A stretch of DNA of 64,000 nucleotides, from the NCBI GenBank assembly GCA_963678705.1, contig CAVMBN010000126.1, positions 1 to 64,000 of the forward strand, read 5' to 3'. Positions 1-64,000 of the stretch are shown piece by piece; position 1 is the stretch's first letter, and every line of letters starts with the position of its first letter. The DNA comes from Panorpa germanica. Its lineage: Eukaryota > Arthropoda > Insecta > Mecoptera > Panorpidae. The notes under the pieces were generated by a model. The model saw nothing but the letters and a program-made list of their open reading frames with translations. It was not told the DNA's origin and searched no databases. The position numbers and the translations under genes were made by a program.

Positions 1-968
1 GACAATGTCTTGCGATTTAGTTGGATCGCCAACAATAATTGCAGCAACATCATTAACGGTGGGTGCATTGAATCTCCGCACATGTTCACCTGTTGGGGTA
101 CAATCCGCTCTTATGACAAATTTGTGCGTATCCGATGGCATTCGTTTCAATGCTGTTTTGAACATATTAACCACAGCATTATTAGCGTGAAAAAATGCTT
201 GCAACTGTTCAATAATTCGTCTCTTTAACTGTTGTGTTCCCTGTATATTGCACCGCACATTCAGCTGATCCACCATCGACGAAATAAAATATATTTGCAG
301 AAATTGATGCGGTTCATCTGGTGTTGGCACCATTGAACCATGCAAATGATATATTTGTCCTTGTATCTGTAATTGCAAACAATCATTTGTTGAAGAATAC
401 GGTGTAACTTCTGATCGTGTGATGGTGTAGTGTGTGGTGTATATGTAGTTGTTATGTGTTGCAATTCATTGTGTTGGTGTGAGTGATTGGTTATGTGTGT
501 TGTATCTTTTACCTTGCAAGTCGGCATGAAGCCGCCTTCTCGAATGATATTAGCTCCAAAGGAAGTCATACGAAAGCAGTGGAAATGGCTGGAATCGGGA
601 TCACTTTCATCGAACAATGGTTTCAGTGGCTGTGGTGGTGTAAGTAATGGATCCAGTTTGACTTTTCCACTTGAGCAGCACAATCCAGCCGTTTCTCTTT
701 TGAACTTTAACGCATTGCAATATCGGCATATAGTCGTCGTTGGTCCAATATCTAAATTTTCATCATCACTGTAGTTCGCAGTGGGATCATATTGGAATGC
801 CAAGCGATTTTATGATGCCAATGATCTTCGTGTGCTCACGCGTTGTCTCAATCGGGCATTTTCTCTTATTATATTTTGCCTTTCTTCGCTTAAGTTCTGT
901 GAATACACTTGTTGCTGGCTTGCATGTCTTGTGCGGCGGCCGATGTTCGCACGTCGTTCTCTAGGCAT
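1..968 (-). pseudogene. Helitron protein, N-terminal part, intron-containing, broken (copy 1)
   Basis: The minus strand resembles the N-terminal region that precedes the Helitron_like_N and rolling-circle Rep domains in animal Helitrons. The probable start is the ATG at 968-966, giving an MPRERR start and an RRTR motif. The next block carries ICRYCNALKFKRET and GKVKL, then CFRMTSFGANI. A GT-AG intron (512-367, 146 bp, donor GTAAAAG, acceptor TTACAG) joins GFMPTCK to IQGQIYH. Exon 2 continues with HQFLQIYF, MPSDTHKFVIRAD and HVRRFNAPT. A TAA at 812-810 interrupts exon 1, about 53 codons in. The Rep and helicase parts are absent, because the fragment is cut at the junction with the LINE. Family call is from memory of Helitron proteins. 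Confidence 0.8.
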
Positions 969-1299
969 TTTGGACTATGGACAGAGTGGTGAATGTAACC
1001 TGAAATGCACGATCCACATAATTTACACAGTTCAACTTACCACCTTAAAGACAAATGCCTGCTGTTGAAATTGAATAAAAATTTGCACAATACACGTGAT
1101 TGATTTGATGGTTTCCAATTGAAATGTTAGGAAACGAATAACTAATTTTTTTAACTTTTTTTTCACAATTTCACAGTGAACACAATACCGGTTTGTCACA
1201 TGAAATTAACTGAGCAGAGAACAATAAGTAGCTGTCAAACAATGTATCACGCACCGGCGCCATTACTTAAAATATTGGTTTGTATCTATGCTATGTATC

Positions 1300-1690
1300 A
1301 GAGATGGCGCTGTATGTGAAAAAAGATTTTCCCGCTTTTCTGGTAAATTTTTTCCTGAATTCCTGAATTTTCTTTGCTATAAACCTCACGGAGCCCAAGA
1401 CCTTTCCAACGAATGCAAAACCGTGGAAATCGGTTCTTGCGTTCTGGAGTTATAACGTTAGGAAGGAAAACCCGACTTATTTTTATATAGTAGATTTTCA
1501 ATTTTCTAAATTTATGCATTTTTCTAAAATTACGGATTTCTAGGAAATTTAGGAAAAAGCTGAGGACGCCAAAAGTCTTAGAATGTTTTTCTCTGTGAAA
1601 TTGCAAATTTTAAACGAGATGCATAAAGCCGTTTTTGAATCACTACACAGAATTCAATACCAAACGTATAAACAAATAAATAAAAAAAGA
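1300..1690. repeat. Dispersed non-coding repeat (copies at 6210, 11120, 16030 in the other units)
   Basis: This stretch includes an A-rich end (AAATAAATAAAAAAAG) and text of the kind often seen in short insect repeats near a phrase about GGAAATCGG and GGAGTTATAA. Its right half (about 1510-1660) is clearly related to 48230-48400: both contain AAAAGTCTTAGAAT, GAAATTTAG and AAGCCGTTTT(T/C)GA in the same order. It is therefore an interspersed element, not a unique part of the unit. An open frame on its minus strand is not conserved as protein. Confidence 0.6.
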
Positions 1691-1757
1691 AAGAAGAGTT
1701 AAAAGTTTCCTAAAGACCCTTTCCCAACAAATTATTCAACCAACACAATAAACGTAC

Positions 1758-1871
1758 CTGACTCTTAACAGCGGGGTCTCTTACTCCGTATTGGTAGCGA
1801 TTACCAACATATTGTGTGTAAAATTCAGTAGCAATTGTTATAAACACTCCATTTGTTAAATAAACAAGTTT
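1758..1871 (-). other. Exon-like stretch ending in a splice donor (also 6668, 11578, 16488)
   Basis: On the minus strand 38 codons stay open and end in a good donor, CAG|GTACGT. The peptide ends NRYQYGVRDPAVKSQ, which is weakly reminiscent of the YGV.DP...KSQ core of RR-type cuticle proteins, but the usual residues between DP and KSQ are mostly missing. A TGA lies immediately upstream. Copies 1 and 3 read VGN and RDP, copies 2 and 4 read VDN and RDT. The family idea is tentative; it may be chance. Confidence 0.2.
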
Positions 1872-2438
1872 TCACGGAAGCCCTATAGCAGTAACCCCAA
1901 ATGTAACACACCCGTTTTAAATGATGTTGACTCTTACAGGTGACATTGCAATAAGCTCAATGACGCACCAAGCGCTTCCTACGCAATAACAGGAAATTAT
2001 AATCACATGAGAGCGTCCACACTATCTCATGATCGATCAAAATAACAGCACAGGACCGCAGTTGGATTGTGAATGGCCAAGATTGGTGGAAATTTTGAAA
2101 GCGTAAAAGATTTTTTTTTAAATTTAATTCATAATTTACAATCTGTACCAAAAAATATTGATCTAGTATTGACACTTGAGTTTGTCATCACCGATGACGT
2201 ACTCTTTAGCGTAACCAATTATAATAATTCACACAGACATGTGATTTTTTCAAATACATGTACTTCAAATGCAAATTCAAAGCACAAAACACACGAGGTC
2301 GTATACGCTAATATTTTGTGTGTTGAATTGTTTTTAATTTGGAATATGGAATCTTGTCATGTCGAAAGGCTCAGTTTCATACACCGTGTCCGATAATGAA
2401 TATAATCTGTTATAATAGGTTTAACTGCAAGATTATCG

Positions 2439-2564
2439 CGCAAGGAGAAACGTAAATGCTGGATTCGTCCTGATCTACAAAGGAGAAAAGATTATAATGC
2501 AAAAAATAAAACTTATTTAATAAAGGACTATCTTGTCGATGGGGAACTACGGACCGATGGCTAA
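2439..2564 (+). pseudogene. Possible PIF/Harbinger-like fragment (also 7349, 12259, 17169)
   Basis: One frame reads RKEKRKCWIRPDLQRR and continues as YLIKDYLVDGEL to a TAA at 2562. The pattern KR(K/F).W.RP.L.RR followed by an acidic L..EL segment is what the N-terminal region of PIF/Harbinger-related insect proteins looks like. Nothing recognisable follows, so this is at most a 40-codon relic. In copy 4 the tryptophan codon has become CGG (arginine). It could be a chance resemblance. Confidence 0.3.
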
Positions 2565-3850
2565 TTTAACATTATTGTAAGATTGTCCAGTTCATATAGG
2601 AATGCAGGTGTAAACTAACCTTAAACTTATGCTTTAAAAAAATACTGTGTTTGCATTTTTTTTTTCTTTTTAATGACTTCCTCTTTATTTTCACAAATTA
2701 TTGCTCTAGAAATGTTGCTCAAAGCGTTATATTTTTACTTTTTGTGTTCATACTTCATGTCCATGGTATTTCAAAGACATTGATATTGTCTATATTTTTT
2801 TTATAAACGTATAGAAATGTCATTTGCATTTGAAGTAATTCATATTTTACACGGATAATTGCGTTGTTCAAAATGAAGGTAACACAAGTCAAGTTAATAT
2901 GTGTGTTAGAGTGTGTTAGACTTTGCTTTCTCTCTCTCCTTACCACTGTTACCACTCATTACCAACTTAAACTGAAATCCATTTTTACAATTTAAAAATT
3001 CAGAGAATACTTACTCTTGTTCCTATATCTTTGAGCTCCTCATTGTTTCCCTCTTTTTCCCTTTTTCTCTTTTCTTGTCTTATCTATATTTTTAAGTTAT
3101 GTTGCTTATTAACAGATTATTTCTTTTATTAATAAAATTATTTTTTTCTTAATATATGTAATAACTTTAAATAACAATAGTTTTCAAGCTAGTGTCAAAT
3201 AAACTTCTAACTATTTATCTAAATATCGTAATGTAAAAATTTCTTCTTATTATTACTTAGGTGATTCCAGCCAATTGCACTAACTATAACTACTGTGATG
3301 TCACTATCATAATCATTCTTTTTTATTTATGCAAATCTGTATACCAATGTGAACAATTATCTGATTGTAAAAATTGAATTCTTTTAATAAATAAAACAGC
3401 TAAAGAGTTTTTAAATATCACTGCTCCAGAATTGTCTGCATCTTAAGTCATACCACTCCTTTCCATTGCCTTCACTACCATAAAATGTATAAATTTTTAC
3501 TTGGTATATTTTGCAGCATAGTTCAATCTGCTCCTCCATTTATTACATTTTTAGATTTAGATTTCCCGCGTTCCACGCACACCAATCTGATCGAACGTCG
3601 AAACAGAACATTATGTCCAGACGACAACAGACGCACTTTAGTTTTGACAGCTCATTGCACACGTCGATTTAGAATTATAGACAAGTTAATTTGCACCGTA
3701 TTCAGTTAATATTTTACTAAAATAATCCGCAGCATATGAGTATATCTGAAATAAATGTGCACAAAAATATATAGAGTTTTTTTACTCTGGTTTCCCTTCA
3801 GAGCGAATAAATCTTTCGCCTTTTACTAACGATTTCCGTGGAGGGGAGCA
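2565..3850. other. AT-rich filler of the tandem unit; no gene seen
   Basis: Contains T runs, a pyrimidine-rich patch at about 3010-3080 and short non-conserved frames. The patch near 3012 (CTCTTGTTCCTATAT) recurs at about 46203, beside an antisense LINE 3' fragment, so part of this filler is probably more LINE-derived sequence. The stretch 3560-3700 is more GC-rich than its surroundings, but I recognise nothing in it. Confidence 0.5.
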
Positions 3851-4865
3851 CTCAAAAAGGAAAGGGAATATAACGATAAGATAAAAGATAAAAAGAATGA
3901 GTTCAAAACATAGATGGAAAAAGAAATAAAAGAGATAACAACGGAAAGGCAGGCATGGGATTACATAAATAGGGAGAAAAGTCAAAGGAAAAAGCCGAGT
4001 AAGAAAATAAAAATGGAGGAGTGGACGAAACATTTTATGGGAGTACTAGGAGGAAAGAAAAGAAACGAGAGTACAAAGAAGTTGAATAAAGAGAAGGAGA
4101 AAGTAAACGAAATAGAACTAAATGAACTAAAAACACAAACTCAAGGAAAAGAAAGCACCAGGTAGAGATGGACTGAAGAACGAAGCGTGGAAAGTTGGGC
4201 GAGAAATGATAGAGAAAGGATTACTGACAGCGTTGAATAAGATATGGAAAGGAGGAGACCTGCCAGACAGCTGGAGAGAAGGGATAATAACTCCGCTATA
4301 CAAAAAGGGAAATAGACATGAAGTAAAGAACTATAGGGGAATTACCCTATTAAATACAGGGTATAGAATCTATGCAGAAATAGTGAGAGAAAGGTTGGAA
4401 GAAGAGATAAGAGTAAAAGAAATAATACCCAAAACGCAAGCAGGGTACAGAAAGGGGAGAGGAACGTTAGACAACATATACGCACTGAAATATGTAGTAG
4501 AAAGAAAACTAAAGGAAAAAGGATGAAAGATTTTTGCGATGTTCATTGACCTGAAAGCAGCATTCGACATGATAAACAGGGAGAAGTTGTAGGAATATGT
4601 GAGACGGAAAATAATAGATGAGAACATAGTGGAAAGAATTGAAGAAATCTACAAAGAGACAAAGATGCGAATAAGAGTTGGGGGTGAAGAGTCTGAAGAA
4701 TTCTGGGCAGACAAGGGGTGAGGCAAGGTTGTCCTCCGAGCCCCATTTTATTTGCGATGGATGATCGACAGATTGATAACCAGTATGATGATGTATGGAA
4801 CAGAGATATGGGGGTAGAAGGAGCAAGAGAAGTTGGAAAGAATAGAGGAAAGATATATTAAATGG
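3851..4865 (+). pseudogene. LINE ORF2 fragment: pre-RT and RT, decayed (copy 1)
   Basis: Purine-rich sense strand. From about 3851 the frame reads ERQAWDYINREK and EEWTKHFMGVLGG, then after a frameshift near 4150 reads APGRDGL, LPDSWREGIITPLYKKG, NYRGITLLN, QAGYRKGRGTLDNIYAL and FIDLKAAFD. These are reverse-transcriptase motifs of a non-LTR element of the I/Jockey/R1 group. Breaks: TAG at 3911, TGA at 4524, TAG at 4588, and a frameshift at about 4710, just before what should be GVRQGCP. After CCCCATTTTATTT (about 4742-4754) the FADD/YADD region is deleted and the text resumes in the C-terminal part (compare 61870-61965), ending at the Helitron junction. The 5' end is truncated. Confidence 0.85.
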
Positions 4866-5878
4866 ATGTGTCTCGTTTACACGATGCATGATATTGCTTC
4901 TTCGCTGAACGACAATGTCTTGCGATTTAGTTGGATCGCCAACAATAATTGCAGCAACATCATTAACGGTGGGTGCATTGAATCTCCGCACATGTTCACC
5001 TGTTGGGGTACAATCCGCTCTTATGACAAATTTGTGCGTATCCGATGGCATTCGTTTCAATGCTGTTTTGAACATATTAACCACAGCATTATTAGCGTGA
5101 AAAAATGCTTGCAACTGTTCAATAATTCGTCTCTTTAACTGTTGTGTTCCCTGTCTATTGCACCGCACATTCAGCTGATCCACCATCGACGAAATAAAAT
5201 ATATTTGCAGAAATTGATGCGGTTCATCTGGTGTTGGCACCATTGAACCATGCAAATGATATATTTGTCCTTGTATCTGTAATTGCAAACAATCATTTGT
5301 TGAAGAATACGGTGTAACTTCTGATCGTGTGATGGTGTAGTGTGTGGTGTATATGTAGTTGTTATGTGTTGCAATTCATTGTGTTGGTGTGAGTGATTGG
5401 TTATGTGTGTTGTATCTTTTACCTTGCAAGTCGGCATGAAGCCGCCTTCTCGAATGATATTAGCTCCAAAGGAAGTCATACGAAAGCAGTGGAAATGGCT
5501 GGAATCGGGATCACTTTCATCGAACAATGGTTTCAGTGGCTGTGGTGGTGTAAGTAATGGATCCAGTTTGACTTTTCCACTTGAGCAGCACAATCCAGCC
5601 GTTTCTCTTTTGAACTTTAACGCATTGCAATATCGGCATATAGTCGTCGTTGGTCCAATATCTAAATTTTCATCATCACTGTAGTTCGCAGTGGGATCAT
5701 ATTGGAATGCCAAGCGATTTTATGATGCCAATGATCTTCGTGTGCTCACGCGTTGTCTCAATCGGGCATTTTCTCTTATTATATTTTGCCTTTCTTCGCT
5801 TAAGTTCTGTGAATACACTTGTTGCTGGCTTGCATGTCTTGTGCGGCGGCCGATGTTCGCACGTCGTTCTCTAGGCAT
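4866..5878 (-). pseudogene. Helitron N-terminal fragment, copy 2
   Basis: Same gene piece as 1-968, here seen entire up to the junction. Exon 1 is 5878-5423, intron 5422-5277, exon 2 5276-4866. The fragment stops at the codons for HRVNETH, where the minus strand runs straight into antisense LINE. In-frame TAA at 5722-5720. Unlike copies 1, 3 and 4, position 5153 is C, changing an isoleucine to arginine in exon 2. Confidence 0.8.
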
Positions 5879-8800
5879 TTTGGACTATGGACAGAGTGGT
5901 GAATGTAACCTGAAATGCACGATCCACATAATTTACACAGTTCAACTTACCACCTTAAAGACAAATGCCTGCTGTTGAAATTGAATAAAAATTTGCACAA
6001 TACACGTGATTGATTTGATGGTTTCCAATTGAAATGTTAGGAAACGAATAACTAATTTTTTTAACTTTTTTTTCACAATTTCACAGTGAACACAATACCG
6101 GTTTGTCACATGAAATTAACTGAGCAGAGAACAATAAGTAGCTGTCAAACAATGTATCACGCACCGGCGCCATTACTTAAAATATTGGTTTGTATCTATG
6201 CTATGTATCAGAGATGGCGCTGTATGTGAAAAAAGATTTTCCCGCTTTTCTGGTAAATTTTTTCCTGAATTCCTGAATTTTCTTTGCTATAAACCTCACG
6301 GAGCCCAAGACCTTTCCAACGAATGCAAAACCGTGGAAATCGGTTCTTGCGTTCTGGAGTTATAACGTTAGGAAGGAAAACCCGACTTATTTTTATATAG
6401 TAGATTTTCAATTTTCTAAATTTATGCATTTTTCTAAAATTACGGATTTCTAGGAAATTTAGGAAAAAGCTGAGGACGCCAAAAGTCTTAGAATGTTTTT
6501 CTCTGTGAAATTGCAAATTTTAAACGAGATGCATAAAGCCGTTTTTGAATCACTACACAGAATTCAATACCAAACGTATAAACAAATAAATAAAAAAAGA
6601 AAGAAGAGTTAAAAGTTTCCTAAAGACCCTTTCCCAACAAATTATTCAACCAACACAATAAACGTACCTGACTCTTAACAGCGGTGTCTCTTACTCCGTA
6701 TTGGTAGCGATTATCAACATATTGTGTGTAAAATTCAGTAGCAATTGTTATAAACACTCCATTTGTTAAATAAACAAGTTTTCACGGAAGCCCTATAGCA
6801 GTAACCCCAAATGTAACACACCCGTTTTAAATGATGTTGACTCTTACAGGTGACATTGCAATAAGCTCAATGACGCACCAAGCGCTTCCTACGCAATAAC
6901 AGGAAATTATAATCACATGAGAGCGTCCACACTATCTCATGATCGATCAAAATAACAGCACAGGACCGCAGTTGGATTGTGAATGGCCAAGATTGGTGGA
7001 AATTTTGAAAGCGTAAAAGATTTTTTTTTAAATTTAATTCATAATTTACAATCTGTACCAAAAAATATTGATCTAGTATTGACACTTGAGTTTGTCATCA
7101 CCGATGACGTACTCTTTAGCGTAACCAATTATAATAATTCACACAGACATGTGATTTTTTCAAATACATGTACTTCAAATGCAAATTCAAAGCACAAAAC
7201 ACACGAGGTCGTATACGCTAATATTTTGTGTGTTGAATTGTTTTTAATTTGGAATATGGAATCTTGTCATGTCGAAAGGCTCAGTTTCATACACCGTGTC
7301 CGATAATGAATATAATCTGTTATAATAGGTTTAACTGCAAGATTATCGCGCAAGGAGAAACGTAAATGCTGGATTCGTCCTGATCTACAAAGGAGAAAAG
7401 ATTATAATGCAAAAAATAAAACTTATTTAATAAAGGACTATCTTGTCGATGGGGAACTACGGACCGATGGCTAATTTAACATTATTGTAAGATTGTCCAG
7501 TTCATATAGGAATGCAGGTGTAAACTAACCTTAAACTTATGCTTTAAAAAAATACTGTGTTTGCATTTTTTTTTTCTTTTTAATGACTTCCTCTTTATTT
7601 TCACAAATTATTGCTCTAGAAATGTTGCTCAAAGCGTTATATTTTTACTTTTTGTGTTCATACTTCATGTCCATGGTATTTCAAAGACATTGATATTGTC
7701 TATATTTTTTTTATAAACGTATAGAAATGTCATTTGCATTTGAAGTAATTCATATTTTACACGGATAATTGCGTTGTTCAAAATGAAGGTAACACAAGTC
7801 AAGTTAATATGTGTGTTAGAGTGTGTTAGACTTTGCTTTCTCTCTCTCCTTACCACTGTTACCACTCATTACCAACTTAAACTGAAATCCATTTTTACAA
7901 TTTAAAAATTCAGAGAATACTTACTCTTGTTCCTATATCTTTGAGCTCCTCATTGTTTCCCTCTTTTTCCCTTTTTCTCTTTTCTTGTCTTATCTATATT
8001 TTTAAGTTATGTTGCTTATTAACAGATTATTTCTTTTATTAATAAAATTATTTTTTTCTTAATATATGTAATAACTTTAAATAACAATAGTTTTCAAGCT
8101 AGTGTCAAATAAACTTCTAACTATTTATCTAAATATCGTAATGTAAAAATTTCTTCTTATTATTACTTAGGTGATTCCAGCCAATTGCACTAACTATAAC
8201 TACTGTGATGTCACTATCATAATCATTCTTTTTTATTTATGCAAATCTGTATACCAATGTGAACAATTATCTGATTGTAAAAATTGAATTCTTTTAATAA
8301 ATAAAACAGCTAAAGAGTTTTTAAATATCACTGCTCCAGAATTGTCTGCATCTTAAGTCATACCACTCCTTTCCATTGCCTTCACTACCATAAAATGTAT
8401 AAATTTTTACTTGGTATATTTTGCAGCATAGTTCAATCTGCTCCTCCATTTATTACATTTTTAGATTTAGATTTCCCGCGTTCCACGCACACCAATCTGA
8501 TCGAACGTCGAAACAGAACATTATGTCCAGACGACAACAGACGCACTTTAGTTTTGACAGCTCATTGCACACGTCGATTTAGAATTATAGACAAGTTAAT
8601 TTGCACCGTATTCAGTTAATATTTTACTAAAATAATCCGCAGCATATGAGTATATCTGAAATAAATGTGCACAAAAATATATAGAGTTTTTTTACTCTGG
8701 TTTCCCTTCAGAGCGAATAAATCTTTCGCCTTTTACTAACGATTTCCGTGGAGGGGAGCACTCAAAAAGGAAAGGGAATATAACGATAAGATAAAAGATA

Positions 8801-9820
8801 AAAAGAATGAGTTCAAAACATAGATGGAAAAAGAAATAAAAGAGATAACAACGGAAAGGCAGGCATGGGATTACATAAATAGGGAGAAAAGTCAAAGGAA
8901 AAAGCCGAGTAAGAAAATAAAAATGGAGGAGTGGACGAAACATTTTATGGGAGTACTAGGAGGAAAGAAAAGAAACGAGAGTACAAAGAAGTTGAATAAA
9001 GAGAAGGAGAAAGTAAACGAAATAGAACTAAATGAACTAAAAACACAAACTCAAGGAAAAGAAAGCACCAGGTAGAGATGGACTGAAGAACGAAGCGTGG
9101 AAAGTTGGGCGAGAAATGATAGAGAAAGGATTACTGACAGCGTTGAATAAGATATGGAAAGGAGGAGACCTGCCAGACAGCTGGAGAGAAGGGATAATAA
9201 CTCCGCTATACAAAAAGGGAAATAGACATGAAGTAAAGAACTATAGGGGAATTACCCTATTAAATACAGGGTATAGAATCTATGCAGAAATAGTGAGAGA
9301 AAGGTTGGAAGAAGAGATAAGAGTAAAAGAAATAATACCCAAAACGCAAGCAGGGTACAGAAAGGGGAGAGGAACGTTAGACAACATATACGCACTGAAA
9401 TATGTAGTAGAAAGAAAACTAAAGGAAAAAGGATGAAAGATTTTTGCGATGTTCATTGACCTGAAAGCAGCATTCGACATGATAAACAGGGAGAAGTTGT
9501 AGGAATATGTGAGACGGAAAATAATAGATGAGAACATAGTGGAAAGAATTGAAGAAATCTACAAAGAGACAAAGATGCGAATAAGAGTTGGGGGTGAAGA
9601 GTCTGAAGAATTCTGGGCAGACAAGGGGTGAGGCAAGGTTGTCCTCCGAGCCCCATTTTATTTGCGATGGATGATCGACAGATTGATAACCAGTATGATG
9701 ATGTATGGAACAGAGATATGGGGGTAGAAGGAGCAAGAGAAGTTGGAAAGAATAGAGGAAAGATATATTAAATGGATGTGTCTCGTTTACACGATGCATG
9801 ATATTGCTTCTTCGCTGAAC
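4911..9820. repeat. 4,910-bp tandem unit, copy 2
   Basis: Complete unit between two unit starts. Sub-parts: dispersed repeat 6210-6600, exon-like 6668-6781, transposase-like 7349-7474, LINE block 8761-9775. Carries the GGTG/TTAT variant pair at 6685 and 6714, which is shared with copy 4 but not with copies 1 and 3. Confidence 0.95.
8761..9775 (+). pseudogene. LINE ORF2 fragment, copy 2
   Basis: Same block as 3851-4865 with the same frame breaks: TAG 8821, frameshift near 9060, TGA 9434, TAG 9498, frameshift near 9620. I saw no difference from copy 1. Confidence 0.85.
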
Positions 9821-10788
9821 GACAATGTCTTGCGATTTAGTTGGATCGCCAACAATAATTGCAGCAACATCATTAACGGTGGGTGCATTGAATCTCCGCA
9901 CATGTTCACCTGTTGGGGTACAATCCGCTCTTATGACAAATTTGTGCGTATCCGATGGCATTCGTTTCAATGCTGTTTTGAACATATTAACCACAGCATT
10001 ATTAGCGTGAAAAAATGCTTGCAACTGTTCAATAATTCGTCTCTTTAACTGTTGTGTTCCCTGTATATTGCACCGCACATTCAGCTGATCCACCATCGAC
10101 GAAATAAAATATATTTGCAGAAATTGATGCGGTTCATCTGGTGTTGGCACCATTGAACCATGCAAATGATATATTTGTCCTTGTATCTGTAATTGCAAAC
10201 AATCATTTGTTGAAGAATACGGTGTAACTTCTGATCGTGTGATGGTGTAGTGTGTGGTGTATATGTAGTTGTTATGTGTTGCAATTCATTGTGTTGGTGT
10301 GAGTGATTGGTTATGTGTGTTGTATCTTTTACCTTGCAAGTCGGCATGAAGCCGCCTTCTCGAATGATATTAGCTCCAAAGGAAGTCATACGAAAGCAGT
10401 GGAAATGGCTGGAATCGGGATCACTTTCATCGAACAATGGTTTCAGTGGCTGTGGTGGTGTAAGTAATGGATCCAGTTTGACTTTTCCACTTGAGCAGCA
10501 CAATCCAGCCGTTTCTCTTTTGAACTTTAACGCATTGCAATATCGGCATATAGTCGTCGTTGGTCCAATATCTAAATTTTCATCATCACTGTAGTTCGCA
10601 GTGGGATCATATTGGAATGCCAAGCGATTTTATGATGCCAATGATCTTCGTGTGCTCACGCGTTGTCTCAATCGGGCATTTTCTCTTATTATATTTTGCC
10701 TTTCTTCGCTTAAGTTCTGTGAATACACTTGTTGCTGGCTTGCATGTCTTGTGCGGCGGCCGATGTTCGCACGTCGTTCTCTAGGCAT
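9776..10788 (-). pseudogene. Helitron N-terminal fragment, copy 3
   Basis: Exon 1 10788-10333, intron 10332-10187, exon 2 10186-9776. In-frame TAA at 10632-10630. Splice sites and coding text match copies 1 and 2. Confidence 0.8.
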
Positions 10789-13700
10789 TTTGGACTATGG
10801 ACAGAGTGGTGAATGTAACCTGAAATGCACGATCCACATAATTTACACAGTTCAACTTACCACCTTAAAGACAAATGCCTGCTGTTGAAATTGAATAAAA
10901 ATTTGCACAATACACGTGATTGATTTGATGGTTTCCAATTGAAATGTTAGGAAACGAATAACTAATTTTTTTAACTTTTTTTTCACAATTTCACAGTGAA
11001 CACAATACCGGTTTGTCACATGAAATTAACTGAGCAGAGAACAATAAGTAGCTGTCAAACAATGTATCACGCACCGGCGCCATTACTTAAAATATTGGTT
11101 TGTATCTATGCTATATATCAGAGATGGCGCTGTATGTGAAAAAAGATTTTCCCGCTTTTCTGGTAAATTTTTTCCTGAATTCCTGAATTTTCTTTGCTAT
11201 AAACCTCACGGAGCCCAAGACCTTTCCAACGAATGCAAAACCGTGGAAATCGGTTCTTGCGTTCTGGAGTTATAACGTTAGGAAGGAAAACCCGACTTAT
11301 TTTTATATAGTAGATTTTCAATTTTCTAAATTTATGCATTTTTCTAAAATTACGGATTTCTAGGAAATTTAGGAAAAAGCTGAGGACGCCAAAAGTCTTA
11401 GAATGTTTTTCTCTGTGAAATTGCAAATTTTAAACGAGATGCATAAAGCCGTTTTTGAATCACTACACAGAATTCAATACCAAACGTATAAACAAATAAA
11501 TAAAAAAAGAAAGAAGAGTTAAAAGTTTCCTAAAGACCCTTTCCCAACAAATTATTCAACCAACACAATAAACGTACCTGACTCTTAACAGCGGGGTCTC
11601 TTACTCCGTATTGGTAGCGATTACCAACATATTGTGTGTAAAATTCAGTAGCAATTGTTATAAACACTCCATTTGTTAAATAAACAAGTTTTCACGGAAG
11701 CCCTATAGCAGTAACCCCAAATGTAACACACCCGTTTTAAATGATGTTGACTCTTACAGGTGACATTGCAATAAGCTCAATGACGCACCAAGCGCTTCCT
11801 ACGCAATAACAGGAAATTATAATCACATGAGAGCGTCCACACTATCTCATGATCGATCAAAATAACAGCACAGGACCGCAGTTGGATTGTGAATGGCCAA
11901 GATTGGTGGAAATTTTGAAAGCGTAAAAGATTTTTTTTTAAATTTAATTCATAATTTACAATCTGTACCAAAAAATATTGATCTAGTATTGACACTTGAG
12001 TTTGTCATCACCGATGACGTACTCTTTAGCGTAACCAATTATAATAATTCACACAGACATGTGATTTTTTCAAATACATGTACTTCAAATGCAAATTCAA
12101 AGCACAAAACACACGAGGTCGTATACGCTAATATTTTGTGTGTTGAATTGTTTTTAATTTGGAATATGGAATCTTGTCATGTCGAAAGGCTCAGTTTCAT
12201 ACACCGTGTCCGATAATGAATATAATCTGTTATAATAGGTTTAACTGCAAGATTATCGCGCAAGGAGAAACGTAAATGCTGGATTCGTCCTGATCTACAA
12301 AGGAGAAAAGATTATAATGCAAAAAATAAAACTTATTTAATAAAGGACTATCTTGTCGATGGGGAACTACGGACCGATGGCTAATTTAACATTATTGTAA
12401 GATTGTCCAGTTCATATAGGAATGCAGGTGTAAACTAACCTTAAACTTATGCTTTAAAAAAATACTGTGTTTGCATTTTTTTTTTCTTTTTAATGACTTC
12501 CTCTTTATTTTCACAAATTATTGCTCTAGAAATGTTGCTCAAAGCGTTATATTTTTACTTTTTGTGTTCATACTTCATGTCCATGGTATTTCAAAGACAT
12601 TGATATTGTCTATATTTTTTTTATAAACGTATAGAAATGTCATTTGCATTTGAAGTAATTCATATTTTACACGGATAATTGCGTTGTTCAAAATGAAGGT
12701 AACACAAGTCAAGTTAATATGTGTGTTAGAGTGTGTTAGACTTTGCTTTCTCTCTCTCCTTACCACTGTTACCACTCATTACCAACTTAAACTGAAATCC
12801 ATTTTTACAATTTAAAAATTCAGAGAATACTTACTCTTGTTCCTATATCTTTGAGCTCCTCATTGTTTCCCTCTTTTTCCCTTTTTCTCTTTTCTTGTCT
12901 TATCTATATTTTTAGGTTATGTTGCTTATTAACAGATTATTTCTTTTATTAATAAAATTATTTTTTTCTTAATATATGTAATAACTTTAAATAACAATAG
13001 TTTTCAAGCTAGTGTCAAATAAACTTCTAACTATTTATCTAAATATCGTAATGTAAAAATTTCTTCTTATTATTACTTAGGTGATTCCAGCCAATTGCAC
13101 TAACTATAACTACTGTGATGTCACTATCATAATCATTCTTTTTTATTTATGCAAATCTGTATACCAATGTGAACAATTATCTGATTGTAAAAATTGAATC
13201 CTTTTAATAAATAAAACAGCTAAAGAGTTTTTAAATATCACTGCTCCAGAATTGTCTGCATCTTAAGTCATACCACTCCTTTCCATTGCCTTCACTACCA
13301 TAAAATGTATAAATTTTTACTTGGTGTATTTTGCAGCATAGTTCAATCTGCTCCTCCATTTATTACATTTTTAGATTTAGATTTCCCGCGTTCCACGCAC
13401 ACCAATCTGATCGAACGTCAAAACAGAACATTATGTCCAGACGACAACAGACGCACTTTAGTTTTGACAGCTCATTGCACACGTCGATTTAGAATTATAG
13501 ACAAGTTAATTTGCACCGTATTCAGTTAATATTTTACTAAAATAATCCGCAGCATACGAGTATATCTGAAATTAATGTGCACAAAAATATATAGAGTTTT
13601 TTTACTCTGGTTTCCCTTCAGAGCGAATAAATCTTTCGCCTTTTACTAACGATTTCCGTGGAGGGGAGCACTCAAAAAGGAAAGGGAATATAACGATAAG

Positions 13701-14730
13701 ATAAAAGATAAAAAGAATGAGTTCAAAACATAGATGGAAAAAGAAATAAAAGAGATAACAACGGAAAGGCAGGCATGGGATTACATAAATAGGGAGAAAA
13801 GTCAAAGGAAAAAGCCGAGTAAGAAAATAAAAATGGAGGAGTGGACGAAACATTTTATGGGAGTACTAGGAGGAAAGAAAAGAAACGAGAGTACAAAGAA
13901 GTTGAATAAAGAGAAGAAGAAAGTAAACGAAATAGAACTAAATGAACTAAAAACACAAACTCAAGGAAAAGAAAGCACCAGGTAGAGATGGACTGAAGAA
14001 CGAAGCGTGGAAAGTTGGGCGAGAAATGATAGAGAAAGGATTACTGACAGCGTTGAATAAGATATGGAAAGGAGGAGACCTGCCAGACAGCTGGAGAGAA
14101 GGGATAATAACTCCGCTATACAAAAAGGGAAATAGACATGAAGTAAAGAACTATAGGGGAATTACCCTATTAAATACAGGGTATAGAATCTATGCAGAAA
14201 TAGTGAGAGAAAGGTTGGAAGAAGAGATAAGAGTAAAAGAAATAATACCCAAAACGCAAGCAGGGTACAGAAAGGGGAGAGGAACGTTAGACAACATATA
14301 CGCACTGAAATATGTAGTAGAAAGAAAACTAAAGGAAAAAGGATGAAAGATTTTTGCGATGTTCATTGACCTGAAAGCAGCATTCGACATGATAAACAGG
14401 GAGAAGTTGTAGGAATATGTGAGACGGAAAATAATAGATGAGAACATAGTGGAAAGAATTGAAGAAATCTACAAAGAGACAAAGATGCGAATAAGAGTTG
14501 GGGGTGAAGAGTCTGAAGAATTCTGGGCAGACAAGGGGTGAGGCAAGGTTGTCCTCCAAGCCCCATTTTATTTGCGATGGATGATCGACAGATTGATAAC
14601 CAGTATGATGATGTATGGAACAGAGATATGGGGGTAGAAGGAGCAAGAGAAGTTGGAAAGAATAGAGGAAAGATATATTAAATGGATGTGTCTCGTTTAC
14701 ACGATGCATGATATTGCTTCTTCGCTGAAC
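9821..14730. repeat. 4,910-bp tandem unit, copy 3
   Basis: Complete unit. Sub-parts: dispersed repeat 11120-11510, exon-like 11578-11691, transposase-like 12259-12384. Differences from copy 1 seem concentrated in the right third (for example near 12915, 13200, 13326, 13420, 13556, 13916 and 14557). Several of these (13200, 13556 and the nearby AAATTAATG) are shared with copy 4, while at 11595 and 11624 the unit matches copy 1. Confidence 0.95.
13671..14685 (+). pseudogene. LINE ORF2 fragment, copy 3
   Basis: Same block and same breaks as copy 1. A G-to-A change near 13916 turns KEKEKV into KEKKKV, and CCGAGCC has become CCAAGCC near 14557. No extra frame break. Confidence 0.85.
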
Positions 14731-15698
14731 GACAATGTCTTGCGATTTAGTTGGATCGCCAACAATAATTGCAGCAACATCATTAACGGTGGGTGCATTG
14801 AATCTCCGCACATGTTCACCTGTTGGGGTACAATCCGCTCTTATGACAAATTTGTGCGTATCCGATGGCATTCGTTTCAATGCTGTTTTGAACATATTAA
14901 CCACAGCATTATTAGCGTGAAAAAATGCTTGCAACTGTTCAATAATTCGTCTCTTTAACTGTTGTGTTCCCTGTATATTGCACCGCACATTCAGCTGATC
15001 CACCATCGACGAAATAAAATATATTTGCAGAAATTGATGCGGTTCATCTGGTGTTGGCACCATTGAACCATGCAAATGATATATTTGTCCTTGTATCTGT
15101 AATTGCAAACAATCATTTGTTGAAGAATACGGTGTAACTTCTGATCGTGTGATGGTGTAGTGTGTGGTGTATATGTAGTTGTTATGTGTTGCAATTCATT
15201 GTGTTGGTGTGAGTGATTGGTTATGTGTGTTGTATCTTTTACCTTGCAAGTCGGCATGAAGCCGCCTTCTCGAATGATATTAGCTCCAAAGGAAGTCATA
15301 CGAAAGCAGTGGAAATGGCTGGAATCGGGATCACTTTCATCGAACAATGGTTTCAGTGGCTGTGGTGGTGTAAGTAATGGATCCAGTTTGACTTTTCCAC
15401 TTGCGCAGCACAATCCAGCCGTTTCTCTTTTGAACTTTAACGCATTGCAATATCGGCATATAGTCGTCGTTGGTCCAATATCTAAATTTTCATCATCACT
15501 GTAGTTCGCAGTGGGATCATATTGGAATGCCATGCGATTTTATGATGCCAATGATCTTCGTGTGCTCACGCGTTGTCTCAATCGGGCATTTTCTCTTATT
15601 ATATTTTGCCTTTCTTCGCTTAAGATCTGTGAATACACTTGTTGCTGGCTTGCATGTCTTGTGCGGCGGCCGATGTTCGCACGTCGTTCTCTAGGCAT
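14686..15698 (-). pseudogene. Helitron N-terminal fragment, copy 4
   Basis: Exon 1 15698-15243, intron 15242-15097, exon 2 15096-14686. Slightly more diverged than the others: an alanine replaces serine after CC in the GLCC motif, and AAGCG has become ATGCG near 15532. The TAA at 15542-15540 is retained. Confidence 0.8.
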
Positions 15699-18600
15699 TT
15701 TGGACTATGGACAGAGTGGTGAATGTAACCTGAAATGCACGATCCACATAATTTACACAGTTCAACTTACCACCTTAAAGACAAATGCCTGCTGTTGAAA
15801 TTGAATAAAAATTTGCACAATACACGTGATTGATTTGATGGTTTCCAATTGAAATGTTAGGAAACGAATAACTTATTTTTTTAACTTTTTTTTCACAATT
15901 TCACAGTGAACACAATACCGGTTTGTCACATGAAATTAACTGAGCAGAGAACAATAAGTAGCTGTCAAACAATGTATCACGCACCGGCGCCATTACTTAA
16001 AATATTGGTTTGTATCTATGCTATGTATCAGAGATGGCGCTGTATGTGAAAAAAGATTTTCCCGCTTTTCTGGTAAATTTTTTCCTGAATTCCTGAATTT
16101 TCTTTGCTATAAACCTCACGGAGCCCAAGACCTTTCCAACGAATGCAAAACCGTGGAAATCGGTTCGTGCGTTCTGGAGTTATAACGTCAGGAAGGAAAA
16201 CCCGACTTATTTTTATATAGTAGATTTTCAATTTTCTAAATTTATGCATTTTTCTAAAATTACGGATTTCTAGGAAATTTAGGAAAAAGCTGAGGACGCC
16301 AAAAGTCTTAGAATGTTTTTCTCTGTGAAATTGCAAATTTTAAACGAGATGCATAAAGCCGTTTTTGAATCACTACACAGAATTCAATACCAAACGTATA
16401 AACAAATAAATAAAAAAAGAAAGAAGAGTTAAAAGTTTCCTAAAGACCCTTTCCCAACAAATTATTCAACCAACACAATAAACGTACCTGACTCTTAACA
16501 GCGGTGTCTCTTACTCCGTATTGGTAGCGATTATCAACATATTGTGTGTAAAATTCAGTAGCAATTGTTATAAACACTCCATTTGTTAAATAAACAAGCT
16601 TTCACGGAAGCCCTATAGCAGTAACCCCAAATGTAACACACCCGTTTTAAATGATGTTGACTCTTACAGGTGACATTGCAATAAGCTCAATGACGCACCA
16701 AGCGCTTCCTACGCAATAACAGGAAATTATAATCACATGAGAGCGTCCACACTATCTCATGATCGATCAAAATAACAGCACAGGACCGCAGTTGGATTGT
16801 GAATGGCCAAGATTGGTGGAAATTTTGAAAGCGTAAAAGATTTTTTTTTAAATTTAATTCATAATTTACAATCTGTACCAAAAAATATTGATCTAGTATT
16901 GACACTTGAGTTTGTCATCACCGATGACGTACTCTTTAGCGTAACCAATTATAATAATTCACACAGACATGTGATTTTTTCAAATACATGTACTTCAAAT
17001 GCAAATTCAAAGCACAAAACACACGAGGTCATAAACGCTAATATTTTGTGTGTTGAATTGTTTTTAATTTGGAATATGGAATCTTGTCATGTCGAAAGGC
17101 TCAGTTTCATACACCGTGTCCGATAATGAATATAATCTGTTATAATAGGTTCAACTGCAAGATTATCGCGCAAGGAGAAACGTAAATGCCGGATTCGTCC
17201 TGATCTACAAAGGAGAAAAGATTATGGTGCAAAAAATAAAACTTATTTAATAAAGGACTATCTTGTCGATGGGGAACTACGGACCGATGGCTAATTTAAC
17301 ATTATTGTAAGATTGTCCAGTTCATATAGGAATGCAGGTGTAAACTAACCTTAAACTTATGCTTTAAAAAAATACTGTGTTTGCATTTTTTTTTCTTTTT
17401 AATGACTTCCTCTTTATTTTCACAAAATATTGCTCTAGAAATGTTGCTCAAAGCGTTATATTTTTACTTTTTGTGTTCATACTTCATGTCCATGGTATTT
17501 CAAAGACATTGATATTGTCTTTATTTTTTTAATAAACGTATAGAAATGTCATTTGCATTTGAAGTAATTCATATTTTACACGGATAATTGCGTTGTTCAA
17601 AATGAAGGTAACACAAGTCAAGTTAATATGTGTGTTAGAGTGTGTTAGACTTTGCTTTCTCTCTCTCCTTACCACTGTTACCACTCATTACCAACTTAAA
17701 CTGAAATCCATTTTTACAATTTAAAAATTCAGAGAATACTTACTCTTGTTCCTATATCTTTGAGCTCCTCATTGTTTCCCTCTTTTTCCCTTTTTCTCTT
17801 TTCTTGTCTTATCTATATTTTTAAGTTATGTTGCTTATTAACAGATTATTTCTTTTATTAATAAAATTATTTTTTTCTTAATATATGTAATAACTTTAAA
17901 TAACAATAGTTTTCAAGCTAGTGTCAAATAAACTTCTAACTATTTATCTAAATATCGTAATGTAAAAATTTCTTCTTATTATTACTTAGGTGATTCCAGC
18001 CAATTGCACTAACTATAACTACTGTGATGTCACTATCATAATCATTCTTTTTTATTTATGCAAATCTGTATACCAATGTGAACAATTATCTGATTGTAAA
18101 AATTGAATCCTTTTAATAAATAAAACAGCTAAGGAGTTTTTAAATATCACTGCTCCAGAATTGTCTGCATCTTAAGTCATACCACTCCTTTCCATTGCCT
18201 TCACTACCATAAAATGTATAAATTTTTACTTGGTATATTTTGCAGCATAGTTCAATCTGCTCCTCCATTTATTACATTTTTAGATTTAGATTTCCCGCGT
18301 TCCACGCACACCAATCTGATCGAACGTCGAAACAGAACATTATGTCCAGACGACAACAGACGCACTTTAGTTTTGACAGCTCATTGCACACGTCGATTTA
18401 GAATTATAGACAAGTTAATTTGCACCGTATTCAGTTAATATTTTACTAAAATAATCCGCAGCATACGAGTATATCTGAAATTAATGTGCACAAAAATATA
18501 TAAAGTTTTTTTACTCTGGTTTCCCTTCAGAGCGAATAAATCTTTCGCCTTTTTCTAACGATTTCCGTGGAGGGGAGCACTCAAAAAGGAAAGGGAATAT

Positions 18601-19482
18601 AACGATAAGATAAAAGATAAAAAGAATGAGTTCAAAACATAGATGAAAAAAGAAATAAAAGAGATAACAACGGAAAGGCAGGCATGGGATTACATAAATA
18701 GGGAGAAAAGTCAAAGGAAAAAGCCGAGTAAGGAAATAAAAATGGAGGAGTGGACGAAACATTTTATGGGAGTACTAGGAGGAAAGAAAAGAAACGAGAG
18801 TACAAAGAAGTTGAATAAAGAGAAGGAGAAAGTAAACGAAATAGAACTAAATGAACTAAAAACACAAACTCAAGGAAAAGAAAGCACCAGGTAGAGATGG
18901 ACTGAAGAACGAAGCGGGGAAAGTTGGGCGAGGAAGGATAGAGAAAGGATTACTGACAGCGTTGAATAAGATATGGAAAGGAGGAGACCTGCCAGACAGC
19001 TGGAGAGAAGGGATAATAACTCCGCTATACAAAAAGGGAAATAGACATGAAGTCAAGAACTGTAGGGGAATTACCCTATTAAATACAGGGTATAGAATCT
19101 ATGCAGAAATAGTGAGAGAAAGGTTGGAAGAAGAGATAAGAGTAAAAGAAATAATACCCAAAACGCAAGCAGGGTACAGAAAGGGGAGAGGAACGTTAGA
19201 CAACATATACGCTCTGAAATATGTAGTAGAAAGAAAACTAAAGGAAAAAGGATGAAAGATTTTTGCGATGTTCATTGATCTGAAAGCAGCATTCGACATG
19301 ATAAACAGGGAGAAGTTGTAGGAATATGTGAGACGGAAAATAATAGATGAGAACATAGTGAAAAGAATTGAAGAAATCTACAAAGAGACAAAGATGCGAA
19401 TAAGAGTTGGGGGTGAAGAGTCTGAAGAATTCTGGGCAGACAAGGGGTGAGGCAAGGTTGTCCTCTGAGCCCCATTTTATTT
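14731..19482. repeat. Tandem unit, copy 4 (terminal, diverged, 1 bp shorter)
   Basis: The right-most copy. It carries more substitutions than copies 1-3, and one T is missing from the T run near 17390, so downstream offsets are one base less. Sub-parts: dispersed repeat 16030-16420, exon-like 16488-16601, transposase-like 17169-17294. It loses register with the other units right after CCCCATTTTATTT at 19470-19482 and continues as ordinary LINE sequence. Confidence 0.95.
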
Positions 19483-20520
19483 CCGAAAAAGAGAAAGGAG
19501 TATTTTGAGAGGAATGGAATGGCGATCGAGGAGGCAGAGAGGAGAAGAGAAGGAGGCGCAAATGTGGAAGAGGAACTAAGGAGAAGGGATAAGGAGAAAA
19601 GCAAATACAGTACACGATATAAAAGGATTTGGGAAAGTAATATACCTCAGTATTTAATAGAAAAAATACATAAAAAACATTAGAAGGACAGCAAGGTTTA
19701 GATTGGGAAATGAGGAAAAGGAAAACAGATACTGGGAAAGTAGTGAGGAAAGAATGTGTAGAGTGTGCGGAACGGAAGACGAAATAGTGGAGCACATTAA
19801 GTTTGACTGTAAGGAAAAAGTAGTGTAAAGTAGTGAAAAAGTAGTAGTAGAGGGAGGCAGTGTAGGAAAGAGGTGGATGGCGGAAATAGAAAAAAGGAAA
19901 GAAAAAAACAGGACAATCAATAAGCTCAGCAATAAGGGTTGGATAAGGAACATGAAGAAAGAGGAATTACTAAAAGAGGCAGTGAAGGGAAGCAGGAGAA
20001 AGAAGGAAGTAGCGAGGAAACAGTTAAACTTCGGTCCAGACAAATAGAGGATTTGCGGAAAGGAGATAAGGACAAGAGGTGGATGACGGAGATAGAGACA
20101 ACAATAAAATAGTAAAGAAAGAGAGTCAAGAAGAAATAGTAAAGTAAGAGAGTCAAGAGGAAATAGTAAAGATAGAGTGTTTATGCCTGTAATAGACATA
20201 AGTGGAGAAGTGAAAACGAAGAGAGAAGGCAGGAAGGACAGTAAAAAGATAATAGAGGGTTTGTCGAGAGGAGACAAGGAAGGCAAGAGGTGATAGATGA
20301 AGATACAGGTAATAAGGAGGGAGAAGCAGGACACGGTGTGAATAAAGGAGAAGTAGGAAACATGAAGAGAGGTGATCAAGAAAAGAAGAAACAAAAAGAA
20401 ATATTCGAAGTAGTAATAGTCTTGAATAGTTTAAGTTTAGTTTTAAGTTTGAATTTATATGAAATGCATCAAGAAATATAATAATGTAGATTGTAAAGCC
20501 GAAAGGCACACAATTAATAT
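18580..20520 (+). pseudogene. LINE ORF2 with C-terminal region and 3' end (array-terminal copy)
   Basis: The RT block matches the array copies (LPDSWREG, QAGYRKGRG), then at 19483 jumps to a later point of ORF2, reading KRKEYFERNGMAIEEAERR as in 62150-62210. The C-terminal zinc-knuckle region follows around 19750-19810 (CRVCGTEDE..EHIKFDC) with a stop nearby, then a purine-rich tail with internal duplications and the 3' terminus. That terminus carries the hairpin GCC-GAAA-GGC at 20498-20507 and CACAATTAATAT. The YADD part is deleted, so it cannot encode a working RT. It shows how the LINE continues beyond the amplified unit. Confidence 0.8.
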
Positions 20521-21235
20521 AATAAATAATATAGAGTTTCTTTTTAACATTTTACCTAAATTGTAACTTTATGTAAGGCTTGATGAGCTTATTATTGCCA
20601 GCATCCTTAAAAAAAGTGAATCATTTTTTTATAATAAATGAGTATTACCTTGAAGATTTGTTACTCTGTCAATTTTTACAATTTATGAATAAAACTTTAA
20701 CAGCTAATTCTTAAGGTACAAAAACTGAACATCTCTGTTTAGGACTTATACTAGTCTGAAAAATTAATTTTTACTCTCATTTAAGGTCTTGATCTTTTCT
20801 AGTGTAATATACTCCGATTATCTTTTATAAGCAACTATTTTTTGTATTTTTTCTGTATTTGTTCTTCCTTTCTTATATTCCTTCTCTGTTCGTCATCATG
20901 AACTTTCCAAGCCAGTCAAACATACACGATCATCTAAAACCGCTCCAAGAAATCTTTTAATAATTTTTGTGTTCTTTCCAACATCAAATTTGCTATTTTT
21001 TGTACTTCTTTTATATAGACATCATGTTTCGTATACTTTTAAGTCAATATAAACTCATTGCTTGCAACATTATCCAAGAGAAAAAAAATATTTATAATAA
21101 TTTAACCTAACTTTGTTTATTCTTCTTCATTTTGTGATATTGATTTGTTTTCATTTTTCTAATACATATAGCTTCAAATATATTAGCAGATCGCTAATAA
21201 TTTCCTAAGAATAATAAGTCAGTTTTTGTTTTTAG
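20521..21235. other. AT-rich intergenic or intronic DNA; nothing recognised
   Basis: No open frame of note. It ends in a pyrimidine-rich tract and TTTTAG at 21231-21235, which would serve as the acceptor of the exon that follows. Confidence 0.5.
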
Positions 21236-22240
21236 TACGTGCTAATCTTTTCCATGAAAATGGAGGACTGCAAACGACAGAAAATAAAAATGGAAGTTGA
21301 AGAGAAATTAAATGTGCTAATTAAAACACAAATTATAAATGAAGAAGATCTCAAAATAGAAATAAAAGAGGGACGAGTTGTAAGAGAAACAGTGGAATGT
21401 GATGAAGTACAAACAGAGTTTAAAGAAGAACCAGACGAGAACTTAGAGGAAGTTACAAATTAAGGAGAAATAACTGATTTTTAAAGTTTTAGATTGATTA
21501 TTCATCTGTTTTGCATAATTGCGATAACACGTTACCAATCGCAACCAAATTGCAGGAACATTTACAAATATCACCTCGGAATAAGGTAAATATAAATTCG
21601 ATAGTTAAAAATGTCGTTAAACCGCTTAATTGTGAACAACCAGAAAATGAAACATTTGATAATAAATTGCAGCTTTATATCTGTGAAGTTTGTGACAAAT
21701 CGTTTAAAAATGCATAAAATATCAAAATACATTTCCATAAACATTCGACAAAGAAAATGCATTCTTGTACTGTCTGTAACAAAACGCTTAGCAGCTCATC
21801 AGCTTTAAAACGGCATAAGAACAGACATTTAGGTGTAAAACCATTCTCTTGCAATGAATGTAGTAAAACGTTTAGTTCAATCAGTTCATTTAAAACGACA
21901 TAAGAACACACATTTAGGGGTTAAACCATATTCTTGTGACGAATGTAACAAATCGCTAAGCAGCTCATTTGCTTTAAAAGTACCTAAGAACATACATTTA
22001 GGTGTTAAACTATTTACATGCACTGAATGTAGGAAAAAGTTTAGTCAGTTGGGAACGTTAAACCGACGTAAGAACTTATATTGACTTGTAACGAATGTAG
22101 TAAAACGTTTAGTCAATCAGGAGTTTTAAAACGACATAAAAATCTACATTTAGTTGTAAAATGATTTTCGTGAGTCGTTTGCAACAAACGCTTTGAAGGA
22201 GAGAGAGTTCCTTACAACAACATAAAAAACACTCATGCTA
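21236..22240 (+). pseudogene. C2H2 zinc-finger protein gene, degenerate
   Basis: After an acceptor-like TTTTAG, an ATG at 21254 opens an acidic/lysine-rich leader (KMEDCKRQKIKMEVEEK, then EFKEEPDENLEE) ending at TAA 21461. From about 21505 C2H2 fingers follow: ICEVCDKSF (TAA after it at 21716), SCTVCNKTLSSSSALKRHKNRH, SCNECSKTFSS, then a frameshift near 21890, SCDECNKSLSSSFAL, TCTECRKKFSQLGTL, a further frameshift near 22085, and TCNECSKTFSQSGVLKRHKN. Such proteins normally bind DNA in the nucleus. Fingers are joined by HLGVKPFSC-type linkers instead of the canonical TGEKPY. At least two frameshifts and three stops argue for a pseudogene; alternative splicing cannot remove all of them. Confidence 0.75.
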
Positions 22241-22479
22241 TTAAAAGTCGCTAAGCTTACCTAATATATTTTCAATTTACACATTTAACTGTTTTTCTAC
22301 ATAATGTTCATTTCTGAAACATGACAAATTCAATTATTACTAAACAGTCTCTGTTGCTTTCTCGCAACTTATATTAAACTTTTAAGCTTTGTGCCTAGTA
22401 TTTTGTGTTTTATTATTTTTGCTGGATTCTTATTTAATCTTTTAATAGTGACTAGTTTGAAGACAAATAAAACATAAAA

Positions 22480-22681
22480 GTAAAAAAAAAGCATTAAATG
22501 GTCTATCATCACATGTAGTAGGAGCAAATTGTGAAAAGGACGACTATGATGTCCTAATTGGTTTAGAAGAATTTACTGAGGGAAGTAGTATATTAGAAAA
22601 TAACTATAAAGGTGAGAAGACGAGGAATTCTCTGATTTAGATGATAACTTGATAGACGTTGATATTTATGAATACGATTAG
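22480..22681 (+). pseudogene. Unrecognised acidic coding remnant with a frameshift
   Basis: One frame reads GLSSHVVGANCEKDDYDVLIG and EEFTEGSSILENNY, then after a one-base shift near 22620 DEEFSDLDDNLIDVD followed by a stop at 22679. The run of acidic residues and lack of stops suggest former coding sequence. I do not recognise the family. The rest of 22241-23313 is AT-rich with nothing I can name. Confidence 0.25.
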
Positions 22682-23503
22682 TTTGAAGGTTAACCATTAT
22701 CTTACGTTACAGGGTTTGTTGCCTAAACATTGAAAATATCCACTGTTGTGTTATTATTTCTAAATTATTTCTAAGGATCGCGCAATGAGTTGTACAAAAG
22801 TTATTGAGTTTTATCTATGACATGTTTCCGAGTTTCTCTTATGTTTACATTTACCTGAAGTACAATCGGAGTGACCATTTCTGCTCATTAATTCCCAATT
22901 GTAATTTTCCTATAGTCAGACGTCCGAAAAGTCGTAACAATACTTTACCTCCTTGTCTTGCTAATTCTTTCTCTGTTATAAAATATAGGATGTACATGTT
23001 ATCCATCGTCGACTTCCTTTTTTAAGCCCGCCTAGTTCTCCGGGATTGGATTTTTCTTTTCCATCTTTTCTTTTAAACTTTTCTAGTGTTGCTGTATCGA
23101 ATAATTTCTCTTTTATATAATATGCTTTGTGATTATATAAACTTCAAACTTTATTCAAAAAAAAAATAAACAATAAAATATTTACCTTTTTTAACTCAAA
23201 AACCTTTTGTCATTTATGTTTCTAGTTTCAATTTTCGCTAAAAAGAAATTATAACATTTCAAGCATGTCTAATCTATTTAAAAAATAATTAAATTAAGCA
23301 TTTTGTATAATAATTTTTTTTTTTTTTTTTTTTTTTTTTTATTTCTCCTATTGTTTCAGCAATCTGCCTAAGTAGGCAATAAGCTTCTTACATGATAACT
23401 TACATAATTAATTAAGACATGTAAGAGAAACATTCCAGTGAATGCCCTCTTGTTTTTATATACAATAATCTATTATCATATATCATATATTGTGCACTAT
23501 TCC

Positions 23504-26224
23504 CTATCGCGGACCTAAAGTTAGGTCTATTGGTTGATATCGCCTAAATCTGCGGGGTTCCCTGTTGTCACACACGTTCAGTTGATGCGCCAACGCATTG
23601 GGATGGTTGATTAATCTATCACTATATTTTGTGCTGGATATGTATATTTCATCTTTGATGGATGCTATTGGGATGTCTTTCTGGATGACTTCGTTAGTGA
23701 CGTAGTATGGTGCATCTACAATGAGTCGTAGTACTTTGTTTTGAAATCGCTGGATTATGGCTATATTGGAGTTGCATGCAGTGCCCCAAAGCTGAATTCC
23801 GTAAGTCCAGATGGGTTTCAGAATGGTTTTATATATAAGTACTTTGTTGTCCAGAGAGAGTTTTGACTTTCGACCAATTATCCAATACATTTTCCTGATT
23901 TTAAGACCAAGCTGCTTACGCTTTGTAAAAATGTGCTTTTGCCAGGTAAGCCTTCTGTCCAAATGTATACCGAGATATTTGGCGTCATTGGATTGTGGAA
24001 TTACACAATTATTTATTTTCACATGCGGGCAAGTTTCTCTGCGCGTGGTAAATGTTACATGCGTTGATTTACTTTCGTTTGCTTTTATTCGCCATTTCTT
24101 GAGCCATTCTTGAATCATATCAAGGTTAGTCTGTAGATTCCGTGATGCCAATACTAGGTCTGTGTGTGATGCTAATATAGCAGTATCGTCTGCAAACGTA
24201 GCAACGGTAGTTTCTGTTGTAGTTGGCAAATCGGAAGTATACAGAAGGTATAGTGTGGGTCCTAAGACACTTCTCTGAGGGACTCCTGACTGGATGGGTT
24301 TCAATTCAGTGCATTCGCTACCTATTTTAACCATGAAGTTCCTATTAGTCATATATAATCTCAATAGTTGATAATCTTGGTACGGAAGTATTTTTTTCAG
24401 TTTATATTAAAGACCTATATGCCACACTTTGTCGAAGGCTTGGGCTATGTCTAGAAAAGCTGCTGAGCAATATCTTTTGGCATTTAAATCTTTATTAATT
24501 GTGCTAACCAACCGATGTACTTGTTCTACAGTACCGTGCTTATTGCGGAAGCCAAATTGATGTTCGGGAATTAGCTTTTTTTCATTAATGATACATTTTA
24601 ACCTCTTAACGTATATTTTTTCAAATAATTTCGATAGTATCGGCAGTAAACTAATGGGCCTATAGGAAACCTCTTCCGGTTTTTTCCGAGGTTTCGGAAT
24701 CATAATTATTTAAGCAACCTTCCAACTACTAGGATAGTAGATGGTTCTAAGAATTGCATTAAAAATGAAAGTAATTAGTTTTATACTTTTCTTAGATAGT
24801 TCGAATATTTTCTTTCCTGTGATTAGGTCAAAACCGGGTGATTTCCTAATATCGATTTCTTTTACTATTGTTTCCCAAGTTTCCTTGGTTGCAATTTTTT
24901 TATGAGGAAAGTCCATTTGGAAAGGGCTGTCCAGAAAATCCAAAATACCATTTTCTTCTTCTGCTGCCGTTTCTGAAGGATACGGTTTGAATACTTCCTG
25001 CAGATGATTAGCAAACATCGTAGCCTTTTCTTTATCATTCCTTGCCCATTTATTGTTGTCATCTTTGATAGGAGGGTTGTGTATCTCTGGTCTTTTCATC
25101 TTCCTTGTTGCTTTCCACAGCGATTACTCCGTAGCTTCCGATGGTGTTAAATTTTCAAGATATTCTTGAATACATTGGTTATTATGCTCCACTATCAATT
25201 CCTTTAGGCCTTTTATAGCTCTATTTAATTTTCTTTTATTAGCAGGTGATTTGCATAGTTGCCATTGTTTACGTAGATGTCTCTTCTCCATTATTTTCTC
25301 CTTAATGAGTAGGGGCACATCATTCTTCTTCCCTTGGATAGCTTTATGCGTGGGAGTAGCAAACTATGCTGCTTCTTGGATATTTCTAGTAAGGTGTTCT
25401 ACTGCTATTTTAATTTCCAGTTCAGTCTTCAGTGGTATACTTAACGAAATAGACTCATTTAGCTTTGATCTAAAAAGGTCCCAGTTAGTTCGATTATTGT
25501 GCAAGGATGGCCCAGTTTCTCTACTGCGTATTTCCTCGTATACATTAATAATCACCGGAGAGTGATCTGATGACAAATCTAAATAGGATTCCGCTTTACA
25601 CTTTTTCGGGTCAACACCTTTAGTGATACAAAAATCGATCACATCCGGAACTTTTTTTGCGTCAGAAGGCCAGTAAGTTGGTTCGTAAGTTGAAATTGAT
25701 CTTAGATTTTTAGCACTCATTGCTTTTACTAGTTCTTTACCCTTGGTATTAGTTATTCTCGAGCCCCATGTTGGGTGTTTGGCGTTATAGTCACCCCCTG
25801 CCACAAATTTGTTACCCAGTGTTTCAAAAAAGGTCACGTAGTGTTCCTTTTTGTTGTTGTGTTTTGGTGGACAAAAAATTGCTGAGATTGTTACTGGGCT
25901 AACTTCATTTTCAATAGTAATACTGGTGGCCTGTAAATAATCCATTGCAAACTTCTCTCTTTCATGATGTGCAATACTATCTTTTATAATTATTGCAGTT
26001 CCACCATGTGCCTTACCATCCGGATGTCTAGTGTGGTATATTTTATATTTTGGAATACTAATGTAGTGCCGTTCAGTGAAGTGGGTCTCTGATACCATCA
26101 TGATATCTATGTCTTGGTCAATTAAAAAAGTTTTTATTTCCCGAGAGTGTTGGTGTAAACCGTTTGCGTTCCAAATACATAATTTATACCTTTGTTGTTT
26201 ATAGTTTTGTTGTTGTACTGTCAT
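23504..26224 (-). pseudogene. Jockey-like ORF2: endonuclease and reverse transcriptase, four nonsense codons
   Basis: One continuous frame of 906 codons interrupted only by stops at 25366-25364 (TAG), 25126-25124 (TAA), 24712-24710 (TAA) and 24409-24407 (TAA); no frameshift. The first 286 residues are an APE-type endonuclease: WNANGL near the start, SETHF, GGDYNAKH, and a C-terminal SDHSPV. Then RT: SPGFDLI, WKVA, RPISLLPILSKLFEK, HQFGFRNKHGTVEQ, FLDIAQAFDKVW, SGVPQRSVLGP, FADD catalytic motif, and YLGIHLDRRLTW. The FADD aspartates are intact; the usual QGSVLGP has arginine in place of glycine. It starts at the ATG overlapping the ORF1 stop. Cannot make full-length protein without readthrough. 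Confidence 0.85.
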
Positions 26225-27249
26225 TAGGCCAATTTACTAACTACGACAGTAAGTAGGTTGAGCATCGTCCCCATCTGTTCCATGAGTCTGGCAAGCATTT
26301 CTTCAAGCTTAACCATATTGCTGACTGGTTGGGTGCTTGTTGGTACCGTTTGATCATTAAGAGCTCGGGCGTATGATACTCCAGTTCTTATTTGGCTTTC
26401 TAGGCTAGGTTGAGCTTGAGTTTGAATGTTCTTTTTTTCACGTAGTGAAGGCCATAATTTTTGTTGCAATTGTTTATAAACTTCACATCCTTTGTAGTTT
26501 GCAGGGTGATTTCCTCCACAATTAGCGCATTTTACTTGGTTGTCTTTTATTTGGCGGGAGCAATTTTTTGTCTCATGTTGCTCAGCACATTTTACGCATT
26601 TGTGTACTTTGCGACAGTATGCTTTAGTATGCCCAAATGCCTGGCATCTTGTACATTGTTGAATTACTCTTTTGGTACGTGGTGGTTCGCATTTAACAAT
26701 ATTATAGTCAAGTTTTTCTATGTTGTATACTTCTTTGTTGTTACCACTAGTTTTTAGGTCGACATAAAACATAGGTAGAGGTAATTTGGTGACTCTGTGT
26801 TTTATGTTATGAATGTTCACTGCTTCGTGTTCAAGACCCAAGAGCGCTGATTTTATTGCTTCCACCTCCGTTCCGTGGTGTAGGCCTCTTAGTACAAACC
26901 TAAATGTTTTCTCACTTTTTTGTCTGAAGGTGTGGTATTGGGTGTTTTTCTCATCCAACTCCTTTATAAGAGTTTTAAAGTGTTCAGCCTCAAAAACTTG
27001 AACTTTAATTGTTTCAAAGCCAGTGGATTTGACTGTATAATTACTCGTAATTTTTTGCATCAGTGTATGGATGAGTTGAATCACTCCTACCTTATATATT
27101 GTTACGGGTGGAGGTTTGGGTATAGTATTTACAAATTTAAAATAAAATAAATTATATCTTGTCACTTGCTTTAATTGTGTTATTTGTTTCAAGTTATTGT
27201 TTAAAATTATTGCATCAGAAAAGACCAAAATAACCATAAAAACGTACAT
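26224..27249 (-). CDS. Jockey-like ORF1, Gag-like nucleic-acid-binding protein
   Basis: Open frame of 341 codons. The C-terminal half has three zinc knuckles: CTRCQAFGHTKAYC (C-x2-C-x4-H-x4-C), CVKCAEQHETKNC (C-x2-C-x3-H-x4-C) and CANCGGNHPANYKGC (C-x2-C-x3-H-x6-C), the arrangement found in Gag of Jockey and R1 group elements. The middle (KPPPVTIYKVG, then FRFVLRGLHHGTEVEAIK) fits the RRM-like part of such Gag proteins. Its role is RNA binding in the retrotransposition particle. The stop TAA (26226-26224) shares bases with the ORF2 ATG, giving TAATG. Residues before about 40 are hydrophobic and atypical, so the annotated start is doubtful. Confidence 0.75.
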   Translation of the reverse strand: MYVFMVILVFSDAIILNNNLKQITQLKQVTRYNLFYFKFVNTIPKPPPVTIYKVGVIQLIHTLMQKITSNYTVKSTGFETIKVQVFEAEHFKTLIKELDEKNTQYHTFRQKSEKTFRFVLRGLHHGTEVEAIKSALLGLEHEAVNIHNIKHRVTKLPLPMFYVDLKTSGNNKEVYNIEKLDYNIVKCEPPRTKRVIQQCTRCQAFGHTKAYCRKVHKCVKCAEQHETKNCSRQIKDNQVKCANCGGNHPANYKGCEVYKQLQQKLWPSLREKKNIQTQAQPSLESQIRTGVSYARALNDQTVPTSTQPVSNMVKLEEMLARLMEQMGTMLNLLTVVVSKLA

Positions 27250-28150
27250 ACTGAACGTTGACCTAGTAAACCCTTAATACATAGATGCGTATAGACATAC
27301 ATATCTTCATATGTCATTCGACCCTAACTTACTATAAAAATAGTAAACAGATGTGCAGCATTCATCCCTAATCTTGTGTTACGTTAACAAGCAATAGAAA
27401 TATAACCTAGTATTCTAAAACACTATTTAATCTTAGTATGTCAAACTGAATGACCCTTACATTAAGATAATGCTATATAAATAAATACATATACTTTAAA
27501 TTATATATCTAATTCTGTATATACACCTGCACATAAACATTTCATAGATTATAAGTTGAAATAAATACAACGATATTATCGTAATTATGCAGACACGGTA
27601 TTAGCATATTTAAGATAGATTGGATTACTATAGACTGGAATATTACATGTTTCTCATTTTTTGCTGCTTTGTTCAAATATTCAACTAAGAATATTCTATA
27701 GTTGAGTAATTGCAAATTATGTTGTTTTACTACTCTGACTAGAGTATTATTAAATATTTTATACAATTATTCTTACGAATTCGCAAAACTCGAAATATTG
27801 CACAGTAGTACTATCAATTCAACCGACTTGCAAAAACAGCTAAAATAAAATACCAATGCAACTAGGCATGGTTAAATTGCCCCATAATGTTGAGGAATTA
27901 CATATATATCAACAAATAATTAAAGTTCATACTTTGCAAGAGAGCTATATTTGTATTAGAAATACCTGTAGTCGAAGTATTTAAATATAATCAATATCAG
28001 GTAAATCCTTTACCGATATCCACTAAACATCCCCACGTTTAATCCTTTATTATCCCTACTTATCAATACATTTACATAAGTTAGGAGAGAAAAACTTATT
28101 TTGTTTTACCTAAACCAGCAACATAACAAAACAAAACAATCTTCCAATAA
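27250..28150. other. AT-rich DNA; nothing recognised
   Basis: No frame, repeat or RNA signature that I can support. Confidence 0.5.
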
Positions 28151-28165
28151 TAAACATAAATTGTT

Positions 28166-28559
28166 GTAAAGATTTAACCAAGAAGGAAGTCGAAGACATC
28201 GACCCACTGGATTTACACCACGCAAATCTAAACGACTTGAGTGACGCCACTAGAAATCTAGATGACATCAAAAGGAAACTGATTTGTGTAATAATAATTA
28301 TAGTGTTTTGTTATATAAAGAAAAATGCAAGTGTTCTAAAATTTGAAAAGGACAATTAAACGATAATTTGGGTGAACCTAATAATAAAAATTGTGTTTCT
28401 ATAAGTAATATATTTTCACCTTATTGTGTTAAAAGACAATCAAGTATTGTCAGGACAATAAGACATTCAAATGGTGAGACACCTGAGGATGATAATATTG
28501 TTAAAGACAATAGACTTAACTTTGGACTTATAATATGTTCATTCTCACTCAACGAATAA
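28166..28559 (+). pseudogene. Unrecognised small membrane-protein remnant, one frameshift
   Basis: A first frame reads CCKDLTKKEVEDIDPLDLHH, then DLSDATRNLDDIKRKL followed by a single hydrophobic segment, ICVIIIIVFCYI, and KKNASVLKFEK, stopping at 28357. A second frame overlaps it and continues GEPNNKNCVSISNIFSPYC and RQSSIVRTIRHSNGE to a stop at 28557. Read with one shift near 28345 this is a single polar-TM-polar protein of about 130 residues. Family unknown. It could be a real exon with a sequencing error, or a decayed copy. Confidence 0.3.
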
Positions 28560-29727
28560 TAACTTTAATTTTAATAAATATTAAATAGTAATTTTGTTTC
28601 CAAGTAATATTATTATTTTACAGAATCCTAACTAATTTAGATTTAGAATTTTATCTTAATATGTTAATCATATGTTAAACATTATCATAATTGTAATAAT
28701 GCATCTTTATACATACTATTTTTTATATTACTATATCAATTTTATTTAGTAAATCACAATTAATATTTTACTGATTTCTAATTGACCTAAAACATTGTAT
28801 CCTACTTTATTATGTTTAATTATTTTTATATATTATTTCTGTTATAACAATGAATTTTATGCTTACTATTTTACATTATCATAACTATTTTACTTTTATG
28901 TTTATTTATAGATCATTATAGTGACGTTACTTTGATATATCTTTAAGATATCTCATATAATAAATAATGTAATTATTTTTAATCTTAAGAGACTTGCACA
29001 AACCCTTATGTACGAATATGTTTATTTCATCCACTTTCATGAACACTTGTACTCCTTACAGAAACCATGTGGCTAACTACATTAAACATATTATCATGTA
29101 ATATGTTACATTAAAGAAAACATGTGAAAGTATATTCTTTAAGCTTGAAGGGAGGAATTTTATATCCTGGATATATTTAAAGCTAGAAGAGTATGATTTT
29201 CACATGAGTATCCTAATAAATCTGCAATGGTATGAGTATTCTAATAAATATGAAAAGTATTACGTCTAGGTTTAAGTTCCCAAAGCACTTATCTACTGAT
29301 AAGTCAAGTGTTCAAGTCAGTCTATTAATTTCATATATGAGAGCTGACTTATGTAAACATTCCCAGCTAGTTGTGTGGGCCTTTATCTTTTAAATCAGCC
29401 CTTGGAACTTTAGATAACAAAAGCTAGAGTAACAAGTTAGGATATGTTTTGTCTCACGCACTAAAGTTATCTATAAGGAAATCTTGTACTGAAGATCATT
29501 CACAGTCTATCCATCAAACTATTAACACTGAATAATCGATAGACTAATTGTTGGTTAAATTACTTATTATAACTAAATGTGAATCACTAATTCTAGTAGA
29601 ACTTTTATATATCAATAAAGTGTAAGTATATTGATAATATTTCTTTTATTATCCTGCAATAAAAAAATTAAACTAACTTTCAAGCTCTAAATGAATACCA
29701 AACTTTAAATTCAATAAGTCTGTTCGG
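28560..29727. other. AT-rich DNA; nothing recognised
   Basis: Low-complexity AT-rich sequence without a supported feature. Confidence 0.5.
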
Positions 29728-29761
29728 CCTAAACCTAAAAAAACCTAACCTAAAACCTAAC
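29728..29761. repeat. CCTAA-rich cluster, telomere-like
   Basis: Five CCTAA words within 34 bases, with A insertions between them (CCTAAA, CCTAAAAAAA, CCTAA, CCTAAAA, CCTAAC). TTAGG/CCTAA is the usual insect telomere repeat. The cluster is short and irregular, so an ordinary low-complexity origin is just as possible. Confidence 0.3.
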
Positions 29762-29892
29762 ACGCGTAATGAAAAATTCGTTTTTAAGTATAAAAACAAC
29801 TACAAATATAACGGGGGCACAGATAATTGTTTATTAAGTCTTTTACACAATGCAGAAGTACTTTAAACAAATAAACTAGCTTTAAAACTCTT

Positions 29893-29898
<6 letters not shown>

Positions 29899-29944
<46 letters not shown>

Positions 29945-29958
29945 TTATATATATATAT
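29899..29958. repeat. (AT)n microsatellite
   Basis: AT dinucleotide run of about 40 bases following eight T, then TTATTT and a second shorter AT run. Confidence 0.9.
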
Positions 29959-30708
29959 TGTTGTAAAAAGAGGTCGGATTGTCGTTCTAGAAGGAGATTA
30001 CTCAGCTTGGTAATACATTCCGCAGGGATGCTAGTTTCTGGTAGTAGATTCTTCTTATGACGATTTCCAACAACCAATTACGGTTGATAAGAATTAACTC
30101 TTTTAAGATGATTAACAGGATTCTTGTTAAGACGGTGTATTGTTGCAATTTGAGAATACTTGAGCGGTCTAAAGTATAACCTCGTTGCAACATACGACGG
30201 TTGAACAATTAGTATCTTTTAAATACTATTAATACAAACACTTTTATTAAAATATATCATTTATTCGTTGTAATATTATATCTGCATACTTAATTACAAT
30301 AGTATTTTATTAGATTAATAAAGATGTCAGATATAAAACAAAATGTAATTCTAAGTGTTATAATTTGATTAATAGATAAAACGTGCTTACTGTAGTACAC
30401 TTGATGTTACAATTGAGTTATTGTACGAACGAAGTTACAATTCGTAATGCATGGTCTGAGTGTCGTACAGTTTAATATATAATGATTTATTTCACATCAC
30501 AATACGCCAATACTGGGTTACCAGTATTAAAACAATATAAATCTCCACAGACCAGAGACAATATTTACAAGCGCTAAACTTAAACAATTATTCATTACAA
30601 TATTAATACTAATACTAAAACTGTTGACATAATATAATTCTTATGTAATAATTAACATTTATTATTATTAAAATAAAAGGTAAGTGCGACATATGCGTAC
30701 TTACAACA
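29959..30708. mobile_element. Candidate solo LTR, about 750 bp
   Basis: Begins TGTTGTAA and ends TTACAACA, a perfect 8-bp inverted terminal pair of the TG...CA type, and is flanked on both sides by ATAT (29955-29958 and 30709-30712), which would be a 4-bp target duplication. The inside is non-coding. No second LTR or internal coding region lies nearby, so a solo LTR of a Gypsy or BEL/Pao element is the best reading. The flanks are AT-repeat DNA, so the duplication alone is weak evidence. Confidence 0.4.
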
Positions 30709-31224
30709 ATATATACTCGTAGTTATATTTTTCAACACTGCTTTCCAGCTGTCAAACTTTTGTAAAAGCACTGATTTTAGGGTAAATTACCACAAAATTA
30801 AGACAAACTTAAATATTTTTCGTTAAAAGAAGTATTCATTTAATTTTTTTAATTTTTTTTCCGTAATTAATTTCTCACTTTTAATCACTTTTTTCACCTA
30901 AAGTAGCAGGAGATGATCTCACACACAGTAGATAGAGACAGTGAGTATCTCGTTAATCCCAAGAGATAGGAAATTTTTTTTTTCTCATTTGTCTTACATT
31001 TTACGGTACTTTCCGAGCGTTCGCTTATTATGTACCTTGCTAACTATTGTTTTTTATATTTGTACCAATCCGGAACAATTTGTATATTATACCAAATTGA
31101 TACATCCATACTATGTTTCTCGTACAATGTATTTTTAATAAGCTTATGTCAGGCGTTTGGTCGCAAACGTCCCTAACCACGGTAAGGTGATTTGACTTTT
31201 CCTTATCTAGCGAAATATGTCCTA
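30709..31224. other. AT-rich DNA; nothing recognised
   Basis: Contains T runs and a GC-richer patch at about 31150-31190, with no feature I can support. Confidence 0.45.
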
Positions 31225-31560
31225 ATCGATAGTGACACTACTTGTTGCAATCATAGATTGCAGCTTTTGTTTTGCTATCTTGACTTGTTGTCTCAAACAA
31301 TAGTGGCGCTACTTGTTACAATCATAGATTGTAAACTTTCGCTCTGCTATCTCGACAGATATCTCAAACAATAGTGACGCTACTTGTTACAATCAAAGAT
31401 TGTAAGCTTTCGCTCTGCTCTTTTGACTGGCAATATTGACTGACACTACTTGTTACAATTAATTGTAAACATTCGTTCTGCTATACCAGCCTTATGGTCT
31501 CATCGATAGTGACACTTTTTGCTGCAATCATAGATTACAAACTTTTGTTCAGCTATCTTA
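31225..31560. repeat. Degenerate minisatellite, about 70-75 bp period, with internal dyad
   Basis: Around five units share AATAGTG(A/G)C(A/G)CTACTTGTTAC, an AATC...GATT dyad and a (C/T)TTTCG(C/T)TCTGCTAT tail; starts near 31225, 31299, 31368, 31437 and 31503. In the best unit (31316-31334) the dyad is TTACAATC-ATA-GATTGTAA, a perfect 8-bp inverted repeat. Other units keep a weaker form. Confidence 0.7.
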
Positions 31561-32043
31561 ACCATTTAATGCAAGTGTATATTAAAAACTCCAAACTAAG
31601 TTTTATAAAAACCATTTTTATCCGCTGGAACCGCCTGAGCAGTCAGAAGATTGTGGGATCGTGTCTTATAAACTAATGTGGCAAAATCTTGGAAACTATA
31701 AAAACTCTCAACATTAAGTAAGAAGAACCTTAACGATGGCATCGTTTGAACCTTAAGTCTCTCACATAGAGTATACCTGGCCCTGGCGTAGAATTTACAA
31801 CGCCTCACTTGATAAATTATGGTCTAGGGTTCACCGCAGAGACAGAGTTCATTGGACTAGTTGCCCAATTCAATAAGCTTTGCGTTTATTGACCCTTGAC
31901 CTGTCAACATAAAGGAGACATAGAGACCCGGCCTAAACCACTTGTGTTGCAAAGCAAAATTAACGTCTTTGTAACCCAATACGTAGTTCTTCCTTTTTCT
32001 GTTTAGTCTTATCTGTCTTACCAGAGCTTGTGCATGTATGCAT

Positions 32044-33518
32044 TCATCTCTTTAGCAATACATTTGGTATCGTCTCAAACCTTTCTTCGACTGCCGCATT
32101 ATATTTAAATCCTTGAAATTTGATTTTGCAGTTCTTGCGTAACATATACTTAAGCGCCGCATAAATGATTTTTAAATCTTTAGGAATTCTTCCCGATATT
32201 ACTTTCAGCGCTTCTGTAGATACAGTTCTGCAACAACGCGTCATCGTCAATAACATAGTTCTTTGCATGGAGTTGAGCATTCTACTGGGCACTGCAAGGG
32301 TGGTCCTGTGGTACCATACTGAAGCACGATACACAACTATTGGCATAAATGCTCCCTCGTATAGTGTGGCCATTATTGCCGAGTTTAAGCCCAATTCTGT
32401 CATTGTAACACGCGAAAGGTGTGCCACAAGATTAGTCATTCGTTCCCTCAAGAAACGAATATGAAGCAGAAATGTTAATTTGCTGTCCATTATTATTCCT
32501 AAGTATCGAATACTCGTTACCATGCTGAATCAATGCCATTGATTTTAACTGTTGGATTACGATTCACACTAAGTTGACCCCTGAGCTGATGAAGGATGAT
32601 GATCTTTGTTTTACATGAAGATATAGCCATTTTGTGTAGCTTCAAGAAACTACACATTTTATCTGTAGCAGCTCGAGAACGGCTTTCTAGTTGTTCTCTA
32701 CTATTTGCACCGACAATGATCACTTTATCATCTGCAAAACATACGTTTACACAACCTTTCCAGTGAGAAACACGGTCTTCGTCGAATACCATGTTACAAA
32801 TTTCAGGGCCCATTACGGATCGCTGAGCACAACCTTTAGTTACCTGCCTTTCTATGGAACAGTAATCGGTTTGTAAAATTAATGTTCGACAATGAAAATA
32901 GTTCTTTATAGTGCAGTAGACGTTTCTAGAGGTTTTTGCCGGCCTAATTCTTCGAAGGGCACTTGGCCACAAGATATTGTCAAAGGCACGCTGAATGTCT
33001 ATAAAAATGTTGTCACCATACTTGTAAGTAGGGAATTAGGTCTATAAGAAGAAATGAGATCTTTTTTTTTTTTTTCACTTTTAAGGAACAGCCTGAACAG
33101 AGCTTTTTTCAAACACATTTCCTTAAGATAAGTATTATACATTCATACTATGTACTCAGGTTTAAGCTGGAAGAACTTAGTGAAAATTTATTCATCAATG
33201 ATCGTCATGATTTACATGACCTTGCGCTTTGCCTGGCTTGATCTTTAATATCGCCTCTTTAACTTTTTCAACGGTAAATTTACTTTCATTATTATGACCA
33301 CAATAGTTTCGATTCTCATAACGTATTGTCTCCTGTTCCATGCTTTTAGACGCCATGCCATCAGCAGGCGCATTGTGTTCCAAGATATATTTTAAGGTGG
33401 CATCAAGACCTACATTCTCTGCAGTGCCCTCAAAGATCTATAACGAATTAAAGATTTGCCCGCCACGCATCTAGTTCAGCGTCAATTTGTATATGAGACC
33501 CAATGGGTCGCTGTTTCC
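32044..33518 (-). pseudogene. R1-like non-LTR reverse transcriptase, fragmented
   Basis: Minus-strand pieces in order: GNSDPLGLIYKL (about 33510), AILKIKPGKAQG, EYIVCMYNTYLKEM, then after a deletion FIDIQRAFDNILW (about 33000), TKGCAQRSVMGPEICN, FADDKVIIV and KINGID. A frameshift near 32520 leads to SIRYLGIIMDSKLTF and the thumb/connection region (VWYH, LNSMQR, RCCRTVSTEALKVISG) to a stop at 32044. The GxxDPxGxxYKL and TVSTEALxVxxG patterns are typical of the R1 group. FADD is intact but the reading frame has a deletion, a frameshift and stops. No endonuclease or 3' end seen. Confidence 0.75.
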
Positions 33519-33523
33519 TACCA

Positions 33524-33524
<1 letters not shown>

Positions 33525-33568
<44 letters not shown>
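33525..33568. repeat. (TA)n microsatellite
   Basis: TA run of about 44 bases starting directly beyond the 5' side of the R1-like fragment, then an imperfect TA-rich stretch to about 33588. Confidence 0.9.
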
Positions 33569-33574
<6 letters not shown>

Positions 33575-33607
33575 CATATATATACCTATTCCAACATGCA
33601 GTGAACA

Positions 33608-33690
33608 AGCAGTGAAGGAAAGAGGTGGATAGGGGAAATAGAAGAAAAGAAATAAAAACAGGACAATAAATATCTGGTTTGCTAAAAGGA
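33608..33690 (+). mobile_element. Short 3' fragment of the array-type LINE
   Basis: GCAGTGAAGGAAAGAGGTGG followed by AAATAGAAGAAAAG, ACAGGACAATAAAT and CTGGT matches the end of ORF2 and start of the 3' UTR at 62560-62630 with few changes. It is a third location of this LINE family in the window. Confidence 0.7.
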
Positions 33691-33699
33691 AGTACTGGA

Positions 33700-36106
33700 A
33701 AAAGTAAAAGTTTGCTAAAAGGATGTATTTGGAAATATGGGTTATGTAATATTTAATTAAACACAGAGTAAATAAATATCAGTATCAAAATCGTATATGG
33801 TATCTTCTAAACTGCGCTCACAGGACTAATTTCTAGGTTTTTCAACGTCTCTGAAAATTCTTCTGAAGTAAATAGGGAAAAACTGGAAATTCAAAAAAAA
33901 ATTTTTTAAAAATATTTCACGAACTGATAAAGATAAAAATCTGAAATTCGGGGTACAATATGCACATTTCTCAATATTTGGAATTCCAAAATTTAAATTC
34001 AGTTAGTAGAGTTAAAACGTTAAAACTTGGTATGCAGGCTCCACTGTAGATTGTAATTAATGAAATGGGAGGCAAAAACCAGAAATATCAAATATATAGA
34101 GATGCAAGGCTATAATTGTGTACATTTGTTCTCAGATTTAAATAAAATAGATCCCTGTGCTTAAAAATGGACAAATTTAGTTTAGTGCTGAAGTCATATG
34201 GGGGAGGGGGAGGGCACTAATGCTAAAATATATCCTATCCACAACATTTCTGTCATTTCTATGGGCCCTATCAACATTTTTTAGATGGTGCGAGATCAAA
34301 AAGTGGCGCCTCTCCAAATAAAAAACTTTATTGTTTACGATTCGACATTTGTCACTCACGGTTTTATTCGCTAAAACTATACACTAAGCCGATTCTTGTT
34401 CTGTTGTCATAAATGTCAAATTGTAGAAAAGTACGTTTGTCCATTTTGTGAAAGTTTATGTGATGTTCAATAATTACATTGATTAAAACATCGTTCTCCT
34501 TTTTCGACAGATACAGGTACAGTTACTAAGATACGAAGCGCTGTTTATACATTCAGGAAAATATATTGCCAATCATTTTTTGCTCATTGAAGATCTTTAA
34601 TAATGGTGCAGGCTCACATAGTCTTCAACCAATTTATGGCCAGATATGTCACATTTTTCTTCGTTGGGTAAATGTGATTTGCAAATCAGCACTGGCTTTT
34701 TCCATCAAGGTTATTTCTGGAATTATTTTTTTGTCGTTTAAAAAAGACTATGAATCATTAAATTTTAGCAAATGTTGAAAACGTGTAATTAATGTATTCT
34801 TAATCGCATAAAAACGTTCATTTTATGTAATTTCTCTGGATCAATTGGTTTTCAAATACGGCATCGTATTCAAATAACCGTCTCTTTCTTCGCAATCGAA
34901 CTGCCTAAAAACATGAATCTATTTCGGCCAGAGACGCTATTTTCTTAGCTATAATTGAGGTTGAGGAAAAGCTAAGGTACTGTTTTACGAATTTCGAACA
35001 ATTTTTCAATAATTGTGATGCGTTTGGTAAGTCCATTGTTTCAGACTACATAGCTTTACTTACAATGTTTACTTGAAACAATATATCATACACCATTGTT
35101 ATTATGAACTCAAATTGCTTCATGTTCTAAATTAGCGACAATGAGTGAAATAGCGAAATTTGTGAAAATTTTGAAGGTCATCACAAACTGAAGGGTAGTG
35201 AAAGCGAACTACAGCAAGACTAGACACTCTACTCTCACAGCAAGTTTCATAATTTTTTGTTTATTCCGCCAAAGTTCATCAATCGAATCGACGCTTCTAT
35301 CCAACTGTTTAAAGCACGTCGATAAGACGCGTTGATAAGACGTCAAATCCTTTTTTCCCTAAATTAAAGTTATGGTTTGTGTTATGAACACGACAGCAAA
35401 AACAACATGCTTTATCTGCAGATGCCATCTTCTTTTGAAAGTCTCCCTATATTTGGCATTACTTTTTCAAAATGCGAATTTGAAAAATGACGACCGTCAC
35501 AATTCTTTGGGTAGTTTTTGTTCCACATTTGATTACTTACAGGGCCTCAAAAAATGATTTTGTTGCAGAGTCAATGATAAGCGGCTATTCTGAAATATCT
35601 TACAATTTTTTGTCTGAAAGATGATGATTATTATATCTGATACAACTTCTTCTGCAATATTTTAAGATGCAGACGAGGTTGTAGACATAACTGAATCTTT
35701 TTAAAAGTGCTCCTTTATATCTTCGTAAGCAAAACTTTTTTCAATTGGGTAAGTGGTTGATGATGAGTTAGATAAAATTTTGATATCAATTTTGCCGATT
35801 TTTTAGTTTCGCCTTACTTTAGTACGCCTTGATAAAGTAAAAAAATCACTAAAATTAACTAATAATAATATAATATAATAAGCCTAATGCAGGAATATTT
35901 ATTTAACCAATCCGACAAAATTGCACATTTAAATTTACCATGTTTACTTTAAATGACCATACTCGTATCTGTGGATTGCAAATTATGCATTATAAATGTC
36001 TAAAAATGTATATATTGTTTTAAGTACAAATAACTATTGAAAGTAAATATACTCAAATAATTATTAAATTACATACGCCGTGCTGAGTATTAGGTGGCGT
36101 TTGATA
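33700..36106. other. AT-rich DNA; nothing firmly recognised
   Basis: Several short frames on either strand, none with recognisable protein features. A G-run (GGGGGAGGGGGAGGG, about 34200) stands out from the background. Sequence near 33850-34100 looks like a dispersed repeat, but I could not match it elsewhere in the window. Confidence 0.4.
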
Positions 36107-36276
36107 CCGAGATGACGTATCTTAAACGATTACTCTAAATGTTATACTCTTATAATAAAAATCATGTTCAATTAAAAACTGTGTACGAATGGTTGCATAT
36201 ATCCAGGCTGTAAAATGAACAAACTTTTGCATCGAGTTTAGTATTTAGAGTAATCGTTTAAGATATATCAGCCCGG
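36107..36276. mobile_element. Hairpin MITE-like element, about 170 bp
   Basis: Arms at 36118-36140 and 36243-36265 are a perfect 23-bp inverted repeat (CTTAAACGATTACTCTAAAT side and its complement), with an imperfect extension outward to about 36107 and 36276. The 102-bp interior is AT-rich and non-coding. This is the form of a small non-autonomous DNA transposon. No target duplication clear. Confidence 0.6.
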
Positions 36277-36488
36277 TTTCTTTGAATTTAAAATATTTGT
36301 TCTAAAAGGCGCGGATAATATTCAGTAAACAGTGCGTCATCCATATGAAGCGATAAAATAATTTGATATTTGTTAAAGCATTCAAATGAAGGTTTAAATT
36401 ATCAAATTTTAATTATGTCAAAACAAGAATTGAGTAGTCATTCCATACATGATAGACGTGTTTTGTCTGTTTCCTTAAAATAATACAA

Positions 36489-38879
36489 TTAAGGATGTAT
36501 GAGCGAGGTCGTGGTTTAATAGTGAATTTTAAAGGGTGAGGATAGGCTTGAGCATTTGCGGGGTAAAGGGAAGAAAATTATCACGTGACGTGAATTTTAC
36601 ATTTGGCAACACAGCTTATTTTTGTTTATTTTTTTCCATGTGACATTTGAATAAATTTAAATTTTTGACATTTAAAAAGAGATATACCTCAAAAGCTTGA
36701 CAAGAAAGGGTTATTTTGTAAAGAACGACCACTTGAAATAGATATAACTTTAATTAATATGTGTTTGGAACTACAATATGTATAATGATTGTATTTAATA
36801 TTATATTTTATATTATTCATTTATACATGTAAATTGTTTACAAATTTTTTAGAAATTGTCGAATGTTTGGTACTTTCACAATCATCAAACATACGCATTG
36901 AATCTTTCATAAAACCTCATTATGCAGTTGCAGACGAAATATTGACATCAATCAAATAGCTAATGATATGTGGTGTGATTCATGTACTGATGCCCTGTCT
37001 TTGCGATTTGTAAAAAAAAAAGATGTAAAAAAATGACCGAGGTTAAAACATCACAACAAACTACCACTGGTATTTACCAGTGGTATATGTAAATATTTCT
37101 ATAAAAAGAAGATAGTATTATTCAATTTATTTTGTTTTCTATTCTTTAATTATGACTATTATTTTCTAACAACTTTAATTGGTAAGATTAGAATAACTCA
37201 TTTAAACAATATACTAGTTTGCCCCAATATTCCAACAGTTGACCATACTCTTTTAAAAAGATATGAATCGATTTGTTTTGCGTAGGGATGGCTATTGAAA
37301 ATATTGCTCGAATCAGTTGAAGGAATTGCATGACAATAAAAAGAAGTTTCCCAATAGCTCATCAAAGGTATTACGATTCATAAACATTATTATAAACTAA
37401 GAAATGACTTATATTATTACTAATATAGTATTTCATTTTTTAAAATATAGTTCAAAATCACCTAGTCATTTCAAAGGAGGATACAGTAGAGTTAATATTG
37501 AGTATAGATGCTGTGTCGCAAAAGAGAGCAGGAAGAAGGAATAATAGTTTAACTAGTAATAAATATTTAAGATTAAAAATGTGTAAAATTTAATTTTTTC
37601 GAATTTTTACAATTGGTTATTCTTAGGTCATTCTACGTGCATGCATGAGATGAATGCATGAGATGTGATAGAGGACATGGTTAAAAATGATCAAGACTGC
37701 CGTGAAAATTTCAGTGGGAGTTCGAAGGCCATGGAGCCAGACATGACTGTAGAGATGCTTGTACACAATAAAGACTTTACAGCTGAACGTGTAAAAATTC
37801 GGGTGTTAATTGGAAATGGTGATTCAAGTACCATTGCTAGATTACGGAATCTGATTATCAAATTATAAAATGGTCTGATTTGAATCATGCTACATTTGAT
37901 TACATTTTGTTATCAGTCGCAGAGTAGATTAAAAATTGGGATTGAATTTGTTGATCAACCATTTCCGAAAAGTTCAATTGCGATTAATAATGTAGCAGCA
38001 GTTGCGTTCTTTGATTTAGAAACCACCGGTTTTGGAAAAGCCAATGAAACAATTCAGATTGCAGCAAAATACAACTACTACTAATACTACTACTAAACTA
38101 ATACAAATACAACTAATATAATGTTCACATTTTACCGACAAGAGGAATACCACCGAGTGCGTCTACTGTTAATGATCTTACAACTAATAGAGGAAAATAA
38201 TTTTTGCAATCTGCTAAAGTTGACACTGTGTCTATTAACTTGGCTGCAGAAAGATTTTTATCCTTCATAAAATTACCAAAAATAAATTTTTGTTGAAATG
38301 TGTTATGTTATTAAATTATTAAAGTGTTAATAAATATTTTAATTATATATATATGCTATTTTCTTAATTTTTGTACTTCATTTTTGCTGTTACTATCACG
38401 TAATATTTATTTTGACAGATCTGAATAATGTTATATTTAAATTTTTATGTACCGTTTTTGTCGCTGCCGTGCTGTGACGCTTATAATAGCATACGTTGCA
38501 AAGTGTCAAATAAGGCGAAAAATATTTTTTTAAATATCATTATTTGAATTTCATTTCTAATTATCTTTCCAGGATGAACGATTACATAGTATTTTTAAAA
38601 TATTGACGTGTCGCGCCAATATTCACCTTTCTAATGCATAGTTTTTTTTTATACTACACAATACAGAACATAGTCATATTTATTGATTTATAATCGCATG
38701 TACCCATTTCCCCATAAGAACAATGCATTTTATGTTAAATTTCAACAATTAATTTCTTTAAAATATGAACGGTTACCTATGCTGAAATTTTAACAGTAGA
38801 TTCATTGACCACGAATCTACACGTTAAAGAATTTTGAGCCCTTAAATCGAAAATTATTTTCTCGCTCATACATCCTTAA
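36489..38879 (+). mobile_element. Mutator-like element with terminal inverted repeats and exonuclease-like segment
   Basis: The ends carry the inverted pair TTAAGGATGTATGAGCGAG (36489-36507) and its complement (38861-38879). Inside, on the plus strand, decayed coding sequence begins near 37290 and runs to about 38290. The boundary is either a TTAA duplication or, reading the repeats from GGATG, imperfect 9-bp flanks TACAATTAA and TTAAATTAA (7 of 9 equal); the second suits Mutator elements. A perfect hairpin (ACCACTGG at 37063, CCAGTGGT at 37077) sits inside the left half. Confidence 0.6.
37287..38275 (+). pseudogene. Mutator-like transposase/DEDDh exonuclease remnant
   Basis: Pieces in order: AIENIARISGRNCMTI (about 37290), a section like DTVELILSID (about 37485), DCRENFSGSSKAMEPDM (37697 on), VLIGNGDSSTIARLR (about 37805), then AVAFFDLETTGFGKANETIQ (about 38010), and after a break ILPTRGIPPSAS and NLAAERFLSFI. 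The first part resembles the Mutator-like transposase domain family found in many invertebrates (GSSKxMEPDM, GDDDSST); FFDLETTG is the ExoI motif of DEDDh 3'-5' exonucleases, with D and E intact. Many stops and shifts interrupt it. The copy at 51.7-52.7 kb has the same order with different damage. Domain names are from memory. Confidence 0.65.
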
Positions 38880-38996
38880 ATTAATTTTATCAAAAAAAAT
38901 AACATAATTAAAAATTAAATTTAAATTTTAATTAAAATAACACTATTAAAATTATTATTATTCTATTATTCAAATTTTATTTTCTCAATTTATAAA

Positions 38997-39464
38997 ATGT
39001 ATTTGAATTCTGAAGGGAAAGTGGGAGTTGACCCCAGTACAGATATATATCTTGAAGATAATCTATCTTTATCTTCTTATAAAGTTATGATACAAAAAGA
39101 AGATATACTAAATAAAAAATGCGGGATCAGTACGTTAATAACAGCAAATATGTCATATCATTCCAATGTCGGAAAAGATATAACAGAAAACAAAAAAACA
39201 GAATAAGGGCTGAATGTAAATGCTAATATGCTAATAAAATCAAATAACAAGAAGATATCAGGTGTGGATATGTCCATAACAAAGTTTTGGACTACAACAA
39301 TCGGTATTGTCAAAAATGTAGATATAGAATTTTCTGAGGAAAAATTAAAAGAAAACATACACACTTATTCTTACAAAATTGACTCTATAAGGAGTTTAAA
39401 ACAGAGGTTAAAATTTGAAAAAGAAATTAAATATGAGGACTCTAGAAACATAGTCATTTTCTGA
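38997..39464 (+). pseudogene. Unrecognised lysine-rich open stretch with one stop
   Basis: A single frame of about 155 codons broken only by TAA at 39204. It reads YLNSEGKVGVDPSTDIYLED, then NVGKDITENKK, and after the stop KISGVDMSITKFWTTTIGIV and RSLKQRLKFEKEIKYED. AT-rich codons, lysine- and asparagine-rich product. No family recognised; it may be host coding sequence or chance in AT-rich DNA. Confidence 0.25.
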
Positions 39465-39719
39465 ATCTATATTCAGTTGTTACGTGTTCAATAGATTAAA
39501 TACGAATCTGCTTTGTATATGATTCTCAACGATATATATTATCAATACGTCTCTTTGAAACATGAGATAGAATATCCTTTGACCGTGAGAGAGTTTGTAG
39601 TTAAACCTTCTGTTATGACATTTGGAAAATGTTTGTCTAAAGCACCAGTCAACAGAGTACTGTTTTTCGGAATTTTTATAATAAATAATTCTCACATATG
39701 AGATAACCACCCTTAACTT

Positions 39720-42018
39720 GGATATTTATCTTAAGTACTATAATAAATAAGACAAGTGTATTGGGCATTTAACAGCCAAAAATATACATGTTTGTTAAGA
39801 ATATTCATTTGAAAATCATATGCTTCAAGCTGTAGACATATCTAGCCTATAACACAGTTCTCTATTTTAAAGCATATCGAATACAAATACATAAAAAGAT
39901 TTTAAAGAAATAAAATTACTTTTTATAAAAGGCTATTATCATGACCTTATAAAATGCTACATGTAACACAATAAACCGTAGAAATTTCAAATTAAACGTG
40001 TTGGTAACATTACTCCATTAAAAGGAGAAACATAACTATATAGAATGTTTTATTCTTAAAATAATCACATAATTCACACACATTGCCATTTAACGGGATG
40101 CGACTTAGTTGTTACAATATTAAATTAATGAAAATTTAATTTAGATTTATAAAATGCAGAAATTATCAAACGGCAGATTTTCTCGTAAAAATAATGTGGC
40201 TCTCATGCATGGCCTCAGGGTAAAGGGCAACCCACAGACTATATCTAGCTTACATTAAAAATTACAAAAAATAATTACATATGTGGAGTATGCATATTAA
40301 ACAGATAATAGAGTACTACACTACTCTATAACGTGCAGGACATACTCTCATTTATTTAAAGCCGGTATCTTATAGATAAAGATTTGTTGAATGCTAAAAA
40401 AAACTATCTTTAAAAATTAATTAGGTACTTACCAAAATCTAACATTTCTGCTAAAGTAAATTATTAATGACATCGTGAATTTTATTGATTTCCGTTTCTC
40501 TTCTTCGTACACATTGTTTCCTTTATTATTTTTCTATTTGAAATGTAATTTCTACTAACACAAAATATAATTATATTAAAGAAACTATTAAATGAAAATA
40601 TTTAATACAATAATAATAAATAAAGCCAGATTTAAGGTAGCACTACTATCCACATTTTATTACATCTCGACTTCCTTTTATTAGTTATTTAGTATGTCAC
40701 ATCAAAAATATATTATTAAGTAAATTTCAGTTCTTGTAATGTCTTTTTATAATTCAATAAAAAGAACATGACATTTCAATTGAATTTCAGGTGAGACTGG
40801 TAACATATTTATTTGAAACAAAAAATACATTTTTTATAAGATGCTTAAAGATTGAAAACTACATACAATTGTTCTAAGAAGCAATGAAATATTAATGGGC
40901 TCCTTTGTCTTAATTTCTATAAAATTGTACAATTTATTGATAAAGTGGGTTACTAGAACCTCAAATATTCAATTATTTTTTAATAACTCCTTGTATGTTA
41001 GGAGATATTAACAATTATAAAGTCATTTTTTCCCTTTAATTATTAGAGGGACGTTGTACACATTCCAAGTGCATGTGACATCACAATTCTTGTGTAAGGT
41101 TACCAACCTTACAGGTCATAAATCGCTGCTATATGTATTTATATATCAAAATATTAAATATTATTTACAGCTATTTCAAGGAACAATCAAATTTCTATAT
41201 TATGTCTGCCTTAGCAGGGTTAAATAAAATGAAAACTTATTATTATTTTATTTGACTTGATTATTTGACTAGAACAGCTACAGAACATTACCACAGCACT
41301 GGCCTACTCAACAAATAATTGACGTTAAAATGCATTTCACATCATACAAATATGGTCGACCATTTCTAGAGCTAAAACTACAATTAAAACTTTTAATGGC
41401 TATATCTCCATCAATATTTAGCTATTTAATAAAATAGACACGCCAATACACATTTATTAACATCAATTTCAATCAACAATTGAAAAGTCGACCACTAAAA
41501 AATGAGGACACAAGCCCATTTCAATATGAAATGGTTTGTGACTTCGATAGAACACATTCTCTAAAAGTTTCTCAATATTTTTATTTTAACTGTTATTTTT
41601 AATTCAATATCTCTTTATCTACGTAGATTTTTAGGCGTTATGCATAAACGAAAAGGCCGGAAAACAGGAAATAAAAGTAACCTTTTTCAAAAAATAAAAA
41701 CATGTATTATTAAACAGAACAAAAGTTTAAATTAACTTATCATCATAATTTTGTTACCTGTATTTCTTCAAACATGTAATTGACTCCTCCATTTTATTTT
41801 CTACATTTTCAAAACATGATTCTAGCATTCTGCTACATTACCTTTATTTAATACGAAACCATATTGATTCTCCACTACCATTAATTCTGTATACAAGTCC
41901 TTTCAATTCATTTCTATAGCAGCTGCACATTCTTTTAATAACCACTCGAAATTTCGTGGTAATTTTAAAAAGAAGTCATTAAACATTTGATTTGTACCAC
42001 AGTTGAGGTCTCCATGAA
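39720..42018. other. AT-rich DNA; nothing recognised
   Basis: Only small palindromes, for example TAAGGTT-ACC-AACCTTA near 41096, and no coding or repeat signature that I can support. Confidence 0.45.
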
Positions 42019-42911
42019 TTATCCAATACTTTCGTTTAATTGATTTTTATAGCATTCTTCAATAAACCATTTATCGTGCCCCCTGGTTTTAAAATATTTA
42101 GAAGGTAATGCTTCAGCGGATGCTTTAGACACGAACCATCCCTTCTTATCTCTACCTTTATTTCTTTTTTCCACAATGGACGTGTGTTCCGCTTGAATTG
42201 AGTTGGTAGCGTTTTTAGAATCTCTTGATATATTTAATTGTTTCTCCAACATTAATCTTGCAATATCCTGTACATTTGCTTTATGAAAATCTAGTTTTGG
42301 CTTTTTTGGACTAGGTCCTTTGTCAGTCTTGCGTTCTGATGTACATTTCCTTTTGACACCACCTCGAAAAGTGTTTTGGATTTCTTTTAAATTACGTTCA
42401 CGTTCTTTTAATTCTTTATCACATTCTTTTCGGCTACTGTTTTATTGTAGAAAGCGCTGCTGCAGTTCTTGACGTTGACCGACACATTCATATACTCTTT
42501 TTCACACATTTTTTCTCTTTGTGTCTTTCTATTCTGAATTGAGCCATCTCTACAAAATTAATATTTACATTTTCAAAGTCAGTACTAAATCTTAAATCAG
42601 CGTTACATTTTTTACATTTTTTTAGTAATTTTTTGTTGTTTTATAACAATTTTAAATTGGACTTAGGAAATTCTTTTTTTAATAGATCAGGAATTTGAGA
42701 AAAACCATCAACTTCCAAGATCTTGTCAAAGTTATCCTTATTTGGTGTCAATGAAGATTTAAATTCTATCTACTCTTTGTATTTCTGATTTTGCATCGCG
42801 TCCATGTCCTAAAATACTTGCTTAATCAATTGCAAGTCCTCATCATATTCGACAGTTTCGAGTTTAACTTTCTTTAAAAAAATTAAAATACATATCGGTG
42901 CTAATACCCAA
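42019..42911 (-). pseudogene. Coiled-coil coding remnant downstream of the TAF1B-like exon
   Basis: The minus strand continues as coding-like text below the exon ending at 42912, with shifts and stops: KLETVEYDEDLQLIKQVF, NFDKILEVDGFSQIPDLLKK, CKKCNADLRFSTDFENVNI, AQFRIERHKEK, ECVGQRQELQQRFLQ, then SRKECDKELKERERNLKEIQ, KKPKLDFHKANVQDIARLML and finally SKASAEALPSKYFKTRGHDK to a stop at 42019. Two stops and several shifts occur. The order and lack of long gaps suggest it is the 3' part of the same transcript, but I cannot confirm that TAF1B proteins have this C-terminus; it may be a second gene. Confidence 0.4.
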
Positions 42912-43758
42912 TTAATAATTCCAAACCAATAATTCCGTATCAAATCCATTTTTTTTAAATATTTTATTTAATTTAAGAACAGATTTATTAACTTTACTTT
43001 CAGTTTCATCATTCAAACCGAAGATTACTTTTAATATAAAAATAATAAAACTCATGGCTCTGCCTTCAAAATTCGGAACAACGAGAATGTCCTCCACTTT
43101 GCAGGTCATTACGGGTTCTGTTAACGTAAATAAATTTGTTATAAATTCGTTAACATTATTAGGCAACTGAAATTCCACACAGTAGCGTCTCGTTAATTTT
43201 AATAAATTTCGTTCTACCAAATATTTCACGGCAATAATTCTCGCTATTTTTAAAGCAGTTTCACGAACTCGTAAATGATTAGGAGAGTTATAAATAGGCG
43301 ATTGAAAAATATGTTCGTCTTGTTTTAACATCGGAGAATCGTTATGAAAAAAATGTCTAAAATCATAATAACTTAAAGTCCCATCTATACAAAATCTTAT
43401 CAAATCTCCAAGGTTCATTTCTTTCCCCGACTGATTTACCGCAAGATACAAAATGGACCACAAAACAGTTCTTGTAACAAAATTTACACTGGATAGATAA
43501 CTCGAAGACATATTCTTCTTTATGCTGTGGCAATTCAGTTCATCGGTAATATCTTTTATATGTTCATTGAGATGTTTCGCAGACATCACCCGTAGTTTTT
43601 CTTGGCGAGCTTTCTTGTTTAATTTAATTTTTGTTTTTTTAGTATTGATCGTTAAAGTTGCGCTTTTCAATTCGTGTAAACTAGCATTAAGTATAGATAT
43701 TTTGTCCGATTGCCGCGTAATGCTTTCTGCGTTTAGACTTTATAGTCGGCTTGCGCCT
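42912..43758 (-). pseudogene. TAF1B/Rrn7-like main exon (RNA polymerase I initiation factor)
   Basis: On the minus strand an acceptor (TGCTATTTTAG|AGG) opens this exon at 43758. From about 43670 the frame is open for 252 codons. Segments that follow the cyclin-like region of TAF1B: ILYLAVNQSGKEMNLGDLIR, DGTLSYYDFRHFF, ARIIAVKYLVERNLLKLTRR, and GRAMSFIIFILKVIFGLNDE. TAF1B is a TFIIB-related subunit of the SL1/core-factor complex that recruits RNA polymerase I to rDNA promoters. The first 30 codons after the acceptor are out of frame with the rest, with a TAA near 43740, and the frame ends at TAA 42914-42912. The match is by eye to the human protein's segment order, so I call it TAF1B-like. Confidence 0.6.
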
Positions 43759-43843
43759 CTAAAATAGCACAATTTTTATAAAAGAATACAAAAACACGAA
43801 CGATGTCGCTTTTCTTGAATTACCTAAAAATATAGCTACTCAC

Positions 43844-43979
43844 CCTTTGCTTAGATCGTTCCCTTGCAGCTTTCAATGCGGATAGACCTGTTACTGAAGT
43901 AGTTAGAGTTTTAATTTCTGAACACTGCCACCTTTTTCTTTTTGACTGTTTAAAGCGGTTATATATAATCCTAGCATCC
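43844..43979 (-). pseudogene. TAF1B-like internal exon
   Basis: A 136-nt minus-strand exon with consensus sites on both sides: acceptor TTGAACTTACAG before GGATGC (43979) and donor AAAGG|GTGAGT (43844/43843). One phase is fully open: DARIIYNRFKQSKRKRW, CSEIKTLTTSVTG, ALKAARERSKQR. It lies 85 nt upstream of the main exon. Its phase does not join the zinc-ribbon exon directly, so an intermediate exon is missing or unrecognised. Confidence 0.5.
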
Positions 43980-44387
43980 CTGTAAGTTCAAAAAGGTAAA
44001 GTTTATATTATACTTTAAGAAATATATGAAAACACTCCGAGATGCAAAATAATTAATAAATAAGTACAATACAATACAAGTAAGGTGTAGAATGTAACAA
44101 CGGAAAAGATAGCAAATGTTTCTTTAATTTTTTTTTAGTTTTGGATAAAATGGAATCTGTCGATGCGGGCTGCATTCATGTTTTTATCAGATTCATATTT
44201 TTAATAGAGTACAAATATTAAAACATATCTTAATATATATATTGTTTTAATTTCTATTACACATATTTTAAAATGTCTTAATATTGAATTAAATCGGAAT
44301 TATGTTATTATATGTTGCCTAATAGTAACGTTGTTCGAAGACTACGCAGGGCTAAATTCTCGGACCTAGTAATAAAATCAAGTTGAA
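43980..44387. other. Intron of the TAF1B-like locus, left of the Copia relic
   Basis: AT-rich, no coding features. The start of the old Copia insertion could lie a little further left than I placed it. Confidence 0.4.
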
Positions 44388-44860
44388 TTGTTCATTGGAA
44401 CTGTTATTTTATGTCTATTTTGTATCGACAATATCAGTCAATTATACAAGTAGTGCCATCTACTTTTAACTATGTAATACTGTATTTTTATATGAGTAGT
44501 AAATGTGAGATTTGGAATAAAGTTTAGTTCGTATCTGTGACTCAAGCGTTTGATTTATTAGAGGTTATGGGCCCAGTATTTTTTTAGTTTTTCTCGCAAT
44601 TTTCGTGGACATTATTAGTGAAATAGTCTTTGCAGATTGAGATAAACTGTAATTAACACTGTGACTGTGAAAATGACGACGAACTATCATGTCAGTGTGC
44701 CTAAACTGAAAGGTCGGAAAAATTACAGTGAATGGGCTTTCGCGGCTGAGAATTTCTTAATTCTGGAGAGGCTGTCTGATTGCATCAAGTCGGAGACAGT
44801 ACCAGAAGAAATATGAGCAGAATATCTACCACACCGTTTAATTATAGAAATGTAAGCCAC
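44388..44860 (+). mobile_element. Old truncated Copia: LTR, primer site and gag start
   Basis: TGTTCATTGG (44388) to about 44563 looks like an LTR. It is followed by GGTTATGGGCCCAG (44566-44579), which is complementary to the internal part of initiator tRNA-Met, the half-tRNA primer known for Drosophila copia. An ATG at 44671 opens a gag fragment, VPKLKGRKNYSEWAFAAENF, similar to the start of the intact Copia at 60267 (VPKLKGRENYDEWCFAAENL), with TGA at about 44814. The rest of the element is absent. It sits in the opposite orientation to the TAF1B-like gene. Confidence 0.7.
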
Positions 44861-45238
44861 TAGATAAGTATATCTATACTTAGTTGTAGTATTACAGTCA
44901 ATAAAAAAAAAAAAAAATAAAACATCGAAGTTGAATGTTATTTACCAACTCCGCAGCACTGGTTTAAAGCCAAAGGATAAACTACCTCTTTTTAAATGAT
45001 ACAGGAACCTTTGAAAGTTTTTTTTTCAGTTTTTGACGTAAGGGCAACTTTTATTTTGGCTAAATAATTTTGGCTTATGTTGTAATGTTGTTAGTTTAAA
45101 CACTTTGTAACTCCTTTACAAGACCCACCAGGATGTAATTATAACATGCCCAAGATGTTAATTTTTCATCTAGAAAGATATTTATTATTGTAGTAAAAAG
45201 CTAAAAGTTTTCTAAAATTGTATTTTATTAAAGCGTAC
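44861..45238. other. TAF1B-like intron, right of the Copia relic
   Basis: AT-rich with an A run near 44903. It starts, in minus-strand terms, at the donor GTACGC of the zinc-ribbon exon (45238). An expected intermediate exon was not found here. Confidence 0.4.
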
Positions 45239-45436
45239 CTTTCGTTTTTTTGGTTTTTGCTTTGGAATGGTTAATTTTTTTAGTCTAATATTTGCATAGC
45301 TAACATTTAGATCATAATTTATTTCCACCGCATCAGCAGCTTTTGTACCACACTCTTGACAATAATAAAAACCATCATCATTGGAAAACTCTTTTTAACC
45401 ACACGTCACACACTCCGGTATCTGTGAAGTAGTCAT
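45239..45436 (-). pseudogene. TAF1B-like first coding exon: zinc ribbon with premature stop
   Basis: ATG at 45436-45434; 66 codons to a donor AAACGAAAG|GTACGC at 45239. Reads IPECVTCG, stop, KEFSNDDGFYYCQECGTKA, and ends in a basic PKQKPKKRK tail that could serve as a nuclear signal. Two CxxC pairs (C9/C12 and C26/C29 counting the stop as one residue) with DGFYYCQECGT between are the Rrn7/TAF1B-type N-terminal zinc ribbon that contacts RNA polymerase I. The TAA at 45397-45395 differs by one base from TTA or TCA-type codons. Either the locus is a pseudogene or this is a local error; the further breaks in the downstream exon favour a pseudogene. Confidence 0.6.
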
Positions 45437-46200
45437 TTCCAAAAAAATCCTGTAGAAAAATAATATCAGAATTCTTTGTAATTATTAGATACAACTACAT
45501 TTTTTGTTTTATAGCACTTATTCTATACTCAAAGTACGTACAACATGTATTAGTTACTACTAGAAATAGTACCTCTTTTAATTAAAAATATACAATATTC
45601 ATGCTTAAAGTTGAAATTTTAAATCTGAGGTTAAATTATGAATTACAGGTATAAGGGATTACAGGTTTTTGCAAAATACACGCTTATTTAATTCCAAACC
45701 ACATCACAAAGCTTATTACGTTTCTTACCATATGGTTGAAAATTGTAATAGTTTTATACTGGATGTGTTTTGTTATAATATGAAAATATACTAAACCTTT
45801 AAAAATGTAAGAATTATTGACATCAGAGAGAATCCCCATTTTCAAATGTCTCATTATTTGCATCATATGTTTAAACCATTTTAAATTTGTTTTAGCAAAT
45901 ATTCTAACGTTTTGCATACATTTGATCGTGATGCGCTTGTAAACCTATAACTTAATTTTAATCAAACTGTGCAATCTTTTTACTATAATAATGTTCGTAA
46001 TTTCTACCGTTTATATGAAAAACCCATAAGAACGCATGTTGGAATAGGTATATATCAATTTTATTTATTAATTTTGATGTGTGTGTCGTTAGACTTTACA
46101 TTCTTTTAATATTAAATCATGTAATTACATCTCATTGCTAACCTAAACTTAAAATTATTCTAACTTTTTTAATAATTCCAACTGCAATGTTTGAATTTTA
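45437..46200. other. AT-rich DNA upstream of the TAF1B-like gene; nothing recognised
   Basis: Would hold the promoter if the gene were active. I see no convincing core promoter motif. Confidence 0.4.
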
Positions 46201-46318
46201 TACTCTTGTTCCTATATTTTCTTGCTCCTTACTCCTCATTGTTTCTCTACATTTACTATTTCTTCTTGACTCTCTTCCTTTACTATTTTATTATTGTCTC
46301 TATCTCCGTCATTTAATG
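46201..46318 (-). mobile_element. Antisense 3' fragment of the array-type LINE
   Basis: ACTATTTCTTCTTGACTCTC followed by TTTACTATTTTATTATTGTC and TCTATCTCCGTCAT is the complement of 20085-20145 with few changes. Left of it, CTCTTGTTCCTATAT also occurs near 3012 in the tandem unit. Confidence 0.65.
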
Positions 46319-46444
46319 AGGATCAATTAATGGAGCCATATTCACTGATCCAGAAATATGGATACAAAATTATGGATATATCTGTAGGGTATTTATCTTG
46401 TAGGGTTAGTTGTCGAGGCACATCTGAAAGTTAAGTATGTTAAT

Positions 46445-47201
46445 TAAGGGGGGGGTCTGGGTTTTCACTTTCGAAAAATCGATTTTTTGTTTTTTGTTTT
46501 ATCTTATTGTTTAACATTTCAAGAATATGTCCTTAAAATTTTAAGCCGATCTAAGCAATATTCTTGAAGTTATTGTCTTATTAATCCGGTATATTATATT
46601 GTATTATATGTTAATCAGGTATACAGTTTATTCATTGCTATAGTCCTGACGCGTTTTTCTCAAAACTACTTTTTCAAAGTCCGTGTTCACTGCCATTTGA
46701 AAACTACTCGACCGATTCATTTCAAACTTTGTACACATTTTCTTAATATAAAATACCTCGCCGCTACGTTTAGTAAAAATTTTTTTTTTAACATTAAGGG
46801 TGTTCCCCACCCACAAACTGGCGGAAATTTTAGTCGAAAATAACGGTTCACACTTTAGATGGCCGCCAAAAATTTTTAAAGTAAAAAAAAAATAATCAGA
46901 GAAGTTGGGGGGAAGATTTGTTTATAATTTAACTAAATTTTTATAGTTTTTCATTTTCTGATAATTTCCGGCCGAGTTACAGTAAACACCGCAAATTGTT
47001 TTTTTTTCAAGACGTCCTGGGGGAAGCTCTGTCACGGGCTAATGATTTAATATTTTTGCATGAAAAATTTACAGAACGTAGTCAAAACTATGCTCAACAA
47101 TGTATAGAAGGTTTAAATAAAATTGCTCAATCGATATTTGAGATAAAAAATCACAAAAAAAGTGTTTTTTTTTTACGCTGAAACCCAGACCCCCCCCTTA
47201 A
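46445..47201. mobile_element. TTAA-flanked MITE, about 750 bp, piggyBac-like
   Basis: TTAA at 46445-46448 and 47198-47201 enclose terminal inverted repeats: seven G then TCTGGGTTT on the left, and AAACCCAGA then eight C on the right. TTAA duplication and a G-run terminus are typical of piggyBac-type elements and their MITEs. The interior is AT-rich with T runs and has no transposase. Small frames inside (such as 46628-46816, minus) are not protein-like. Confidence 0.75.
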
Positions 47202-47505
47202 TACAAAGCAATGCTGGATTTGGAAGAGCGTTTTTGTACTATTATTTGGAGCTGGATTTTAAGAAGAGAATCCTAAATTTTATTTGCAGATATTCCTCTA
47301 TACAATTAAAGAAATATATTTCAACATTTCATAAAATTATGAGTTAATGTTTTTGTTCACAAATTGACTAAAATAAAGATCTAAAAACCATGCACAGTGA
47401 AAGACAGTGGCTGTCAGTTCAACAATTCGGTACAATGCATGTACATGTACATTTTAACATCAGAATATTTGTGTATTTTAAAAACACATGCACTTGTTAA
47501 ACATA
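47202..47505. other. AT-rich DNA; nothing recognised
   Basis: About 300 bases with no supported feature. It contains a CATGTACATGTACA palindromic run near 47438. Confidence 0.45.
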
Positions 47506-48513
47506 ACTTGGGTTGCGAACTCATTTGTTAGGGGTAGGTATTCTAATACTTTATTGAAATATTGGTTAATTAACATATATTGACGTTTTTATTTTATTAA
47601 ATATACAAAAATTACCGGAGTTATATCTTATATTATATATTATATATCTTGATTTATAAATTACTAGAGTTTACCCCCGTCGCAAGCGACGACTGTCTTT
47701 TGTGTGTGAATTGAATTTTATTTTAAATTTCTTTTTCCTTCCAAATTGAAATATTTAACTCGTTCTATATTAATTTTACATATAACAACAAATAATATTT
47801 TTTATATAAACTGACTAAAAAATATATTTTTTTCAACAAAATATAAATTTCAATTTATTTAGAATTTGGCCAACTTTTTTTCAAAATTAGGGATTTTTTT
47901 TTCGATTCATAAATTAGATACCAAAGTAGCCTATATAAAAAATTTCAACTTTCCAGCACAATTTTTACCCTCGGCAAAAACCGCCCCCGTGCCACCAAAT
48001 ATATTTTTGAAATATTTAATTTTTTTTTAACACGATATTACAAAATCCAAATTTTGAGCTTTCTTAAAAGTTTTCTACCGGGCCCCATAATTATTTCAGG
48101 GCCCCTTTTATAAAATATTGAATTTCTAAATTTTGAAATGTGTATATATTTAAGAGCGTAATACAAATGCTAAATTTCAACTTTCTATCTTTTTCGAATA
48201 AAAAGTAATATTGTAAAAAGTGCCCATTTTTTTCAGTTTTTCCTAAATTACGGGTTTCCAGGAAATTTAGTAGGAAATCCGGGTACGCTAAAAGTCTTAG
48301 AATTTTTTTCTCTACTAAATAGAAAATTTTAAAGAACTTCCCTGAAGCCGTTTTCGAGCTACCATACAAAATTCGAATCAAACATATAAACATATAAGAA
48401 TATAAATATACACCTGGGACATTATAATATAGGATAAACATACAAATATACACTTGGAACATTATAATATAGGATGAATGAATATAAATTCAGATATGGT
48501 TCACAACCCAAGT
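47506..48513. repeat. Dispersed repeat block inside a 15-bp inverted pair
   Basis: ACTTGGGTTGCGAAC (47506-47520) and its complement with one mismatch (48499-48513) bracket about 1 kb. Inside, a dispersed element seems to start at TACTAG and a CCCCGTCGC-AA-GCGACG hairpin (47663-47693); a related start occurs at 53879. Its middle (about 47790-48030) is found inverted at 50880-51150, and its right part (48230-48400) matches the repeat in the tandem unit at 1510-1660. Near 48400-48475 a 42-bp segment (ACATTATAATATAGGAT) is repeated twice. Confidence 0.6.
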
Positions 48514-49511
48514 GTATATTTTCAAGAAAGAGAATGTTTTATTCATTTTGATATTCCAAAATAGTGAATAGTTAAGTTTAACTCTTCTGTGATATTAATT
48601 TGTTTCAATAAATTTGAATTTGCCGCGTTCAAGTTGGTCCTTCTGGTCATCGAAATGGCAGAGATAGTGTCTGAGTAACTGTGCGAAGTTTGGTCGCATA
48701 TCTAGTCTCGCCTTCGAGATATATGTTAGTACAGGTAGTGCAGTATTCATTCTGCAGACTTCATTTGAGCTTGTGCGGTCAACTAGCTAACACTATTTTG
48801 AATTATTTGTTCAAGTGCTAACTGTGTTCAAGATCTAGAATCCATTGGATATTTTTTCTGTGTTTAAGGTAAAAGTATAATATATTTGTGGTTACAATTT
48901 TAGTTATTTAAATAAATATATAAATAATAAAATAAATAAATGTCACTTATTTGTAAACAGTTTTTTTAACACTAATGCCTGTAACGTGTTCCAATAAATG
49001 CATAAAAATTATCGCCCCACAAATATAGTCAGCCTGTATATCCATGTAAATTGTATCGCTTTAGTATTCTATTTTAGGAATTAAAAAAACCTATTTATAT
49101 TTCCTTATAATTGTTTCGCATAATCTCATTTAAAGTAATCCTATCTTAGTTTACACTCTGAGGCGCGTGATATAAGAAATCGATTGTTTTAATTGGTAAT
49201 ATCTGTAAAATATTGCGATTTAGGCTGTGTTTACATATGCGTGGACGATCATTATGCGAAACCTTGTTTTTAAAATACGGAAAATATTAAACACGCGAAC
49301 ATTCGCTCAAACTTTTGACACATTTGTTGACACATGCCTACTGCAACATAAATACTTAACAAACAATCGGTATTGATAAATATAACACCATATCCTTCTT
49401 TAAAATTATCTATCTCAATTTTTTAAGAAAACATCAATCTATTTCCAAGCAGCTCTCTAAGTTTATTTCCATGTACTGCTCGTTGCATTTAACTCAAAAA
49501 TTAAAAACAAA
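48514..49511. other. AT-rich DNA, possible untranslated exon; otherwise nothing
   Basis: The segment 48620-48868 is less AT-rich than its surroundings and ends in AAG|GTAAAAG, a plausible donor. It could be a 5' untranslated exon for the kinase-like gene downstream. No coding sequence. Confidence 0.25.
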
Positions 49512-49546
49512 TCTCTCTCTCTCTCTCTCTCTCTCTTAAGATTTTA
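49512..49546. repeat. (CT)n microsatellite
   Basis: CT run of about 34 bases just upstream of a pyrimidine-rich splice acceptor (TTATTTTCTTTCAG, ending 49574). Confidence 0.9.
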
Positions 49547-49574
49547 ATCGAGTAACTTGCTTATTTTCTTTCAG

Positions 49575-50435
49575 AATATTGAAATAATTTTCTTCAAAAA
49601 TGCAAGCAGTGACGAATCTATCTGGGAGCATGCCATCTCCGTGATATGGGAATTTCAGCAGCTAGGACTCATTGGTAAAGGTTTATTCGGATCTTTATTC
49701 CTCGTGGTGAAGAGGGGAGGTTACAACAATTCAAAAATGTTTGCTATGAAGAAAATTCGAAAAAACACAAATGCGATACGCTAGCTTTAAGTGTTGACTG
49801 CCATTAGGCATCAACAATTCCTAGTTAACCTACACTACACTGTCAAATGGGAAGGGTCCATGTTTTTATTTATGGATTATCTCACTGGTGGAAATCTTGC
49901 TACGCATCTAAATCAAGGGAAGTTTCACTTAGAGGAAGCCAGATTCTACGTAGGCGAGATTGTGCTAGCCCTCGAGCATCTTCACAACTTAGGAATCGTA
50001 CATCGTGACCTCAAACTGGACAATATCATGCTAGACCACGAAGGGCACATTGTTTTAGTAGATTTCGGATGTGCTCTGCAATTTTCAAAAGATGATCGAG
50101 TTACAACAATACAGACGAATTGTTTAATAGGATTGCCGAAATACATCGCTTCGGAAGTTCTTAACTACGAGGCTCATGGGATGCCTGTCGATTGGTGGGC
50201 TCTAGGCATCCTTACGCATTTACTTCTAATGCAGAGAGGACCCTTTAGTGCCTTAACCTTTGAAGAATCCGAGCAGGGGATACAGACCGACATACCCACA
50301 ATAGATGAATCTTTGACGTTCAAAACGATCGACTTTATCCTAAGATTGCTAAATAAAGATCCGGATTGGAGGTTGGGAAGTCATGGAGGCGCCAACGAGT
50401 TAAAGCGACATGACTTCTTTAATGGGATCAATTAG
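49575..50435 (+). pseudogene. AGC-family protein kinase, MSK/JIL-1-like, degenerate
   Basis: Intronless kinase domain after an acceptor. It shows glycine loop IGKGLFGSLFLV, KRGG, lysine motif FAMKKI, then two in-frame stops (TAG 49782, TAA 49788). The same frame resumes with VLTAIRHQQFLVNLHY, VGEIVLALEHLHNLGIVHRD, LKLDN, DFG, a changed APE motif (ASE), VDWWALGILTHLLL, and LLNKDPDWRLG ending HDFFNGIN. VKRGG...AMK and GEIVLALEHLH favour the N-terminal kinase of MSK/JIL-1 (mitogen- and stress-activated, histone H3 kinases). HRD and DFG aspartates are present. The activation loop is aberrant and the region around the GPF segment is shortened. The stops and loop changes argue for a pseudogene. Confidence 0.7.
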
Positions 50436-50870
50436 AATCTTTTGAGAAGAGGATGCGCTCCTCCAATTGTAGTTGTAGGAGGTCGCCTATACCGTAGATT
50501 TTAAAAGAGCTATAATTTTTTTCATTAAATTTAAAAAAACTAGCGCTTTGCTTTGTCGCAATAACATAATAACTTCGACGTGTATATAACAACTGTGATT
50601 AAATAAAAGTTATTTGTTAAATTGAACTTAATGTAAAATATTATTTTTAAATAATTTTCGTTAAAATATATGTTTTTTAAAATTATGCTTTTATGTTATT
50701 TTTATTTTGTTTTAATGCCTATCATTTACCCTAATTAAGCACTGTATTAAACAATATCTGATACCCAGCCTCTAAACCACAATTTGCACCATGCTCTCTG
50801 CACAATCTCCATGCTCTCTATCGTTTTCAAACTTTTAATTTTAAACTTTAGGGGGAAACTTTGAAGAAAA
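50436..50870. other. AT-rich DNA after the kinase; nothing recognised
   Basis: AATAAA-like words occur (for example near 50602), so a transcript end is possible. No other feature. Confidence 0.4.
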
Positions 50871-50879
50871 TTCGCATTT

Positions 50880-51150
50880 TGAATTGAATAACAATTTCAT
50901 ATCTTATAAATATAGAAATTTAAAAACTCAAAAATGTAATTTGCGAGCACGGGGGCGTTTTTTGCCGAGGGTAAAAATTGTGCTAAGAAGTTGAAATTTT
51001 GTATATGGGCTGGCTGGCTAACTTTCGAACTTACAAATAGAAACAAAAGATACGAAATTTAAAAAAAAAGAAAAAAAAGTTGGTGAAACAACAAATAAAT
51101 TAAAAATATTTTATATTTTGTTGAAAAAAATATTTCTATTTAGTCAGTTT
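50880..51150 (-). repeat. Inverted copy of the 47790-48030 repeat
   Basis: Contains the complement of GCACAATTTTTACCCTCGGC, the adjoining CGCCCCCGTG, and ACTGACTAAA(A/T)A, in the same order as in 47790-48030. The two copies point towards each other with the kinase remnant between them. Confidence 0.65.
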
Positions 51151-51166
51151 ATATGAAAACATATTA

Positions 51167-52910
51167 CAAGTATGTATGAGTAAAAAAATAATTTTTAAAT
51201 TAAGAGCTCAAAATTTTTTTACGTGTAGATTCCTGGTCAATGAATTTACTGTTAAAATCATACCATAGGTAACCGTTCATATTTTCAAGAAATTAAATGT
51301 TGAAAATTGACTTATGGGGAAATGGGTACATGTGGTCGTAAATCAATAAATATGAGTATGTTTTGCATTGTGTAGTATAAAAAAAAACTATACATTAGAA
51401 AGGTGAATATTGGCGTGACACGTAAATATTTTAAAAATACTATGTAACCGTTCATCCTGGAAAGATAATTAGAAATGAAATTCAAATTATGATATTTAAA
51501 AATATATTTGTCGCCATATTTGACACTTGGCAACGTTGCACTGCTATAATAAGCGTCACAGCACGGCAGCGGCAAAAACGGTACATAAAAATTTAAATAT
51601 AACCTCATTCAGAGCTGTCAAAATAAATATTACGTGATAGTAACAGCAAAAATTAAGTACAAAAATTAAGAAAATAGCATATATATAAAATTAAAATATT
51701 TATTAACACTTTAATAATTTAATAACATAACATATTTAAACAAAAATTAATTTTTGTTAATTTAATGAAGGATAAAAATCCTTATGCAGCCAAGTTAATA
51801 GACACAGTGTTAACTTCAGCAGATTGTAAAAATAATTTTCCTCCTTTAGTTGTAAGATCATTAACAGCAGACGCACTCGGTGGTATTCCTCTTGTCGGTA
51901 AAATGTAAACATTATATTCTGAGTAGTTGTATTTTGCTGCAATGGCTTTTCCAAAACCAGTGATTTCTAAGTCAAAGAACACAACTGCTGCTGCATTATT
52001 AATCGCAATTAAACTTTTTAATCCCAATGTCTAATCGACTCTGCAACTGATAACAAAATGTAATCAAATGTAGCATGATTCAAATCTGACCATTTTATAA
52101 TTTGATTAACAGCTTCTCTTCGTAATCTAACAATGCTACTTGACACATCATCTCCAATTAACACTCCAATTTTTACACGTTCAGCTGTAAAGTCTTTATA
52201 CTGTCTTTATAACTGCGCACAAGCATCTAAACAGTCATGTCTGGCTTTATGGCCTTCGAACTCCCACTGAAATTCTCACGGCAGTCATGATCAATTTTAT
52301 CATGTCCTCTTTCAAATCTCATGCATTGTTTATTTCTCGTACTATATGCAACAACGTAGAATGACCTAAAAAAAAACCAATTGTAATAATTCGAAATAAT
52401 TAAATTTTACAAATTTTTAATCCTAAATATTTATTACCAGTTAAACTATTATACGTTTTTCCTGCTCCCTTTTTTTGCCACCCAGCATCTATACTCAATA
52501 TTAACACTACAGTATCCTTCTTTAAAATAACTTTAGGTGATTTTAAACTATATTTTAAAGAAAAAAATGCTATATTAGTAATAATATAAGTCATTTCTGA
52601 GTTTATAATAATGTTAATGAATCGTAATAAACTTCGTAGGAAACTTCTTTCTATTGTCATGCAATTCCGGCAACTTATTCGAGCAATATTTTCAATAGCC
52701 GTCCCTACGCAAATCAAATCGATTCATATCGTTTTAGAATAGTATGGTCAACTGTTGAAATATTGGGGCAAATTAGAATATTGTTTAAATGAGTTATTCT
52801 AATCCCACCGGTTAGAGTTGTTAGAAAATATTAGTCATAATTAAAGAATAAAAAACAAAATAATTTGAATATTACTATCTTCTTTTTATAGAAATATTTA
52901 CCCATAGCAG
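51167..52910 (-). mobile_element. Mutator-like element, second copy (inverted, one end decayed)
   Basis: Reverse-complement counterpart of about 37080-38879. The outer end (51170-51190) keeps a worn form of the terminal repeat (TATGTATGAGT). Shared text includes the transposase-like region at 52400-52720 and 52060-52320 and the exonuclease-like FFDLEITGFGKA at about 51965 (the second T of DLETTG has become I). The 5' terminal repeat corresponding to 36489 was not found to the right of 52910, so this copy is incomplete. Confidence 0.6.
51780..52720 (-). pseudogene. Mutator-like transposase/exonuclease remnant, second copy
   Basis: In minus-strand order: CVGTAIENIARISCRNCMTI, VILKKDTVVLILSIDAGWQK followed by KGAGKTYNSLTGNK (the GWQKKG and YNS.TG pattern of the transposase family), then DCRENFSGSSKA, a decayed GDD/SSS block, and FFDLEITGFGK, ILPTRGIPPSASAVNDL and VNTVSINLAA. 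Less damaged than the plus-strand copy in the GWQKKG region, more so elsewhere; both lack the same middle part, so they probably descend from one internally deleted element. Confidence 0.6.
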
Positions 52911-53878
52911 AGGATACTAATTTTTAACTTTTGACAGGAGGGGTGCTTAAGTACTTTTTTATTTATCTTTTATTTTAATTTTTATACTTTAGTCAAACTT
53001 ATTTACTGATTTAAGCTATTCATCTAAATAAACCGTTTAACTAATTTTAAACTGTTATTTCACAGCGCCACCTAATTTAAATTCAAGCTGTAAATTAAGA
53101 AATCAGCTAATAAAATACTAAAGTTAATAATAAACAAAAAAAGCAATTAAATACAACTATTGATTAACCATATGGGCTAATCAACTTGGGCCCCACATAT
53201 CGGTCCGATCTAAGACAATTTCGCATTCAATACAAAGCGCACAAGTTTCTTTAAACCATTTATAAAAATAATGATAATTCGAAATCTAATACTAAGGTGT
53301 CAGCATACGGGGCAAACTGGTTGCAAACCTTAGCCTCGAATCTGCCCGAACCGAATGTCATTTCTCATTTTAAATTATTTTTATTTATTTACTAAACACA
53401 ACTAAAGAATACCGGTTACTCTGCAGACTGAGGTAATTGACCTTTTTTTCGAAATCACATTCAAAATGGCATTCTTTTGTAAAATACCGCCGAAGGATTA
53501 AAACGTTTTTATTTTATAAAAATACCATGAGTAAGTGTTTTATTACTGTGGCATGCTTAAGTCGCACCAGTCTGTTTGTTAAAAGTACACTCATGTATAA
53601 ATAATGTCAACTTAAGAATGAAAATATATAAATGTTGGTATTTTTAAGTCGCACCAATATGTATGATACATTACTGACATACTTAATGAAACGACATTGA
53701 CAAAGTGTTACAATTTTCACGGAACATAAAATTAATAAACAAAACATAAATATGATACATAGGATAAATGATCTTTGCAATTGAAATTTCCTTAAACTAA
53801 AATTAAAAATAACATGTATTACTAAAATGAAATACTTGCCGGTCAATTGGAATACTTCTTTTGTAGATATATATAGAA
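52911..53878. other. AT-rich DNA with a locally repeated phrase
   Basis: TTAAGTCGCACCA occurs twice (about 53569 and 53645). The segment 53180-53350 is less AT-rich (GGGCCCCACA, CTGCCCGAACCG) and may be a transposon piece, but I cannot match it. Confidence 0.4.
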
Positions 53879-53935
53879 TATACTAGCTTCTACCCCGTCG
53901 CAAAGCGACGTCTATTTAATATATATTATTTGAAT
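53879..53935 (+). repeat. Start of the TACTAG/GTCGC-hairpin dispersed element
   Basis: ATACTAGCTTCTACCCC followed by GTCGC-AAA-GCGAC, as at 47663-47693 (GTCGC-AA-GCGAC). The downstream sequence here differs, so only the head is shared. Confidence 0.55.
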
Positions 53936-54848
53936 TTCATAAAGTAATACGTAATTTCATTTTAAATTTTTCATATTAAAATTAGAAAAGCACTGTCGCT
54001 ATTTTTGAGATATCATACTCGTACATAAAATGAATAAATATTTTAAAATAAAAATGTTGTATTTCATCTTATAATATGATCTTCTACTTTAAAATTGCTT
54101 ATTGGAACAAATATTCTACAGGATTTACTTATTATATCATATCAAAAAAATTTAAAATTCTAGTTTTATAATAATTTTTAAATGTTTCATTATTAAATTT
54201 AAATATTTCTGTTAAATATATTAAATATAGATTTATATACATCGTCTTCATTTTTCGTACACTTTAATATACATAATTAAAATTATTTCTTCATTGACCA
54301 GGAAACACTTAAACAGTATTCTTTGTATTTTTCATGTTGTTATCATTTTTGTTGATTCTTCATAAACGTATAGCTATTAACGCACAGATTGTCATGCCTT
54401 AATCGGTGTGGATATAACATCTTCTGTGATAGTAGCACAGTAGTCTTCTGTGATGTTGGCGGTTATTATCTCATTACTATTCCAGGTTTAGCATTTTAAA
54501 TAGTAGCACTTTATTATTCCCCTCCTAAAAGAAGCATTCTTAATAAATAAATAAAGAAAATATACTGAATGCAAAACAAATAAATTATGCACTTACAGTT
54601 TGTACATGTGATGAACAGCACTAATATCTGCTTCATTGAATTGTTTATCAGAATAATAGATAATGAATTTCCCGTAAGCCGGGTCTTTGTTGTATTTTAT
54701 AAATATACAAGATCAACTAAAATAAATAAATTTATTTTATTCTAATTTGCTGAACTTCTTATTGTCACAGCCGTTTTTTCGCTCTGTAAATTACAATAAC
54801 ATTAACTTTCATCGTACTTGCATGATCGTCTTAAACAACATGAAGAAT
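53936..54848. other. AT-rich DNA; nothing recognised
   Basis: No supported feature. Confidence 0.45.
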
Positions 54849-56172
54849 ATATTGTATTTATTTTTAATAAAAGGATAATATAGAATAGTAATAATATTTG
54901 TAGTAGTTATTTCACAAAAATTAAACACAAAAATAATGTTTTGCAACATCAAACGTATTAATTCATTTGTTTAAAAATCTATTTAAAAAGCATAATACCT
55001 GAGAATGTTATGTTAGCATTTTAAAGAATCTCAGCATAATGATATGATTGTATCATCATGATAATATATATAATTGTGTCATAAAGGTATTTTAGGTTAC
55101 TTTTTAACGTATTTCAGACAAATGATTCTTCCATACTGGTAGGTCTAGACACACTTTATACACTTCTTAGTTGCAAAGACCTAAAACTTAATATGTACTA
55201 TATTAATATTAATATTTATTGTTAATTATTTGTAATAGCAATATTCGTATTAATAGTTAATAATATGAAAGCAAAATTTATAATTTAAAAAGGAAATATT
55301 CTTTTTAGTTAATTTATCTGCAAACGTTGTAATAAAAATACTGATCTGGTAACAATTATTACACATTAGACTAAACTTAAAAATGTATTACGATTAATGA
55401 TTTGTAAATAAGAGTATTTTTCTAAACGTTATCAAATAAATCATGCGACAACACCAGCGAGCAAGTAAAGAATATGAAACAAATTTTTAAAATATATTAT
55501 TCATATGATAATTTAGCATGCATGTAGTTATGTAGAAGTTATTTCAATATGAATATGACTGAATTTTATAAATTTGAAACTTCGTTGCCGGTAGAGGAGA
55601 GGACCAACATAGGATTATAAAAAGGAAAGAATTCATAAAAGGATAAGTGGTAATCTGAAAACAATTAAAATGTCAATAACATACAATATAATATATATAA
55701 CACTTACATCTAAAAGTTAATAATAAAGTAACAATGAGCACTTAAATAATAAATCTCAATTATACCTATCTAAAAGCAATTAAATGATAATCTCACTCTC
55801 CCGATCAGAGTATTTGTTTAACAAATGACTGCTAAAAGAAAAATACGGAAAGAGAATTTAAAATTTAAGAACACTACTATTTGGCTTGAAAACAATGAAA
55901 TATAACACTATTACATTTAAAACACGAAAAGCAGGTAAAATGGCAAAGAGTACATCACTTCGTACGCACGATATAATATATATAACACTTTCATCTAAGG
56001 GTAAATAATAAAATAAAAATGAGAACTCAAATAATAAATCTCAATTATACCTATCTAAAAGCAATCAAATGATAATCTCACTCTCCCGATTAGAGTATTT
56101 GTTTAACAAATAAAAGCCAATAGATAAATACGTAAAGAGAATCTAAAACTTAAGAGTAAATAATAAAATAAT
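54849..56172. repeat. Complex repeat, copy A: unique segment, 155-bp satellite, linker, satellite
   Basis: 54849-55735 is a non-coding segment repeated almost exactly at 62826-63712. It is followed by one satellite-like monomer (about 55738-55868), a linker (about 55869-56016, containing AACACTACTATTTGG) and further 155-bp monomers into which the Copia element has inserted. The linker recurs in shortened form at 61549-61640. Confidence 0.85.
56168..56172. repeat. Target-site duplication of the Copia element (left)
   Basis: ATAAT, repeated at 60468-60472. The surrounding satellite is ATAAT-rich, so the exact register can slide by three bases. Confidence 0.75.
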
Positions 56173-56291
56173 TATAAAGACACGTTAGCAGTTCGCAACA
56201 GACTATATTTGACATAAGAAAAAGTTTTTACACAACAGATTACAGATGGCGTTACTAGTTACAAAGTAGTGATATTTTGATACCTATTACA
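56173..56291 (-). repeat. Copia 3' LTR, 119 bp
   Basis: Minus-strand start TGTAATAGG, end TTTATA. No difference from 60349-60467. The last three bases of the boundary (ATA) are shared with the flanks, so the LTR could be 122 bp with TAT...ATA ends. Confidence 0.9.
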
Positions 56292-56302
56292 ATACCCCCA
56301 CT
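56292..56302 (-). other. Copia polypurine tract
   Basis: Minus strand AGTGGGGGTAT directly before the 3' LTR; this would prime plus-strand DNA synthesis. The polyprotein stop lies only about 27 bases upstream. Confidence 0.7.
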
Positions 56303-56328
56303 TATCAGAATAATCTAAGTACACATGA

Positions 56329-59300
56329 TTACACAGAAACAATGCCAAGTAAATTCATAAACTTATAATGTTTCAGATGACAAAGACCTTTTGTTAAAAT
56401 ATCTGCAGGCATTTCTTCAGTAGGAATGTACTTAACTTTTACAAAGTTGTTCTTTACAACATCTCTAATAAAATGACAACGCACATCTATATGCTTGGAT
56501 CTATTATGACTCTGACTACTCGAAGCTAACTTCAATGCACTTTGGTTATCACAATACAAATCAATTACATTAAATACATCAGTAATTTCATGCATTAAAT
56601 TTCTTAGATAAATAGCTTCTCTTGAAGCTTCAGAAAGAGCAGTGTATTCCGCCTCAGTACTGGATAATGAAACCGTTTTCTGCTTCCTACTTTGCCAGGA
56701 AATGGCAGACCCTGACAACATAAAGCAAAATCCAGTATAGGATTTTCTATCTAGAGCATCACTTGCCCAATCACTGTCTACAAAACCTTGTAAATTACTA
56801 TTGTTATTATTGGTATATTTTAAACAATAACTTTTAGTATGCAGTAAATATCTTAATACACGTTTACAATAATTCCAATGTATGTGACTATAACAACTAT
56901 TAAATTGACTGAGATAGCTAACACAGTAAGCAATATCTGGTCTTGTTAATACTGCCAGATACATCAGACTTCCAATAAGTTTTTGATAAGGAACATCAGG
57001 TAAACATTTATCAGATGACTTATCTAAATTCAATTTAGGCTCAATCGGAGTACTTTGTGTCTTACAATCAGACATTTGAAATTTAGAAACTAACTGTTCA
57101 ATATATTGTTGTTGATCTACAGTAATAACATTTTTATTTTTATCTAAATTTATTCTCATGCCTAAATATTGTCTTACAGGTCCCAAGTCTTTTAACTTAA
57201 ATTCTGAACCTAATACACTTTTTAATTTATTTGTTTCAAAATCATTGTTTGAAAAAATCAAAAAATCATCCACATACAGGGCCACTATCACTTTAATTTT
57301 ACCAGTTATTTTTGTAAACAAACATGGTTCATATTGACTATTTTTGAAATCTAATCTACTCAAAACTTCTTTAACTCTTTCATACCATGCCAGGGAAGAC
57401 TGTTTTAGCCCATAAATGGCTTTATTTAATTTTAAGACCTTTCCCCCACTTTTGTTTACAAAACCTTCAGGTAATGACATATAAATATTTTCTTTCAAAA
57501 AACCATTAAGGAAAGCAGTGGTTACATCTAGATGTGTTATACTCATTTTCATTTGAACACTAAGTGCAAACAACAATCTTAGAGTAGAATGCCGCACTAC
57601 CGGTGAAAAAGTATCTGTATAATCAACACCTGGTTTCTGCGAGAAACCTTTTGCCACTAATCGAGCCCTATACCTTACATTGTTTTCAAAATCATACTTT
57701 TTATTTAGCACCCACCTACACTTCACTATTGTCACATCACCTGGATGGTCCACAAGCTGCCACGCATCACTGTCCTCAAATGACTGTAATTCATCAGCCA
57801 TTGCCTGCTTCCACTGCTCCCGGTCAGGCCCTTCAAGAGCCTCTGAGAATACAATCTCCTCCGATGCTGGAACAGTACTGGAAACACATATGTTGCTAAT
57901 ACCATAGCGCTCAGGCTTCTTTCTCTGACGCTTACTTGGCACATCTGGCACTTGCTCAGGTATTGATACTGCTTGTTCTGGAACATCTTCAGTGTTTATT
58001 TCAGTCAGTGTTTCATTGTCATCAGTATGTAATGAGGAACCTGAAGAGCAATCTAAAAAATCTGTTTCTGAAACATTATTAGACAGATCCCCCACTGAAT
58101 CTCTGCTCTCCCCCACTTTATCTTTACTTTCCTCCACTAAATTGTCGGTAGGATTTTCTTCATTGGATATCCAAATAGCTGACTCTTCACTGACTTCCTT
58201 GATAGGTGTTACATCTTCTATCACTATTATATCTCTACTGATCATTACAGTGTTCTTAGAAGGATTGTACACACGATAACCTTTAACACCATCACCATAT
58301 CCAACTAGAATATGTTGTGTAGCTTTCTTGTCCCATTTCAAACGTTTCTGTTTGGGTACATGCACCATAATTTTGCTTCCAAACAAACGTAGGTGACTTA
58401 AGTCTGGTTTTGATCCATACCATAACTCATAAGGTGTTTTATCCAATCCTGATGCAATCGATCTATTTTTCAAGTACACAGCAGTATTGGCTGCTTCCGC
58501 CCAAAATTTCTTATCTAAATTTGCATCATATAGTAAACATTTGGCTTTCTCAACAACTGTACGATTACTCCTTTCACAAAGTCCATTTTGCTCAGGTGTA
58601 TAACAATTTGTTTTCTGGTGTATAATTCCAGCTTGCTTCAAATAGCCTTCAAATTCCTTGTTACAAAATTCTAGTCCATTGTCTGACCTGATCACCTTTA
58701 TTTTCTTACTCTGTTGATTCTCAACCAATGATTTGAACTCTTTAAATCTGTTCAAAGCTTCATTCTTTTGCTTCAGAAAATAAATAAAAGTCATGCGACT
58801 ATAATCATCAACAAATAACAGGAAATAGCGAGCACCACTCAAAGAACTTGTTTCCATTGGGCCGCAAATATCTGTGTGGATTCTGTGTAAAGTTTCTGTA
58901 CTCCGCTCACCCACATGAGAAAATGGTAATCTCATTTGTTTTCCCTCACAACAAGTAGTACATTGTGATTTGGTTATGTCAAGTGAGTTATCATAAGACA
59001 AACCATCAACAATACCATTTCTCATTCTGTGCATGTCTTGGCTGTTTATATGTGCCAGTCTTCTGTGCCATAACTTTGCACTAGCTGTAGTAGCCAACAT
59101 ACAACTTTGTGATTGTAATCTCAACTTATAAACACCATCAGATAAATCAGCTGTCGCCACCAAAACATTGTTCTTGTCTCTAATATAACAGTTTTTCTTT
59201 GTAAATATCACATGATTGCCATTCTGAATGAGCTCACTAACCGACAATAGGTTGGTTGTCAGGCTAGGCACACACAACACATCTTTCACTGTTATATTGC

Positions 59301-60267
59301 ATCCAAGTTCAGAAATAATATCAACTTCTCCGGAACAAACAACTGGCACTTTTGATTCATTTGCTACAACAATTTCTGGTATACATGGAGTTGTGTTCAT
59401 GTTCTTTACCCAATCTTTATTTGCTGTTATGTGTGCACTTGCGCCGGAGTCAATGTACCATTCGTTTTTGTTATACTTTCCGTTTAGGAAAACAACGTTA
59501 AACACGCATTTATTTGTGTTTTTCTTCAACATTGGGCACTGATTTCGATAATGTCCATCCTCTTTACATTTGAAACAAGTGATTGTTTTTGCTGGTGTAT
59601 CTGCCGCGGTCTTTTTGTTCGACATTGGGTTGCCGCCATATTTCTTTGGTTTACCGCTGCTGCCAGAATTATATTTATTTCTCGCTGCAAATGCCGCCGT
59701 ACCGCCAGCTGCACCTTCAAAATCACTGGTTACTTCCATGTCGAGTAACTTCGACTTTATAGTATCCGCACTTATCGAAATGCCAGAATGTTCTATTGCC
59801 ATTATCATTGGAGAATAGCGATCAGTCAAACCTGCTAATAATAATGATCCGACCCATTCATCTGTTATTGTAAATCCAGTGCCATTTAACTTTTGAGCCG
59901 TTTCGATCATTTGTGTGACATAGGTAGTCATCGAATCACAGTTTTCAAGTCTTATCGAAATCAAATGTCGAAGTAAGGTTATTTTTCTTGAGAAACCGGA
60001 GTCATCGAACATGGCTTTCAATTTTGTCCATAATTCTGCCGAGCTCCTGGTATTCCTTATATGCACGTACAATGCTGGATCGATGGTCAAAATTAGCTTT
60101 GCCTTCGTTTTGGAGTCGTCCACTGGCTTAACTTCGAAGTCTGCACTAGGTTTGATGTACTTTTCCATCCCTTCTAGTACCAACAAGTTTTCGGCCGCGA
60201 AACACCACTCATCGTAATTCTCTCTGCCTTTTAGCTTTGGCACACTCGCAATATAGTTCATAGTCAT
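56329..60267 (-). CDS. Copia Gag-Pol polyprotein, 1312 residues, intact
   Basis: One uninterrupted frame. Domains in order: Gag (residues 1-200, VPKLKGRENYDEW near the start); zinc knuckle CFKCKEDGHYRNQC (about 231-244); aspartic protease with DSGAS (D273); GAG-pre-integrase (LWHRRLAHINSQDM); integrase with D466 (HTDICG), D529 (RSDNG) and E565 (CERSNR), a D-D-35-E spacing; reverse transcriptase from CRWVLNKKYD to the YVDD motif (997-1000); RNase H (DSDWASD near 1160, STEAEYTAL, YCDNQSALKLA) and the conserved C-terminal HIDVRCHFIRD and ADILTKGL. All catalytic motifs checked are present. Slightly shorter than Drosophila copia. The ATG lies 81 nt from the LTR. In Drosophila copia splicing gives a separate Gag; I did not see how that is done here. 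Confidence 0.95.
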   Translation of the reverse strand: MTMNYIASVPKLKGRENYDEWCFAAENLLVLEGMEKYIKPSADFEVKPVDDSKTKAKLILTIDPALYVHIRNTRSSAELWTKLKAMFDDSGFSRKITLLRHLISIRLENCDSMTTYVTQMIETAQKLNGTGFTITDEWVGSLLLAGLTDRYSPMIMAIEHSGISISADTIKSKLLDMEVTSDFEGAAGGTAAFAARNKYNSGSSGKPKKYGGNPMSNKKTAADTPAKTITCFKCKEDGHYRNQCPMLKKNTNKCVFNVVFLNGKYNKNEWYIDSGASAHITANKDWVKNMNTTPCIPEIVVANESKVPVVCSGEVDIISELGCNITVKDVLCVPSLTTNLLSVSELIQNGNHVIFTKKNCYIRDKNNVLVATADLSDGVYKLRLQSQSCMLATTASAKLWHRRLAHINSQDMHRMRNGIVDGLSYDNSLDITKSQCTTCCEGKQMRLPFSHVGERSTETLHRIHTDICGPMETSSLSGARYFLLFVDDYSRMTFIYFLKQKNEALNRFKEFKSLVENQQSKKIKVIRSDNGLEFCNKEFEGYLKQAGIIHQKTNCYTPEQNGLCERSNRTVVEKAKCLLYDANLDKKFWAEAANTAVYLKNRSIASGLDKTPYELWYGSKPDLSHLRLFGSKIMVHVPKQKRLKWDKKATQHILVGYGDGVKGYRVYNPSKNTVMISRDIIVIEDVTPIKEVSEESAIWISNEENPTDNLVEESKDKVGESRDSVGDLSNNVSETDFLDCSSGSSLHTDDNETLTEINTEDVPEQAVSIPEQVPDVPSKRQRKKPERYGISNICVSSTVPASEEIVFSEALEGPDREQWKQAMADELQSFEDSDAWQLVDHPGDVTIVKCRWVLNKKYDFENNVRYRARLVAKGFSQKPGVDYTDTFSPVVRHSTLRLLFALSVQMKMSITHLDVTTAFLNGFLKENIYMSLPEGFVNKSGGKVLKLNKAIYGLKQSSLAWYERVKEVLSRLDFKNSQYEPCLFTKITGKIKVIVALYVDDFLIFSNNDFETNKLKSVLGSEFKLKDLGPVRQYLGMRINLDKNKNVITVDQQQYIEQLVSKFQMSDCKTQSTPIEPKLNLDKSSDKCLPDVPYQKLIGSLMYLAVLTRPDIAYCVSYLSQFNSCYSHIHWNYCKRVLRYLLHTKSYCLKYTNNNNSNLQGFVDSDWASDALDRKSYTGFCFMLSGSAISWQSRKQKTVSLSSTEAEYTALSEASREAIYLRNLMHEITDVFNVIDLYCDNQSALKLASSSQSHNRSKHIDVRCHFIRDVVKNNFVKVKYIPTEEMPADILTKGLCHLKHYKFMNLLGIVSV

Positions 60268-60338
60268 GTTTCCGCGAAAAAAAAACGTAACAATTTATCT
60301 ATTTTATACTATAAAATAACTGATAAACCGGTAAATTT

Positions 60339-60348
60339 GCCCATAACC
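60339..60348 (-). other. Copia primer-binding site (initiator tRNA-Met, internal)
   Basis: Minus strand GGTTATGGGC directly abuts the 5' LTR. It is complementary to the anticodon-arm part of initiator tRNA-Met, the half-tRNA priming mode known for copia. Confidence 0.8.
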
Positions 60349-60467
60349 TATAAAGACACGTTAGCAGTTCGCAACAGACTATATTTGACATAAGAAAAAG
60401 TTTTTACACAACAGATTACAGATGGCGTTACTAGTTACAAAGTAGTGATATTTTGATACCTATTACA
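60349..60467 (-). promoter_or_regulatory. Copia 5' LTR, 119 bp
   Basis: Identical to the 3' LTR. It should carry the promoter; no obvious TATA box apart from AT-rich words such as TCAAATATAG. Its 119-bp length is short for the family (Drosophila copia LTRs are about 276 bp). Confidence 0.9.
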
Positions 60468-61548
60468 ATAATAATAATAAGAACTTAAATAATAAATCTC
60501 AATTATACCTATCTAAAAGCAATTAAATGATAATCTCACTCTCCCGACCAGAGTATTTGTTTAACAAATGAAAGTTAATAGAAAAATACGTAAAGAGAAT
60601 CTAAAATTTAAGAGTAAATACTAAAATAATAATAAGAACTTAAATAATAAATCTCAATAATACCTATCTAAAAGCAATCAAATGATAATCTCACTCTCCC
60701 GATTAGAGTATTTGTTAAACAAATAAAAGCCAATAGAAAAATACGTAAAGAGAATCTAAAATTTAAGAGTTAATAATAAAATAATAATAAGAACTTAAAT
60801 AATAAATCTCAATAATACCTATCTAAAAGCAATCAAATGATAATCTCACTTTCCCGATTAGAGTATTTGTTTAACAAATGAAAGCCAATAGATAAATACG
60901 TAAAGAGAATCTAAAATTTAAGAGTTAATAATAAAATAATAATAAGAACTTAAATAATAAATCTCAATAATACCTATCTAAAAGCAATCAAATGATAATC
61001 TCACTCTCCCGATTAGAGTATTTGTTTAACAAATGAAAGCCAATAGAAAAATACGTAAAAAGAATCTAAAATTTAAGAGTAAATAATAAAATAATAATAA
61101 GAACTTAAATAATAAATCTCAATTATACCTATCTAAAAGCAATTAAATGATAATCTCACTCTCCCGACCAGAGTATTTGTTTACCAAATGAAAGCCAATA
61201 GAAAAATACGTAAAGAGAATCTAAAATTTAAGAGTAAATAATAAAATAATAATAAGAACTTAAATAATAAATCTCAATAATACCTATCTAAAAGCAATCA
61301 AATGATAATCTCACTCTCCCGACCAAAGTATTTGTTTAACAAATGACTGCTAAAAGAAAAATACGTAAAGAGAATCTAAAATTTAAGAGTAAATAATAAA
61401 ATAATAATAAGAACTTAAATAATAAATCTCAATAATACCTATCTAAAAGCAATCAAATGATAATTTCACTCTCCCGACCAGAGTATTTGTTTAACAAATG
61501 ACTGCTAAAAGAAAAATACGTAAAGAGAATCTAAAATTTAAAGCACTA
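60468..61548. repeat. 155-bp satellite array, about seven monomers
   Basis: The word GAACTTAAATAATAAATCTC starts at 60481, 60636, 60791, 60946, 61101, 61256 and 61411, exactly 155 bp apart. Each monomer contains ACTCT-n7-AGAGT next to ATTTGTT-T-AACAAAT, two dyads. Monomers differ at a few positions (GATTAG or GACCAG; GAAAGCCAATAG or GACTGCTAAAAG). Confidence 0.95.
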
Positions 61549-61640
61549 TTTGGGTTAAAACTGATAAAATAAAACATCATTACTTATAAAACACGGAAAA
61601 CAGGTGAAATCGCAAAGATTAAATAATTTCGAACCGTAAA
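61549..61640. repeat. Linker of the complex repeat, cut by the LINE
   Basis: GCACTATTTGGGTTAAAACTG and AAAACACGGAAAACAGGTGA correspond to the linker at 55869-55960 with several changes. Confidence 0.6.
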
Positions 61641-62812
61641 AACGATGGAAACGGGGTGGAAAAAGGAGACTTAAAAGGTGGAAATACAAGACAGAGGACA
61701 TTGAGGAAGTTGAAGAATTTAAATATCTGGGCTACACTTTTAAAAAGAATAATGGAGAAGAGGCGCATATAAGGGAGGTGGCAAAGAAGGCAGAGCAAGC
61801 AATGCGACGGGTATGGGGACTAGGGGAAAAGGTATTTGGGGGGGACATACAAAAGAGAATATGGATATACGAGAGACTGATAGCCAGTATGATGTCGTAT
61901 GGAGCAGAGGTTTGGGGGTGGAAGGAACAAGAAAAGTTGGAAAGAATACAGGTAAGATATATGAAATGGGTTCTAGGGCTGGACAGGTGCACGCCAGGAT
62001 ACATGGTGATGGAGGAGCTAAAGAGGGACAAGATACGAATTAAAACAGGGGAAAGAGCGGTAAAATACGAGGAGAAATTGAACAGAGCGGAAAGCAAAAT
62101 CTTAAAGAAAATAAGAGAGGATTACATAAAGAATGGGGGGAAAGGAGGTCCAAAAAAGAGAAAAGAATACTTTGAAAGGAATGGAATGGCGATCGAGGAG
62201 GCAGAGAGGAGAAGAGAAGGTGGCGCAAGTGTGGCAGAGGAGCTAAGGAGAAGGGATAAGGAGACACAACAGCAGGAGAGAATGGGAAAAATAGAAAAAA
62301 GTAACTACAATAAAAGATATAAGAGGTTATGGGAAAATAATGTGCCTCAGTACCTTATAGAAAAGGACATAAAACACATAAGAAGAACAGCAAGGTTTAG
62401 ATTGGGAAATGAGGAAAAAGGAAACAGATACTGGGAAAAGAGTGAGGAAAGAAAGTGTAGAATGTGTGGAGCGGAGGACGAAACACTGGAGCACATTAAG
62501 TTTGAGTGTAAGGAAAAAGTAGCAAGCGAAAGGAATATTGGACAGCTATTAAAGGGAGGCAGTGAAGGAAAGAGGTGGATGGCGGAAATAGTAAGAAGAA
62601 AAGGAAAAACAGGAGAATAAATAATCTGGTGGAGAATAATAGAGAGGGTCAAAAGAAGAAGAAGCAGAAAGCACTTTTGGAAGTAGTAAAAGTCGAGAAG
62701 ATTTTAAGTTTATTTTAAGTTAGTTTTTAAGTTTGGAATGTATATAGGAATGAAATGTATTAGAAATATAATACTGTAGATTGTAAAGCCGAAAGGCATA
62801 CACAATTAATAT
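61641..62812 (+). mobile_element. LINE of the array family, 5'-truncated, 3' end intact
   Basis: Starts inside ORF2 and runs to the family 3' terminus with the GCC-GAAA-GGC hairpin (62788-62797) and CACAATTAATAT, followed by an A run. Its 3' end abuts the second copy of the complex repeat directly. Confidence 0.85.
61645..62620 (+). pseudogene. LINE ORF2 C-terminal part, open
   Basis: Open for about 325 codons to TAA 62618-62620. Reads EEVEEFKYLGYTFKKN, HIREVAKKAEQAMRRVWG, YGAEVWGWKEQEKLERIQ, RYMKWVLGLDRCTPGYMV, a long charged region (ERNGMAIEEAERRREGG) and a C-x2-C-x8-H-x4-C knuckle, CRMCGAEDETLEHIKFEC, near the end. The YLG motif and the terminal knuckle are the RT thumb side and C-terminal cysteine-histidine motif of ORF2. 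The endonuclease and catalytic RT parts are missing, so it is non-functional though unbroken. It is a useful reference for reading the tandem-unit fragments. Confidence 0.85.
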
Positions 62813-62824
62813 ATAAAAAAAAAA

Positions 62825-64000
62825 TATTGTATTTATTTTTAATAAAAGGATAATATAGAATAGTAATAATATTTGTAGTAGTTATTTCACAAAAATTAAA
62901 CACAAAAATAATGTTTTGCAACATCAAACGTATTAATTCATTTGTTTAAAAATCTATTTAAAAAGCATAATACCTGAGAATGTTATGTTAGCATTTTAAA
63001 GAATCTCAGCATAATGATATGATTGTATCATCATGATAATATATATAATTGTGTCATAAAGGTATTTTAGGTTACTTTTTAACGTATTTCAGACAAATGA
63101 TTCTTCCATACTGGTAGGTCTAGACACACTTTATACACTTCTTAGTTGCAAAGACCTAAAACTTAATATGTACTATATTAATATTAATATTTAATGTTAA
63201 TTATTTGTAATAGCAATATTCGTATTAATAGTTAATAATATGAAAGCAAAATTTATAATTTAAAAAGGAAATATTCTTTTTAGTTAATTTATCTGCAAAC
63301 GTTGTAATAAAAATACTGATCTGGTAACAATTATTACACATTAGACTAAACTTAAAAATGTATTACGATTAATGATTTGTAAATAAGAGTATTTTTCTAA
63401 ACGTTATCAAATAAATCATGCGACAACACCAGCGAGCAAGTAAAGAATATGAAACAAATTTTTAAAATATATTATTCATATGATAATTTAGCATGCATGT
63501 AGTTATGTAGAAGTTATTTCAATATGAATATGACTGAATTTTATAAATTTGAAACTTCGTTGCCGGGAGAGGAGAGGACCAACATAGGATTATAAAAAGG
63601 AAAGAATTCATAAAAGGATAAGTGGTAATCTGAAAACAATTAAAATGTCAATAACATACAATATAATATATATAACACTTACATCTAAAAGTTAATAATA
63701 AAGTAACAATGAGTACTTAAATAATAAATCTCAATTATACCTATCTAAAAGCAATTAAATGATAATCTCACTCTCCCGATCAGAGTATTTGTTTAACAAA
63801 TGACTGCTAAAAGAAAAATACGGAAAGAGAATTTAAAATTTAAGAACACTACTATTTGGCTTGAAAACAATGAAATATAACACTATTACATTTAAAACAC
63901 GAAAAGCAGGTAAAATGGCAAAGAGTACATCACTTCGTACGCACGATATAATATATATAACACTTTCATCTAAGGGTAAATAATAAAATAAAAATGAGAA
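62825..64000. repeat. Complex repeat, copy B (continues right)
   Basis: Near-exact copy of 54849-56024. I saw three substitutions by eye: near 63193 (ATTTAATG for ATTTATTG), 63567 (CCGGGAGAGG for CCGGTAGAGG) and 63713 (GAGTAC for GAGCAC). Includes one satellite-like monomer and the linker, and runs off the window. Confidence 0.9.

Follow-up and report, generated by a model that had tools for sequence, protein, structure and literature searches.

A 4.9-kb tandem array at a contig end of Panorpa germanica and its probable origin by duplication between a LINE and a Helitron

Results

Organisation of the array

The window analysed here is the 64,000-bp stretch C142:1-64000 of the Panorpa germanica genome, taken from the start of contig C142 (557,976 bp) in an assembly of 464 Mb and 249 contigs. 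It opens with at least four assembled copies of a 4,910-bp unit in head-to-tail orientation, which are followed by the remainder of a LINE and a zinc-finger gene remnant. The features are:

1-19486, no strand: head-to-tail tandem array spanning 3.97 periods of 4,910 bp, truncated on the left by the contig start
1-4865, no strand: copy A, unit positions 46-4910, without the first 45 bp (contig start)
4866-9775, no strand: copy B, full unit
9776-14685, no strand: copy C, full unit
14686-19486, no strand: copy D, last, most diverged and short, with 293 bp of LINE missing at its right end relative to the putative precursor
4863-4868, no strand: LINE/Helitron tandem junction with shared GAT, recurring near 9775 and 14685
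4866-6404, minus strand: 5' part of a Helitron, with its natural 5' end (TC) at 6404 and truncation at 4866
9776-11314, 14686-16224 and 1-1494 (copy A), minus strand: Helitron 5' part in the other copies
6405-8678, no strand: zinc-finger duplicon upstream DNA, except a short dispersed repeat near 6429-6590
8679-8689, no strand: 5' copy of the LINE target-site duplication, ATATAGAGTTT, exact also at 3769 and 13589
8690-9775, plus strand: LINE fragment that carries a reverse transcriptase, has an internal deletion near 9667/9668 and terminates at 9775, where the duplication cut it
19487-20528, plus strand: remainder of the same LINE up to its 3' end, lying beyond the array
20529-20539, no strand: 3' copy of the LINE target-site duplication, ATATAGAGTTT
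20951-22512, plus strand: remnant of a C2H2 zinc-finger gene belonging to the same duplicon, disrupted by stops and frame changes

When positions 1-19500 were compared with themselves at a shift of 4910, 13,127 of 14,590 positions matched; the other 20 shifts between 4900 and 4920 gave 4,224-5,847 matches. With window positions 1-4910 as reference, 3 mismatches were found in 4911-9820, 9 in 9821-14730, and 36 together with one 1-bp gap in 14731-19486. The four nearly identical copies and the period proposed in the initial annotation were recovered in this way, with the end of the array moved from 19482 to 19486. The array occupies the very first base of C142, 45 bp past a junction position, and thus runs off the contig end. 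This had gone unremarked before, as had 2.3 kb of DNA belonging to neither element and the natural Helitron 5' end at 6404.

Each unit is composed of the Helitron 5' part, about 2.3 of 4.9 kb of zinc-finger duplicon upstream DNA, and the LINE part. The earlier description as a LINE-Helitron chimera therefore holds for the presence of both elements but leaves out the 2.3 kb of duplicon DNA that makes up nearly half of the unit. Among five frames of the unit subjected to Pfam analysis, RVT_1 was the sole match (2.4e-07, 31.1 bits, cut-off 29.6) and lay on the plus strand, where a LINE reverse transcriptase had been predicted; the other four frames, including those of the Helitron, gave none. The unit size falls in the kilobase range that the definition of a macrosatellite requires, and about four copies are known here. 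C142 carries another near-perfect tandem repeat, and a 3,672-bp array sits further along from the LINE/Helitron array.

The Helitron part and its family

Since no Helitron match was obtained from the unit frames, a genomic copy (L010) was examined for them, and Helitron_like_N (2.1e-17) and PIF1 (2.9e-64) were detected there. With a 401-base probe across the junction, 1,551 candidates were obtained and 40 matches among them scored, so that the count is a lower bound; three were the array junctions, and all 37 located elsewhere start exactly at the junction base. Eight Helitron copies at seven fetched loci all extend beyond the position corresponding to 4866, with Helitron sequence that is similar among the copies. 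The 5' start TCTACTATATAAA is present in seven of seven genomic copies (preceding base A in five, T in two), and six of the seven end in a 3' hairpin followed by CTAG, the hairpin of L010 having one mismatch; in the L016 copy this 3' end was looked for and not found. The minus-strand assignment of the Helitron made in the initial annotation is borne out by these matches, ends and domains. The fragment in the unit is truncated, without the 3' hairpin, the CTRR end and the Rep and PIF1 domains.

On its 5' side, where the comparison was made, the TC terminus of the Helitron sits between A and T without target duplication, as judged against empty sites at two paralogous loci (L019 and L022). A 37-mer spanning the Helitron and its target was found at four genomic places (up to 3 mismatches), one in each array copy, and the same search of the assembly revealed no fifth insertion at this target. 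The Helitron part of two array copies differs from seven genomic copies by 1.69-2.86% (a set that excludes a second L015 copy and the one in L017), a divergence that would only set bounds on the age of the insertion and gives no date.

Junction and breakpoints

The junctions lie at 4865/4866, 9775/9776 and 14685/14686, as first annotated, and a 32-mer across them was found at these three places and nowhere else in the 464 Mb (up to 3 mismatches; reversed-pattern control 0). At the breakpoint the LINE reads AAATGG/ATACTAGG, the Helitron ACAAACG/ATGTGTC and the array AAATGG/ATGTGTC. Because 5.4% of 200,000 random breakpoint pairs in both stretches share three or more bases, the GAT overlap is only suggestive as a pointer to a repair pathway. 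Copy D ends at 19486 after an additional 293-bp loss, made up of 109 bp of the unit and 184 bp of LINE, again with about three shared bases (CGA). Another LINE copy within the window (61861-62264) contains the same 184 bp between the two LINE pieces.

Neither element ends naturally at the junction, in agreement with the first reading of the sequence: the LINE runs through it in the paralog L022, and the Helitron copies run past 4866. However, the view that both elements had already been truncated before the array arose is not supported, on evidence from the LINE side. L022 crosses the LINE breakpoint uninterrupted, with 109 bp of LINE, 184 bp more of LINE and then the sequence found at 19487. 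The LINE beside the array reaches its own 3' end and target-site duplication beyond copy D, so that its sequence in that direction would still have been intact at the time of the duplication. The truncation of the LINE and the duplication are thus best read, from the sequence, as one event.

Paralogous loci

L022 (C5:11,551,801-11,561,700) is a single-copy paralog in which unit positions 2256-4910 (95.5% identity) are followed by 184 bp of LINE and then by the sequence from window position 19487 onward (97%). An empty LINE site, with the target present once, was observed in L019 and L024, and an empty Helitron site, with the A/T target uncut, in L019 and L022. The array and L022 have in common an internal deletion of about 0.4 kb in the LINE. 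Among 40 scored LINE loci, four were array copies and one was L022; the other 35 gave no alignment across the deletion point, and in 29 further rows of the LINE search the second block was placed about 0.4 kb on. The common deletion indicates that one LINE insertion was inherited by both loci. The exact 5' target-site copy ATATAGAGTTT is not present in the last unit.

For 6405-8678, the matches listed comprised 39 rows outside C142, 16 of them on C5, including the best 14 (69-96% identity, one full-length at 92%). The remaining 23 rows were short pieces (67-82%) on other contigs, many of them the dispersed repeat near 6429-6590. A pattern search of 20951-22512 in three frames revealed three finger motifs, one containing a stop; among the paralogs, L018 gave zf-C2H2 matches in two frames scanned, and finger motifs were found by pattern in L020. 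A block at 7552-8635 is conserved in L018, L020, L022 and the aligned part of L019, with scattered indels. An exon in this block was considered and rejected, as the indels are not in threes and the block looks non-coding by eye; it probably represents untranslated or regulatory DNA. This upstream block is multiplied in the array, whereas the finger-coding part is not.

A haplotig of C5:11.55 Mb was likewise rejected: similarity to L022 stops at window position 22512, with just 369 bp of L022 beyond. Positions 30,728-33,200 of the window gave only short pieces outside C142 among 40 scored of 5,611 candidates. This partial test, by the similarity stop and the short pieces, makes a paralogous locus more likely than an allele. 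The upstream DNA on the L022 side was also searched; besides itself, two C5 loci (90 and 93%) were obtained among 40 scored candidates, the others being shorter or weaker, and the expected left edge of the array was not found in the assembly. The right edge of the array is altered by the 293-bp deletion, so that its phase is judged through L022.

Divergence among the copies

The array copies differ from L022 at 87-95 of 2,520 positions (3.45-3.77%), the last copy from the others at 35-39 of 4,755 (0.74-0.82%), and the first three copies among themselves at 3, 9 and 12 of 4,756 (0.06-0.25%). The divergences are nested, being greatest between the array and L022, smaller between the last copy and the others and smallest among the first three. 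With L022 as outgroup, 32 columns are variable. Of these, 17 are unique to the last copy and 5 to the third; 6 are common to copies one to three and 3 to the first two, and in 1 all four copies are unlike L022. Such a pattern would be expected if the array grew step by step through unequal exchange while the edge copy lagged behind.

Discussion

The array is most plausibly explained, with a probability of roughly 85%, by a recent in-place tandem duplication inside a zinc-finger segmental duplicon, with breakpoints in the LINE and the Helitron, followed by unequal exchange; duplication followed by exchange was one of two courses proposed in the initial annotation. Because C5 paralogs display empty sites for both transposons, the insertions can be placed in an order, which on sequence grounds would be LINE insertion, segmental duplication, Helitron insertion, LINE-Helitron tandem duplication at GAT and then further copies. 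On this reading, a C2H2 gene copy would first have received the LINE on its upstream side and later the Helitron, roughly another 2.3 kb upstream. Through a break or replication switch, a LINE-internal point may then have been joined to a Helitron-internal point at 3 shared bases, duplicating 4,910 bp; the junction stands in the array itself, and its repair pathway can be suggested from it. The head-to-tail copies, the few shared bases and the right flank in native order would fit microhomology duplication; the left flank is absent from the assembly. Unequal exchange between copies would later have increased the number of inner copies and kept them alike, while the copy at the right edge stayed diverged, as the divergence pattern suggests. 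The array needs no function as an explanation and is most likely neutral.

An extrachromosomal origin would start from a 4,910-bp circle closed at GAT, amplified by rolling-circle replication and returned to the locus by homologous recombination. Closure at the same two points would make an identical junction, and several nearly identical copies do exist. However, the right edge lies in its native locus in L022 order, so that the circle would have to re-enter at home, and at least two age layers among the copies speak against one burst; nothing found asks for a circle, which we consider improbable. Less probable still is an artefact in which the assembler chained reads from one or two real units. 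Although the array lies at a contig end, with the contig starting 45 bp past a junction position, and the same contig bears another near-perfect tandem repeat, the copies made from a looped single unit would be identical. An assembly error therefore appears unlikely, because 3, 9 and 12 bases separate the first three copies from each other and 35-39 separate them from the last, which has a private 293-bp deletion.

Amplification by the Helitron itself, through repeated starts at its 5' end as in plant centromeric Helitrons, would yield tandem 3'-truncated Helitrons. Every unit does keep the Helitron 5' end without a 3' end, and a review (PMC12628747), in its available text, describes arrays in which many 5' ends go with a single 3' end. 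The Helitron 5' end, however, is not where the units meet; the pre-insertion site adjoins it. Read-through past a 3' end would also carry along host DNA from the 3' side, whereas the host DNA of the unit is on the 5' side. The empty sites and the Helitron-plus-target 37-mer largely rule this origin out, leaving it the least credible of those weighed.

The human D4Z4 repeat is a macrosatellite with a kilobase-size head-to-tail unit. The array resembles it in this organisation and differs in that only about four copies are known and no intact gene was found in the unit. Composite satellite monomers built from stretches of several transposons have been described, as far as the accessible part of the review goes (PMC12628747), and the unit resembles these in carrying fragments of more than one transposon class. 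In contrast to them, it is long (4.9 kb), is known in few copies (about four), has duplicon DNA over nearly half of its length and can be traced to a precursor locus. With the rolling-circle Helitron arrays of Xiong et al. (2016), as summarised there, in which many 5' ends accompany one 3' end, the array has in common several Helitron 5' ends without 3' ends, but lacks their defining joining of units at the Helitron terminus and has LINE and host sequence on the 5' side. Break repair can make tandem duplications of transposon segments, according to the portion seen of a second review (PMC9659126). The array is similar in its head-to-tail copies, its breakpoints in transposons and its subsequent expansion between copies; that review stresses recombination between similar transposon copies, whereas unrelated elements with 3 shared bases are involved here. 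As far as these sources extend, its make-up thus resembles composite satellites (PMC12628747) and its origin break-repair duplications (PMC9659126).

No paper on the LINE/Helitron array itself was found in literature searches judged by title or abstract start. Composite tandem repeats derived from several transposons are already in print in the part of PMC12628747 at hand. Nothing here is new in principle: the array appears to be a genuine, recent and rather ordinary duplication. We regard it as unlikely that C142 ends within a long macrosatellite which the LINE-Helitron duplication seeded and in which the zinc-finger duplicon's upstream region is multiplied, with the 3,672-bp array seeded similarly. 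If this were true, the zinc-finger duplicons would be a hotspot that turns transposon-rich duplicons into macrosatellites. For the duplication favoured here, paralogs with and without each insertion allow the steps from a single copy to an array to be put in order, and the array thereby illustrates clearly, step by step, one way in which a composite tandem repeat may begin.

Further features of the array and contig start

Among the scored LINE loci, matches to the first ~75 bases of the LINE insertion in the array (window 8690-8763) were confined to the array itself and to L022, the single-copy paralog on contig C5 that shares this insertion; in the remaining 35 scored loci the match started at ~8764 or later. 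Within the duplicon part of the array unit, a short dispersed repeat was found (window 6429-6590) that gave matches of ~80% across many contigs, and a further copy was located at window 48237-48397 (77%).

Base 1 of the 557,976-bp contig, C142, shows a rightward offset of 45 bp from a junction position, which is small given the 4,910-bp unit. This might be due to chance, or it might hint at how the assembly broke.

Other repeats in the contig and on C5

A second tandem repeat of C142 occupies window 60470-64000 and runs on beyond it in L009 (C142:60470-68994). It has a period of 3,672 bp, with 99.94% identity across 4,853 bp, and includes a 155-bp minisatellite as well as a 3' fragment belonging to the LINE family present in the array. 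A separate 1,335-bp fragment of the same repeat (window 54843-56177, 99.5% identical) is located ~4.3 kb to its left.

On the minus strand, window 23316-27126 harbors an additional high-copy element, in which endonuclease-like and reverse transcriptase-like frames were recognized by eye and which matched 23 other places across at least 3.4 kb at 96-98% identity. Segments related to window 30728-33199 were obtained elsewhere in C142, near 188, 251-253, 263-264 and 295 kb, with identities of 83-92%.

In two paralogs of the zinc-finger duplicon on contig C5, runs of 84-bp repeats encoding C2H2 fingers were observed, which span ~6.6 kb in L018 (~3268-9901) and ~4.5 kb in L020 (~5340-9901) and reach the ends of the fetched stretches. 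The frames of these repeats are mostly broken in both paralogs.
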